From NCBI GenBank assembly GCA_037043015.1, contig CM073331.1, forward strand, positions 3,183,501-3,247,500: a DNA stretch of 64,000 bases. The letters run 5' to 3'. Positions 1 through 64,000 of the stretch are shown piece by piece (the stretch's first letter is position 1; every line of letters starts with the position of its first letter). The notes below the pieces were generated by a model that was not told where the DNA came from, made no database searches, and saw only the letters and a list, made by a program, of their open reading frames with translations. A program made the translations under genes and the position numbers. This DNA comes from Bryum argenteum. Taxonomy: Eukaryota > Streptophyta > Bryopsida > Bryales > Bryaceae.

Positions 1-447
1 ATGTCTTCTTGAAGCAATAGAGAAACAATTATGCTCTTGGAGGACCAGTACTCCTTGACTGATGTGCATCCTCCCACCAAACATGAACGGAAGATGGTGC
101 ACAAAGAGAAACTCTGCAAAGGTGTTGGTCAACCTCCTCAAAAATGTTCAATAATCTGCAGCTTTGGTTGAGAGTACAAATCACACAACATACCGGCTAG
201 GAGAAGGTCCACCCGATCGCAATTGACATCACCAGTTTTGAGGTTGATGTTAGCCTGAATAGCCGATGTGAGAGCTGTGATCTGTGAGCGACCCTTGAGA
301 AGATCTTGAAGAGAAAGCAAACGTAAAACTCCATCCACCAACTGCCCTTTCACAAGTGTTTGCGCAGCAAAAGAAGTGGCCCAAACACATTGAATCAGTG
401 TTTACAAATTCACGTATGGTAACCATGATCGCATCTTATCATAGTTT
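1..447. other. unassigned left edge
   Basis: I recognise no gene here. A 71-codon open frame on the minus strand (353-138) has ordinary-looking composition but no family signature. It could be an exon of a gene extending left of the window, or chance. Confidence 0.3.
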
Positions 448-612
448 AGTTATATGAATTTAAAGAGATTGGAACAACTCAGTTATACGAATTTAAAGAG
501 ATTGGAACAACTCAGTTATACGAATTTAAAGAGATTGGAACAACTCAGTTATACGAATTTAAAGAGATTGGAACAACTCAGTTATACGAATTTAAAGAGA
601 TTGGAACACAAG
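448..612. repeat. 33-bp minisatellite, five units
   Basis: Five head-to-tail 33-bp units start at 448, 481, 514, 547 and 580, each built around GAATTTAAAGAGATTGGAAC. The first differs by one base and the last diverges only in its final few bases, so the expansion is recent. Because 33 is divisible by three, the plus strand stays open across it (repeat unit roughly TNLKRLEQLSY). No start context or flanking coding sequence suggests a real protein. Confidence 0.95.
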
Positions 613-2467
613 TGTAAGGTTTCAAACTTTCAATCTTGACCCGTAAGTGCCTCGAATGTCGAAAGGATGATAGGTAGAAATTTTGAAGAGCCATTGATAA
701 CTTCTTCATCCAAGTCTCTGATGAAATCAATAGGGTTGTGTCCCAAATCAAGTCTTGTTTGAATGGTAAGAATTGCAGACCCCTACAATAAAGTATGAAT
801 CAATAACATGCACTTTAGTAAAGGAAGCTTTAGTTTTAGGTTTTCAAACATTTGGCATGTTTTACTATTGCAAACCAATTATGTGAAATCAAAAATAGTC
901 TTTCATGAATTGTGTTGCATAACTATGATCTTAAGATGAAGTCAAGCAACTTTGAAGTTGGATGATTTTAGATCCAAATACTTTTGGCATTAGATTTGCA
1001 ATGATGTTTTTACCATAGTAAAGTGAAAAAATAGTTATTTTTGAGGAGCTAAATCTCCTTCATCCATAGTTGGATTCATCTTTGTTTCTTTAAGTTGGAT
1101 TAAGATTTGAATCATAGAACCCATTCCAAAAAAAAGAGTCAAATTCCAATGCACAAGATATAGCTCCTCAAAAATCATCCATTTATTCATTATTTGAGTG
1201 TAGAAACATCATTGCAAATTCAATACCAAAGTTATTAGGATCAAAAATCTTCCTACTAGGTTATCTTAAGATCATGATTCTATAAAAAAAAAAAAAAAAC
1301 TTCATAAAAACATCTTTTTGATATTCCATAATTGTCTTACAATGGTAAAAACATGCCCCATGTTTGAACACTTGAAAACAAGAGCTTCATTAACTAAAAT
1401 GCATGCCATTTATTCATATTTCATTAAATGGATGTGAAATTTTTACCATATCAACTAGACTTGATTTGGAAGCCAACTAGACTTGGTTTGGGACCCAACT
1501 AGGCTTTGGATGAAGAAGTTATGGCTCTCAAAAATTTCTGCACTCCATCCACAATGTTGTTTTTTAACATTCAGCACTCTTAGGGATTAAAGTGTTCTCA
1601 CCAAGATCCACTCACAATTGACACTTGTTTGAAGTGATTGTGACAAATGACAAGAGTTTCTTAGGCAATGTACAAACTAGCGATAACATCTTTTGGTCAT
1701 GTGGACATTAACACACATAGTATTAAGGCTCCACGTTGACTACGTTGCAACGTTGTAGTTTATGCTTTGCATACTTATTCATTCGGCAAAATATAATACC
1801 ACATGAATAAACTCATGTCCCTGATTGAATATTATAAATCACACAAAAAATTCTAACTACCACGTTTGTTTTTATTTTTTTGTTTTTACTTATAATTGAT
1901 AACATACTTTACAACGATATCACCCATCAAATGTTTCACATGCAAAAGAAAATAATAAAATAGAAATAATAAATAAATTACGAAAGTCGATTACAATGTG
2001 TCAAAAGGATATTCAGCTCAATACGAATATTTCTAAATAGTACATCAATAGTAACATGTTTATGGAAACTTTGAAAATTTCAACTCTTATAGTTGAATGG
2101 TCCAAAGTACAAAGGTCAATTTATCTCTTCTTGTAAGCTTTCAATAACATTTTTACTTATGAAGAATGGTTACAATGTCTCTTCATATCATTTGTACTTG
2201 AGATTTTAAAAAAAGTCGCGTGTCATTACGTTTTTGCTTGGCGAAGGAAAGAACTAAAGGACTACGGTTTCAACCTTTCAACCACTTTTGAAAACTCATT
2301 CCACCAAGCACATTGAAAAAAATCCAAAAGTCCAACAATTTTCAACGTTTTGACCATCTTGAAATAGTAATTACACCACGGATGAATTCCTGGATTAATT
2401 TACTAAGACATCTTTGATTGTTGGTTTAACATGATGTTAAAACGGGACAATTTTTTCACGTTTGTAG
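613..2467. other. AT-rich intergenic DNA, no gene seen
   Basis: No coding region is supported. The stretch is AT-rich, has an A-run near 1,285-1,300, and contains one half of an old dispersed repeat (see 1,395-1,570). Confidence 0.6.
1395..1570 (+). repeat. dispersed repeat R1, copy 1
   Basis: This matches 24,945-25,120 in the same orientation. Shared landmarks, in order, are AAAATGCATGCCATT, AACTAGACTTGATTTGG, GATGAAGAA-TTATGGCTCTC and a CATTC-GC motif at the end. The divergence indicates an old interspersed repeat of unknown class. Confidence 0.75.
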
Positions 2468-2612
2468 GGGAAAGAAGCTCCACTTTGTAGATTTTCTTCA
2501 TAAGCTCGAAAAGTCGGAAATGAAGCTGTGTCATTTGCGAGACGTGATGGTTATCGCCGTGAGCCTTTTTATGCTGCTCACTGCTAGCCGCTTTGTACTG
2601 ACTGCCCTATGA
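2468..2612 (+). pseudogene. possible isolated terminal exon (unknown gene)
   Basis: A TTTGTAG acceptor-like site precedes an open stretch of about 47 codons ending in TGA at 2,610-2,612. Its translation ends in a hydrophobic, membrane-like run (VMVIAVSLFMLLTASRFVL), preceded by a charged segment with KLEKSEMK. It resembles a last exon of a membrane protein, but no matching upstream exon is visible. An overlapping 117-codon frame at 2,609-2,962 has no recognisable features. Exon remnant or chance are both possible. Confidence 0.2.
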
Positions 2613-2864
2613 TGTTTCCCCCCTCTTCTCTTGTTGGTAAGTCATTGGTTGCGACCTTGCGAGTGAAAGAAATGACGGAAGGTGGTCGGTCTAAAGTGGT
2701 GACATGGTATACGGTGAAGATTGTAATGCTCTCAGAGTCTTCTAAGTTATCTTGCCTCTTGTTTTTAAATGATGGTGATAATTATAATTGGTTGAGGAAG
2801 AAAGAAACAAGGGTTTGTGTTTTTGTTGTTGCTTTTATTGACTACCTCCTCTTATTAGAGTTAT

Positions 2865-3387
2865 TAAATTTTTACATAAGTGTGTGCATTGAAATTCACA
2901 CGTTTTGTTCTCAAATGATTACTGATATGTGTGACGTTGAAAAACCCATCGTGATTATTTAAATTTAAATAAAATAATAAAAAAGAAAAAAAGAAAAAAA
3001 AACTGTACAAGTCACATGGCACAAGTTACACACTTTACACACTGCAAGTTACATGTTGCAAGTCATATTGCACAAGTGTATGACGCAAGTCACATGGCCC
3101 AAGTTACATAGTGCAAGTTATTTTTGAAGCAACTTTCAATGAACATACTATACACGGGCTAGAAGTGAAATTTGCATTTGTGTGTTCAAATGAAAATTTT
3201 GCTGCAAAGTGCAACTTTATGTGCATTTTGGTTTAGGCACGTCACGAGTGAGCCTTTGTGCATGCAAAAATACAAACATGTGAGGATGCAATTTATATGT
3301 CTTATTTCAACATTGATATAATTTGAGTATACAAAGCTTTTGTACTCAACAATCATTTCTACCATAATGTGCCACACCTAGTCATAC
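2865..3387 (+). repeat. dispersed repeat R2, copy 1, interrupted by an LTR element
   Basis: This is similar to 9,445-9,960 in the same orientation. Shared landmarks are a TTATTAAATTTTTACA block, a degenerate CAAGTTACA-rich tract (about 3,003-3,120), a CACGTCACG-GTGAG-CTTT block and CAATCATTT-TACCATAAT near the end. The chromovirus at 3,388 inserted close to the right end of this copy. Confidence 0.75.
3383..3387. repeat. target-site duplication of chromovirus (left)
   Basis: CATAC lies immediately before the TGTAACAG LTR start and is repeated directly after the other LTR at 8,951-8,955. A 5-bp duplication is what Ty3/Gypsy integrase makes. Confidence 0.9.
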
Positions 3388-3878
3388 TGTAACAGGGCAA
3401 GAACTAGATTTTTGTGTGTGCTAGAAAAGTAGATAGATAGTTGAAACCATTTTAGGAGTTTTTAGAAAATTTTAGAATTTGAGGTAGATGGCCTATGTGG
3501 GACCCACCATAGAAGCTTCGAGAAGGTGGGGCCCACCTCTAGAGTCTTCTAGAAGGGCGGTTATCTAGGTGGGGCCCACCTCTAGGACCTTCCGGAAAGT
3601 TCCATGGTGGGGCCCGCCATTGGAACATTCTAGAAAGTTCCAAGGGCGGTTAGGCAGAGTATAAATAGAACTGGCCGGGGCCATTTGGAGGCATTCGGTC
3701 AGGTACGCCTTAGTCCCTCTCTCTCTCAGTAAAGTTTGGTTTGTACTTTGCTTCTTTAGTTCTGCTTTGTTTTTGTTCTGTTCAAGTCTATTCGGTCTTG
3801 TTTAGCCCGGTTTTCTCAGATCTTGTTAGGTTAGCAGTGTTTGAGTTGTGACCAAAGAGAGAATTCAGTCCCGTTTCA
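3388..3878 (+). repeat. 5' LTR of chromovirus
   Basis: 491 bp, starting TGTAACAG and ending CCGTTTCA. It contains several GGGGCCCACC-type motifs and a TATA box (GAGTATAAATAG, about 3,658-3,669) followed by a pyrimidine-rich start region, as expected for a U3-R promoter. Confidence 0.93.
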
Positions 3879-3896
3879 TTGGTATCAGAGCGAGTG
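3879..3896 (+). promoter_or_regulatory. primer-binding site (initiator-Met tRNA type)
   Basis: TTGGTATCAGAGCGAG directly follows the LTR. TGGTATCAGAGC is the standard site complementary to the 3' end of plant initiator methionine tRNA. Confidence 0.9.
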
Positions 3897-6800
3897 TCAG
3901 TCTATCCTTACGTTAGGTGCTATTAGCAAGAAGTCTACTTGAGAGTCAGTCATTGTGGTTTCATCAAGTCTTGTCCTTGGATCTACTTGGAGTTCCTTTC
4001 AAGGATTTGGCTAGAACGAGAGAAGGCGTCACGGTAGCAGAGGTCGTCGGAAGAATTGCATCATGGCGAGAAATGGCGGAACCTACTCATATGGAGACTG
4101 ATTCAAAGACCTACTAGACCAGATTGTCGCATTACAAGGACAAGCGGACGCTTCTAGAGCTAGAGAATTGACAATCGCGAGGTGAAGTTGAGCAAAGCTC
4201 GAAACATATTCGGGAACTTCAAGACAAGATGATGTATCTCAATGGCTTTTCAAAGATGCGACAATATCTCCAATCGTCCTGGGCGAACTCAACCGACGGA
4301 ATTATATATGCGACCCGACTATTTGAGGGTGTGCAGCAGACCATTTGGTGGCGACTTCGAGCTCAAAACTATGGAGCTCAAGGCGGATTTCAAAATTGGG
4401 AGGAATTTGAGATCGAGCTCACAAACCGATTTCGGCCCATCAATGCGGAGAAGTTAACGCGCGATCGGTTGGCCACCTTGACACACGCCTAAGGTCGGTG
4501 CAAGAGTATGTCACCCGGTTCAAATCCATATGTCTCCAAATACCCAATGTTTCGGAGGGAGAGATGATGGATCGATTTGTTCGAGGATTGAAGCCGATCG
4601 TTCAACGAGAAGTGGAATTAAGAGACCCTCAAACATTTGAGGAGGCGGTTAGGATTGCAGAAAGAGTTGATGCCATAAACTTTAAATCGTGGAGTACGAC
4701 TGCAAAGATGGAACCCTACGCCACCACCTACTATGGTAGTCCAACAACCGACGCCAATGGAGATTGACGCCCTGCAAGGACCATTGACGCGACAGAGACG
4801 ACAATTATTGGCACGGAAGGGATTGTGCTTCTACTGTCGGGAGTCAGGCCATCAGATTGGAAAGTGTCCAAAACGTCAGAATTCCGGTGCCAACAAACCA
4901 AGGCGGATCCACAACCTCGAGGCTGACCAAGATGATGAAGGAATGGAGCAGGGAAACGGGGCTCCCCAGTAAGGGCACCGAGGACCAATATCGGGGATAT
5001 TTGTTGTCTCTCGAGTCAACAAGATGGCCTCGGGCAACACTCAAAAAGGTCGGTGATATGTCTCATGGTCGACTTAGAAGACAACCGTGTCGAAGTACTA
5101 GTGGATTGCGGTTCTACGGAGAATTGCATCTCGACCGCAATTGCCAACCGACTTGGGATCAAGACTAAGGTGATCACCGGAGGGACTATATACCTCGCAG
5201 ACGATCGGAAAATGATTTAAGTGAGACATGTGAAGAAGAGACCTTGAGATTGTGTGATGCCTATGCACTACGAGGAAAATTTAAGGTAACGAAGCTCGGA
5301 TATGATGTTATCCAGGAATGCCGTGGTTGGAGGCGGAAATAAGCGATTAGTGGTGGCAAGAACCATCTCTTTTAACGAAGGTGGGCGCAAGATAATTCTT
5401 CATGCTTCAACATCAAGTGGATTGAAGAAACGACAGACAACTAAAGGCATATTGGTGGGGATGGCCTTCATGAAGAAACAGATCGTGAAAGCGCCGGTGT
5501 ATGTGGTGGTTCGAATATTGCTTCAATGGTAGAGAAGAGAGCCGAAGGAGCGAGCGAGTTGAGCAACTTATCGCCGAGTTCGAGATGTCTTTCCCGCCGA
5601 CTTACCTAGTGGTTTACCACCGATCGAGGTGCTCCCTTCCACATAGACTTAATGCCGAAGCTAAACCAAAGAATCGGCCAATTTATCGCCTAGCACCAAA
5701 CGAGCTTGAGGAGTCGAGGAAGACGTTGGATGAGCTTTTGGAGAAGGGCCTCATTCGAGAAAGCACATCGCCATGGGGAGCACACTGTCCTTTTGCACCC
5801 AAAAAGGATGGTGGATTGCGGCTATGCATCGATTATCGGGGCCTTAATAAAGATACCATCAAAAATGCTTATCCACTTCCACGTGTGGATGACCTTCTTG
5901 ATCAACTTCGGAGGCGCAACCATTTTTAGCAAGCTAGATCTTGAAGTGGATCTTTGCGAGATACCAATTGCAAAAGAGGATATTGAAAAGACAAAGATTT
6001 CGCACGCGCTATGGACATTTTGAGTGGCTCGTTCGCTTTTGGTCTCACCAATGCCCCTGACTTTCCTTCATGGGTCGCATGAGCAGGTTGTTCGGGACCT
6101 TTTGGACAAGTGTGTAGTTGTTTTCATTGACGACATTTTGATCTATAGTAAAACCCCGGAAGAGCATGACCAACATCTACGGGAGGTGCTACGTCGGTTA
6201 CGGGATAGTCACTTCTATTGCAAGCAATCAAAGTGTGAACTTTGGAAGTCCGAGGTCACCTTTTTGGGGCATGTAGTATCATTCGAGGGTGTGTACATGG
6301 AACAAGCTAAGGTGAATGCGGTGAAGGGGTGGCCAACTCCCAAGGATGTTTTCAAGTTCGTTCTTTCTTAGGCCTCGCCGGATACTATTGTCGTTTTGTT
6401 CGGCGGTTTGCGCGCATTCTTGCTTCTCCTCCGACAAATCTATTGGAGAAGGGCGCTCCATTTGAGTGGAAACTACAACAACAAGGCGCTTTCAATAATT
6501 TGAAGGAGGCACTCGCTCTTTGCTCCCATTCGCAACCATATGATCCTCGACCTTCCGCAGACGGTTGACATTGACGCTCCGACTTTTTGCTAGGCGCGGT
6601 CCTCCAACAAGACTTCGGTAGGGGCCTTCAACCGGTGGCATATGAGTCACGCAAACTTAAGAGGGCGAGCGCAACTATTCTCGCACGTGATCGGGAACAA
6701 CTAGCAATTGTACATGCTACCAAAGTATGGCGGCACTATCTATTGGGAAAAACCGTGACAATTCGGACCGATCATCGGCCCTTACTACATGATCCGCATT

Positions 6801-8460
6801 TAGAAAATATGAAATCGAGACACCACGCCAAGGAAGAACGATTCAAAATTGTTTGATATTCAACTTCAAGAGATGCAAAGGCGACAACATATTGTGCCAG
6901 ACGCTTTATCTCGAGAGACGGATCCAAATCAATCGGAGGACACGAGGGAGATTGCTACCATTAGTAGTATTGTTCGGATCTAACGGAGGGGAGAGAATGG
7001 AAGGAAGCCACCTACCGGGATGCTTACTTCACAATGGCGACCGATCGAGTAGAGGTAGGTGATGTGCAATATCAAGATTACAACCTCGTTTGGCCTCCTC
7101 TATTTTAAGAAGCGGGTTTATGTACCTAACGATGCTAAACTTGAAACCGCATACTTCAAGAAGGGCATGACATTCCTATCTCTGGACATCTCGGACGTGA
7201 GAAGACCTTAGAACGGATTTCTAGAACATGGTTTTGGGTGAGCTTGGATCGTGATGTTCGAGCTTTTGTGCGTTCGTGAGCTATGCCAACGGAACAAGGC
7301 ACGCACGCAATCGCACCTCTTGATCGCTGCGGCCGATTCCACTACCTACGATGACGATGGGAACAAGTAACCATGGATCTCATTACTTGTTTGCACATGC
7401 ACGCATAATGAATCACACTGCGGTTCTTTGTCTTTGTGGACCGCCTTCAAGCAAATTCATTTGGTCGCGATACGCTCCGATATTGATGCCCCAACACTTG
7501 ACGAGTCTTCTTCGATCATCGTCTTCCGTCATCATGGATTGCCTCGTGTCATTTATCTCGATCGGGATCCGCGCTTCACAGGGGAGTTTCGCAAGCACTA
7601 TTCAAGCTTCGGCACACGGCTTGCTATGTCCACGACCCTTTCATCCTCGGGATCGATGGGATGATGCGAGCGTGCTAACCGGACCTTGGAGGATATCTTT
7701 GCGGGCGTTTGTGGCAATTCACCACAACGATCGTGATGAGATATCGACCCCTTTGGAGTTCGCCTATAATGATAGTTCCCAAGCAAGACGGGTCATTCAC
7801 CATTCTTTCTTAACGCGGTCAAGACCCGACACGCCGGCAACGCTCCACCGCCCCATCAACACCAACAACCCTACAACGGAGGAGTTTATACAACGACTAA
7901 CATCGGCGTTGCAAGAGGCTCGACAATGCTCTCATCGCACAAAATCGACAAAAACAATATGCAGATAACCACCGCAAATAAGACCTTTCGGAAGGTGACT
8001 TGGTTCTCGCTTCTCAAATGCCAACCTTCCGTTAGCTACATCGACTCAAGTCCGTAAACTTGCACTCCGGTGGATTGGACCTTTCCGAATCTCTACGGTC
8101 ATATCTGATGTTGCATACCGCCTCGAGCTTCCGCCACATATCCACATCCATCCAGTTTTTCATGTCTCGCACTCAAACAATTTCATCGAATCGGAGCGCT
8201 TTCCAGGCCGACATCGGCCTCCGCCGCCACCGGAGAGTGATTGAAGACCAGGAGGAATATGAAGTGGACTGCATTTTGGAACACCGCTATCTTCGTCGTG
8301 GCAATGGACGTCCGCAACTACAATACAAAGTCCGATGGAAAGGTTATCCCATCCACGATGCAACATGGGAGCCCGTTCACAACCTTACCCATTGTCAAGA
8401 AACCATTTGGAGATATCATCGGGAGCGAACGAGGACGTTCCGCATTAGCGGAGGATTAAT

Positions 8461-8950
8461 TGTAACAGGCAAGAACTAGATTTTTGTGTGTCTTTAGAAA
8501 AGTAGATAGATAGTTGAAACCATTTTAGGAGTTTTTAGAAAATTTTAGAATTTGAGGTAGATGGCCTATGTGGGACCCACCATAGAAGCTTCGAGAAGGT
8601 GGGGCCCACCTCTAGAGTCTTCTAGAAGGGCGGTTATCTAGGTGGGGCCCACCTCTAGGACCTTCCGGAAAGTTCCATGGTGGGGCCCGCCATTGGAACA
8701 TTCTAGAAAGTTCCAAGGGCGGTTAGGCAGAGTATAAATAGAACTGGCCGGGGCCATTTGGAGGCATTCGGTCAGGTACGCCTTAGTCCCTCTCTCTCTC
8801 AGTAAAGTTTGGTTTGTACTTTGCTTCTTTAGTTCTGCTTTGTTTTGTTCTGTTCAAGTCTATTCGGTCTTGTTTAGCCCGGTTTTCTCAGATCTTGTTA
8901 GGTTAGCAGTGTTTGAGTTGTGACCAAAGAGAGAATTCAGTCCCGTTTCA
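8461..8950 (+). repeat. 3' LTR of chromovirus
   Basis: 490 bp, nearly identical to 3,388-3,878, with the same TG...CA ends, and followed by the CATAC duplication (8,951-8,955). The purine-rich GCGGAGGATTAAT just before it is the likely polypurine tract. Confidence 0.93.
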
Positions 8951-8955
8951 CATAC

Positions 8956-11700
8956 TCTTGCACATGTCGTCTCATCAAAGTTGAAAGATGTGTGCAAGAA
9001 TATGCTTTGTAAAAAATAACACATATCATCTTGAAAGTAAAAGAACAAAGTGTTGCCCCTTCTTGTAGTCTATAGGAAGTCGTGCGTCCTCTCAACCTCA
9101 TATATGTCTTCTACCTCCACCAAAAGCAACACCTTCCTCAACAAAACACCTTGACCTTTAGAGAGGATTTATAACACTTGGCTACGAGAAAGGAAAACAT
9201 CTCATTATTTCAAAAAGATATGTTAAAATTGACTCAAGAAATATCAAAACAAACGAGCGGCGATCTAAGTGACCTTAACAATTGAAGGTACTTTGCACAA
9301 TCAAAAGATCAATGGCATGATAGATTTACCGTGTGAATGATATTTTGGAGCTTGATCATATCACATGCTTGAAATAGTAAGATTTACATTTCAGAGCATG
9401 TGCCAAGATCTTTCCTATATTATGCCTATGATCTCCTCTCATCACAATTATTAAATTTTTACACAATCTCATATGTGCGTTGAAACTTACACATTTTGTT
9501 TTCAATGACTCATGATATTTGTGACTTTGAAAACTCATTGTGAGTTTTAGAGAAAATTAATTAAAAGATGAAAAACGGGGCAAGTTACATGGGGTGATTC
9601 ACACGACGCGAGTTACGCGACACACGTTACTACACGCATGTCACGTAGCATGGTTCATGTAAGCTTGGAAATGACTTTTGATGAAAACACTAAACTTGGT
9701 GCAGATGGAAGTTTCACATTCATAAGAGTATACTAAGATTTAATTAAATGAAAAACTTTCAATAATATTTTGTTTCGAGCATGTCACGTGCGAGTCTTTT
9801 TATGCACAAAAACACAAATGCATGGAAATGTGCTTTAAAAGTCTTACTTTTATATGGAGAGAATTTGATGTTGAGAGGGTTCCAAGCCTACCAATCATTT
9901 TTACCATAATTTACCACATGTTGCCATATTTATGCACGTATCCTGCACATGTTGCCATATTTAAGCACGTATGAGTTACACATCTTGCTAAATTCATCCA
10001 TGTACAAGTTACACATCTTACCATATTTATGCACGTATAAAAATAGTTCCTTACATGGGGTCAAAATGTGCAAAAGTGGCAAACCAACTTTTGTGGGATG
10101 ACCATTTCGAATTTGATAAACGTGAACGTTGGTTGCTTTGACGAATTGGTGATTTATTTATTATTTTTTATTAAATTTGAAAAATTCCAAAGTCTTAATT
10201 TTTGAAAAATGTAATTTAAAAATTACTAAAATCTATGAAGCTTGTTTTTGACTTTTGTAATTGTTGGAGGTTGTCCTTGTAAAACTCGTAAACTTTTGAC
10301 TTAGATCACTTTAGAATTTGAGTAGTCCTTTTGTTATAAACATATCTCAAAAAAGAAAAGAAAAAAAAAGCCCTATTTCAGATTACATTTCAAAAATTGC
10401 CCTAGAAGATTCAAAAACTTGAATTTGACTTCGCAATTTGTGGCACACACACCTTGTACTATAAGGAACACCCAGTTGAGTAGGTAATTTCATTTGTCAA
10501 AAGATTCAATTTTAACTCAAAAACTTAAGTTTCCCAAATTCACAAAAGACTAATTCAGTTTTCAAGGATAATTAGGGGCCAACACAAATCACACATATAC
10601 AAATTCAAAATCCCATCGAATTTGAATAAAAATTTGATGGTATTGAATTTAAATTGGTGCAATAGACTTAACACTAGGTCATACATTTGAATCATATGGC
10701 GGGGCCCCAAAGTCCAAAGATTCTCAAGAGCAACTTTAAAAGTATATTGCACCTCTTCATAAACTCTACGGCAAAGAATAATTATATTTTGAATACATCT
10801 CAATGAAGAGATTTCAACTTTTTATTTAATTTTTTTTTCTAAACCCTTCATATAGTAACAAAGAGACGACATTGACGAAATCAAAATATTCCTATGGAAA
10901 CCCAAGATCCCACCAATGAATACCGTACATCGTGGTCAATTTCAATACAAGAGAGACGTAATGAATCATTTTTAATTGGGCAAAGTTTTCCGTAATAGAA
11001 ATAGAAATATTCTCGATTTTCAACTTCGCTAACATGTTTATATTGCCCTTGCAGCATTTTGTGAGGTCGTTATTAATGGTGGGGCCAGACTTCCATAAGG
11101 TGCTCTTGGATGACCTCGTGACAATATCTCACAGTTTGTTTGGCAGAAAAACGATTGTGAAGACATAGTCGGCACCATTGCACGGCTCGAGCGAAAGAGT
11201 GACAAGGAATACGCTTCACATAATAGTTTAGGTATACATTTTTCGATTTGAAGATTTGATTTGCAAAATTAAAATCATTTCCATGACTAATGATTTTTAA
11301 TTATGTGTTTCATGTTTTGAGTTAGAGTGCAAAATGAAGACAAAACAACATAGGGTGGTTGTAGAGTAGGACCATTGTGATGCTTCATCAACATGCACTA
11401 TGAAGCAACTTTAATATAGTATTTTACCATTATCATAGTATTTGTATTGATATAAGATTGAGACTTTTTATTTTGGTTTGAGAATGAGTTGTATTTTTTA
11501 ATTTGAAGCAATTTACTTTCTATATCTTGAATTTTATATTTTTCTACTTTAGTCTTTGAATTTTTGCAATTTCAAACAACTATAATTTTTTTCAGAAATT
11601 AAGCAATAAGACTTTATAATATTTGCACTTTCAGCAAATCTCAACATATAATTTTCCAAAACATTCAACATTCTTGATTTGAATTAATTTATGTTGAAAC
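8956..11700. other. intergenic DNA with old repeats, no gene seen
   Basis: AT-rich, with only short chance ORFs. It includes the second copy of R2 (9,445-9,960) and a short degenerate tandem repeat around 9,905-10,035 built on CATATTTATGCACGTAT and TGTTGCCATATTTA. I see no gene between 10,040 and 11,700. Confidence 0.6.
9445..9960 (+). repeat. dispersed repeat R2, copy 2 (uninterrupted)
   Basis: The same block order as 2,865-3,387, but it runs through the position where the chromovirus sits in the other copy. It therefore serves as a diverged empty-site relative. Confidence 0.7.
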
Positions 11701-11734
11701 TGACCACGAGGTAGGGTAGGTTCATTTGTCACCC

Positions 11735-11787
11735 TAAACCTAAACCTTACCCTAAACCTTACCCTAAACCTAAACCTTACCCTAAAA
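11735..11787. repeat. telomere-like CCCTAAA tract
   Basis: A run of CCCTAAA and variants (ACCCTAAACC, TTACCCTAAACC) over about 50 bp. CCCTAAA is the common plant telomere repeat. The tract sits about 370 bp upstream of the DUF1997 start codon, so it may be an interstitial telomere scar or a cluster of promoter telo-boxes. Confidence 0.8.
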
Positions 11788-12152
11788 ACACGCGTAACAG
11801 ATAAGACAGCTGACGGAACCAGTGTTTCCGCAATCGAAGGTTGCAGCATGTCCCCACGAACTGGAGGTGCCGCTTCGCGGCACCTGGTGAATCCTCAGCA
11901 ACAGCGATGGCATTGCCGCACACGTGTGTGTAATCGTCTCAAATTCTCACTCTTTTCCTTCCATGCAAATGTCCATTCCAGCAGAAAGTTCATGTTGATG
12001 CATCATTCATGCTACTTTTCCAGCTGCCAACTCTGGTGCCGCAATGCTCTCTCCTTTCGTCTGATTCGAGCTCTTGGAAGAAACCAAACCACTGGTACGA
12101 TCATGGGGTTTTAGGTCAAGCGGCTGCAAGTTGATAGCTAGTGTGGGGGGCA

Positions 12153-13619
12153 ATGGCAGCGATCAGTTTGTGTAAGAGGACAGTCTTATTGTCATCATCG
12201 ACGTTATGGGGGAGTCGACCTCTTCTTAGTCGAAGAGCAGCAGCAGCAGCTGCAACGGTATCGTACAGTGGCAGTCATCGTCGTGGGCTCGTGTCGGCGA
12301 AGCTGGTTCGATTTAACGGCCGGAAGGATGTGTCTATTCCGTTCCAGGAGCGAGCAATCTCGCCCCCGGAGTATCTTAAGCAAACGGAGCGGATTGTGAA
12401 TGTTACGTTTCCGGACTCGGCAAGGATTCAGTACCTCGGCGACGATGTGTGGCAAGCTCGTCTTATGACCATCACGTTCTTTAATTTCTCCGCTACCCCG
12501 TTCACCGACGTCAGGTCAGCTCCCCCCATCATTTCGCCACTACCCTTTTTCTTTTCTTTGTTTCGTATGCAAATATCTAGACAAGAAGATTGTGGTAGTG
12601 CAAAGAACAGATTCTCTCATATCATGTTCCATTTTGACATGAGGAATCATGTGAATCATGAGACTGGTTACAAATTGCAGGCTACTTATTCTCACTACAA
12701 CAGAAGATAATCCACATTAGTTTCCCTCACTTTGGTCGGTTTCTACTTTGGGATCAATCATCAGAGAGAGCCGCTTCGCTAGAATCGAGATGAAGTCTTG
12801 AAGGAACCGTGCACTCAGACACCCACTAGGGTGAGGCAAGATTGGGTTCTAAGATTATATTTGAGCTCATTTGAGCTCATAATAGAAGACGAGAACAAGG
12901 TCTCAAGAGTCTACAAGGGCATCTCCGATCGCCGCCTAAAGACAATCTACAAGTGAATGGAATTGCTATTGAGAGTCACTCTACAAGCTTGCCGAGTAAA
13001 GTCCATCAACTTGGAAGGAAAAGAAAGATGGGGGATCCCAGAGTGGGAACCGAGCAAAGGGAGGGAACCTATGTAGCTCTTGACAAGAATAAGCAGCTCA
13101 ATGGTTGAGATCTTGCACAAACAAGTGCGCTTTACATCAGTGCTATATGGCACATGTAATATTGCCAATTTGCTGTCGTACTAACACTTGGCCAAGTGCA
13201 CATTCTCCAGGGTAGTGCACGACAACGGAGTGCTAATCATCGACTCGCAGAGGCTGATTCTGGACGTGACGGGGCTACCGGAGCAGTTCCGCAACATGGA
13301 CTTGCAACTGAACCTGCACGGGGAGCTTCGGGTGTTCCCGAGAACAACAGAGTCCTCATCCTCATCGTCATCATCATCAACGTGGGATTTCGGGGGGTGG
13401 GTGAACATTGGCGTGGCGGTCAACTTGCCGCTGCCATTGTCGCTCATCCCGTCGAAGCTGCTCACGAGCGTGGGCGACCAAGTGGTGGACCGCGTGCTGG
13501 CCGCCATGGAGGGCGCGCTCTTGCAGGGCATCATCAACGATTATGATGCTTGGTGTGCTGCTCCTGCCCCCACTTCTTCTTCTTCTTCTGAGATGAGCGG
13601 CAGTCTTCGGAACTTGTAG
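12153..13619 (+). CDS. DUF1997 family protein, probably plastid-targeted
   Basis: Two exons, 12,153-12,514 and 13,211-13,619, with a GT-AG intron of 696 bp, give 256 residues in phase. Residues 1 to about 50 are rich in Ser, Arg and Ala with few acids, like a chloroplast transit peptide. From about residue 60 the sequence matches what I know of DUF1997 (PF09366), a family of cyanobacteria and plastid-bearing eukaryotes: an FPDSARIQYLGDDVWQARL block, then FFNFSATPFTDV, then the C-terminal WVNIGVAVNLPLPLSLIP and QGIINDYDAWC segments. The molecular function is unknown. The second exon has a Ser run from a TC-rich microsatellite (about 13,351-13,380) inside the domain, and another Ser run near the C-terminus. 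I chose ATG 12,153 because upstream in-frame codons lack ATG. The family call rests on memory of the motifs, not a search. Confidence 0.88.
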
Positions 13620-14700
13620 CTAGAAGAGGAACATTTGTATCATACGAACATCAGCTTACATTCAAACCCCTTTTTGCGTTACCACCTCTTTGCAACGATG
13701 TGTTGTACTAGTACAGGCATTCAAATCATGAGCACTGTACATGAAAAAATAATTTTGTTCAATTGTAAGATCCTTTGGCTGAGCTGATAAGGATGTATCA
13801 ATTCTTCAAAAGAAGCTGGTGATATCTTTCATTCTTTCCACTGGGAAGTTTTGCGTATGTTGTTGAGTTGGTTTTATATTGAAATGGTTTTCAGTTTCAT
13901 GTACATTATGTATTACTTTCATTCCTTTCAATACTGTGCGGAGTTGTTGTAAATTAGCCTTATCGAATGTAAAGCTTACTTACTTTCCAAAGGGTTTGTT
14001 CTGTGTGCAATGAATTTTTTGTTATTGTGAGCTCAAAACCATCGCGACTTTGACGATCAAAATCTTGAAACCAAATCATTTGAGTTGAGATAATGTTTTG
14101 TTTTGAATGCATTTTTGGATTGCTGTGTAGAGTAGAAAAGTCAATACCAATGGTGTAGTGCCAATGGTATAGCTTAAGTAATCTAAACATATAGGTACAA
14201 AATAACTTCCCCATGCAATAGTACCATGTATTCAATGCAAATATTATAGAGTGTCACTTTAGTTCACCATTTTAGGAACGCCTATAATTTCAACTTCAAA
14301 AAACCATATCTCAGTGTAGAAGAGTCCAAACTTGATGATCTCACTTGCTTTTGCTTTCACTAATTCTCCCCATGCATGAAAATTGCTTGCATTAGTACAG
14401 TAACATCCTCGTGGATGTCTTGTGCTGAAAATTGCGCCATTATTACTAAACAAAATTCTAACATCATAAATTGAGCAACTAGAGCATATTACCATCTAGC
14501 AAATGACTGACACAATTGTTTATGAAGAAAGAATACATTAGTTACATACCCATTTCTTTATCACGAGAAGTAAGCACTTACTTAATATTTCTTTCTCTAT
14601 CCAAGCACTGCATTAAGAACCATGTTGAAGAGTACCGTATTAGGTAAGTAATTTCAGTATGATTAAGTCGTACAAGACCTTCAGAGTACCTCAAACAATC
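13620..14700. other. 3' flank and intergenic DNA
   Basis: This probably holds the 3' UTR of the DUF1997 gene at its start. No other gene is seen; only short chance ORFs occur on the minus strand. Confidence 0.5.
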
Positions 14701-15329
14701 AAACAAGTTTTAAATTGAAGGCTTGTCTACCTCTCAATGACTAGCCCTAACGCGAGGAATGTACCGGTACCACCCGTATATGCGAGATATTTTGATATCC
14801 GGATGCTACCCGTCACATACCTGCCCTTTGGTATCCGGCGATAATCGGATATGTCTAACCGGGGTACATCCAAGCCGGTGGACAGAGCTAGGCGGGACAG
14901 AGGGTGAGCGGTGGACGATGACAACGATCTCATCGACTGCGGCCATTGGCCACCTCCAACTCGACTCCAACAGCTGCTGCTATTGCTGCTCACCCTGCTG
15001 GCTGGGGCTGGCTGGGCTGCCGCACGCAGCAATCTGACGAAACCGAAAGCAGGCTAACGAAGAAGAAGAAGACGACGACGAAGACCAAGGACAGGAAAAG
15101 ACTCGTATCATACCCACCCAAGGAAGAGCATCATCAGGGGATCATTCCTCCCGGACACAATCGCGATGCTCCTGCTCCCTCCTCCCCTTCCTTCCCTTCC
15201 TTCGCTGCATTCATTTCCACTCACGGGCAATCGCCCATCCAGCATGTAGGCTCCCCTCCCCATCGCCCACCAAACCCACAAGTTAGTTAGTCGCAAGTGT
15301 AGTTTTCCTTCCGGTTTCTCGCATCACTC
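14701..15329 (+). promoter_or_regulatory. probable promoter/5' leader of the split-barrel gene
   Basis: A GC-richer region just before the ATG at 15,330, with ATATCCGGAT and GATAATCGGATAT motifs around 14,795-14,850 and a CT-rich tract near 15,170-15,210. No clear TATA box can be fixed. The overlapping ORFs look like chance. Confidence 0.35.
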
Positions 15330-18300
15330 ATGGCGGTCATGGTGGTGCACTCCCCGTCCACTCCCGCAGGTGAGCGGTTTGCTTCTCCTTGATCGACGAC
15401 TGGGGTTTGCATGATGAGCCCCAGTATTCTGATTACTGTTTTCGTGTAGGTGCGGCGATTCGTGGCTGTGTGGCTGTGTCGTTGCCTTCCACCTCGGCGC
15501 TCTGGAAGGGCAACGGAGAAGGCAGGGGGCTCCCGTCTTCGTCGAGTGGAGGAAGCATGCGTAGCTGGTATTAATTACTCTGTTTGCATTGCACGCCAAT
15601 TGCGATCAATGAGTTGTTAGTTATCAGGGTTAGGAGTTATCTCGAGTTCCGGGCGCTCTTCTGCTCTGAGTATACATTCATGTCTCTTCTTGGAGCACGG
15701 ATTCGGTTCGATTGCTGAAATTACGTGTTCGCTATCTCGGTTTGGCACGAGTTTTAGTCTTACAATTTTGGAGGTTCGAGTATTCGTGGTCGGTCGCGCA
15801 TCTGAGAATTGTTGCGATAGCGCATCGTGCATGTGGCTGTAGAAGAATCGTACGAGCTGATTGTAGCTCCTCCCATTACACGGAGTATCCGTACCCTACG
15901 ATGCATTTATGTCTCTTCTTATAGCACGGATTCGGTTTGATTGCTGAAATTAGGTGTTCGCTATCTCGGTTTAGCATGAGTTTCAGTCTTTTTCTGGAGG
16001 CTTGTGTATTCGCAGTGTTCTAACATTTGATTTTCCTGAGTGTAATTCGCATCTGCCTCTTTAAGAATTCTTCGAATGCTCATCTGCAGTATGGTGATTT
16101 CTTGCTGTAGAATCGTACGAACCAATCGTAGCTCCTAGTTAGTTCCTAGTGCTCGCAGTATCCGTACCCTATGATGCATTTTCGTCTCTTTTTGTAGCAC
16201 GATCAAGGTTCCATTCACATTGATTTCTGAAATCAGGTGTTCGCTATCTCAGTGTGGCACGAATTTTAGTCGTGTCTGGAGGTTCTAGCATTCGCAATGT
16301 TCTATGCATGTAGCATTTGATAGAGCTGAGTTTACGATTGTGTCACGCATTTGTGTCTCCAAGAATTTTGCGACAGCTTTTCCGTATTGTGGTCGTTTTT
16401 CGCTGTAGAATCGTGCAAATCAGTTGTGACACCTTCAAAAACTCAAAGATCTTTCACTAGCTCGTAGTATCCTTACCCTATGATGCACTTTCGTCTCTTC
16501 TTGTAGCACGAATGCGATGTGAAGTTTCCATTCCTAGTGATCCTTACGCTTGTAGCATTCGGGAGGCGGATTGAGTCACACTATCTGAGAGTTCTGCGAT
16601 GGGCTATGTGTAATGTGGTGGTCCATAGTTCCTGCATTGCCTTTGTTGGGATGGTTGGGGACGTTTCTTCCCCTGGTTTGAGGATTCTCATCGATCACCT
16701 TCTTGTTTTGATTCGATAAGGTTCAACGCGGGGCAACCTGTGGAGTCCTCCAGTGGAGTGCGAAGGAATCAAGGATGGCAAGTGAATGTGGCAGCTGATC
16801 ATTCCGGGTCAAAACCTGAGGCTCACAAGCGACGAGGGAAGTGGGGCTACCATCCTTTGGAAGAGCTTACCAAGCATGAGAGAGAGGCAATGCAAGCCGG
16901 CAACGGACGCCCATCTGATGCCGACATTGCTAGGACTCTGACTGAGGTGAGCCCTTTTGGCATTGTCGATTCCCAGGGCGCACTCGGACATTCCATACTT
17001 GTCTATCACTCCTAAATGAGCTCGGTAACCTGGGTTCCGAACCTCATTTTTCCAATTGTGTTGTTCAGATCAACTGGAAGGCTGTTATTTATGCTTCAGT
17101 TGTTACGATCGAAGACATAGTGTTTGGAACAGAAGTTCAGTTCTTGGTTGATGAGCACGGAGGTAAGTTTGCAAGTCAGTTTTCTTCTTAGTTTTCGTAC
17201 TTGGTTGGCTACTGGGAGTGACATAAGGTGTTTTCTTCTGTTAGCTGGTTGTAGTTTTATCTTACTAGAGATGAGATGTTGGTTTCTTGTTGTAGGCTAA
17301 GCACTTCACGAGGCTGTTTGGTATCTGATTGAGAATCGTGAACTTTCGTTTGCAGATTTCTTTTTCGAGATGAACGACGACAATGAGTTCATATCTAAAC
17401 TCTGTGATTCTCAAACTTTCACGGTGTGTACAATTTCAAGTCCTTTTTACTTGCATTTTATAGCGAGAAGTAGGGGGTGCTAATTGTACGGAAGGAGCCT
17501 CTCACAGTGAGAACACACTTTCAGAGGACAAATGGGGAATTTTATTACATCTTCAGTTGGTTGAATCGAGCCATTAGACGATATAATTTTCTGAAAAGTT
17601 CTGATGTTTGCGTAGTTATCAGAGTCAAGTTCAAGTATCTTTTGACTTAAACTACTGCCATGAAGCATTTTCTACTGGTCTGACTAGTATAGTTTTTGCG
17701 GTCTGAAGGGCAGGTTATGATAGGCTTCGGGGCGATGGATGAGGTGCAAGTGTCGGAAATGGCCGAAGGCGGTGACGAAATGGACAACGATGAGGATGAC
17801 GATGACATTCTCATGGAGTTCAGTGACGACAGTGACAATGATGAATTTAACCCTGATGATGCTATCCCACCTGTCAGTTCCTCTCTCTCAAACCAAATAT
17901 TTCGCATTCTTTTAGGGTCTCTTGTTATGTCAGAAACAAACTAAGACTGGTGTCCACATGCGACATAGCTGAAAATATTTCGTGTACTTTTACATAGTCT
18001 CCTTTGAGAAATCGAAACCTTGCTAATTAGTGTGCCTCATCTGAGCTCAGAAAATTTATTAATCTCCATTCATTAAAACTTTTGGCATACTTACATGGAT
18101 GTGTTCTCAAATTCTGGTTTTGCCTTCTTCAGCATTTTTGGGAGGAGTTGGCAAGTGGAGGAAGCCTTCATGATAGTCTATCTCCCGAGTCTATGGGCTC
18201 GCTAGGTGGATGGGGAGGACCTGAGACTTTAGCGTGGGTGCACCCTCTAGAGTTTGCTACTAAGATCTCTCAGGTTGGTCATTGAAGAATTGCTTCTGTT

Positions 18301-19718
18301 CATGAGCAGTTTATTTTACTTCATCCACAAAATAAGTTTCGAGCTTGCATGATGATTCGAGAATTTTAAGCATCACAAAGCTGAAGTTCTTGAAGTTTTT
18401 GAAGCGCAGGCCGTAACAACTGATCACACTGAGGAAATGAACAAGCCAACAAAGCGACTGACAATAACAGGGATAGTGAGAAAAGTCACCGAAGAGGAGG
18501 AACCATATGTACAGAGTCTATGGTACGATCGTTTCTGGTGGGACGAAGACAACGAGAATGAGGAAGAAGAATCCGACGCTCTGGAACAAGACGACTCTAC
18601 GAAAGAAGCTACAACGGAGTCTAAGGACAAGGCTACACGAACTCGATGGAAAGTTGTGGGCGGAGCACCTGCCGCATTCAAAGCAGAAGGGAAGCCTCCG
18701 AGACGAAGCTCTAGCAAGGGCAGCTTGGTTGAGGTGGATGAGCAAAGGTCGAGAAAAACTAGTGATCCTACAAACTCGATTACAGAGATTGATAGTAAAA
18801 GCCATGCCAGTAACGTCGTGAGAGACAACTCTAGTACTGATGAGGCTAGTACCCTGGTCGAGGGCGACTTAGAAGAAGGTGATGGCGACTCGGTTAAGGG
18901 TGAATGGACAGAAGAGAGTGCCAGTTGGGATGTAGGCACCACCTTTTATAAGCTGGAAATGCTTAGCATGCAGCTTGATTTGAACTCTGGCTTACAGGTG
19001 AGCCTGACTTTGCACTCTACTCTTTCCTTTATATCGGTTTTTAGCTGTAGAAGTTTACTGACAATCACTGGCTTGGTTTGTGTTCCAGAAATTCATAGAA
19101 ATACGGGAGTTCAGTAATGGTCAAGCAGACATACTGGCCCATTCTGCGGCAGCAATCATCGAACGGGTTAATCAGGGAGGAAGCAAAACTGATCGAGCTC
19201 TCAAAGCATTATGCCGACGAGAAAAAGGTCTAGAAGTTGAGGTATGCTGTATAACACATAGCTGGGTTGAATTGGGTACCTTCAGGTATCGAGGAACACC
19301 ATGCAGCTTCAAGTCACTTCCTTTAGTTCTTCATTGTGCTAATGATCCGACTTTTGTCTTTTGATCACAGGAAGCCTCAGTCGTTGGAGTTGACTGCCTA
19401 GGTATGGACTTAAGAGTGAGCGCTGGCATCGAGGTCCAGACACTTCGTTTCCAGTTCAATAGAAAGGTATGTATACATCAGTCTACCATCAAATTCAATC
19501 TGTTATCGTCGTTTGTTACATTGTGCCTTCATCATTGGAAATTACTCTTGTGCTGGTGAGGAAATCGTAATGATGGACCTTTACTTTGCTTTGCTGTGCA
19601 GGCAACATGTGAAAAAGTGGCAGATCAGCTGATAGATCAGTTGCTTTACCCACGCCCGGGGGTAAAGCGACCGAGAAAGAGCCAGCAACCTCGCACTCCG
19701 AGGAGATGGCAATCTTGA
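15330..19718 (+). CDS. plastid FMN-binding split-barrel / DUF2470-like protein
   Basis: Eleven exons: 15,330-15,369; 15,450-15,567; 16,721-16,946; 17,069-17,162; 17,356-17,423; 17,714-17,872; 18,133-18,273; 18,410-18,997; 19,089-19,241; 19,371-19,466; 19,602-19,718. All introns are GT-AG and the total is exactly 600 codons (599 residues). It resembles the Arabidopsis At1g51560/At3g21140 proteins, annotated as pyridoxamine 5'-phosphate oxidase-like: YHPLEEL near residue 96, a barrel-like stretch to about 200, a very acidic loop (DNDEDDDDI), a second long acidic/Ser-rich linker (about 310-450), then FYKLEM, IREFSNGQADILAHSAAAII and GVDCLGMDLRV in a C-terminal DUF2470-like part. The short, Ser/Gly-rich N-terminus is a plausible transit peptide. 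Family members are not known to make pyridoxal phosphate; roles in tetrapyrrole or plastid redox metabolism are inference. The linker is longer than I recall for Arabidopsis. Confidence 0.88.
15640..16520. repeat. tandemly duplicated block inside intron 2
   Basis: The landmark GTCTCTTCTT-TAGCACG recurs near 15,681, 15,910, 16,183 and 16,492, each time preceded by TA-CCTA-GATGCA-TT or a relative of it. Downstream TTGCTGAAAT, GTGTTCGCTATCTC and GCTGTAGAATCG are also shared. Intron 2 (1,153 bp), the longest of the gene, thus grew largely by duplication of a 230-310 bp unit. Confidence 0.85.
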
Positions 19719-20240
19719 GGCAGACTTGACATTCGATTTCGCCAACATCGTCCTTCTACAATCTGTTTAAATAGCATCGTATCAAGTATGAGGTGCTTGG
19801 CGGAACCGCTTCTTTTGAGGTTTCAGTTAGTTAGTTAGGGACGTCTTCTTGATTAGTTAGTGTTTTAGCGCTGATGTTTCGGAGGACAGATCAATGCGAG
19901 CAGTATATACCTTTGGGGGTTATTTAAGCTGCTTGCATAATTAGTCCTTGCATCAACTGATTAATTCGCTGACAAACTCCGGGATGCATGGCTTAGTGTC
20001 ATTCACTCCGCATGTATTGTACTTATAAATGAAGCACCTTCGCGTAATGTTGAGTGTATCTTTCGATTTCTGCACTGAGGCTACTTTTCCCTCGCCATTG
20101 AGATCGGCTCTATAGATTGTAAACCTCTTTCGGAATCATGCCCTGTACTGTTTGATTCTCCAATGATACCATTTGTCTCAACTGTAGCAGCTATTTTCTT
20201 TTCAAATTTGATTCTTCAATGACGTAATCGTGGGAAAAAT
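19719..20240 (+). other. 3' flank of split-barrel gene
   Basis: Noncoding, probably 3' UTR and terminator. No gene is seen. Confidence 0.4.
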
Positions 20241-20244
20241 TGAG

Positions 20245-20500
20245 CATTTCGTAAAAAGGCTCTTCGAACACTGGTGCATCTGATGGTCAGATAGTGAGAA
20301 ACTGGATGCTCTGTTGAAGTCATCGCCTTCTGACTGAAGAAGGGAATTGAGATTATCTATACCCTGACCAGAAAAGACAGACAATCCGTATGGTTCATGT
20401 ACTGAGGCAACTGATACTGATAGCTATTCGTTCATAATGAAAGGAGCACATCATCTCATCTTCTTAGTTAAGTTGTTAAGTGACAAACAATGAGAATTTT
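20245..20500 (+). repeat. duplicated segment R3, copy 1 (MITE-free)
   Basis: This aligns with 22,925-23,000 plus 23,371-23,530. Shared landmarks are AAAAGGCTC-T-GAACACT, CATCTGA, GATGCTCT, then CCTTCTG and TATACCCTG, AGAAAAGACAGACAATC, TATGGTT. It lacks the 362-bp MITE present in the other copy. Confidence 0.8.
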
Positions 20501-21200
20501 GTAGCGTAGGAAAACAAAAAAACAGAATGAATGCTTGTAGTGAATCTTACAAATCAAAACAATTAATGGTTCATAGTTCAATCAAAGTCCATTAAATGCT
20601 CAATATTCAAGGATACCTCCAATTCCAATGTGATTACTTTCTTTAGGAATAATGTGAAAGTTGCATACGATTTTTGTAGATGAATGAAAAACGGAATATA
20701 AGTACAAAATGACATAAGGTTATCATACATCCTCCAAAAAGCGATGTATGGTGCACCCAAGAGTTAATCTTAAAAGTAGCCTCATATACGTGAATTTTAC
20801 TAAATCTTCACTACCTACTGAAATACTAATGTGAAATACCGAATTTTTGATATTACCCTTGTATCATGAAGAATCCAAGATTTAATATTAACGAGTAATC
20901 GAGACCATTAAAGAAAATTCAACCACTTTAAGCAATTCATGGTTTTTGCAGAGACAAAAAGAGTAACGAAACAAAACATCAGTCCAGAAAATGTTTAAAT
21001 GGGAGCAGCCAAGTAAGAGAAACTGCCAGTTCGACCAAATTTCATTAGTCACATTATTTGTTGAAAAGAAAAGTTAAAGAAAAGTCAAAAAAGTAAAAGA
21101 AGAGTAAAAGAATGTAAAATAATAGTAAAAGGTTTCCAGACGATTTGGGAGTACTTATAAGTAGCCATGCTCCTATCCCAAGCCATTGTCAAGTCCACTC
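20501..21200. other. intergenic DNA
   Basis: No gene is seen. The end of this stretch has a TATA-like CTTATAAGTAG (about 21,154) followed by a CT-rich segment (21,200-21,270), which resembles a promoter or LTR end before the ORF at 21,311. Confidence 0.4.
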
Positions 21201-21310
21201 CTCTTGTTTCTACTCCTCTTGCCCTGTGCTCTCTCTCCTCTCTTTTCCACACTTGTTTTCTTTTCTTCTCACTTGTAAGATGAAATACTTGTTTTAATTT
21301 CTTCTCACTT

Positions 21311-22389
21311 GTGAAGCTAGAATGGACTCATTTGAGCAACTTTCGAACTTCTAAGAGGGTTGTGCCTCTAAATATTCCAGCAGAACAATATATCAATTGG
21401 ATTAATATGGGCATGCCCGGTGAGGATTATAATAAGGATAAACCCGTTCTCACGCACTGCTACTTCTGTAAATATATCAATCACCACCAAGATAATGTGA
21501 ATCTACAAGGCAATGAAGAGTATATGGTAGATGTTTCATAATGGAAAGTTGACCCACTAATCGTTATTACAGCGGGCGCTCGAGGCACATCACATAAACC
21601 ATCAATAAAAACACTTGTAGATAAATTCCAATTATCAGAAACATGCACTAAACGTACATTTCAGGAAATAAACACCATTGCCATTCAACATGCAGGATCA
21701 ATTATTTTACATAAAAAGAAAAATCGAAAACAACCAAACAATACCAACAAAAACCTAACAAACCACTTCTCACAGAAGATTAACACTTGTCTCAGGTAGA
21801 TGGGACGGGGCCGATTGATTAATACAAATTTCCTGCTTATGAGTAACTCACCAGCAGCACCAAGTCATGTAGATCACACTAAACGCTCAAACGGATCCAT
21901 TGAGAATCGAACCCGGACCATTTATTAGCAATACAAACATCCTTTCCAATCAACCTGGAATCATGGCTTGGCGTCCATAACACACTCAAAACACCAGATA
22001 TACCCCGTACGATCCACGTCGGGATCCTCTCCCTTTATTTTGGTTACTATAGTGTCTATTCCCGAAAGGGGTGAGTAGTCTTGCACCAATGACCCTCTGT
22101 CCGGTGGGCACCGACTCATTGGCAAGATGAACAGACACTTTATTCACGCCGGCCCTGTAACAAGGACCGGAGTTTATCTATCTATCTAGATGTTTCATAT
22201 TACAACACATCACCCATAGTACATGATGAGGATGATGTTGGGGAGTTCTTGACTCTAATTGAAGAAGGTTTGGCGATAGAGGACGCCGAAGAAGTTAGTG
22301 GAGATCAACTTTTTCATCCGGATTTCTGCATAAGTAATCAACGTCTACAAGAAGAACCAATCCCACAAGAGGAACCAATCCCACTATAG
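21311..22389 (+). pseudogene. unknown ORF split by a LINE insertion
   Basis: An open frame 21,311-21,540 (start near EWTHLSNF, ending EEYMVDVS) resumes in the same frame at 22,200 after the inserted LINE (YYNTSPIVHDEDDVGEFL...) and stops at 22,387-22,389. It has a HCYFCKYINHHQD cysteine/histidine motif and an acidic second half with an EEPIPQEEPIPL repeat. I do not recognise the family. A TATA-like box and CT-rich leader lie about 100-150 bp upstream. A transposon protein or a decayed host gene are both possible; the insertion breaks it. Confidence 0.55.
21541..22186 (+). mobile_element. 5'-truncated LINE (non-LTR retrotransposon)
   Basis: A 646-bp insertion flanked by a 13-bp duplication TAGATGTTTCATA (21,528-21,540 and 22,187-22,199). 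Its first part translates to the C-terminal end of a LINE polymerase ORF (LIVITAGARGTSHKPSIKTL, then IAIQHAGSIILHKKK, ending about 21,799). A GC-richer 3' UTR follows with a short TATC tetranucleotide tail rather than poly(A). Truncation at the 5' end and a duplication longer than 10 bp are typical of target-primed reverse transcription. The tail merges with the duplication through the shared letters TCTAGA. Confidence 0.88.
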
Positions 22390-22920
22390 GTACCAATCCC
22401 ACTTATAAAGGTCCCACTTTTACATTGGGCACCGAGGAGAATATTATAGTCTAAAGAATCAACGTTTTTCAATGGATTTGTGCACTATCTTGAAAAACAT
22501 ATTAAATGTTACAAATTCTCAATTCTAAAAGACTCAAGTGGCTTATTGCATCAACTTTACATGGGGCAGTTAAGCCATGCATGGGGCGGAAGGAGTGCAA
22601 AATGATTAGTCCACTATTTGAGTTACAAGAAATGGACCAATCGAATCCAATCGAATCGAGATTATTATTGCTAGGGATCAACAATGTAATTGATAAGCTT
22701 ATTTCAACTCAACTATTTTAATCTTTCTATTAAATATATTAGGATGTGCAGAACAAGCGTGAGGTGTTTTTAATCAGTTTTAGTACCTTTTTAGAACTTG
22801 AATGTAAGAAGTAATCCTCACATTTTATGATTAGTTTTAAAGATATCGAGTGTGTCTCCATTCATTAAATCTGATTCCAACTTTAAACTGCGAAGTTCAT
22901 TACTCATTTACAAAATATTT
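22390..22920. other. flank of split ORF, no gene seen
   Basis: Further codons with some coding character follow the stop at 22,389, but they are interrupted. A 71-codon frame at 22,506-22,721 has no recognised motif. Confidence 0.3.
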
Positions 22921-22924
22921 ATTT

Positions 22925-23530
22925 TAAGAAAAGGCTCATTGAACACTTTTTCATCTGAATATCAGATGGTGAGGAACAGAATGCTCTCTTTCGTGCTCCG
23001 TTAACCCTTAAACGCCCTTGGGGTTTCAAACGGGCAGCCCAAAATTGGATCACAACATCTTTTGGACTTGGGCATCGTGAATAGTGCACTTTTTGAACTT
23101 GGGCACCATGAATGAACCAATCAATGATGAGCTTGCAACCTCCTACAAGGTTATGTACAACCCCAACCTACCTACCACAATCCTTTCAAACCATAAAATC
23201 ATACATACAAATTGTGATTTGAATTGTAAAATTTCACTTTTTAAATGCATCATAAGACGGTGACCAGTTTGACATCAAAATATAAGTGAAAAGTCGATTA
23301 CAATGAGAGCTATAGAGAAGATTCTGTTGGAATCAAGCCCCTCGGGCTTGCTTGGGCGTTTAAGGGTTAAACTCATGGCCTTCTGCCAGAACTGATAAAT
23401 GCGATTATATATACCCTGTCTAGAAAAGACAGACAATCTATATGGTTTATGGATTTAGGCTGCTCTGAATGATAATTAGTTGTACATTACAAAATGCTTA
23501 GGATAACATCGTGTCATTTATATTCTAGAT
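22925..23530 (+). repeat. duplicated segment R3, copy 2 (with MITE)
   Basis: The second copy of 20,245-20,500, interrupted by the TTAA-flanked element at 23,005-23,366. The flanks line up with the empty copy around CTC-GTT-AA. Confidence 0.8.
23001..23370. mobile_element. TTAA-flanked MITE, copy 1
   Basis: The element proper is 23,005-23,366 (362 bp) with TTAA on both sides. The terminal inverted repeats are CCCTTAAACGCCC at the left and its exact complement GGGCGTTTAAGGG at the right. It has no coding capacity. The related segment at 20,245 lacks it, which shows a real insertion. A TTAA duplication with CCC-starting ends is the signature of the piggyBac superfamily. Confidence 0.85.
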
Positions 23531-23924
23531 GTGATCTAGTCGTGAAGTGAAATCAAAATTCTAGTTCCGCTAAAATGGCGTTATTTGGTAAAATGGGGTG
23601 TTTTGGGGTGCTTAAAATGAAAAAAAGAACATTGATTTTTGTCGATTTTTGATATGAAAGGGCAAATATTACTGAATGGTCATTCAAGAACAACAATATT
23701 TTTTAACAGACATTGAGAAATATTGCCCTTCGACTGCGCTTAAAAGTCAAAAACCGTAAAGGTGCGATTTCATTAATATTTGGTGATATTATAGAATCAA
23801 TTGATATTACGAAGGACGTGTGTGAAATTAAAAAACATGCCATTTTGCAGGCTTAAATACTTTTGAAATTGAGTTCAAAAATATGCGTGTAAAATGACAC
23901 GTTTTAGGTTTCGAGAGAAATAGC
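23371..23924. other. repeat-derived spacer
   Basis: This contains a block starting CGCTAAAATGGCG (about 23,570) and ending ATGCGTGTAAAATGACACG (about 23,883-23,901), related to the foldback element at 29,336-30,018. No gene. Confidence 0.5.
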
Positions 23925-24360
23925 TTAACCCCTAAACGCCCAAGGGGGGGTAAAGCTCCTAACAGTTGGTAATAATGCTGATTTTTTCAAAACTGCGTAA
24001 AAACAAATAAAAGCTGAAAATGGAAAATCCAACCGTAGGATCTTCTTTGGAGCATGACAATTAGCATGACCGCCAAGTTGCATACCATTTGGAGGTATGG
24101 ATTTCAAGGTCCATGCAAAAAAGGGGTGAAGATCACACCACCAAAACTTTCATGAAAAATTTCTTTCGCCCACTCTCACAAATTGAGGATCAAGGTTTTT
24201 ACTACTTATTCAAGGAGGGAGTAGAGTAAACCCACCGAGGAGTTGAGCAAAAAAAAACGGCGGATGAAAAATCGATGGGATGAAAGCGGGGCTATGCACC
24301 AAAGACAAAGCCTCACATCCAGAATGGCGAAAAACGACACTGTGGGCGCTTAAGGGTTAA
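23925..24360. mobile_element. TTAA-flanked MITE, copy 2
   Basis: The element proper is 23,929-24,356 (428 bp) between two TTAA sites. The left end is CCCCTAAACGCCC and the right end GGGCGCTTAAGGG, so the inverted repeats match at all but two positions. The interior is unlike copy 1, suggesting different internal deletions or filler behind shared ends. Confidence 0.8.
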
Positions 24361-24520
24361 TAGGGCTTTGGGAAAATGGCACAAAGAGTTCCGCCATGCT
24401 AATGAAAATGAGGCTCGAGTGAAAAAGGATGAGAAAATTGTAGTGTGGAAATACTAACAACAATTATCCCCATAAGTTATGGTTGCCTATTAGAATTTTA
24501 TTTTCATTGTTATGAAGTAG

Positions 24521-24544
24521 TTAACCCCTAAATGGTTTGACTCA
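24521..24544 (+). other. unpaired MITE-like terminus
   Basis: TTAACCCCTAAATGG at 24,521 resembles the outer end of the TTAA MITE family, but I find no partner end at a plausible distance. It may be a one-ended remnant. Confidence 0.4.
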
Positions 24545-24944
24545 TTTGTAGTAAAATGAACACATCCTCAAAAACATTGTCATAGGTGGAGGCAAAAGTG
24601 TGTTATCCAAATCTCAACCGTACAATCTTGTCGTAGACATATTGAACATCATGTGGGTCAAGTTTTGAGTCATGAGGCTTCATAGATTGCGAGATCATAA
24701 TGTATTAATACTCAAAAATGATCACATAATTTCATCATTTTCACTTTGAAGTGAAAATGCTACCATTAGACTTATTGCAATGAAAAACTCATCAATTAGA
24801 ATGTTGTTCACCTTCATCTCAGTAGCATCCTTGAACAAAAAAAAACCATGAGAAAAATTTCTTTGTGCAAATAATGGCCCTGCAATGGTGAAAACTGCCC
24901 TAAATTTTACAAAGGAAAAAATGTCTAAAACTAAGCTGCTGTCA

Positions 24945-25120
24945 CTAAAATGCATGCCATTAATTCATACTTCATTGTATGGGTCTGAGATTTTTATGAC
25001 ATAAACTAGACTTGATTTGGGACCCAACCCAAGTGATTTCGTCCAAAACGGAGTCCGGATGAAGAACTTATGGCTCTCCAAAGTTTCTGTCATCCAAAAT
25101 GTCGTTTTTCGACATTCGGC
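24945..25120 (+). repeat. dispersed repeat R1, copy 2
   Basis: The diverged relative of 1,395-1,570. MITE copy 3 begins right after its shared CATTC-GC end. Confidence 0.75.
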
Positions 25121-25124
25121 CCGC

Positions 25125-25358
25125 TTAACCCTTAAAAGTCCCTTGGGGATAGTATGTACGCTATCGTATAATTAGGATTTGCTACCAACAAGAAAACTCT
25201 AAACTGGAATCGTACTAGCTCACTAGAACCGCATTAATTCAAATGTCAACTTCTTCTTTGAACTCAAACCCATTAAAGGTGTGCATTCACTCCAAATACA
25301 ACCAAAATACACCGTATTCTACTGGTCGCCACGGCACGCTCAGACCTTTAGGGGTTAA
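25125..25358. mobile_element. TTAA-flanked MITE, copy 3
   Basis: The element proper is 25,129-25,354 (226 bp) with TTAA at 25,125-25,128 and 25,355-25,358. The ends are CCCTTAAAAGTCC and, reversed, CCCCTAAAGGTCT, sharing CCC-TAAA-GTC. A second TTAA follows at 25,362. More diverged than copies 1 and 2, hence older. Confidence 0.7.
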
Positions 25359-25639
25359 GGGTTAATTGCAACACTTATGTTTTAAAGAGCTTTCATGTGG
25401 AGAATTGAGTGAACTCTTTTGGGTTTAGGGTGAATTCTGGATGGCAAGAGTGATATGTGAGTGGAGAGGGTCACAGCGAGTATTGGTTGTAATGGAGAGC
25501 AGTTTCGAAACATGTATAAGGTATCTCATAAAATTTCAATCGTTTTTCTATGCATTTGAAAAGCTCTCAATGCGTCTTTCTTAAAAATTTCTCAAAATCT
25601 CTAATATTGCGTATTTTCATTGAATACTAAGAGACATAA

Positions 25640-25983
25640 ATTGAAAGGCATGCAACCGTGTTGCACATGGACAAAGCCGCACATGGACCAAATGGAGGTT
25701 TGGTCACAACCACAGATGGAGCAGGTGGAGTTTTTGGCACAAGCCCATATGGGATGGAGCAGGTACAACTTATGGCACAAGCGCAGATGGAGAAGGTGGA
25801 AATTTTGGCACAATAAGCGATATTCCGTGTAGCACAAATGGAAGTCGTGGCAATGGTATGGATGGAGGTCCTAGTCGTCCTCATTGTGACGCTCACAGAG
25901 CTCTAAGCAATACTAGCGTTGCCACTGACACACCACGCCTATGACGATCACTAGAATTGTGTTTTAACAACACTACCTCGGTG
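25640..25983 (+). repeat. repeat R4, copy 1 (degenerate 33-bp units)
   Basis: Degenerate units of about 33 bp built on GAGCAGGTGGAG-TTTTGGCACAAG (11-codon peptide like MEQVEFLAQAH), then a unique tail with GCACAAATGGAAGTCGTGGC and ACTCACAGAGC-like sequence. The same architecture recurs at 28,500-28,960. The frames are interrupted, so it looks like decayed coding sequence shared by two loci. Confidence 0.6.
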
Positions 25984-26905
25984 TGAGCCCTAATCCCGGT
26001 TGCCCGGTTTTAAGGTCACAAGTTGGGTCGAGATGGTGGGGTGCAACCTAAGTAGTAGCCTTCCAAGCAACGGACTCCAATTTCATTCAATCAATCAAGC
26101 AATCAATTTCATTCAATCAATCAAGCAATCAATTTCATTCAATCAAGCAAAAGAGCACCATTCATGCAATGAACTCACCACAATCATCACCACATCAAAC
26201 AAAGCAACCACACATGTTTTTGGGCAATTAAGTTGCCATTTCCAAGATAATGTTATGTCTAGTATCTAAGATACTACAAATCTACATTGCATAAAAAAAA
26301 CACACAAGGAAAAAATATAACAAGGAAGGAGGAGCATCTCCTCCTTAAAAGCGCTGTCGTCACCAAAGAGGTCTCTCCTTGGTAGAATAGTGATTTCTCC
26401 CTCGTCCTTGCTCCAATGAGAGTGAGCTTGGTCTCGTTGGAAAGGAGACTCGACAACGCTTCTGGATCTCTAAGGCACGCCTCCCAATTCTTTGTCAATC
26501 GTGAGATCTCGTCCTTCAAAGTCGGCCCTCCAACTCTGCTGCCGTCGCCGTAGGGTTTCCTTGGTAGAATCGCGATTTCCCCCTCGTCCTTGCTTCAATG
26601 AGAGCGCGCCTAGTCTTGTTGGAAAGGAGACTCGACGACGCTTCCAGATCTCTAAGTCACGCCTCCCAATTCTTTGTAAATCGTGAGATCTCGTCCTTCA
26701 AAGTCGGCCCTCCAACTCTGCCGTCGCCAGTAGGGTCTCCTTGGTAGAATCACGATTTCTCCCTCGTCCTTGCTTCAATGAGGGTGCGCCTAGTCTTGTT
26801 GGAAAGGAGACTCGACGACGCTTCCAGATCTCTAAGTCACGCCTCCCAATTCTTTGTAAATCGTGAGATCTTGTCCTTCAAAGTCGACTCTCCAACTGCT
26901 GCCCT
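25984..26905 (-). mobile_element. LTR remnant related to the Athila-like element
   Basis: It begins TGTGAG, followed by AATCCCGG, a GGTGGGGTGCAA block and CCTTCCAAGCAA, like the LTR ends at 49,441 and 59,674. It then carries about three diverged units of the 180-bp LTR repeat (about 26,350-26,900). No internal region is attached, so it is a solo or partial LTR, clearly older than the element at 49-62 kb. It also has a local 26-bp repeat (AATTTCATTCAATCAATCAA) at 26,088-26,145. Confidence 0.75.
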
Positions 26906-28439
26906 CCTACCTTGTCACAACTCACGCCAAATCTCTCAAATCTTCAACAACAACATTCCAACAACAATCAATCACCAAACTAAACCTAGATTGAACATTT
27001 TTTCTCTACACCTCCTTCCTAACTTTTTTCCTCTCTCCTCCACACACACCTAGACTCCCTCCTCTAACCGTTGCCATAGGTGATGGAAACCTCTAAAAGC
27101 TTCATTCATCGCAAGGATGATTTTTCATCCGTTAGTTTCCATCCATCCAGCCCTTCTAGCCCCTTTCACACTCCTAACTCCCTAGAACCTAAACCATGCC
27201 AATTACTACTCCTACAAGTGCAGATTAGCAAAGATGGGACTCTAAGGAGATCCACTACCACCGCATTTGAATAGGTCAAATACCAAGCCTCACAAATACA
27301 TAAAACTTAGGATAACCGAATACGGAATAAGAGAAATTGGAATTTACCCAACTCTCCTAAACACCCCCAATTCTAACTATGAATTATTAACTACTTCAAT
27401 TATTCAAGACCTAAAGCAAATACACAAGAATCCCAAAACACTCTAATCCCAACTAACATATGTTGGGTTTTTAGACTAAATGGGTAATACGCATGTTTAA
27501 TCACTACATAATATGTATATTTGGTCAAAACCTTGCGATAAGGTTTTTCCCGCGGAAGTGAACCATCTCGAGGGTTCACACTCGGTGACTACGGGTAACC
27601 ACTTGTCTTATGCCTTATTTGCAAACTGCTCGTGTAATCCTTTCAAATTTAGAGTTTGCCCATGTACAAGCTAATTCATATGGACATGCTTGTGCTAGGT
27701 GGAAAGGATGTCACACCTTCTTCTGATTGTTGGGGAAGATGATGATTTTTGCATTGCAAGCTTCAATTGGGCATTTGCAAGGTCACAAATTCAAAGAAAA
27801 GGAATCATTCACGATAAAGCTTTGCTAGGATTTGTAAGGTGGATTGTTTAAAGAAGAGAAGATTGTGTAGTAAAAGTGTCCATTAAGAGACTTGTTGTGT
27901 GTGTGAGAACAAGCCACAAAGAATGGACACAACTTTGTGGGCTAAATTCGTTAAAAAATGATCAAATCTAGAACTAACTCATTGACCTCTCATATGTGAA
28001 TAAAATATGCTTGAGAAGTTGCTACCCGCATGCTGTATAACATGTCAAACAAGAAATATGCACACTTATTGGCATGTATACATCTTGACATTAACAAAAC
28101 CAAAACTAAACAACAATACCTCAAGTGGAAAGTTTTGCCCGATACCAAATTACCAAAATCCTCTATATAAGCTACATCACAATAATCAAATGTAGAAAAT
28201 GCATCAACAGTTGGGGGAGACATCCCGTATCAATCAACTTTGGTGAAGCATCAAGAAATCAAATTTTGCTTGGATCAGAGATAGGCCCTCTATAGAAGCC
28301 TTGCTTGAAGGATAAATCACGTACACTTCTCCATGCATAAACCATGACACTATACTTTTGTTTCATTGTTTTTGTTCCACCTTATCTTCCGCCTTCAACT
28401 TCTTTCATTGTGGTCTTGGATCTGCAACCTCTATCGCAC
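26906..28439. other. repeat-rich spacer, no gene seen
   Basis: I see no supported gene. A 64-codon frame at 27,080-27,274 and a 77-codon minus-strand frame at 27,990-28,223 show no clear family. The region includes copy 1 of the duplicated segment at 27,614-27,745. Confidence 0.45.
27614..27745 (+). repeat. duplicated segment R5, copy 1
   Basis: This matches 28,998-29,135 in direct orientation. Shared runs include CTTATTTGCAAAC, CTCGTGTAAT, GAGTTTGC, TGCTAGGTGGAAAG and GTTGG-GAAGATGATGAT. Confidence 0.8.
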
Positions 28440-28499
28440 AACTCAAGAATGAGCCATTATGACGCTCATTCTCATCCCTAAGATCTTGGCGCATGTCAT

Positions 28500-28960
28500 G
28501 ATGGAGGAGGCCGAGGTCCTTGCGCAGATTATAAGAATGTAGGTGTTGGGACAATCACACATGGACAACGTGGAGGTCTTGGCACAAGCGTAGATCAACC
28601 GGGTCAAGGTCTTGGCGCAAGCACATGTCGACCACGTGGAGGTCTTGGCGCAAGTGCACATCGACTAGTGAAAGTCTTGACACAATCGCAGATGTAGCAA
28701 GGTGGACTTTTTTGGCACAAGCGCACGTGGAGGAGGTGGAGATCTTGGCTTTGGTACAATACAAGATGTTTGCTTCAGCACAAATGGAAGTCATGGCAAT
28801 GGTGTTGATAGAGGTCGTAGCCATCTTCATTCATATTGGCACTCACAGAGCACTTAGCAATACTAGCATTATTACACACCACTCTATGGCCACTATAGTC
28901 ACTCCAACTGTGGCCAAGAGCACCACCTCGGTGACTACCATGGTAACCACCTGACCACCA
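28500..28960 (+). repeat. repeat R4, copy 2
   Basis: Degenerate 33-bp units around GTGGAGGTCTTGGCGCAAG, followed by the same tail as 25,810-25,960 (GCACAAATGGAAGTCATGGC, ACTCACAGAGC, AGCAATACTAGC). The plus-strand frame 28,625-28,954 is open for 109 codons, but this is probably a remnant. Confidence 0.6.
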
Positions 28961-28997
28961 ATCTAGATTTTAAAGCCCTTCATATTTCATTGCTTTA

Positions 28998-29135
28998 TGT
29001 CTTATGCCTTATTTGCAAACAACTCGTGTAATTCTTTCAAATTTTGAGTTTGCTCAAATACAAGCTAACTCACATGGACATCCTTATGCTAGGTGGAAAG
29101 AATGTCAAAGCTTCTTCCGATTGTTGGAGAAGATG
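28998..29135 (+). repeat. duplicated segment R5, copy 2
   Basis: The counterpart of 27,614-27,745. R4 and R5 recur together, but in different order and spacing. Confidence 0.75.
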
Positions 29136-29335
29136 ATGATGCCGCAATTTACCCGACTAGCCCAATTTCTCAAGATTTCTATGCAGACTGCTCAGAAAAC
29201 CATATCATCCACTTCACAAGTGACCGCCTCCTATTATAGAGGCGTGAACCTGAGTGCATATATCGAGCGTGTGTGATATGGTGCTTTCGAATGTGTTGAT
29301 GTTGAAGCTCGTATACTTCACCTCCATTTAGTTGT

Positions 29336-30018
29336 AGAAACCTCAATTTCGTTAAAATGGCGGTATCGTTTGTGCCAGTTTGGTCGCGTTTTAAATCGTG
29401 CCAATTTACAAGCATATTTTTGAACTGAAGTTCAGAAGTATTTATGCGTGCAAAACGACATGTCTATTAATATCACACATATACTCCGTATTATCAAATT
29501 ATATATGTAATATCACCAAAATTTTCATAATATCACACATTTTTATGATTTTTGACCTTTGGGCATAAGGTAAAGGGACCCATTCCCGACCGAGGACCCA
29601 TAACCGATCAAGCCTAATTCCTAGATTTTGAAAGAATAGATGTACCTCATTTGTATATTTGAGCATGTGATCGACTTTAGGTTCCAAGCAACTTTTCACT
29701 TTAAACAATTATAACTATTTGAATAATGCAAATAAAATCACGAAACTTTTTGCATTCAACAAGAACCTTATGTTTGCACACATGAAATATTCTAAAAAAA
29801 AATATACCTTAATATCATATGCTAAAATCCTTAAGTGGTCGGTCATAGGTGCCTCTACCTTAGTCAAAGGGCAATATTTATGAATGGCTTCAGAAATATT
29901 TTTGATTTTGAAATGTGGTTTGAAATTTTTACCCTATTATGTCCAAACTCAACGAAAACCAACATTATTTTTTTCATCTTAAGTACCCAAAAAGCGCCAT
30001 TTTAACCAAATTGAGGTT
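29336..30018. mobile_element. foldback/MITE-like element
   Basis: The outer ends are near-complementary: AAACCTCAATTTCGTTAAAA at the left and TTTTAACCAAATTGAGGTTT at the right, each followed inward by TGGCG or its complement. No ORF of note. Blocks inside it (ATGCGTGCAAAACGACATG) recur at 23,883. I could not fix a target duplication. Confidence 0.6.
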
Positions 30019-31485
30019 TAGATTGGTTGCAGACTACAATTAGTTGGATTCATGAGATTCAATTTTATATATCCGACCAATAAATTTGAACATATGACAA
30101 CAGAGCCCAATAGATATCTGTCTTGGATAACAAACCACTACTAAGACTAATTGTTTTGACTTTTAAAGCACCTTATACTCAAACAATAAGTTTGCATCAT
30201 GTAAGTCTTTTTGTAGAGAAGGAGCAATCTTCTCAATATTTGTGGGTGTGTTTTAGTCTTCGACGATTTTGAGGTTTTCTTTTCACAATATATAGTATTG
30301 GTTCACTCAAAAATTATTAACATAGCATTTTGATCTTGAGTATTTTTACTTTAAATGTAGTTGGTTCTTATTTATTTGTGATTAATATTGTTGCATAAAA
30401 CCAGTTGAGAATTCTGCTTGTAAATGTGAATTTTAATAACTTTACTCTTTATTTTTTCAAAATTTCCCTTAACTTTGATTGAGTTGATTGCCTAAGGGCA
30501 ACATGAATACTTGATATTTTAATATATTATATTTAACAAGTGTGCCCTTGTGGCGCTACCACAACACTAAAATACTTTGACTATGCAATTCTTGTTTTTC
30601 TGCTAAATCTAAAATAAGGTTGTTATCGTTATTTCTTTTTATTTGGGGCCATAAATACTTTGAAATTCAGTATTTTGACGATACGATTGTTTCTTGTAAC
30701 TCTACAAAATAATCCCCTTCTAACGAGACCTCATGCACCCCTATCCAACCAGCTTTCTCCAAGATTGTAATGACACTCCCACACACAAAAACAAACTACT
30801 TGCTTTAAAAAATTTATTTTTAAAATTTAATAAAATAACCTTTACATAACGTCTCACATAGTAATTTCCAAAATCTACTCTAATAGACTGAATGGTTTTT
30901 TGATTGGAGGTATTTGCTACAACTTTACAAGAAGTGTCAAGGTATGACATGTAGCATGGTATTGTTTTGGGCCATTTCATTGGGCATTAATGTTGGGCAA
31001 ATCATGAAGGAAAATCCTTATGTGTACTTGCATATCTCTATGCAGAATGTGAATTGTGGTTTTCCTAATACGAAAAATAATGTTCACTATTCATAGTCTA
31101 TTTTTAACATGGAATTTTCTTGCATATTTCAATCTATAAACAATATGCAGATTGTTGTGTTACGTTGCAAGAATAGTCTATGCCAATGTTGCAAAAGTTG
31201 TAGTCATATTAGGGTAGAAGCACACTAAGGGTGGTACAAAATCGGCAAAAATCCCAAGTATATTAAGTCTATCAATTTGCAGATTGGTTTGGGATCTCAG
31301 AATAATCACGTTTGATCTGGGCCGTTGATTACGTTTGATCTCGGCCGTTGAATCTGGTTGGTGGGTGGGCCTTGATAGTAGCTGGTGGTTGACTTGACAT
31401 ATGCGACAGCACGTTTATGGGTCTTTGTCGGCGATTTTATGAGCGACGTTACGCTCCGCCATCGCGGCCGTCGTCTTCACGATTT
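30019..31485. other. AT-rich intergenic DNA, no gene seen
   Basis: Only short chance ORFs. Near 31,300-31,350 there is a tandem GATCTGGGCCGTTGATTACG / GATCTCGGCCGTTGA pair just before the GC-rich leader of the next gene. Confidence 0.5.
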
Positions 31486-31960
31486 TCGAGCTCGGGCGCC
31501 GTCGTCATGCTTTTTGTTTTTCATATCTGCGAGGTTTGTGATCGTCTAGGGTTTGCGAGGGTTTGCGAGTGAGGATTTGCGAGGGTCTTTGCGAGGGAAG
31601 GAGTGGATCTGCTGCGTCTTGATTCTTCTTGAGCTCGGGCACCGATCACGCCGTGGTCTTTGCGATTTCTGCTATTGCTGCGAGGTTCGTGATCGTCGAG
31701 GGTTTGCGAGGTGTTGCGATTGAGGATTTGCGAGTGGAAGGAGTGAATTGCCGATTTTCATTTGAGCTCGGGCGCCGTGTCTTCTTTGGTTTTTGCATTG
31801 CTGCGAGGTTCGTGATCGTTGAGGGTTTGCGATGCGAGGTTCGTGACCGTCGAGGGTTTGCGAGGGTCTTTGCGTCTTTGCGAGTGTATAGAGTACGTGG
31901 ACTGCGAGGGTCTTTGCGAGTGCAAGTGTTTAGAGTGGACTTGCAAGGGCGCTGCGAGTG
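31486..31960 (+). repeat. tandem ~140-bp repeats in the leader of gene 3
   Basis: Three units start with GAGCTCGGGCNCCG at about 31,488, 31,631 and 31,766. Each continues with a TGCGAGGTT-GTGATCGT-AGGG block and GCGAGG repeats, then decays into many short GAGGGT-TTTGCGAG motifs to about 31,975. It lies 370-840 bp upstream of the ATG at 32,328, probably in the promoter or 5' UTR. Long ORFs on both strands here are by-products of the repeat. Confidence 0.8.
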
Positions 31961-32327
31961 TAAGGAGTGGATTTGCGAGGGAGTTTGAATGCTTGAGAAA
32001 GGTGCTTTTCCGCAAGCCGAGTACCGCAAGAGATGGAGTGGAGATCTAGCTTGCTCGCGTCGCGGTCGGGTTTTGTCGAGGGTTGCGCGCTTGGTGGTGT
32101 TGGTGAGCGAGGTCGCTGCGCTTGACAGTGGTGAGTGGGTCTGGCTGGGCCGCTCTTTGTGTTTTTAGCATGTTGCTCGCTTTACATTCGTTAGCTTGAT
32201 AGACCATATTTCCGATTAGTGCATGTGGTGCCCACTCATGGCGAGACCGTGTTACGATCTTTTCAATGATTGTCTTTGCAATGTGGTTTCGAGGTTGAGA
32301 AATTCGGAGTTGTGAGAGGAAGAGGAG

Positions 32328-35300
32328 ATGGTGAAAAAGGAGAAGAAGCCCTCGTTAGAGGGTATGCAGCGGGGGCAGAAGGAGAAGAAGTCGGCGGTTT
32401 TAGCTGACAACGAAGAAGAGCCCCAGCTTGTTACGATCGACGATGTGGAGGACAAGATTTCGGTCCTGCGCAGAGGTGCACCTCCTCCAGCGTTATCCTT
32501 TGAGGATTTCAGGGATAGCTTTGGACTGAATGGGACGGGCATCAATCCCCACAAAGCTTCCCACCAAGGCAACGTTCTGCAGTCCGATTTGACTGTTGTG
32601 TTCGGGCAACAGCGAGGTAAATCCGGATACTGGATTGGGGACGTCAAAGATTCGAAAGTCAAGGCTGCTTGCTAGATTGTACCCCATAGTTTATCAAAAA
32701 CCGTGTGTTATCAAAACGAAGCTCATTGCTGTGCAGTTTGCAATTGGAATTGTGGCTGATGTAGTGAAGGGTTTAGATGTAGATTGGACGGGTTTTGCGT
32801 TCATCACGAATAAGAATCAGCGTAGTGCATGGCAGAAAAAGATGAAGACTGCCTTAGAGATGAAAGCTTCACTTAGTGGTAGGACTTTGAGTGCCGTTCT
32901 GGAGGAGGAGGATTTAGATACTCTTATGCAGGGTGACGTTGTGAATTTCAATCCAAGTCAGCTGCAAGTCAAAGGGGTCGGTTCAGGAACACCAGGACAG
33001 AGCTCGAGCTGGATCGAGAAGAAAAAGCAAGAGACTTCGGACATGCAGCGCTTGGTGGAGTTGGAGCTAGAAGCTGTGAAGATTGATCTTCAATTGCTTC
33101 TGAAGGAAAAGCACTTGCTCGATCAGAAGGTGGAGGGCGTCCGGGTGATGGTGGAGAACATGAATCAGACAGCTGAGGAGTTCAGGGCGACAATAAAGAA
33201 TTGCGAAGTGGAGGTTGAGGCGACCAAGATGCAGTACGGGTTGGAAATGTTTCTGTCGGCCAATGCCAAATCTGTGCTCCAGTATAACTCGCTGCTTGCT
33301 GATCAGGTGAGCCAACACATGTTTGATATCCCTCCTTTCTGTGTTTGCTTCATGTATGCTTGTGTTTGATCAATTCCCTTCTTGTCCATACAGGTCAGCC
33401 AAGACGCGAATAAAGAAAAGCTGCTACGCAGGGAGGCATTTCTTGTGGGTCAGCAATCCATGTTGGCCTAGCAGGTGTTGAACTTGCGAAGCCAGAAGCC
33501 TGGATTATCCTTGCAACCCCACCCCATGTGCCTTTCCACAGAAATAGAGCAAGTGGAGGGTGATACTGTGAATATTACCCACTGTGTTTTGTGTTCAAGT
33601 CCATTTCCTTACAATGATATTGTGATTTGTAGCTGCAGGCACCTCTACCACCCATGGTGTGCCTTGTCGTGGTTTAGTACATCTGTTAAATGTGTAGTGA
33701 ACACGTGTTATGTAGTTCACCCAGATTGGTACAAAAGCTTTGGGTTCGGGGAACATCCAATTATTCTGGAAGAGAAGTCTGAGGCGTTGGATTGTGAGGA
33801 GCAACGAAACATCGCCATCTCTGAAAGAACAGCTGCTGCCAAGCGCAATGGTGCGGATATTGGTATGTCCCCACTCCCTTCTTGTTTACTTAGTGTATTC
33901 CAGTCTGGGTTGAAAGCAATGTAGTACATTTTTTGAATGTATGGTATGTCTATTTGTGGTCTTATGTGTGGTCTTATGTGTGTTATGAGAATGAAATTTG
34001 TTACTGTTGTAGTTGATGTACAGTGCTGGTAGACAGAATGTAGTTTGTGTAGGTCAATTGTTCTACTTCAGGTCTATTAATATACACTACATTTTCTAAA
34101 TGGTAATAGAATATACTACTGGACTATCTCTTGGGTAAATAGAATGTTGACTTGTAGTCTGTTTAAGTGTTAGTAATGGTATAACATAAGTTCCTAGGTC
34201 TACAGTGACATAGTTTAGGTAGTACTCTTGATATATGCCTGAGTCACTCAGCATACTGAGCAAGAGTCCATTGCTAGTGTGTTTTATGTAATCAGAGGTA
34301 TGTACATGTAGACTATGGCTTCTTTACACTAAATAAGTATATGATCAAACTATGTAAGTATATGTTGGATTGTGTTAATATATATTATACTATATTTTCA
34401 ATCACATGTTGGAGTCTGTTCTAGTATCACTTGGACTATCATGTTACACTTCATGGGCTACGAAGATTATCAGTATGCAATCCACTTACATACTTTGTGG
34501 TGTAAAATGTAGGCTCCTCCCAGCTGCCAATTCTTGGTCAAGCTTCCATTTGTACTGGGACATACAGCTTGGGAGAGACAAGTCAGGCTCATGCCCCACC
34601 GACTCGCACAAGAGAAGCAGAGACACCACTCAAAGAATTGGTTGTGCAAGATTGTCGTAGTAACAAGTCCTCCGAGAAGAAGAAGTCCTCTGAGAAGATT
34701 ACATCTCTCGAGGTCCCTGCTGGATGCATCATGCCACCGAAGGAGTTATTTATCCCAACTGTGGGGACTGAAAAGGAGGTTGTTGGTGCTCCGGGTCCTC
34801 CATGCACTGAAAGGATTGATAGAGAGGTACAGTGGCTGCATGATAAACCTCGCTTCAATTTTTATTCCAAGTATGTGTATTGATTAGCAAGTGTTTATGT
34901 CTATGTAGGCTCCTGAAGACGTAGTACTTGAAAGCACACTTGGGAACCAAATCCAAGAACACGGTTCTCAGGGTTCAAGTGAGCATGATCGGTCCCTGGT
35001 CGAGGCAGACAACGACGTTGCTGAGGACCCTGAGCCTGCATCGGCAATGGCAGAAGAAGAACCGCAGGAGGTTGTTTCCAATGAAGATGAGGTAGCCAGA
35101 TTAAAGGCTACCATTGCTGAACTCACAAAGCAGCAAGGGAGCTCGAAGGGAGTAGTGCGTCGGCCACCAGCGTTTGAGGATGTCCCCGGGCAAATCTTAA
35201 CATCAACTGTAAAGACAAGGAAGGTTTCTGATGTTGGGAAAGGTGGCGATTCTCCTTCACCAAACTCGAGGAAGAAGGGAAAGGCCGAGAAGGTTAGGAC

Positions 35301-35478
35301 CCGTGCAGATGGGCCTTCCGAATCTTTGGAGGTGACTAGGAGTGGCTCAAAGAAGTCGAAGAAGAAGAAGGTGGGGGCAGCAGCAGATGACACCAACGTT
35401 GAAGAGGATGATAACATGACGCTTGATGGTTTTGCTCAAAACCTTCCTGCCAAAGTAAAGCGAACCTTGAAGAAATAG
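32328..35478 (+). CDS. unknown coiled-coil protein with RING-like zinc cluster
   Basis: Exons proposed: 32,328-32,616; 32,690-33,306; 33,475-33,862; 34,513-34,826; 34,909-35,478. Every join is GT-AG and in phase, giving 725 residues. The N-terminus is lysine-rich (MVKKEKK); a coiled coil lies around residues 215-290. A RING-like cluster follows: C339-x2-C342, C356-x-H358-x2-H361-x2-C364, C375-x4-C380 (CRHLYHPWC core), then HPDWYKSFGFGEH. The C-terminal third is charged and low complexity with KKSKKKKVG-type basic runs, suggesting nuclear location. The last cysteine pair is C-x4-C, not the usual C-x2-C, so E3 ligase activity is only a possibility. An alternative acceptor at 33,392-33,393 would add 27 codons ending in an in-frame TAG (see findings). 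The first intron's acceptor (32,688-32,689) was chosen because it is the nearest that keeps phase. Confidence 0.65.
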
Positions 35479-35875
35479 ATCAAAGTTCGCTTGATATGTG
35501 GGAATGGGGAAGTCTGTGTATGCAGACATGTTTCTTAGAAGCAGGTGGGTTAGGTGTGTTGCATATAGGTGTGTTGATGCAGTGCATTAGGAAGTGCATA
35601 ATGGGATAAAGTCTCATGTATTTTGCTGGTTGGGTAATTGCATCCAGCATTTTATGATATTTTGAGTTGGTTCACATCCCCATCAGGGTTGTCTTATTAG
35701 ACACAATTTTGGGAATGTCTGTCTGATTTGTCGTATTGGACATGTCTGTTAGACGTCGAGTCGACGAAAATGTCGACCGTACCAAAAATTACATAGTAAA
35801 AAACTTGCTCAGATTTACCTTGAGGTAAAAAGCTATTTTCCTACGTGGCGTAGGGTTGATAATGACGTGGAAAAT
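35479..35875. other. 3' flank of gene 3
   Basis: Probably 3' UTR plus spacer; no gene. GACGTCGAGTCGACGAAAAT with TGTCGACC near 35,752-35,780 may mark the start of the neighbouring mobile region. Confidence 0.4.
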
Positions 35876-36215
35876 CAAAATACACGTCACAGTGGGCGAC
35901 CTCGCTAGGCGACTGACGGTCGCGCCGGGGCGAACGTCGCCGGCCGCCTATCGCGATCGCCGACGCTTCGCCGCTGCATGGCGAGAAAGCGGCCGGCGGT
36001 CCAAGATGGAGACCGGCGGTCGCCCCGGCAACCGCTAGTAGGCGACATCCCGGTCGATCTTGGCGGCGATCGCGATCGCCGAAGCGTCGTCGGTCGCTTA
36101 TAGCGATCGGCGGTCGCCCTGGCAACCGCTATTAGGCGACCGCCGGTCTAGTACTTCGCGACCGACGATCGCCCAGGGCGATCGTCGGTCGCTTATGGCT
36201 ATCGGCGGTCGCCCT
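35876..36215. repeat. GCGACCG/CGGTCGC array A1
   Basis: A dense GC-rich run of GCGACCG, GCGATCG and their complements (for example CCGGCGGTCGCC, ATCGTCGGTCGCTTAT) in both orientations. It lies downstream (3') of the hAT transposase on its coding strand. Confidence 0.9.
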
Positions 36216-36586
36216 GGGGGTAGTGCCCATGTGGCGATGTGTGTGGTGACCAGCACTATGGTTGTATATGAAACAAGAAAAATATATTCATATTGGTACA
36301 AAATGAGCTTCAAAGCATTTTTATGAATACCTTTTTATCGGAAACAAGGTCAATGGTGCATTTCATAGTACAAATTTGCTCATGTCTATAATCATAGTAT
36401 TCATATATATGATGTAACTATTACATATACCAAACTATATGTATTATACTCCCGAAACATACTAGGATACCAAAGTATTGTAAGCTAATAGTTGCCCTAC
36501 TTGCAGTACATTGTAGTATTGTACCGAGTACTAACAATGAACTTCGTGCTTCCAATCCAAAATAACAAAATTCTAATAACCCGTCT

Positions 36587-39500
36587 TTAGGTATCCTTCA
36601 ATGTATACGTATCGTCGCTTGATACTTCATCTGCGTTTGGATCGGTTTCACCTAGAGAGTCATCAGTGCTTTGGTCGCCATCCTTGTCTTCATCCTCTGT
36701 CTCATTGCGTACTTCACACTCAACCTCACTCGCCAAATTGCGCAATTCCGTGTCCGTAGTTGTTTTCTTGTTCACTGTAACGAGGCGCTTCAAGGGCCGT
36801 GAAGCATTAGTGATCCCGTTTGCGTTCAGTGGTAGATGGCGCATTGTACGTGTATTCAGATTATTGGATGAAGCAATCCCAGCATGGACTTCTTCATGTA
36901 CGCGTGCTCCTTTCCGACATCGTCGATCGTGTGCCTTCCTCAAACGCTTCTGGCCTCGTGTAATACGATTGCGAGGTTGTGTAGATGGCCCGACGTCTCG
37001 TGCCACTGCCAATGCCCGGTTGCATGTTGGACTTGTTGGTTCTATCTTGACCTCCATCTTCGGCAATACCATACGAGTTGTATGGGCCCCTTTGGGTTGG
37101 GTAACCCTTGGGAACAATTGTTGTAGAGGTACATCGGAGTCATCTCTGTTAAGAGTTGAATTCCTTGATCGAATGGTTGAAACTCTAGGTGACCCCACTT
37201 CCATGCAACCTGAATTGGATACATCGTCAGGTTCCACTTTAATTTGGTCCATTTGAACTCCTGTTGTGGTAACCGTGCCCTTCACACTCTCAAGTTTATT
37301 GTCGTTGTTAGAGTGTGGGCTGCCTTTAAGTGGACCAATGTTCTCTTCATCCATCCGGTTTACCAAGTCTTGTTTCGCTAGGCAGGTACTCTCTTGGAGT
37401 TGTAAATTTGCCACTCCTTCTCCTTCGTGTCATTTGGCAAATACCGCAAACTGGCGAGGCAGTTGTGGAACATCCTGGTCGTCATCGAACTCAAACGGAT
37501 CCTTGACATGAATAGTCATGTTTCCTTCGTTGTCGTTCCAATTCTCTAGGTCGTCGTGTTTGCTACCGTCATTGACATAATTGTCGTCATCCGCCTCCGG
37601 GTTATCCATGAATACACCATCATCCATTCATTGTCTGGTACATAGTCTTCTTCGTCAGAGTCCTCTTCTTCTAAGTAATTTTTGTACCACGTTCTCGGCG
37701 ATTTGGTACGTTTCTGGCGCTTGAGTTTGGCGTTCGCACAGATGTACACAAGGTCCTCTGCTTTGGAAGTTGACAACCGATTCCTCACTTTGTTGTGCAC
37801 GAAAGAGTACATGCTCCAATTCCTCTCATATGATGAAGCTGAACATGTTAATGCCAAAATCCTCTTCGCAATTTTTGGCAAGGCATTCCCCCCGACTTGA
37901 TGCCACCATTGATGTGGTAACAAGTCACAGTGAGCTGGATCAGGGGCCTCTGAATTGGTGTTAAATGGACCCGTCCTCTCCTCATATTGTATGAGTTCCC
38001 GCACCACTTCCTCATAGACCACTCCCATTGGGGCGCTAAGCTTCCTTATGACTTGGTTTAAAGCTCTTTTTGCTTCTCCATTGTTTTGAATTGCTCCAAT
38101 ATTTGTCAAATAAGGGTTCAACAAAGTCAGCTGATAGTGGAGGTGTCTGTGAGCATCATCTCCCATCGTTTTTGAAATGCATCCTCGTATTTTGTAGCAA
38201 TGTCGGGGATAGTTCGAATGGAGGTTCACGCAAAGAGAACACGTGTTCCTTAAGGTCCGACATGATCACATACGCCCACAGGCATGCTTTGGTACTTCCC
38301 CGTCAAACTCCCGAAGAGCTAGGAGTCTTGGTTCAACTACTTTTACAAACTTCGTACAATTCTCCCAGAACTCATCGCTCCTAATGCTATTCCGCACATT
38401 CCTTGCCTTTGTCTGTAACTGGTGACTGTTTTGCCTGTTGAACAATATTTGGACAAACACATGCCACTCCGGATCGATCACCATGTTGTTCAGAGGTTGT
38501 TGTAGCTTTAACAACCGCTCTATCATCAAGTAGTTTGTTGCAAATCGAGTCTGAGGTGGTACCTTGAGCTGCAGCTTCGGCGAGTACTTCCTGAATAGAG
38601 CAAGGGGGACGTGGGACCCCTTAATAAATGTGCACACTCTCTTGGCTTGCTCCACCAAATGCTTAACCCACGCCTCTTTCCCCCAATCTTCCAGAAGGAG
38701 GTCTAGAATATGTGCCGCACAACCTTGTCCATACAAGTGAGGATAGTCTATCTGCAACTTCTTCACAGCACCTAACATGGAGCTTGCATTGTCGGTGCAT
38801 ATCTGCACGATGTTTTGTGGTCCAACCTCCTCTATGTACTTCGCCATTTCATTTGCCACATAAGCGATGTCCTTTTTCTTCCCTGTAGTATCCACTGATC
38901 CCAAAAACACCTCTCCCACTGGGCAAACGAGCATCATGTTAATGAGTGGTCTGCTTGTGACATCCGACCACCCATCTGAGCATATTGTTCCTCCGTACTT
39001 CTCGATAGAAAGTTTTGTTCGATCCTCTACCGACCTTTGCACAGCTGCCTTCTTCGCATCAAGCATCGTAGTCCTAATAGCATGATACGAGGGTGGTTGA
39101 TATCCACCAATACCGGCCTTTGCTGTCTCTTGAACGGCACTTATGAATCTTTGGACAAGACGACATTGAATGCAATGTTTGCCTCATAGAAAAATGAAGC
39201 CCACTTTGCATCCAAATTTTGCATAATGGCAAGATCAAAACTATCCTCCATACTCCTTTGCCCATGTCGCCGTCCACTAGAGAGTGTAGAGATCCTTTGT
39301 CCATTCTTTGCCATGACTCCCCTTGTTAGAGGATGGCACCGATTAGACCTTAGGTTAGGGGATGGCACTTGTACAGAGTTGATGCGAGGGGTATCTATGT
39401 TCTCTGTAGTTTCCCTTGCCGCATATGGTATGTCGGCATCCACTCGTGAGTCAGGAACAACATCCGCCTAAGAAATGTTGTTCTTTGGAACTATCCCTCC

Positions 39501-39692
39501 GCAGTCACGGAATAGCTCGAGAACTCCACGGGGCAACCTCGTACACCGGGGTAATGGGGAATTGTGAGGATATCCGAAATGAGCTAATGCTCGTTGCCTT
39601 ACAAAGACTGTGTTTTTTCCACAGAATAAGCACACGCGAGTATTTGGCTTGTCGTTCCGTTCCGTGGATACTCGTAGCCACTCGTCTCATAT
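36587..39692 (-). pseudogene. hAT-family transposase, decayed
   Basis: In 5'-3' order on the minus strand: a zinc-finger segment (VCLFCGKNTVF...ALAHFGYPHNSPLPRC, about 39,690-39,471); a linker with FFYEANIAFNVV; a DUF659 core (TICSDGWSDVTSRPLINMML, then VQICTDNASSM and GCAAHILDLLLEDWGK, 39,066-38,266); the hAT dimerisation region (CSASSYERNWSMYSFVHNKV, 38,229-37,630); an acidic tail; and a 275-codon Arg/Lys- and Asp/Glu-rich extension (37,414-36,587). The D-D-E type residues of hAT enzymes are visible in SDGW, CTDN and SSYERNW. About five interruptions are seen: a TAG at 39,468-39,470, frame changes near 39,165, 38,265-38,130 and 37,625, and a TGA at 37,430-37,432. An enzyme of this kind would cut and paste DNA with 8-bp duplications. 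Either side lie GC-rich arrays (A1, A2). It is probably inactive. Confidence 0.88.
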
Positions 39693-39936
39693 GCGAGTGT
39701 CTCTTCTATTATCTGGTACCCCGTTGGATTGGGAAGAATGCTCCATGTTCTGGAACCGCACCTCCGCCGCTGCAATGAAACCGGTGATGACAACACGCAC
39801 TACAAGGGCTCAAGTTACTCTTTGCACATATAGACCGAGCAGGGGGCTTCTAATGGGGAGACCCAAGACAACGGGCCAAGCGCAAAGGAAAGTGGCTTCG
39901 AGCCCGTGAACGACTCCTTATATACTCCACAGCCAG
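39693..39936 (-). promoter_or_regulatory. upstream region of hAT transposase
   Basis: On the minus strand GGAGTATATAAGGAG (about 39,932-39,918) is a good TATA box, directly followed downstream by a GC-richer leader. Array A2 lies immediately upstream of it. Confidence 0.55.
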
Positions 39937-40071
39937 ATCGGCGGTCGCTCTAACAACAACGCTGTCGCGCCATGTGAACCGGCGGTCGCCCTGGCCTTGA
40001 CTTCATCGCGCTAGCTGGACCGCCGGTCGCCCTAGCCCTGACCCAGTTGGACCGCCGGTCGCCATAGCGAT
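39937..40071. repeat. GCGACCG/CGGTCGC array A2
   Basis: A shorter array with CGGCGGTCGC and ACCGCCGGTCGCC motifs, placed just upstream of the transposase TATA box and also 3' of the ORF at 41.3-40.6 kb. Confidence 0.9.
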
Positions 40072-40606
40072 GACAGATTGTTCCGACGAAGAGCACTTTA
40101 CTCTCCAAGTCAATATCCATGGTCCACGCAGTACAGCTATTATTAACTAGAATCCCGGAGACCATGTGGCTCAAAAATGTTTGATTCGCAATAATGCTTT
40201 TCTTTTTAAAAGAAAAATAAAAATAAAAATAAAGGGAACATGCGAAGGCAAGAGAGAGAACAATAAGGACTCATATTAGAAACTAGAGTTTTAACTTCTC
40301 TTGCTCCAAATCCAAAAAATAAAGGGATGAATATTGCTCAATCCACGTTTCCTAAATAATTAAGAATGATAAAAATTGCCATGTATCAATGACGGTACCT
40401 CGGACATTGAAGGTTTTTCCTTTATGCTTATACCACATGCAATAGTGAGATTTCATTCACCAAGAATATTTAAATTGAAGAAAATCAAAAACTTCATATT
40501 CACATTCAACGTTTTTGCATACAAAATGGCAATTGCACTTAGTGTTTGGTATTGAGTACACTACTTTTCTACAATTGCTAAAAAAACGTGATTAACTAAC
40601 TACCAG
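40072..40606. other. spacer between hAT and unknown ORF 1
   Basis: AT-rich (AAATAAAAATAAAAATAAAG near 40,206), no gene. It probably includes the 3' UTR of the minus-strand ORF to its right. Confidence 0.5.
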
Positions 40607-41311
40607 TCATTCTTCGCTTGGGCCCCCTTCATTGTAAAGTTGGCTTGGCCCCCCTTCTGTACAAACTTGGCTTGGCCCCCCTTCATCAAAATGTGCTCCA
40701 CCTTCCTCCATCGTTTGGTTCGGCTCCCCTTCATCCACTTCTCGCCTTTCGGTCCCTTCTTCTTCCGAATCTGACCAAACTATGTCCTCATCAGGGATTC
40801 CTCCTTTGTAACCCCTAGGCGTTGTAAGCCCTTCTCGTGGGTTGGCCGCTGCATAAGGAGCTCGCGGAATATGGGGTTCTGTTGGCTTAATTGTTTGAGG
40901 GGATTTTTTAAACGTCCTCCAATCCACCTCCCTCTGCAAAATTATCTCCGCGTACACCATTTGTGCTATGTTGTACGAAACCTCGTTGTTCACCACATGC
41001 ACACCGGCGTAGAGGAACTTCCACACTTCAATGCATCGTTGCACAAATTCATCGTGATGGCAATAGTGCAAATTTGCGCAATTCAGGCGGCGATGAAACT
41101 CGTGACGATAGTGTGGAAACAAATGGCCGATGTGGCACCAAGCAATGTACCACTTGCAAGTCTTAAGGGTCCGCGGTTCCTCTATTTGCGCCCACCCCGG
41201 AAAAGCATGTTGCGTGGGATCTATGAGAATCTTGTGAAATCTCCTTTGCTTCTTTCCTTTCCTCTTGCGGTCCTTGTCTCTCGCTATCTTCCGCTCCTGG
41301 CTAGGCGTCAT
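40607..41311 (-). CDS. unknown conserved protein, paralogue 1 (short)
   Basis: An intact 234-codon ORF; the ATG at 41,311 begins MTPSQERK. A basic N-terminus (DKDRKRKGKKQRR) precedes a Trp/Cys/His-rich core: HAFPGWAQ, YIAWCHIGHLFPHYRHE, CANLHYC, HDEFVQRCIEVW, NEVSYNIAQMVYAEIIL, VDW. The core is about three-quarters identical over roughly 87 residues to the ORF at 46.4-44.9 kb (counted by eye). After an IPRAP...NPREGLT motif the tail is acidic and ends in EGGPSQ-type repeats (three copies), then a stop, where the other paralogue continues into a coiled coil. I know no family for it. It lies between GC-rich arrays A2 and A3 and reads the same way as the hAT gene. Helical DNA- or protein-binding is a guess from composition only. 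Confidence 0.7.
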   Translation of the reverse strand: MTPSQERKIARDKDRKRKGKKQRRFHKILIDPTQHAFPGWAQIEEPRTLKTCKWYIAWCHIGHLFPHYRHEFHRRLNCANLHYCHHDEFVQRCIEVWKFLYAGVHVVNNEVSYNIAQMVYAEIILQREVDWRTFKKSPQTIKPTEPHIPRAPYAAANPREGLTTPRGYKGGIPDEDIVWSDSEEEGTERREVDEGEPNQTMEEGGAHFDEGGPSQVCTEGGPSQLYNEGGPSEE

Positions 41312-41589
41312 GGTCACCCAAATGCTAACCAAGGAAGAAATTTTTTAAACTAACTCAAAACAAAGTTATATCTATTCCGTGGACTAACACAGAATTTAGA
41401 AAACTCGAAAATCGGGCAGCATGTATGTGTAAAATGCACACGTGTGGCACGTGTGTGCCAATCACCGTACGCTCTAGCGCTTGAACAAGCAGGCAGCAAC
41501 CAGAGGTCGACACCAGACAATGCGCAAGGCCCGACACGTGGAGGTGAAAAATGGCGACTGGCGGTGTCCGCGCGCGTATATGTAACCCT
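41312..41589 (-). promoter_or_regulatory. upstream region of paralogue 1
   Basis: Homologous to the region upstream of paralogue 2: GGTCGACACCAGACAATGCG here and GTCGACACCGGACAATGCGC at about 46,620. Array A3 follows directly beyond it. A TATA-like TTACATATAC (minus strand, about 41,585-41,576) lies at the array edge. Confidence 0.5.
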
Positions 41590-41900
41590 GGTTCTAGGGC
41601 GACCGCCGATCCAGCTGAAGGGCGAGCGTCGGTCGCCAGGGCGATTGCCGATCCACCCGATGGGCGAACGTCGGTCGCTAGGGCGACCGCCGATCCACCT
41701 GGTGGGCGACCATCGGTCAGAGGGCGCGACCTCCAAATGGGAGGGCGCGACGTATGCGTGGGGGCGCGACCTCTGGATCACGCGACCGCCGATGCAGCGG
41801 ACGGACGAACGTCGGTCGCTGGGGCGACCGCCGATCCAACTGGTGGGCGAACGTAGGTCACTAGGCGACTGCCGGTCCAGTTCATGGGCAAGGACTAACC
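41590..41900. repeat. GCGACCG/CGGTCGC array A3
   Basis: A 42-bp-like unit, GCGACCGCCGATCCA-CTG followed by GGGCGAACGTCGGTCGCTAG, recurs several times. One part (about 41,718-41,785) has GGGCGCGACCTC variants. Each unit holds the 7-mer in opposite orientations. Confidence 0.92.
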
Positions 41901-41949
41901 TTCCTCCCAGCGTGTTTGTCAGAATTATCAAAGTAGTAACGAATTTATA

Positions 41950-43450
41950 TAATGACTTTTGGTGGCAAGTATTTGGAACCATCAAAACTAAAAACAAAAA
42001 AAAAATAAAAAAAAATAAAAAAAAAAAAATAAAAAAAAAAATACATATATATATGGGGCAATAATGTGATTTTAATACTTGGACTTCCTAATAATGACCC
42101 TATGAAAATGATCGAATCATAAAAAAAACCATAGGGAAATCGCATCCATATGTCATAATTTAGGTGCACCCACCACAACTTCGAATGATAAGGGAAAAGA
42201 GAATGAAAGCATACAGGAGGTGATACGAACACTTGAATTAGGTAATAAGGGCCTCATAAATGTAATGGAAGAATTCATAAAACCATGGGAGAATGCGAAC
42301 TAAGTGGTTGAGTTTATATGGGGATATTTGAATTGCGGGGTCTGAAGCACGGGGGAATATGTAAATATATAAGTAAAAAGGGAGCGGAAGGGGTGTTGAT
42401 AACTTTCCTAGGTGATTCATATTGTGTAAAAAATATGGTATAAATCTTAGGGGCACAGGAGGAATGAAAGTATTTTTCCCGAATTTCCAAAAATTAAATA
42501 GTCATGTGAAAGTAGGCGGTGTGCGCACATGCATACGAAAACAGAGTGGGGAATGTAATTTGAACATTTGGACTACACTAAAGAGGTACATTAGTGTTAG
42601 ATTTTTATAAGATTTGAAAATGCTACAAGTTTTTACTTTTGGGATAAAAATTTTACCAAGAGTATCGATTCCAATACTATGTAAGGATCCCCATCTTCAC
42701 CTTTGTAGAGGGTACAAATATTGACTAATAGTAAAAACTTATAGCCTATTTATGTATATTAGTGTATCTAACACTAATCTACCTATTTAGTGTAGGTAAT
42801 ATGGATTATATAAAAATAATGGAACCATCAAAAATATTATAGGACAACCTGTACTATTTTTCCCAAATTAATATAGAATTTTCGAACTAAGTAGAGCTTT
42901 AAATAATAGATAAAAAATAGTTAAATGGAGAGAAAAAATATTTTAAATAGAATTGGACTATGTAATAACTACCTTATGAACATGATGGAGCTATAAAAAA
43001 AAATCGTTGGAGTAAAGGATCTATAGGGTGGATTTTGGTTGCAAGCACTTAGAAACACCAAAACTTCAAAAAATAAGAAAAAATAGATAAAGGGGGTAAG
43101 AGGACAATTTAAACCCTTAGACTACCTAATGATGACCCTATGGAAATGATGGTGTTATTTAGAAAATCGTGGGGATATGTCATCTATAGGTCATCATTTA
43201 CTTGTAAGTCATTTGAATGAGTAGAATATTGAATGATATACGGAAAATAGATTTGTGGAAAGAGATAACGATTTTAAAACTTGTGTTGACTAAAAAAGAC
43301 CTTATAAAAATTATGGAAGAACAAAATTTCCCGTAAGAGAAACGTATCTACATTTTATGATTTACTTTGACTTTGTAGGATGCTAAGTAATAGAGGAAGT
43401 TATACTAAAGGGGGGAGGAGGTGGTTTTATTATTTTCTCTAACCGTATTA
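41950..43450. repeat. divergent ~165-bp satellite-like repeats
   Basis: A recurring block, GACCTATG-AAATGATGGA-C-AT-AAAAAATCG, preceded by TTTAA-ACTTGGACTA-CTAAT, appears near 42,100, 42,247, 42,970, 43,135 and 43,300, with weaker traces near 42,570 and 42,810. The clearest spacings are about 165 bp, close to nucleosome length. AAGTATTTGGAACCATCAAA near 41,970 and a relative near 43,039 are also shared. No gene is present. Confidence 0.7.
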
Positions 43451-43596
43451 AATATATTAAATCATGAAAGAAGCCACATGGAACTTGGATTTACATGGAA
43501 GGAAATACTTGGTGTTAATTTGATTCAACCTTGGCATGGTATAGGTCTATAGGATACTTGGTGTTAACTTCATTCAAAACCTCCAAATCGCGCGAC
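43451..43596. other. short spacer before array A4
   Basis: Contains a local duplication (ATACTTGGTGTTAA twice, 43,505 and 43,555) and no gene. Confidence 0.5.
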
Positions 43597-44216
43597 CGCC
43601 AATACAGCGGATGGACGAACGTCGGTCGCTAGGGCGACCGCCGATCTAGTTGATGGGCGCACGACGCTGACAGGGCAACCGGCGGTCTACGTGATGGGCA
43701 AGCACCCAAGGAGAAAGTGTCCGCGAGCCTCCGCGCACCCCTCCTGCTGGGGCGACCGCCGATCCAGGCGATGGGCGAACGTCGGTCGCTAGGGCGACCG
43801 CCGATCCAGCTGATGGGCGAATGACGCTGACAGGGCGACCGGCGGTCTACGTGATGGGCAAGCACCAAGGAGAAAGTGTCCGCGAGCCTCCGCGCACCCT
43901 CCTGCTGGGGCGTCCGCCGATCTAGGCGATAGGCGAACGTCGGTCGCTTGGGCGAACGTCGGTCGCTTGGGCGAACGTCGGTCGCTAAGGCGACCGCCGA
44001 TCCAGCTGATGGGCGAACGACGCTGACAGGGCGACCGGCGGTCTACGTGATGGGCAAGCACCAAGGAGAAAGTGTCCGCGAGCCTCCGCGCACCCTCCTG
44101 CTCGGGCGACCGCCGATCTAGGCGATGGGCGAACGTCGGTCGCTAGGGCGACCGCCGATCCAGCTCATGAGCGAACGACGCTGACAGGGCGACCGGCGGT
44201 CTACATGATGGGCGCA
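43597..44216. repeat. GCGACCG/CGGTCGC array A4 with ~160-bp higher-order repeat
   Basis: About four higher-order units begin near 43,597, 43,750, 43,909 and 44,103. Each combines the 42-bp GCGACCG/CGGTCGC unit, a GACGCTGACAGGGCGACCGG segment and an AAGGAGAAAGTGTCCGCGAG segment. The third unit has two extra copies of an 18-bp GGGCGAACGTCGGTCGCT repeat. High identity between units shows recent amplification. The open minus-strand frames in it are repeat artefacts. Confidence 0.93.
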
Positions 44217-44917
44217 AATATCTGCTTCCCCCCCTTTTGCTACAAATCTTTTTCTGCATATTTGAAATCATGTACGAATCATTGCCTTTCGAGGTTTTGG
44301 GGGGTTTGTAAAAATATTCATTGACTCTAAATACTTGCAACTAAATCCCACCATATATTTATACGTAACTTCAACAACTTAGTTACGATTCCAAATTTTT
44401 ACAAATTATTTATCATTACTTCATCGTGGATTAATACTAATCAAAGCTTTCCAAAATTCAATATCATTATATACACATATGGAATGGTATACACGACATA
44501 ATTTTCTAAAAGACCACTGTCCAAAGTATCCACCAACCTACCAACATACAAACCTACCAACTTAAATAATTACCAACATACAAACCTACCAACTTAAATA
44601 ATTACCAACCTACATACCATTCTAAGAACCTTTTTTTAGATATTTCCAAATCATGCATTTCAAATAAAAAATAAAAAAATACAAAGAATAAACAAGATGA
44701 TTAAAATAACACCGTGCGCATATATACAAATAATAAACATAACATCGTTCAACGGGTATCTTACTAGTAAAAACATATCATATAATAAAAAAGATACATT
44801 GTATAACATCCAGCCTAGCACTTATCTCCCAACTTTCAGTTCACAAATAAAATAAAGTAAATGGATATAACCAACACACCAACGTCTTTCTAAAATTTGA
44901 TCTTCTTCCATTATACT
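44217..44917. other. AT-rich spacer, 3' flank of paralogue 2
   Basis: No gene. Contains a short duplication (CCAACATACAAACCTACCAA, about 44,535-44,605). Confidence 0.5.
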
Positions 44918-46486
44918 TTAGATTTTTTTTAGATGGTCCCAGCTCCGACATTTCTCCTTTGTCTTATTTGCAATACGTAGATCTTCGATCCTTGCATTTA
45001 AGAACCTCTCCTCTTCTGCGAGCACAAGTAGCTTTTTGACCAACTCCTCAGTTGTTTCATTGCGCTGTGAACTTTGACCCTCTTCTGCAATATCCACGGT
45101 TCCATCTATTCTATTGAGGACTAACTTTTCCTTGTTCCCCTTCAATCTTATTGATGCTAGGTTCACCCTTTTGATCTCAACTCTCAAGGCATCGGACGCC
45201 GAAATGAGTTCCTTTAGCTCCTTCTCAAAATGACCTTGGTCCTTGGCTCCTTCAACCATAAAATCCTTCTCGCGACCCCAATCATTGACCACAAACCATT
45301 CGTCGACGCGCTTGTATCTCCTATGCACATCCTCGAAATGTTTCATCTGCTTTATGAGCTCTTCCTCATAATCGACCTGATCCGATGCAACCAGAGCTGG
45401 GAGAACATTCGTCGCCTCCTCTTGGATCTTCATTTTTGCATCCTTGATTACCTCTATGTCATGTTGGAGTTCAACACACTTTGCCTGTTCGTATGACAAA
45501 GCATGAAACAAATATTCATAATCCTCATAAGCCTTGTTCAACAACTTCATCCACGAATCATCGTTTTCATTCGGGCGATTCGCTTTGAAGACTACTTGAA
45601 CTTCCTTCTCCAGCTCTACTTCTTCATTTCCTTCTCTTTCTGGCTGTTCAATCGTTTCCATTGGATATTCTAGAGTCCCATCCTCTACGCTAACATTTGT
45701 TTGAGGGGAGGCGCTCATAGCGGGCCGAACTATAACTTCGGGTGTTCCCAAAGTACAAGCACCAAACATTGCTTCAACCTCCATGTATTCAATGACATCC
45801 GCTTCTCCTTCTGTTCGTAGGTCCTCGATGTGCTTCATAGGTGCATCAATCACATCCAAATCTTGCACGCTTGTTTCACCCACATGAAAATGTTCAACGC
45901 CACCAATAGAACCTTCTACAAGAGGAGTATGATGCTTCCTCTCCTTAACCTCTTCTTCATCAGAATTAGGATTTACCCAAACATACACATGATCAGCATC
46001 CCCATCTTTCCGATGCCTTGCTGCCGTAAGTCCTTCTCGTGGGTTTTCTGTCAATGGGGCTCTTGGAATATCTTGCTTGGTTGGAAGGAAGAATTGAGGC
46101 GATTTTTTCATTGAGCTCCAATCCACCACTTTCTCCAATATTACCTCTGCATACACCATTTGAGCAATATGATACGAAACCTCGTTCTTGGTGACATTCT
46201 TGCCTTTATAAAGGAACCTCCACACTTCAATACATCGTTGCACGAATTCGTCATGCTTACAATAGTGCAGATTTGCAGCATTTAATTTCAAGTGCGTCTC
46301 ATGTCGAAAGTGTGGAAACAACTTGCTGATGTGGCACCAGGCGATGTAATTCTTCACTGTTGTCTGACTCCACACACCCTCTTCGGTCTCCCACCCCGGA
46401 AAAGCGCGTTGAGTGGCATCTTGGAGAATACGGTGATTCCTCTTCGTGTTTTTCCTCTCTTCTTGCGTCGCTCCCCAAGTACTATT
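44918..46486 (-). CDS. unknown conserved protein, paralogue 2 (long, coiled coil)
   Basis: Open from 46,486 to a stop at 44,918 on the minus strand. The conserved core (YIAWCHISKLFPHFRHE, AANLHYC, HDEFVQRCIEVW, NEVSYHIAQMVYAEVIL) matches paralogue 1, as do the preceding ILQDATQRAFPGW and ATQEERK. No ATG lies upstream of the core in this frame. Either a small upstream exon supplies the start (an AG lies just before TACTTGGGGAGCG), or the start is lost. A GTG at 46,375 falls inside the conserved region and is unlikely to be used. Beyond the IPRAP...NPREGLT motif come an acidic stretch and long heptad-rich segments (for example KQMKHFEDVHRRYKRVDEW and RVEIKRVNLASIRLKGNKE), about 300 residues absent from paralogue 1. 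The family is unknown to me. It sits between arrays A4 and A5. Confidence 0.65.
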   Translation of the reverse strand, partial: NSTWGATQEERKNTKRNHRILQDATQRAFPGWETEEGVWSQTTVKNYIAWCHISKLFPHFRHETHLKLNAANLHYCKHDEFVQRCIEVWRFLYKGKNVTKNEVSYHIAQMVYAEVILEKVVDWSSMKKSPQFFLPTKQDIPRAPLTENPREGLTAARHRKDGDADHVYVWVNPNSDEEEVKERKHHTPLVEGSIGGVEHFHVGETSVQDLDVIDAPMKHIEDLRTEGEADVIEYMEVEAMFGACTLGTPEVIVRPAMSASPQTNVSVEDGTLEYPMETIEQPEREGNEEVELEKEVQVVFKANRPNENDDSWMKLLNKAYEDYEYLFHALSYEQAKCVELQHDIEVIKDAKMKIQEEATNVLPALVASDQVDYEEELIKQMKHFEDVHRRYKRVDEWFVVNDWGREKDFMVEGAKDQGHFEKELKELISASDALRVEIKRVNLASIRLKGNKEKLVLNRIDGTVDIAEEGQSSQRNETTEELVKKLLVLAEEERFLNARIEDLRIANKTKEKCRSWDHLKKI

Positions 46487-46704
46487 TTACGTTCGCAATT
46501 GTAGTCATTGTTACCTCCGATCACGGAAATGCCGCTATGATGTGATGTTAGATACAAAACACCAAAAATAGTGCGAGTCACGTTGGCCTCCAATTGAGCA
46601 AGCAAGTGGCAACTTTGAGTCGACACCGGACAATGCGCAACACCACGGCACGTGGATCGAAAAAGTGACGACTACGGCCAATTACGATTGTATTTAACCT
46701 CCTG
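46487..46704 (-). promoter_or_regulatory. upstream region of paralogue 2
   Basis: Related to 41,480-41,570 (the GTCGACACC-GACAATGCGC block followed by CACGTGGA). On the minus strand GGAGGTTAAATACAATCG (46,703-46,686) is a weak TATA-like element beside array A5. Confidence 0.5.
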
Positions 46705-46900
46705 TGGCGGGGCGACCGGCGGTGTCGGCGACATCGTTAGGGCGACCGCCCGGTCCAGTGTTTCTTGCAAGACTCGCTCGGGCGACCGGCCGGTCCAGTG
46801 CAGCACTTCTCCGGGCGACCGCCGGTGCGGCTTCGTAAGAGTTTCGATCCCGGCCTCGGCGGAGAGCGCCGAGGCGACCGACACTCTGCAGGGGCGACTT
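46705..46900. repeat. GCGACCG/CGGTCGC array A5
   Basis: GGGCGACCGGCGGTGTCGG, GGGCGACCGCCCGGTCCAGT, GGGCGACCGGCCGGTCCAGT and relatives. It lies just upstream of paralogue 2, at the same relative place as A2 for hAT and A3 for paralogue 1. Confidence 0.9.
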
Positions 46901-48198
46901 CGCGAGAGCTCCCGCTTTTTTTCTTGGATCCTCTTTATGCAATATTCAAATTTTGAATTAACCGATTCAAGCATCTCCCCATTCCCCCTTCAATCCCCCC
47001 TCATCCCCCCTCATTCCCTCTCATTCCCACTCACTTCTTCCTATATCTCATTCCCAATTGAAAATGATTCTCATGGTCATGGGCATTTTGCCAAGAGCGG
47101 TGACCATGATACATGAAAAATGATTTTATGCTCATTGGATACTCTTGTGGTGTAATATGGATTTAGATCGATACAAGTTTAATCACAATTTACAAAATTA
47201 TAATTTTCAAAATTCTCAAAATTCTCAACATAAAATACTCATCAAATATTGGTTCCAAAAGTACGCTCAGGAATGGGTTGATAAGAATGTCCGCAAATCA
47301 TTAGTCTTCTTGACTTCAAATATTTACCTTCATATATTGGTCACTCATTTTTTCTCCAAACATATAATATGTCATGATATATCACCTTTTAATTTGGTAA
47401 GCAACTATTTCTCTCAGTGCTTTTTAGGGTATATGCACTAATTCCATTCACTTAATTGTATTTCAAGGCCTTATTATTTGACTTGCCAAAATTTTCAAAT
47501 TCCTCCCCCCACTCATTTTAACCAATTTCATAATGTTATGAGCCCATAAACTCATTGCAAGGATAATCTATCAGTCGGATATTATATACGGAGATCTTAT
47601 AATTTATTAAAGGCTCCACTGAAATAAAAAGAAACTAGAAATTGTTCTTGAATGTGATGTTAAAATATGAGGTGCAGTTTTGGTACAGAAATGGTATCTT
47701 ATCTAGATGCTAGGAATTGACTACCTTGGATTACATTCTTAGATTGTAGGTATTGAATCGTTAGATTCATTAAAGTGTTTTCATGCATTGAAGAGGCTGA
47801 TGCTCTATAAATGAATTCACATTTTATCAATTATTATAAATGATTAGGCACGATATGACTTCTTAAAATATACACCATACAAAATAATATATACCATTCA
47901 TGCCTACAAAGAGGACGAGGAACTCTCACCCCATCCTTCCTCCCATTCATTATTATCCATTTACACATCTCTTGTCCATTTCTTAGGAATTGAATGATCA
48001 TAAAATGGGAATTATGGGACCCACGATCCAAAATTCCTACCCTATGCATACCTTCCTAATTTTTAAATTAATACATTATAAACTAAAGGGCTCTTTTATT
48101 CCTCCCCCATCCAATATTCATCCTCATCTCATGATTCTCATCCTCGTAGGAGCTGCTATGAAACTTGATGCCCTCGCATTCAACATAAAGAGGTGAAA
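46901..48198. other. intergenic DNA, no gene seen
   Basis: A C-rich tract of TCATTCCC / CAATCCCCCC motifs (46,978-47,030), then AT-rich DNA with chance ORFs only. Confidence 0.5.
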
Positions 48199-48510
48199 TA
48201 GGGCGACCGCCGATTCAGCTCATGGGCGAACGTCGGTCGCTAGGGTGATCGGCGGTCCTGCTTTGGGCGAACGTCGGTCGCTAGGGCGATCGGCGGTCCA
48301 GCTCATGGGCGAACGTCGGTCGCTGGGGCGATCGGCGGTCCAGCCAATGAGTGAACGTCGGTCACAAGGCGACCGCCGGTATACCTTATGGGCGAACGTC
48401 GGTCGCTCATGGACGAACGTCGGTCGCTGGGGCGATCGACGGTACAGATAGGGCGATAGCTGGACCGGCGGGCGACCGGCGGTGCACATTTTGTAGACCG
48501 CCGGTCGCCT
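48199..48510. repeat. GCGACCG/CGGTCGC array A6
   Basis: Many copies of GGGCGAACGTCGGTCGCT alternating with GGGCGATCGGCGGTCCAG, ending in GACCGGCGGTGCACATTTTG and GACCGCCGGTCGCCTT. No ORF of the P1/P2 type lies beside it. Confidence 0.92.
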
Positions 48511-49440
48511 TATCATTGTGCTTAAGAACGCGACGGGCAGTCCATTTTCACACTTTGCGAGTTCCTCCTTTTCGCGCATTGACTAGTATCGACTTCAGAG
48601 TTGCTGCTTGCTTGCTCGTAGAGGGACTTTGCGTTTCTACGAATTTTTCTTATGGAGGCACTACCCGTTGTAGCGGGCACATCCATGGTGCGCCATGACC
48701 GAGGTCGGATTGCGAAGAAGCGCAGAGCTATTGTCGGATGCCATGTATTCACTTTATCTTCCCTTACATGTTTATTGGTGTAAAACCCGTGTTCAGGTGA
48801 CTCGTGTATCGTTCCAGGGATTCTGTGAAGTGACCAAGACAAGTAGTGCTAAAACAACCAAACCCACAAACGTTTCTAGTCCCAACTTATGTTTTAGCCT
48901 TGCAGGGCAAGGGTATCCCTTTGCAAGAGGGGATCCACAAAGACTCTTTCCCTTATGTTTATCGTAGCGGAAACTTCCACACTTAGACTCTACACACACA
49001 CACACATACTAAGGCACACATTACGTCCTCACAACTAATCCATCCTATCCGTCCGAACTAGCAGGTCACGCAGGCCGTCCTGGTTACCCTATCACCCTTA
49101 CTACAATGAGAGACTCCAAGAGCTCCGAATCCGGCTAGAAGACGTCTACACGTATTCAGGTCACGTACTGCGCTTCATCCGTCCTCTGAGACTACAGAGG
49201 AACCCAAGTCTGCGGCAGCTGGAGGTCGGATTGGAATCCTGCCTCACACACTCTACTCCCAGACCCTCCCAGACCGTAAGTGTTTACCACAGCAGTTTCC
49301 CTCTCCCAGACACCTAGACCAGTTCAAGACACAAGGCACTCAAGAATACGCCCAACCCAACTTCAACTCCACAGAAACGATCTAACAAAGAATCCGGATT
49401 CCTAACTCTCAACTCACAACACACAAAGTAGATCCGGCTT
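48511..49440. other. spacer to the left of the Athila-like element
   Basis: No gene recognised; small ORFs only. A CA repeat occurs near 48,993-49,007. Confidence 0.45.
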
Positions 49441-51620
49441 TGTGAGGTTAAATCCCGGTGTTCCGGTTTCTAACTCACAAGTGGGCCGTGGGGTGGGGTG
49501 CAAGCAATACGACCTTCCAAGCAATGGACACTAAACTTCATTCATGCATACAATTTCTAATTTGAAGTCAACAAAGAAGCACGACCATTCAATCAAGTCT
49601 CAATTTAATTCCAACAAGTAACTCCCGTAGTGAAGTGAGTTCTCCAAAGCATACCTAGGAGGTTCAAATAGCCCTCATTTGATCACCAAGGGCCTAGGGC
49701 TCAATTGTGGGCACAAAACAAACAAAATGAACACGCAAGGCCTCCAAAACGCATATGGACCAAGAGGTACAGCACACAAATTAGGGTTGGAAGAGGTTGC
49801 AAATCACACCTAAACACCTACCTTAATCCTAAGCACCCCACTCACATATGAATGCTAACAATCCACTAGGCATACAATTCAACACTCCTAACACAATTTA
49901 GGTTTAATTGGGGAATGTTGGGCAGCGCTTCCGCACTCGACCCTAATCCCCTAAATTTTAACTTAAGGTTTCTTGGTTGGTTCTTAATTTAAAACGGCAG
50001 GCGTTTCGCGCTAATGACAAATTCCCGATTTTTTCACTTAAATTTATAAATTTCAGCCTAAATTTTGGGCAGCGCTTCCGCGCCACCCTTAAACACAGTA
50101 CCCCCTAATTACACGTCTAACATTCCAGCAAGCTTATTCATTCAAATAGACAACCATCACACACATAAGATAACATAAATCACAAACAACAATCAAACAA
50201 TCAATTTTTTGGCAATTACTTTCGCCATTTTCAACATAGAGGTCCACAAATTTCTACTAAGTACTCTAACAACCAACCATAAATCAATACAAACAAGGAA
50301 GGAGGAAGGGGGCTCCCTCAATCTGCTGCCACCAGTAAGGTCCCTTCGGTAGAACGACGATTTCTCCCTCGTCCTTGCTCCAATGGGGGCGAGCTTGGTC
50401 CCATTAGAAAGAAAACTCGACAATGCTCCTAGATCTCTAAGGCACGCCCCCCAATTCCTTGCCAATCGTGAGATCTCGTCCTTCAAAGTCGACCCTTCAA
50501 CTCTGCCGTCACCAGTAAGGGTACTTTGGTAGAATTGCGATTTCTCCCTTGTCCTTGCTCCAATGAGGGCAAGCTTGGTCTTGTTGGAAAGAAAACTTGA
50601 CAACGCTCCTAGATCTCTAAGGCACGCCTCCCAATTCTTCGTCAATCGTGAGATCTCGTCCTTCAAAGCCGACCCTTCAACTCTGCCGTCACCAGTAAGG
50701 GTACTTTGGTAGAATTGCGATTTCTCCTCGTCCTTGCTCCAATGAGGGCAAGCTTGGTCTTGTTGGAAAGAAAACTTGACAACGCTCCTAGATCTTTAAG
50801 GCACGCCTCCCAATTCTTCGTCAATCGTGAGATCTCGTCCTTCAAAGCCGACCCTTCAACTCTGCCGTCACCAGTAAGGGTACTTTGGTAGAATTGCGAT
50901 TTCTCCCTCGTCCTTGCTCCAATGAGGGCAAGCTTGGTCTTGTTGGAAAGAAAACTTGACAACGCTCCTAGATCTCTAAGGCACGCCTCCCAATTCTTCG
51001 TCAATCGTGAGATCTCGTCCTTCAAAGCCGACCCTTCAACTCTGCCGTCACCAGTAAGGGTACTTTGGTAGAATTACGATTTCTCCCTCGTCCTTGCTCC
51101 AATGAGGGCAAGCTTGGTCTTGTTGGAAAGAAAACTTGACAACGCTCCTAGATCTTTAAGGCACGCCTCCCAATTCTTCGTCAATCGTGAGATCTCGTCC
51201 TTCAAAGTCGGCAGCCACTCTCAAATTGAAAACTTGTCAGGGACACGGAAACAGATGATAAGAATATGTAGAAACTAACAAGAACTGACAGGAGCTTGAA
51301 TTAACAAGAAGAGTACACGAACAACAACAAGAGAGATGAGCTAGAGCTTCAAGAGATGCGTTGTCGAGACTGAGGTTGCCCTCAGCCTCGACTCCTATAT
51401 ATACTAGCTAAGAAGAAGGTTCTCCAGAACCTTCCTCAACCTAGGACCTTCTAGGACCTTCCAAGAACTTCCAAGACCTTCCAGAAGCTTCCAGGGCCTT
51501 CCGGAAACTTCAAGGACCTTCCAAAAACTTCCAGAGACTTCCAGGAACTTCCAGAAGTTTCCGGAAGCTTCTAGAACCTTCTAGAACCTTCCTAAGTTGT
51601 CTACCTAGTACGTGGCCGTG
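49441..51620 (-). repeat. 3' LTR of Athila-like element
   Basis: About 2.18 kb, near-identical to 59,674-62,209 but about 356 bp shorter, nearly two 180-bp repeat units. A TATA-like CTATATATACTAGC region (51,391-51,404 on plus coordinates) and many GAACCTTC/GGAACTTCC repeats lie in its promoter-proximal part. Confidence 0.9.
50325..51215 (-). repeat. 180-bp tandem array in 3' LTR (five units)
   Basis: Boundaries marked by TTCAACTCTGCCGTCACC occur at 50,496, 50,676, 50,855 and 51,035; the outermost units are slightly diverged. Read on the minus strand, each unit gives a 60-residue peptide containing KDEISRLTKNWEACLRDLG and FLSNKTKLALIGARTREK. Confidence 0.95.
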
Positions 51621-54600
51621 AAGCTTGTCAAAAGCCAACTTGCGGCGCCGAGCCATTGTCTCAATATTTTGAGCGCTAAGGCGCCGGGTCTCGCTCAACC
51701 CTTCAAGCATGAGGACTCGGTCGTGGATAGAGTCCGAAATGGGGAGTCTAGCCTCGATTGCTATGCGCAAGGATGGGATTTCGATTTCGATGGGTAAAAT
51801 CGCCTCTATCCCATAGACTAGGGCAAACGGGGTTTGCTTTGTGGTGACCTTGAACGTGGTCCTATATGCCCACAAAGCGGCATTGAGTTTGGTATCCCAA
51901 TCCCGTTTGTTGTCATGGATAGTCTTCCTCAAAATCCTCACGATGGTTTGATTACATCGTTCGGTTAGGCCGTTGGTTTGAGGATGGTAAGGGGGGTTTT
52001 ACGGTGATCAATCCCGTAAGTCGTGGTAAGTTCCTCAATGAGGTCATTGAGAAAATGGGTGCCCCGGTCGCTAACCAAAACCCGTGGCACCCCGAAACGA
52101 AAAAAAATATTCTCAAACAAAAAGAGTGCCGTGGTTTTCTTATTTGCCACTTTGACCGCCTTGGCCTCTACCCATTTGGTCAAATAATCGACCGCGAGAA
52201 TGATGTACGCCAATTGGCGTGATGACGTGGGGTGCACCGGGCCCACGTAGTCTATTCCCCACTTCTCAAAAGGAAGCAAGGGTAGCGAGGGTATTAAAGG
52301 GAACGCCATGTGGAGGTCATTCCAAGCAAACCGTTGGCATGCGTCACACTTGGTGGCGTGCCGGTGGGCGTCGGCGAACATGGTGGGCCAAAAGCACCCG
52401 GCTCTAAGGATTTTTTGGGCGGTGAGACGGCCCGAAAAATGCCCGCCGCAAATATCATCGTGGCATGCCACAATTATGCGTGATGCCTCGGGCTCACTAA
52501 CACACCGGCGTAGGACCCCGTCAATGCCCCGCCGGTACAACCGGTTTGCTATAATAGCATAGTGGCGGCTATTGACACGGATTTTGCGCCGCTCATTGGC
52601 ATCTAGGTGATCGGGAAGTTTTTGCGTACTCAAAAACTCCGCAATATAGGTGTCCCACGTGGGGGTCACCGTGATGGAGAAAAGGTTGGCATCGGGAAGT
52701 TCATCCTCGATGTCCACCATGCCCATTGCTTCGGACAACCGTGAGAGGTGGTCCGCTTGAAGATGCAAGCGGCCGGGTTTGTACTCCACGGTATAATCTA
52801 ACTCCTCTAGGAGCAAAACCCATCGTGCCACCCGACCGCTAAGGTCGGGTTTGTTAACCATGTAGCGTAATGCTAAATGGTCAACAAAAAACACCACGGG
52901 ATTCATGAGTAAATAATGCCTAAATTTCTTGGCACTAAACACCATGGCCAAACATTCCCTTTCCGTGGTGGAATAATTTCTTTTCGGCGGTTAATTGGCG
53001 GCTAGCAAATGCCACGGGGCGGTCCTTGCCGTTAGGTCCATGTGGTTGACACAATGTAGAACCCACGGCTACCGCCGATGCATCACAATACACATGAAAG
53101 GGGATGTCCCAATTGGGGGGTACAAGGCATGGATAGGAGGTCAACTTGGTCTTGAGGGCATCAAAACCCTCTTGACACTCACGGGTCCACTCAAATTTGA
53201 CCTCCTTCCTTGTGAGGTTGGTCAAGGGTATTGCGGCCGTGGCATAATCGGCCATGATGTCCCGATACCACCCAAAATGGCCAAGAGCACGTTGTACGCT
53301 TTTGACCGAAGTTGGAGGTTCAAGGTTGAGAATCACTTCAACCTTTTCGGGGTCCGGTTCCTTGCCGGCCTTGGAAACCACGTAGCCCAACAATACCCCT
53401 TTTTGTACCCCTAGGTACACCTTGGCGGGGTTTAAGGAGAGGCGGTTTCGACGGCACCGCACAAAACACTCACGCAACATTGCGTAATGTTCTAATGCAC
53501 TTGTTTGGGTGCTAAAATCGTCAATGAAAACCGACATAGACTTATGGAGGAGATCAAAAAAGATGGAAGTCATGACTCGTTGGAACGCCGAGGGTGCGTT
53601 GCAAAACCCGAAGGGCATGACCACATAGATGAACGTCCCCCAAGGGGTTGTGAAAGCGGTTTTGTGATAATCATCGGGATGGATGGATACTTGGTTATAT
53701 CCCGAGTATCCATCTAGGAAGGTGTAGAGCTCATGGCCCGCCACCTCATCCAAGATTTGATTCACAAATGGAAGGGGGAAGTGATCCTTTTGGGTGGCTT
53801 TGTTTAAACGACGATAGTCGATGCACACTCTTAACTTCCCATTTTTCTTCTTCACAAGCACCATAGGGGACACCCAATCCGTGATTTCCACCGGTTTAAT
53901 GAAACCCGCCTCTAAGAGCTTTTCCAACTCGGCTTTGACCACGAGTTGGAGGCGGGGGTTCATTCGGCGTTCCTTTTGCCGGACCGGTATGGACCCCGGG
54001 AGTAGGGGGATCGTGTGTTGGGCAATCTCCGGTGGAATGCCCTTGAGGTCTTTATAGGACCAAGCAAATATATCCCGGAATTCGAGAACAAGACCTTTCA
54101 ACCTCTCAATTTCTTCCGGGGATAATTGAGCCCCCATTTTGATGGGGCGGGGCTCTTCGCCCTTTAGAGACACGTCCACATCTACGCAATCGTTGATTGG
54201 GACCGTGACCGGGTTGGTGGGACCGTGATACCAATCACTTGGCACCGCGGGGTAAATAGGTAAATCGGAACCCACCTCCAAGTTAGTGGAGGTTTTGCGG
54301 AAATGAAGGGGAGGAGGGAGTATTTCTTCCTCTTCCATTAGCCCTTCAAAACCGAGGCTTTGGGTTCCGTCTATCTCGAGGTTGTAGACCACCTCATAGT
54401 CAACCTCATCAACCAAAGTTGTTACCCCGGGGTATGGGCCTACCGGTTCTTCCAAAACTCTCATGGTAGTGATGACATTCACCGATTGTAACCTAGGGGT
54501 TTCAAGGTCCTCGGGATGATCCCGAAGCCATGTGACGAATTCACCGTCATCCTCCCAATCATAAAGTCCCGGCCCAAGGTTTCTAATCGGGCCTAAATCG

Positions 54601-57415
54601 AGCAGGATTGATTAAGGGACCAACGCGGGGTGTATAAGGTCCACGTGTTCACCATCGGTGGATGGCATGGTCTTAGGCACTTCTCCAAGTGTTCCTAAGG
54701 AGGTGGGTACCCGACACCCGATGGTCACCATTGATCGATTTTCCGGCGGACCAAATTGCAACGTTGATTGATTGATGGACCAACGCTCGTCGGCGTTGGC
54801 CCTTCTCAACCAATCTCTCCCTAAAAGGATGGGATAAGCGGCCTTACTAGCCTCAAGCTTCAATACATGGAAAGTCAATGGGTAGACTTCCCCTCTCGCT
54901 TCCATGTGGCAATTGGCGATTTCGCCAAGTGGAGTAATTGGACGTTGGTCCGCCACCTTGACAATGTAAGGGGAGGGGCCGGTAATATCTAAGCCTAGCT
55001 TAGCCATCGTGATGGAGGACATGACGTTGATGCCACTACCGTTGTCAACAACGGCGCCCGGGATGATTCTATCCAAAATAGAGACATCAATCTCGAAGGC
55101 ACCGTCATCTACCAACGGGCTAGTGTACATTTTAGCGGCCATCACCACCTTCCGAGGTCTCCGGGGCATTGTCGCCCCTTCTTTGAACTCCTTCCTCAAT
55201 GAGGGGGCTACCCGGATAAGTTGGGCTATGGATATATTAGCCCTAATGGTGCAAAGATCCGTCCAAAGGTCATAATCCGCCGCCGGGTTGAACACCCGGG
55301 TACCCGAGCGAGCCGGCCTTAGGGGATCCCGGTGTCCGGACTCCGCCGTGTCTACAAACCGATAGAGGTCCTCTACCTCATCATCAAGAGGTTCTAATTG
55401 GATACCCTCCATTTGAGGTTGGTCCAAAGGTGGGTCCGGGAAAACTCATGCAATTGGCTCTCAAAAACTCCTTCACGGCCGGGATATCCGGTTCCTCTTC
55501 CAGTCACTACCCTCTCGGGATATTGTATCAAGAGGTGGATTATTGGCCCCGTTGTTGCCGTGTCATGACCGCCACATGGTGTTCAACCGGTTCCCCACTA
55601 CCATAGCACCACGGTGTCCACCTCCTCATGTATGATTAAATGCATACTTTGATGTATAGGGGGGGGGCGCGTTTGGGATGACCCCGTGGTCGAAGGACCA
55701 CCGGAAGGTACAACGCTATTCCGGACATCTTGGGAGACCATTGGGTTGGCGTATACTGCCGGCGGTTGAGCACTAGGGGGGACCGGTTGCATCCCCATGT
55801 AATATTGGACCGGGGGATTACTTGGTCCCGCACCTTGGCTTTGGTCCGACGGTGGTGGAACATAACTAGTAGGAGCCATTGGATACCATGGAGTCGGGTA
55901 TGTTTGTAAAAGGTACCCTTGTGCCGGCTTATCATAGAAGAAGCCTTGGGTGGGGGTTGAGGAGCTTGAAGCCCCCGGAACGGTTTCCGGCTTTGCCTTT
56001 TTTTGGCGGAAACACCGCTCGGTGGGGTGGTTGTCTCCACAATTGTCACACACCACGCCGGTCTCCACCCAACACTTTCCCGGACCAATGGGGTGAAATC
56101 GCCCACAGGTAGGGCACGGTGTCCCCTTTGGTAATGGTGGATTACCCCCGGTTGGTTTGGGCGGTATAGGCCGGCTATGTGGTGGGACGTACGGGCTTGG
56201 ATTAGATGGACTTGGGCAAAATCGGGGAGTATGACCAAATTGCCGGCAATTTGTGCACCAAAGGTTAGACGGGTGTACCCCGGTCTCACTTACCGGTGGT
56301 GGTGCATTCATGCTTTTAGCATTAATGGCCATGGTCAATTGGTCCCCTAGAGACTTGATGGTGTTCATCATATCCACCTTAAGATCATCATTGGCCTTTT
56401 TAAACCGTTCCTCTAATTCCGCCAACCGGTCCACCTTAGGAGGTTCCGGTTGAGGTGCCATTGAAGTTGAGGAGCGGTGGCCTTGAATCGAGGGGTTGGG
56501 TTGAACATAACCGGAGGTATATGGTGCCATAGGCCTAGATGGCTCCCGGGGTTTGACCCTCCCTGCAGGAGGTTCGTAGTGAGTGGGGATAAATGAAGGA
56601 ACCGGGGCCACCGATCGGGCCCACATTCGGTTATTCTCCTTCTCTATGTTCTCAACTCGGCGGGCAGCGGCTTGGGCATCACCCACCGTTCGGGGCATGG
56701 AGTTCAACACATCCCGGATTGTGGATTGTTTGTTGAATCCTTGGATGAAGTAATACCGGATGGTGTCATCGGTCAAGTGGTTGCCCACGAACCTTGTTAC
56801 CACCGTATTAAACCGGCGTATATACTCCGTGATTCCCTCGGTGGACCCTTGCCTTATCTCCGTGAGAGCCACCAAGGCATTTTGTTGCCTGGTCTCGGGC
56901 CTAAATTGCCTTAAAAATGCCGTTTGTATGGTTGGCCAATCTACAAACGTTCCGGGGGCGTGTGAGCGGTACCACTCATATGCCGCCCCCTCTAAGGTAG
57001 TGGAAAACCAAACCAACCAATAGTCTTCTTCGGGAATGACATTAGTCACGAGGGTTTCAATATACCTCTCAATATGATTGGAGGGGTCCTCGTGAGCCAT
57101 CCCGGAGAACTTCGGAAGGTGCATGGGCATGCCCCGTGGCGCTAACCCCACGGGCATCACTATTGGAAGCCCTCGTGGGGCCATCATTGCATCCGCCGGG
57201 TCAGGAGCAACCGGGGGTATCGGGGCGCACGGGTTGAATGGTTGCGCCATGAGAATAGGACCAACTGGGACCACCAGAACCGAGGAGTTTTCTACCTCTG
57301 AAGTCCCACCTTCCAAATCCTTAGGTTGGACTCCTACTAATTGACTAAATCTACTTTGCGTACCCTTGTGTGATGGTAATTCACGGTACGACCTTCCCGA
57401 TCGGAGTGTTACCAT
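51621..57415 (-). CDS. gag-pol region of Athila-like element (fossil)
   Basis: Gag (57,415-55,598) has a capsid-like part (FVDWPTIQTAFLRQFRPETR) and cysteine knuckles (CTNCRQFGHTPRFC and CDNCGDNHPTERC). Pol follows in the order protease, RT, RNase H, integrase, the normal Ty3/Gypsy order. It encodes the virus-like particle and the reverse transcription and integration machinery of the element, acting in cytoplasm and nucleus. The copy is not intact, so it is treated as a fossil. Confidence 0.85.
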
Positions 57416-58825
57416 TGGCGATTGCTCCTTTGGTCGTCATTGAATTTTGACTACCGGAGAAATTTATGCCAATGTCACCCTATCAATGGGAAATTCAACG
57501 TAGGTAAATGAGAAACTTAGGGGAACAAACCACACTACTAACTAGTACATGGAAAACCCGATCCTCGTTGGGCTAAGCTAATTGATAGGTCCCCTTAATG
57601 GGCCGCGAAGACAACTCTAAGTGTTACTTCCTAACTTGCTTAGGTAAATGAGATGACACGATAAAGGTAACCGGTAATGGGCATGGTAAAAGATCACAAT
57701 TGATAACCCTTTGACCCGTAGGAAATCCCTTCCAAGAGTGCCCAAATAAGAGGGGAAGAGATCGACAGCCTTGTACCCCTCCCGGCTATAGGCCGGATCT
57801 CCCCTAGGTCACCGTGCACGCATCTTTGCCCAAGTTCAGGGAAGGCCGAAGCCTTTAGCCCACGGTGCCCTCAAATTTTGTAAGACGAGAGAGAAAGGTG
57901 ATCATTGATACCGGGTTGTGCACCGGCACCACGTCGGGCTTAAGCCACACATCCTTTCCTTCCACTCACATTCCTCCTCCCCGGGGAGGAGTGAAGGTAA
58001 TGGATAAAATTGGTTTGTACCATGCCAATGTCCCAAGTACCTTGTCGGTCCCACAATTACCAAGTCCCCTAAATTCCTTAACCCTTAGTCTAATTGGTAT
58101 GAATTAAGAGGCCTAGGAAACACCGCAAACTTACTAAGCTAGCTTCGACCTAAATCAAGCAACCGGGACCTCTAAAGACCCTAAAAAGACCAAGGAAAAA
58201 CCATGGCAGCATACAAAGACTTCCAATTAAGGCTTGGTGAATTTTAACAAAAGTTTCTTATTACAAGTGTAAACGGATGGTCCTCCGCCCCTTACCGTGA
58301 TGGCGCACGTCTCGGGAGTGGTAACCACTCAAGAACCCCGTGCCGGTTCTTGAATGGGCGGCATCACCCGGTCCACTCCCAATTTACCGATTGGGCTTCC
58401 GGACCCACGAGAGGGTTACAAAAATTTTAAATGATTAAGTGAAAACAAACGGTTGGACCACAAAAGTCTCGATGGACGGGTGAAGAAGGCAGCTTTGTGG
58501 GTTCAACTCGCAAAAACAACCTCTCAAAACCGTTGGGGCATCACCGCCAACGGTCTCGATTGCAAACGATAAAAATGGTCCCGCCGCGATTAATCCGACT
58601 CACCATATACAAAAGCCTATGGAAAAAATAGCTACTACACACGAATAGAAGTCACCCAACAACGGTGAACTTCTATTTTCGGTTGGAAAATTGCCAACCT
58701 AAACACGAGTGAATCCTCACCCAAGTGGTGAGAACAATTCACTTTCGCCCCCGAGGGGGCTACGCGTGTCCCTTCCTACTAGGGGACGAAGTATTAAAAA
58801 CACTTCGGGCGCCTTGTGAGAGATG

Positions 58826-58851
58826 GCAGATTACTATAAATAGTAATCTGC
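58826..58851. other. leader hairpin 1
   Basis: A perfect inverted repeat: arms GCAGATTACTAT and ATAGTAATCTGC separated by AA. Confidence 0.85.
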
Positions 58852-59195
58852 CCTCAATCTCCCAAGACTACAATAGGCAAGGGGGAGACCCCCCTTGACG
58901 CTCAATATTTGAGCGGTAACACAAGCCAACCCCCAAAAAACTCCCTTGGTACAAAAAAATTCAAAAACGCCCACAATTTACAACACAAGTGGGTTAGGCC
59001 AAATGGCCAACAACCCCACTTCGTGTCCGGATCAGCCGGCTCACTAAGATACCCGCCCCCTACAAAATTCAACAACAAAAATCACGAAAACCTCGTCCGG
59101 TCTTGGCTGCAAACCCACACAAGATTAAAACAAAGTAAAACAAGGCAAAATATAAGGCTTTAATAAAAACCCATGGAAGAACCAATGCCTCCACA

Positions 59196-59215
59196 GATTA
59201 CTAAAAATAGTAATC
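59196..59215. other. leader hairpin 2
   Basis: GATTACTAAAAATAGTAATC, the same motif with one mismatch in the stem. Confidence 0.75.
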
Positions 59216-59481
59216 GGTCCTTTCGCTTTCCCAAGACACCTTCACAATCACTTCCACAAAATTAATGCATATAAGGAGTTATGCCACAAGGTGAGAAATA
59301 AATATCAATCAATGAATTCAAAAGCACACTCTCCTCTAGCTTAAGCAAGAAAACTTTCATAAATTCAAAACAAGCCCCTTTCAAACTTAAGCAAGACGAT
59401 CCAATCAAATCAAAGGCAAGCACCAAACCAAACATAGATCAACCCAAGGACAATGAAGCTTGAACCCTTCTTGGAATTTCT

Positions 59482-59503
59482 GACTTACTATAAATAGTAA
59501 TCG
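59482..59503. other. leader hairpin 3
   Basis: ACTTACTAT and ATAGTAATC around AA; the same motif with one outer difference. Confidence 0.75.
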
Positions 59504-59673
59504 CTCCAAAATTCCCCTGAATTCCTTCACCAAAATCAATCACAAGTTAGATCAATGCCAATTACCTAATCTAACCCACCTAGACTTACACAATTTAGAA
59601 GAAGGTCAATTAAGCAATTAAAAACAAACACAATCAATGCAAAACCACCACCTCCCAGCAAACGCACCAATTA

Positions 59674-62209
59674 TGTGAGGTTAAATCCCGGTGTTCGGTT
59701 TCTAACTCACAAGTGGGCGTGGGGTGGGGTGCAAGCAATACGACCTTCCAAGCAATGGACACTAAACTTCATTCATGCATACAATTTCTAATTTGAAGTC
59801 AACAAAGAAGCACGACCATTCAATCAAGTCTCAATTTAATTCCAACAAGTAACCCGTAGTGAGTGAGTTCTCCAAAGCATACCTAGGAGGTTCAAATAGC
59901 CCTCATTTGATCACCAAGGGCCTAGGGGGCTCAATTGTGGGCACAAAACAAACAAAATGAACACGCAAGGCCTCCAAAACGCATATGGACCAAGAGAGGA
60001 CACAGACACAAATTAGGGTTGGAAGAGGTTGCAAATCACACCTAAACACCTACCTTAATCCTAAGACCCCACTCACATATGAATGCTAACAATCCACTAG
60101 GCATACAATTCAACACTCCTAACACAATTTAGGTTTAATTGGGGAATGTTGGGCAGCGCTTCCGCACTCGACCCTAATCCCCTAAATTTTAACTTAAGGT
60201 TTCTTGGTTTCACCCTTAAAGCAGGGCGGCGTTTCCGCTAATGACAAATTCCCGATTTTTTCACTTAAATTTATAAATTTCAGCCTAAATTTTGGGCAGC
60301 GCTTCGCGCCACCCTTAAACACAAGACCCCTAATTACACGTCTAACATTCCAGCAAGCTTATTCATTCAAATAGACAACCATCACACACATAAGATAACA
60401 TAAATCACAAACAACAATCAAACAATCAATTTTTTGGCAATTACTTTCGCCATTTTCAACATAGAGGTCCACAAATTTCTACTAAGTACTCTAACAACCA
60501 ACCATAAATCAATACAAACAAGGAAGGAGGAAGGGGGCTCCCTCAATCTGCTGCCACCAGTAAGGTCCCTTCGGTAGAACGACGATTTCTCCCTCGTCCT
60601 TGCTCCAATGGGGGCGAGCTTGGTCCCATTAGAAAGAAAACTCGACAATGCTCCTAGATCTCTAAGGCACGCCCCCCAATTCCTTGCCAATCGTGAGATC
60701 TCGTCCTTCAAAGTCGACCCTTCAACTCTGCCGTCACCAGTAAGGGTACTTTGGTAGAATTGCGATTTCTCCCTTGTCCTTGCTCCAATGAGGGCAAGCT
60801 TGGTCTTGTTGGAAAGAAAACTTGACAACGCTCCTAGATCTCTAAGGCACGCCTCCCAATTCTTCGTCAATCGTGAGATCTCGTCCTTCAAAGCCGACCC
60901 TTCAACTCTGCCGTCACCAGTAAGGGTACTTTGGTAGAATTGCGATTTCTCCCTCGTCCTTGCTCCAATGAGGGCAAGCTTGGTCTTGTTGGAAAGAAAA
61001 CTTGACAACGCTCCTAGATCTTTAAGGCACGCCTCCCAATTCTTCGTCAATCGTGAGATCTCGTCCTTCAAAGCCGACCCTTCAACTCTGCCGTCACCAG
61101 TAAGGGTACTTTGGTAGAATTGCGATTTCTCCCTCGTCCTTGCTCCAATGAGGGCAAGCTTGGTCTTGTTGGAAAGAAAACTTGACAACGCTCCTAGATC
61201 TTTAAGGCACGCCTCCCAATTCTTCGTCAATCGTGAGATCTCGTCCTTCAAAGCCGACCCTTCAACTCTGCCGTCACCAGTAAGGGTACTTTGGTAGAAT
61301 TGCGATTTCTCCCTCGTCCTTGCTCCAATGAGGGCAAGCTTGGTCTTGTTGGAAAGAAAACTTGACAACGCTCCTAGATCTCTAAGGCACGCCTCCCAAT
61401 TCTTCGTCAGTCGTGAGATCTCGTCCTTCAAAGCCGACCCTTCAACTCTGCCGTCACCAGTAAGGGTACTTTGGTAGAATTGCGATTTCTCCCTCGTCCT
61501 TGCTCCAATGAGGGCAAGCTTGGTCTTGTTGGAAAGAAAACTTGACAACGCTCCTAGATCTTTAAGGCACGCCTCCCAATTCTTCGTCAATCGTGAGATC
61601 TCGTCCTTCAAAGCCGACCCTTCAACTCTGCCGTCACCAGTAAGGGTACTTTGGTAGAATTACGATTTCTCCCTCGTCCTTGCTCCAATGAGGGCAAGCT
61701 TGGTCTTGTTGGAAAGAAAACTTGACAACGCTCCTAGATCTCTAAGGCACGCCTCCCAATTCTTCTTCAATCGTGAGATCTCGTCCTTCAAAGTCGGCAG
61801 CCACTCTCAAATTGAAAACTTGTCAGGGACACGGAAACAGATGATAAGAATATGTAGAAACTAACAAGAACTGACAGGAGCTTGAATTAACAAGAAGAGT
61901 ACACGAACAACAACAAGAGAGATGAGCTAGAGCTCCAAGAGATGCGTTGTCGAGACTGAGGTTGCCCTCAGCCTCGACTCCTATATATACTAGCTAAGAA
62001 GAAGGTTCTCCAGAACCTTCCTCAACCTAGGACCTTCTAGGACCTTCCAAGAACTTCCAAGACCTTCCAGAAGCTTCCAGGGCCTTCCGGAAACTTCAAG
62101 GACCTTCCAAAAACTTCCAGAGACTTCCAGGAACTTCCAGAAGTTTCCGGAAGCTTCTAGAACCTTCTAGAACCTTCCTAAGTTGTCTACCTAGTACGTG
62201 GCCGTGACA
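59674..62209 (-). repeat. 5' LTR of Athila-like element
   Basis: 2,536 bp. On the minus strand it begins TGTCACGG and ends CCTCACA, the canonical TG...CA. It shares all parts with the 3' LTR and has two more 180-bp units. At the right edge it abuts the LTR of another element. Confidence 0.9.
60541..61795 (-). repeat. 180-bp tandem array in 5' LTR (seven units)
   Basis: Unit boundaries at 60,721, 60,901, 61,081, 61,261, 61,441 and 61,621 are exactly 180 bp apart. On the minus strand one frame stays open for 397 codons (61,611-60,418), repeating a 60-residue peptide six times and ending in unique sequence. Adjacent units differ at only a few bases (for example TCTAAGG versus TTTAAGG alternating), showing recent homogenisation. 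Confidence 0.96.
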
Positions 62210-64000
62210 CAGGGAATCTTCAAGGAATCTTCAAGGAATCTTTTAGGGAATCTTCAGAGAATATTTTAGAAGAACCTTCTAGAAACTTCTTGTGTATGTC
62301 CGTGACATCACCTCCCCTTCTAGCTTCGAGGTCTCCGAGAAACAACGTTGTTGTTAGTCAATACCAACGCAGGAAAATGAAAATCTGCCGCACGACATCT
62401 GCAATAAACTCCAATTGTTGTTCACGAGGCAAGTGGTTCATCGGTCCTTGAAGCCAACGATAGTGGCCGACGCCTTCCACTTCTGACCAAGCGTGAACTT
62501 CTGTGTCTTCGTTATGGAATTGTCCTGCAAACACACCTTTTGGCAGATCATTGAAAGCGGGCTCGACCTCAAATACAATCACCAGCGATCGATTGCTCGG
62601 AATCCTCCGTCGGCGTCGTGGCGTAGGCGGTTCTTCATCTCTGGGTCGCCTTCGAGAGTTGGTTCGTTGAGATGGCATAACTGGTATGCTATCTATCTCT
62701 TGACTATCCATGACTAAAAACCAAACTATGACTATAGAGAAATTCTATCTAGAACAAAATATGTAAATCAAATGTGAATCAAGGTTGTGTTCTGGATTGA
62801 TTTGTTTCTGGATGGCAAATGGTCCCAATCTTCGATAGTCCAACTTATCACACGGCCGCTTGGTCTTGATATTCCGTCGAAGCAGCCATACTTTATCTCC
62901 GATCTTGAAAGTAGGTGCCTCAATCCGAAATTTATCTGCGGACGCCTTGTACAACTCTTGGGCAGTTTGCAATTGAAGTCTCAGCGTTGCTTGAAGTTCC
63001 GATAGCTGCTTCGCAAAATCTTCTGCTGCTGGGTTGTTATTGGCCACTGAATTCCATAAATCAAGCTTTGGGTGGTATCCGTAGTTGGCAAAGAATGGTG
63101 TTTGTTGGGTCGACGCATGAATAGTGTTGTTGTAGGCGAACTCGGCAAGCGGTAGATACTCGATCCAATCGTCTTCTTTGATAGTTGATGGTGCAACGTA
63201 GATACTGCTCCAATACTTGATTCACACGTTCCGTCTGTCCGTCGGTTTGAGGATGAAATGCCGAAGAAAGCTTGATATCCACCTTCAATATCTCAAATAG
63301 AGATTTCCAGAACTTGGAGACGAACTGGGTTCCGCGATCCGACACAATATCATCTGGCAAGCCGTGATAACGATATATTATTATCGAAAAGAGTCTTGTC
63401 AGATCTTTGCTCGACGATGTCTTCTTGCAAGGAACAAAAAATGCGCCATCTTCGTCACCGATCTACCACAACAAAGATCTTTGTCAAACGAGTTTGAAGG
63501 CGGCAGTCCGTAATAAAATCCATGGAAATCAAGACCATGGTCGATGCGGGATAGGCAATGGCCGCAAAAAAGTCCATAGGGCGATGCCGAGGGTTCTTCG
63601 ACCTTGAACAAATATCACAAGAGAGAACAAACTCCTTCACATCCTTCCACATTTGGGGCCACTTTGAAGTCTCGCGAAATAAGCTCTATTGTCTTGTTGT
63701 ATCCAAAATGTCCTGCATTTGGAAAGTCATGGCGTGATTGGAGGACTCAAGTCGTGTTCGTCCCTTAGGAATATACGATCGCTCTTCAAAGTACAAAAGA
63801 TCTCCTCCACCTTGAACTTGTCATTATCAGACGCTTCTTGATCTCGAGAGCTCTGAGAATCTTCAATTGTCGTGAGACGTATCACAGTTAAGGAAGTCCG
63901 TATCGATTGGCATGACGATGAGTAGCAAATTCTAAAATGCTCCGGTTTAAGCAATGTGGTGCATTGTTGATCATCAAACGCTTTCCAGCCTTAGGCGCGA
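62210..64000 (-). mobile_element. second Ty3/Gypsy element, partial, running off the window
   Basis: A minus-strand element whose 3' LTR begins at 62,307 (TGTCACGGACATAC) after a polypurine tract (AGAAGGGGAGGTGA, 62,321-62,308). Only 62,210-62,307 of the LTR is seen before the Athila-like element interrupts it. Parts seen: integrase zinc region (CDICSRSKNPRH), catalytic core (SDRGTQFVSKFW, AFHPQTDGQTERVNQ) and C-terminal region (FKIGDKVWLLRRNIKTKRP, RLGPFAI), about 63,950-62,750. A separate 117-codon frame (62,711-62,358) follows, of unknown role and with an Arg-rich start. A chromovirus-type integrase is likely. Several breaks are present; it is older than its neighbour. Confidence 0.82.

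What the first reader, a model, noticed from the sequence alone, without database searches (positions are those of the whole stretch)
35876..48510. Six GCGACCG/CGGTCGC arrays paired with a hAT transposase and two paralogous unknown genes
Arrays A1-A6 are confined to this 12.6-kb stretch. All three sizeable reading frames here run on the minus strand. Each has an array a short distance upstream of its start (A2 for hAT, A3 for ORF 1, A5 for ORF 2) and another array downstream (A1, A2, A4). The arrays share unit sequence, and upstream DNA between arrays and genes is also shared by the two paralogues. Inference: the arrays are the subterminal/promoter repeats of one hAT family, likely transposase-binding sites, and the unknown gene is an accessory or captured passenger carried by it. 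hAT elements are known to have subterminal motif clusters, but arrays this GC-rich and higher-order, with a co-mobile second gene, would be new to me.
Basis: partly seen in the sequence, partly recalled or inferred. Interest (0 to 1): 0.82.

Follow-up and report, generated by a model that had tools for sequence, protein, structure and literature searches.

The report
CpG-rich switch arrays at transposon promoters
In a stretch of probably plant DNA, a broken jumping gene and two copies of an unknown gene carry the same cluster of GC-rich binding-site-like repeats just in front of their promoters, which suggests that they are run by one control protein, although the protein and the element's ends are not shown.

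Summary
In detail: 49 of 53 GCGACCG words lie at 35917-48508 (2.49 expected per window), in six arrays near a broken hAT gene and two paralogous unknown genes. Three corrections. (1) The 42-bp unit occurs only in A3, A4 and A6; all six share a GACCG-N-CGGTC dyad (57 of 66 window matches in the arrays), with 39 of 51 spacings 18-23 or 41-42 bp. (2) A2, A3, A5 and A6 face a gene start and end 17-22 bp, from last dyad centre, before an A/T-rich, TATA-like stretch; A2 abuts TATATAAG of the hAT gene. (3) A 44-bp promoter block of ORF1 and ORF2 recurs inverted at A6, so A6 probably served a further, now truncated, plus-strand gene. ORF1/ORF2 evolved under constraint (dN/dS 0.225). No element ends were found and no genome is held, so 'subterminal repeats of one hAT element' is unproven. 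Best reading: promoter-abutting operator arrays of a two-gene transposon system, bound by an element-encoded protein, working like TnpA of Spm or VANC of VANDAL. A new variant of a known kind, unproven.

The parts
35890..36218 (.). Array A1 (8 dyad sites; spacings 80, 20, 94, 33, 22, 20, 20), downstream of the hAT gene
36587..39746 (-). Broken hAT transposase gene: ATG 39746, BED-like Cys/His stretch 39468-39686, DUF659 in 38266-39183, hAT dimerisation in 37546-38265, C-terminal piece 36587-37429 without Pfam match
   Evidence: the BED-like reading and the link of the C-terminal piece to this gene are by eye, Pfam gave no BED hit
39917..39924 (-). TATA-like box TATATAAG of the hAT gene, 17 bp from the last dyad centre of A2, 178 bp before the ATG
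39931..40066 (.). Array A2 (4 dyad sites; spacings 41, 41, 32), directly upstream of the hAT gene
40607..41311 (-). ORF1, open from ATG to stop, 234 aa, no Pfam match; basic start, Cys/His-rich middle
41483..41525 (-). Promoter block of ORF1 (aligned length 44 with A6)
41590..41890 (.). Array A3 (10 dyad sites; spacings 18-23, 42, 76), upstream of ORF1; TATA-like TACATATA 22 bp from last dyad centre
43585..44215 (.). Array A4 (17 dyad sites; spacings 19, 23, 41, 75-77) with 160-196-bp higher-order repeats, downstream of ORF2
44918..46486 (-). ORF2, 522-codon open frame; N-terminal domain like ORF1 (the first residues of it lie in another frame), long charged C-terminal part
46596..46638 (-). 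Promoter block of ORF2
46705..46900 (.). Array A5 (3 dyad sites; spacings 103 and 59, not in the 21-bp register), upstream of ORF2; TATA-like TTAAATA 22 bp from last dyad centre
48195..48515 (.). Array A6 (15 dyad sites; 12 of 14 spacings 18-23, others 29 and 11), facing a plus-strand start on its right; weak TATA-like TTAAGAA 21 bp from last dyad centre
48574..48617 (+). Promoter block in inverted orientation next to A6
   Evidence: score 46 with either of the other two blocks, 60 shuffles at most 26 and 25
48652..48783 (+). Short open frame after the A6 block (43 aa from ATG), perhaps the start of a lost or truncated gene; no match to ORF1, ORF2 or Pfam

Best explanation
The arrays are operator arrays: clusters of a CpG-rich dyad site (GACCG-N-CGGTC), mostly spaced by about two or four turns of the helix, placed directly before the TATA region of the genes of one transposon system and also present behind the genes. 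A protein encoded by the system binds them as a dimer. I think the ORF1/ORF2 protein the likelier binder and the hAT transposase the second candidate. Bound, it activates or un-silences both its own promoter and that of the hAT gene, and may also mark copies for transposition. Shown: site, spacing, position at promoters, sharing between unrelated genes, past selection on ORF1/2. Inferred: that anything binds, which protein it is, that it is a dimer, and that the outcome is activation or anti-silencing.
For: Shared dyad: 57 of 66 window matches (up to 2 mismatches) in six arrays; whole simulated windows hold 7-15 (5 simulations); 39 of 51 spacings are 18-23 or 41-42 bp, among them 4 of 7 in A1 and 2 of 3 in A2, whose other sequence differs. 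Position: the four gene-facing array edges have an A/T-rich stretch 17-22 bp from the last dyad centre (6-7 of 7 A/T), against 2 of 8 other edges with 6 (the 17-22 range was set after seeing the four). TATA matrix P for gene-facing edges 0.008, 0.030, 0.162, 0.702; other eight 0.33-0.98. The promoter block is shared by three array-promoters. ORF1/ORF2 dN/dS 0.225 over 150 codons, bootstrap 0.09-0.39; 0.268 over all 194 aligned codons. CpG observed/expected 1.20-1.52 in arrays, 0.78 in the rest; at CpG positions of the 22-bp unit 10 of 246 bases differ from consensus, at the others 141 of 574, two ambiguous columns left out, whereas in two stretches of the neighbouring LTR pair CpG bases change more (7 of 63 against 17 of 1210). 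Precedents: VANC binds short motifs in tandem repeats of VANDAL noncoding regions (passages of PMC5735166); TnpA activates Spm, correlated with demethylation (passage of PMC10398659).
Against: No binding data. ORF1/2 have no recognised DNA-binding domain and no usable structure (mean pLDDT 38.0 and 53.7). A crude heptad test found no coiled-coil signal in the ORF2 tail (P 0.376). The TATA-like stretch at A6 is weak (P 0.70) and A5's three sites are not in the 21-bp register. The hAT leader resembles the block only weakly (3 of 398 control pieces as high; single shuffle P 0.142, 0.02, 0.088). A1 and A4 are not at promoters of any gene seen. Copies inside one array are not independent, so spacing statistics overstate significance. 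CpG conservation in the unit is partly due to how units were picked; direct array-to-array comparisons show less contrast or none (18 of 124 CpG against 22 of 227 other within A4; 11 of 85 against 37 of 162 for A3 with A6 and A4). Only one locus is known.
Confidence: 0.4

Rival explanations
1. One reading: the arrays are the subterminal transposase-binding repeats of one hAT family, and ORF1/2 is a captured passenger or accessory gene.
For: hAT gene flanked by A1 and A2. hAT elements do have subterminal repeat clusters: Ac AAACGG within 200 bp of each end (passages of PMC3260210), Herves CG/AATTCAT (passages of PMC3143072).
Against: No convincing target duplications or ends. A2 lies between two genes, not at an end, unless A1-A3 is one two-gene element. 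Sites are 11-bp dyads at TATA-like boxes, unlike the short asymmetric Ac and Herves motifs.
Confidence: 0.25
2. The arrays are binding sites of a host transcription factor, in a promoter type that several genes and transposons of this genome have picked up.
For: Promoter position and block. Another gene (about 32300-35478) also has a CpG-rich repeat region in front (sequence; CpG o/e 1.4), with a different unit.
Against: No other stretch of this window has such an array. Array genes here are a transposase and a two-copy unknown family.
Confidence: 0.17
3. ORF1/2 belong to an independent transposon with its own arrays, and the hAT gene only lies next to it or copied its promoter.
For: A1 and A2 differ in unit from A3, A4 and A6; the hAT leader shares little with the block.
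Against: The same dyad, 41 bp apart in A2, stands directly before the hAT TATA box.
Confidence: 0.13
4. A GC-rich minisatellite spreading by local duplication, without function.
For: A4 has higher-order repeats of 160-196 bp with 92-96% matches, so recent local duplication.
Against: Core positions are far better kept than flanks within the unit, spacing is kept between most of the diverged arrays, and four arrays stop at a similar distance from A/T-rich stretches.
Confidence: 0.05

Closest known systems
VANC / VANDAL anti-silencing system (Arabidopsis; a Mutator-like element by recall)
   Same: Element with several genes; short motifs in tandem repeats in noncoding parts, including upstream of VANA21; arrays that gain and lose units quickly (passages of PMC5735166).
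   Different: VANC21 motifs are arrayed in one orientation and AT-richer (YAGTATTAY); here the transposase is hAT and sites are CpG-rich dyads. ORF1/2 were not compared with VANC proteins directly; they match no Pfam family.
TnpA / En-Spm and other CACTA elements
   Same: A second protein binds repeated subterminal motifs; TnpA activation of Spm correlates with demethylation (passage of PMC10398659). Soybean Tgmt repeats can form palindromes (passages of PMC2613891).
   Different: CACTA transposase, 12-bp En motif; no CACTA transposase among the 19 frames scanned with Pfam; CACTA ends not sought.
Ac/Ds and other hAT elements
   Same: hAT transposase domains; clusters of short sites (passages).
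   Different: Ac and Herves motifs are short and asymmetric; Ac sites lie within 200 bp of the ends; here long arrays also lie between genes and no ends were found.

Membership tests
hAT superfamily transposon | hAT transposase with C-terminal dimerisation domain | tested here: met
   PF04937 4.3e-37 and PF05699 1e-5; gene broken
hAT superfamily transposon | short terminal inverted repeats with 8-bp target duplication around the unit | tested here: not met
   none outside the repeats beyond chance (8 hits, shuffles 4-10) and none among hits viewed in ten flank pairings; decay may have erased them. The gene is filed as a hAT transposase gene; the arrays are not filed as hAT ends
hAT superfamily transposon | N-terminal BED zinc finger (usual, not universal; by recall) | tested here: inconclusive
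   Cys/His stretch at 39468-39686 looks BED-like by eye; no Pfam BED hit
VANDAL/VANC-type anti-silencing | motif arrays in noncoding regions of the element | tested here: met
VANDAL/VANC-type anti-silencing | VANC-family protein | not tested
   no Pfam match of ORF1/2; no VANC sequence was compared
VANDAL/VANC-type anti-silencing | loss of DNA methylation on binding | not testable with these tools
   no methylation or binding data
CACTA (En/Spm) | tnp2-type transposase and CACTA ends | tested here: inconclusive
   no CACTA transposase among Pfam matches of 19 frames, which are not all frames of the window; ends not searched for

The most novel reading that the evidence does not exclude
A two-gene hAT transposon system whose second protein (ORF1/2 family, unknown fold) binds CpG-dyad arrays at its own and the transposase promoter and keeps them from being silenced: a further, independent origin of transposon-encoded anti-silencing, beside TnpA of Spm, MURA of MuDR and VANC of VANDAL.
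Probability: 0.2. Interest if true: 0.8.

Novelty: new variant of a known kind. Interest (0 to 1): 0.5.

Why it matters
Element-encoded proteins that act on repeat arrays or ends and undo silencing are known from Spm, MuDR and VANDAL elements (passage). A hAT element with the same logic, built on CpG-rich dyads whose methylation could itself switch binding, would suggest that such systems arise repeatedly and would give a simple test: does the protein bind the array, and only when it is unmethylated?

Tried and rejected
Element ends: 8-bp duplications with 14-bp ends over 34.5-50.5 kb gave 22 exact hits, each with at least one end in an array, and 26 hits with up to one mismatch, 8 of them with both ends outside arrays; a later control with 8 local shuffles gave 4-10 such hits, so these 8 (one of them, 43533-44488, happens to span A4) are chance level. 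Duplications of 8, 9 and 10 bp in ten flank pairings: hits viewed beyond the shuffled count came from the repeats themselves; only the best four per pairing and length were printed, the rest were not viewed. A candidate hAT-like end CAGTGGGCGACC at 35890-35901 (hAT-like by recall) has no exact partner: GGTCGCCCACTG matches without mismatch only there. Homology of flanks: A5-right against A6-left scored high only because the two test regions overlapped by 101 bases, rejected; A3-right against A4-left is real but only a diverged duplication; A3-right against A5-right scored 59 against 45 at most in 20 shuffles, not followed.

'One perfect half-site per dyad': expected 11.4, seen 3 sites without one at 2 mismatches, but the effect fades at 4 mismatches (36 against 39.4), so it is a threshold effect. 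Coiled coil in ORF2: not supported by the heptad test. Fold search: not run because both models were too poor. Relatives of the ORF2 N-terminal part in viral contigs: none. A 17-bp unit in viral contigs: 8 contigs with one match each, taken as chance and not read. The 22-bp unit in bacterial and archaeal genomes: 0. PDB by sequence, ORF2 only: one hit at E 0.28, ignored. RNA families at 30000-49500: three hits below their gathering scores, two of them in A1, taken as chance. tRNA: 0. Hairpin folding of array units was run and not used. Block pattern search in the window: 1 match only, its own source.

In print: seven library searches for hAT subterminal repeats, hAT with a second ORF, GC-rich palindromic arrays, VANC, TnpA and hAT anti-silencing. 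I saw listings only (up to 20 papers each, often of far more hits) with the starts of abstracts; none showed a hAT system of this kind. One listing (PMC12730594, start of abstract only) tells of fungal DNA transposons with TET/JBP dioxygenases, another kind of transposon-linked demethylation. Five papers were opened: passages of PMC5735166, abstract, outline and passages of PMC10398659, passages of PMC3260210, PMC3143072 and PMC2613891. Papers outside that library were not seen.

Changed after checking against the calls: block coordinates, hAT ATG, place of the CAGTG candidate, the control for (one search added), and the wording.
Full report
What is there. The window is eukaryotic DNA, probably of a land plant (a DUF1997 gene, an LTR retrotransposon and a hAT gene; the plant assignment is inference). 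No genome is held for it. GCGACCG occurs 53 times, 49 of them at 35917-48508, against 2.49 expected. Six arrays result. Tandem Repeats Finder gives a 42-bp unit for A3, A4 and A6, 41 bp for A2, 20- and 95-bp units for A1 and none for A5; local alignment links A3, A4 and A6, all in the same orientation.

What the arrays share. A 22-bp consensus has 41 of its 43 window hits in the arrays, with 0-2 hits per simulated window in 10 simulations. Its core is a dyad, GACCG-N-CGGTC. With up to two mismatches 57 of 66 window matches lie in the arrays (A1 8, A2 4, A3 10, A4 17, A5 3, A6 15), where whole simulated windows hold 7-15. Of 51 spacings between neighbouring centres, 39 are 18-23 or 41-42 bp. 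In A3, A4 and A6 this is the alternation 19/23 that makes up the 42-bp unit. A1 has 20, 22, 20 and 20 besides 33, 80 and 94; A2 has 41, 41 and 32, both with different sequence around the core; A5 has 103 and 59 and does not fit. So about two or four helical turns separate most sites in arrays that otherwise differ. Copies within an array are related, so the periodicity test (R 0.70 at 20.5-21 bp over the 44 spacings up to 70 bp) overstates significance.

Where the arrays stand. A2, A3 and A5 lie directly upstream of the hAT gene, ORF1 and ORF2. From the last dyad centre to the A/T-rich stretch is 17 bp (TATATAAG, hAT), 22 bp (TACATATA, ORF1), 22 bp (TTAAATA, ORF2) and 21 bp (TTAAGAA, A6). At these four edges 6-7 of 7 bases are A/T; of the eight other edges two (A4 right, A6 left) reach 6; the range 17-22 was fixed after seeing the four. 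With a generic TATA matrix written from recall the four give P 0.008, 0.030, 0.162 and 0.702, the others 0.33-0.98: good for the hAT gene and ORF1, fair for ORF2, not for A6.

The promoter block. Between array and gene ORF1 and ORF2 share DNA (75% over 80 bp; whole promoters score 127 against 52 at most in 100 shuffles). A 44-bp block within it recurs to the right of A6 in inverted orientation (score 46 with each, 60 shuffles at most 26 and 25; places). A6 therefore probably faced a plus-strand gene. Only a 43-codon open frame follows, without similarity to ORF1, ORF2 or Pfam. The hAT leader resembles the block weakly (3 of 398 control pieces as good).

The genes. The hAT gene carries DUF659 and the hAT dimerisation domain, with three in-frame stops and two frame changes, unless introns explain the latter. 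ORF1 is open over 234 codons. ORF2 is longer, but its ORF1-like first residues lie in another frame (by eye). The shared N-terminal domain is 62% identical, holds several invariant Cys and His, and evolved under constraint: dN/dS 0.225 over 150 codons, bootstrap 0.09-0.39, with dS about 1.3 and so near saturation. Pfam, PDB by sequence (ORF2) and viral contigs (ORF2 N-terminal part) show no significant relative. Two AlphaFold models, each from two sequences, were too poor to use (pLDDT 38.0 and 53.7).

CpG. Arrays have CpG observed/expected of 1.20-1.52, the rest 0.78. In the 41 aligned units CpG bases differ from consensus in 10 of 246 cells, other bases in 141 of 574, two ambiguous columns left out. 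In two stretches of the neighbouring LTR pair outside its 180-bp repeats the trend is the other way (7 of 63 against 17 of 1210; five of the seven are transversions, so this is not a clean deamination signal). Array-to-array comparisons show less contrast or none (18 of 124 against 22 of 227 within A4; 11 of 85 against 37 of 162 for A3 with A6 and A4). So there is no clear sign of methylation-driven decay in the arrays, but protection is not shown.

Ends. No convincing target duplications with inverted ends were found: 8 hits with both ends outside arrays, 4-10 in shuffled DNA, and none better among the hits viewed in ten flank pairings. A reading that removes the double use of A2 is a two-gene element A1-hAT-A2-ORF1-A3 and a second, hAT-less one A4-ORF2-A5, with A6 as part of a third; this is a proposal from the gene order, not a demonstrated boundary.

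How it most likely works. Dyads suggest a dimer, regular spacing suggests sites on one face of the helix, and the stop just before a TATA-like box suggests control of transcription. Because the same sites serve an unrelated transposase gene and ORF1/2, the binder is most simply a product of the system. TnpA of Spm and VANC of VANDAL elements are precedents: TnpA binds subterminal repeats and activates Spm, correlated with demethylation (passages); VANC binds motif arrays in noncoding regions and induces loss of methylation (passages). hAT transposases bind clusters too, but of short asymmetric motifs in terminal or subterminal regions (passages). I put 0.4 on an element-encoded regulator acting on promoter arrays and 0.25 on plain subterminal transposase sites. 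Both need binding assays and a genome survey.

Noticed in passing
31300-32170: A second, different CpG-rich repeat region (GCGAGG-type, 31-bp period in part, CpG o/e 1.4 at 31440-32170) lies directly upstream of another plus-strand gene (about 32300-35478; weak RING match 2.7e-4, below the Pfam cut-off).
   Followed up: partly
49441-62207: Minus-strand LTR retrotransposon with 97-98% identical LTRs that hold 180-bp tandem repeats in different copy numbers, 5 and 7; exact LTR ends and target duplication not settled.
   Followed up: partly
42573-42795: Short AT-rich inverted repeat (30-bp arms 93% complementary, 163 bp apart), possibly a small non-autonomous element, between A3 and A4.
   Followed up: no
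41935-42162 and 43011-43200: Diverged direct duplication (72-74%) of noncoding DNA right of A3 and left of A4.
   Followed up: no
36587-37429: The C-terminal piece of the hAT gene is long, has no Pfam match and holds IKVEP and VKIEP stretches, which resemble sumoylation sites by recall.
   Followed up: no
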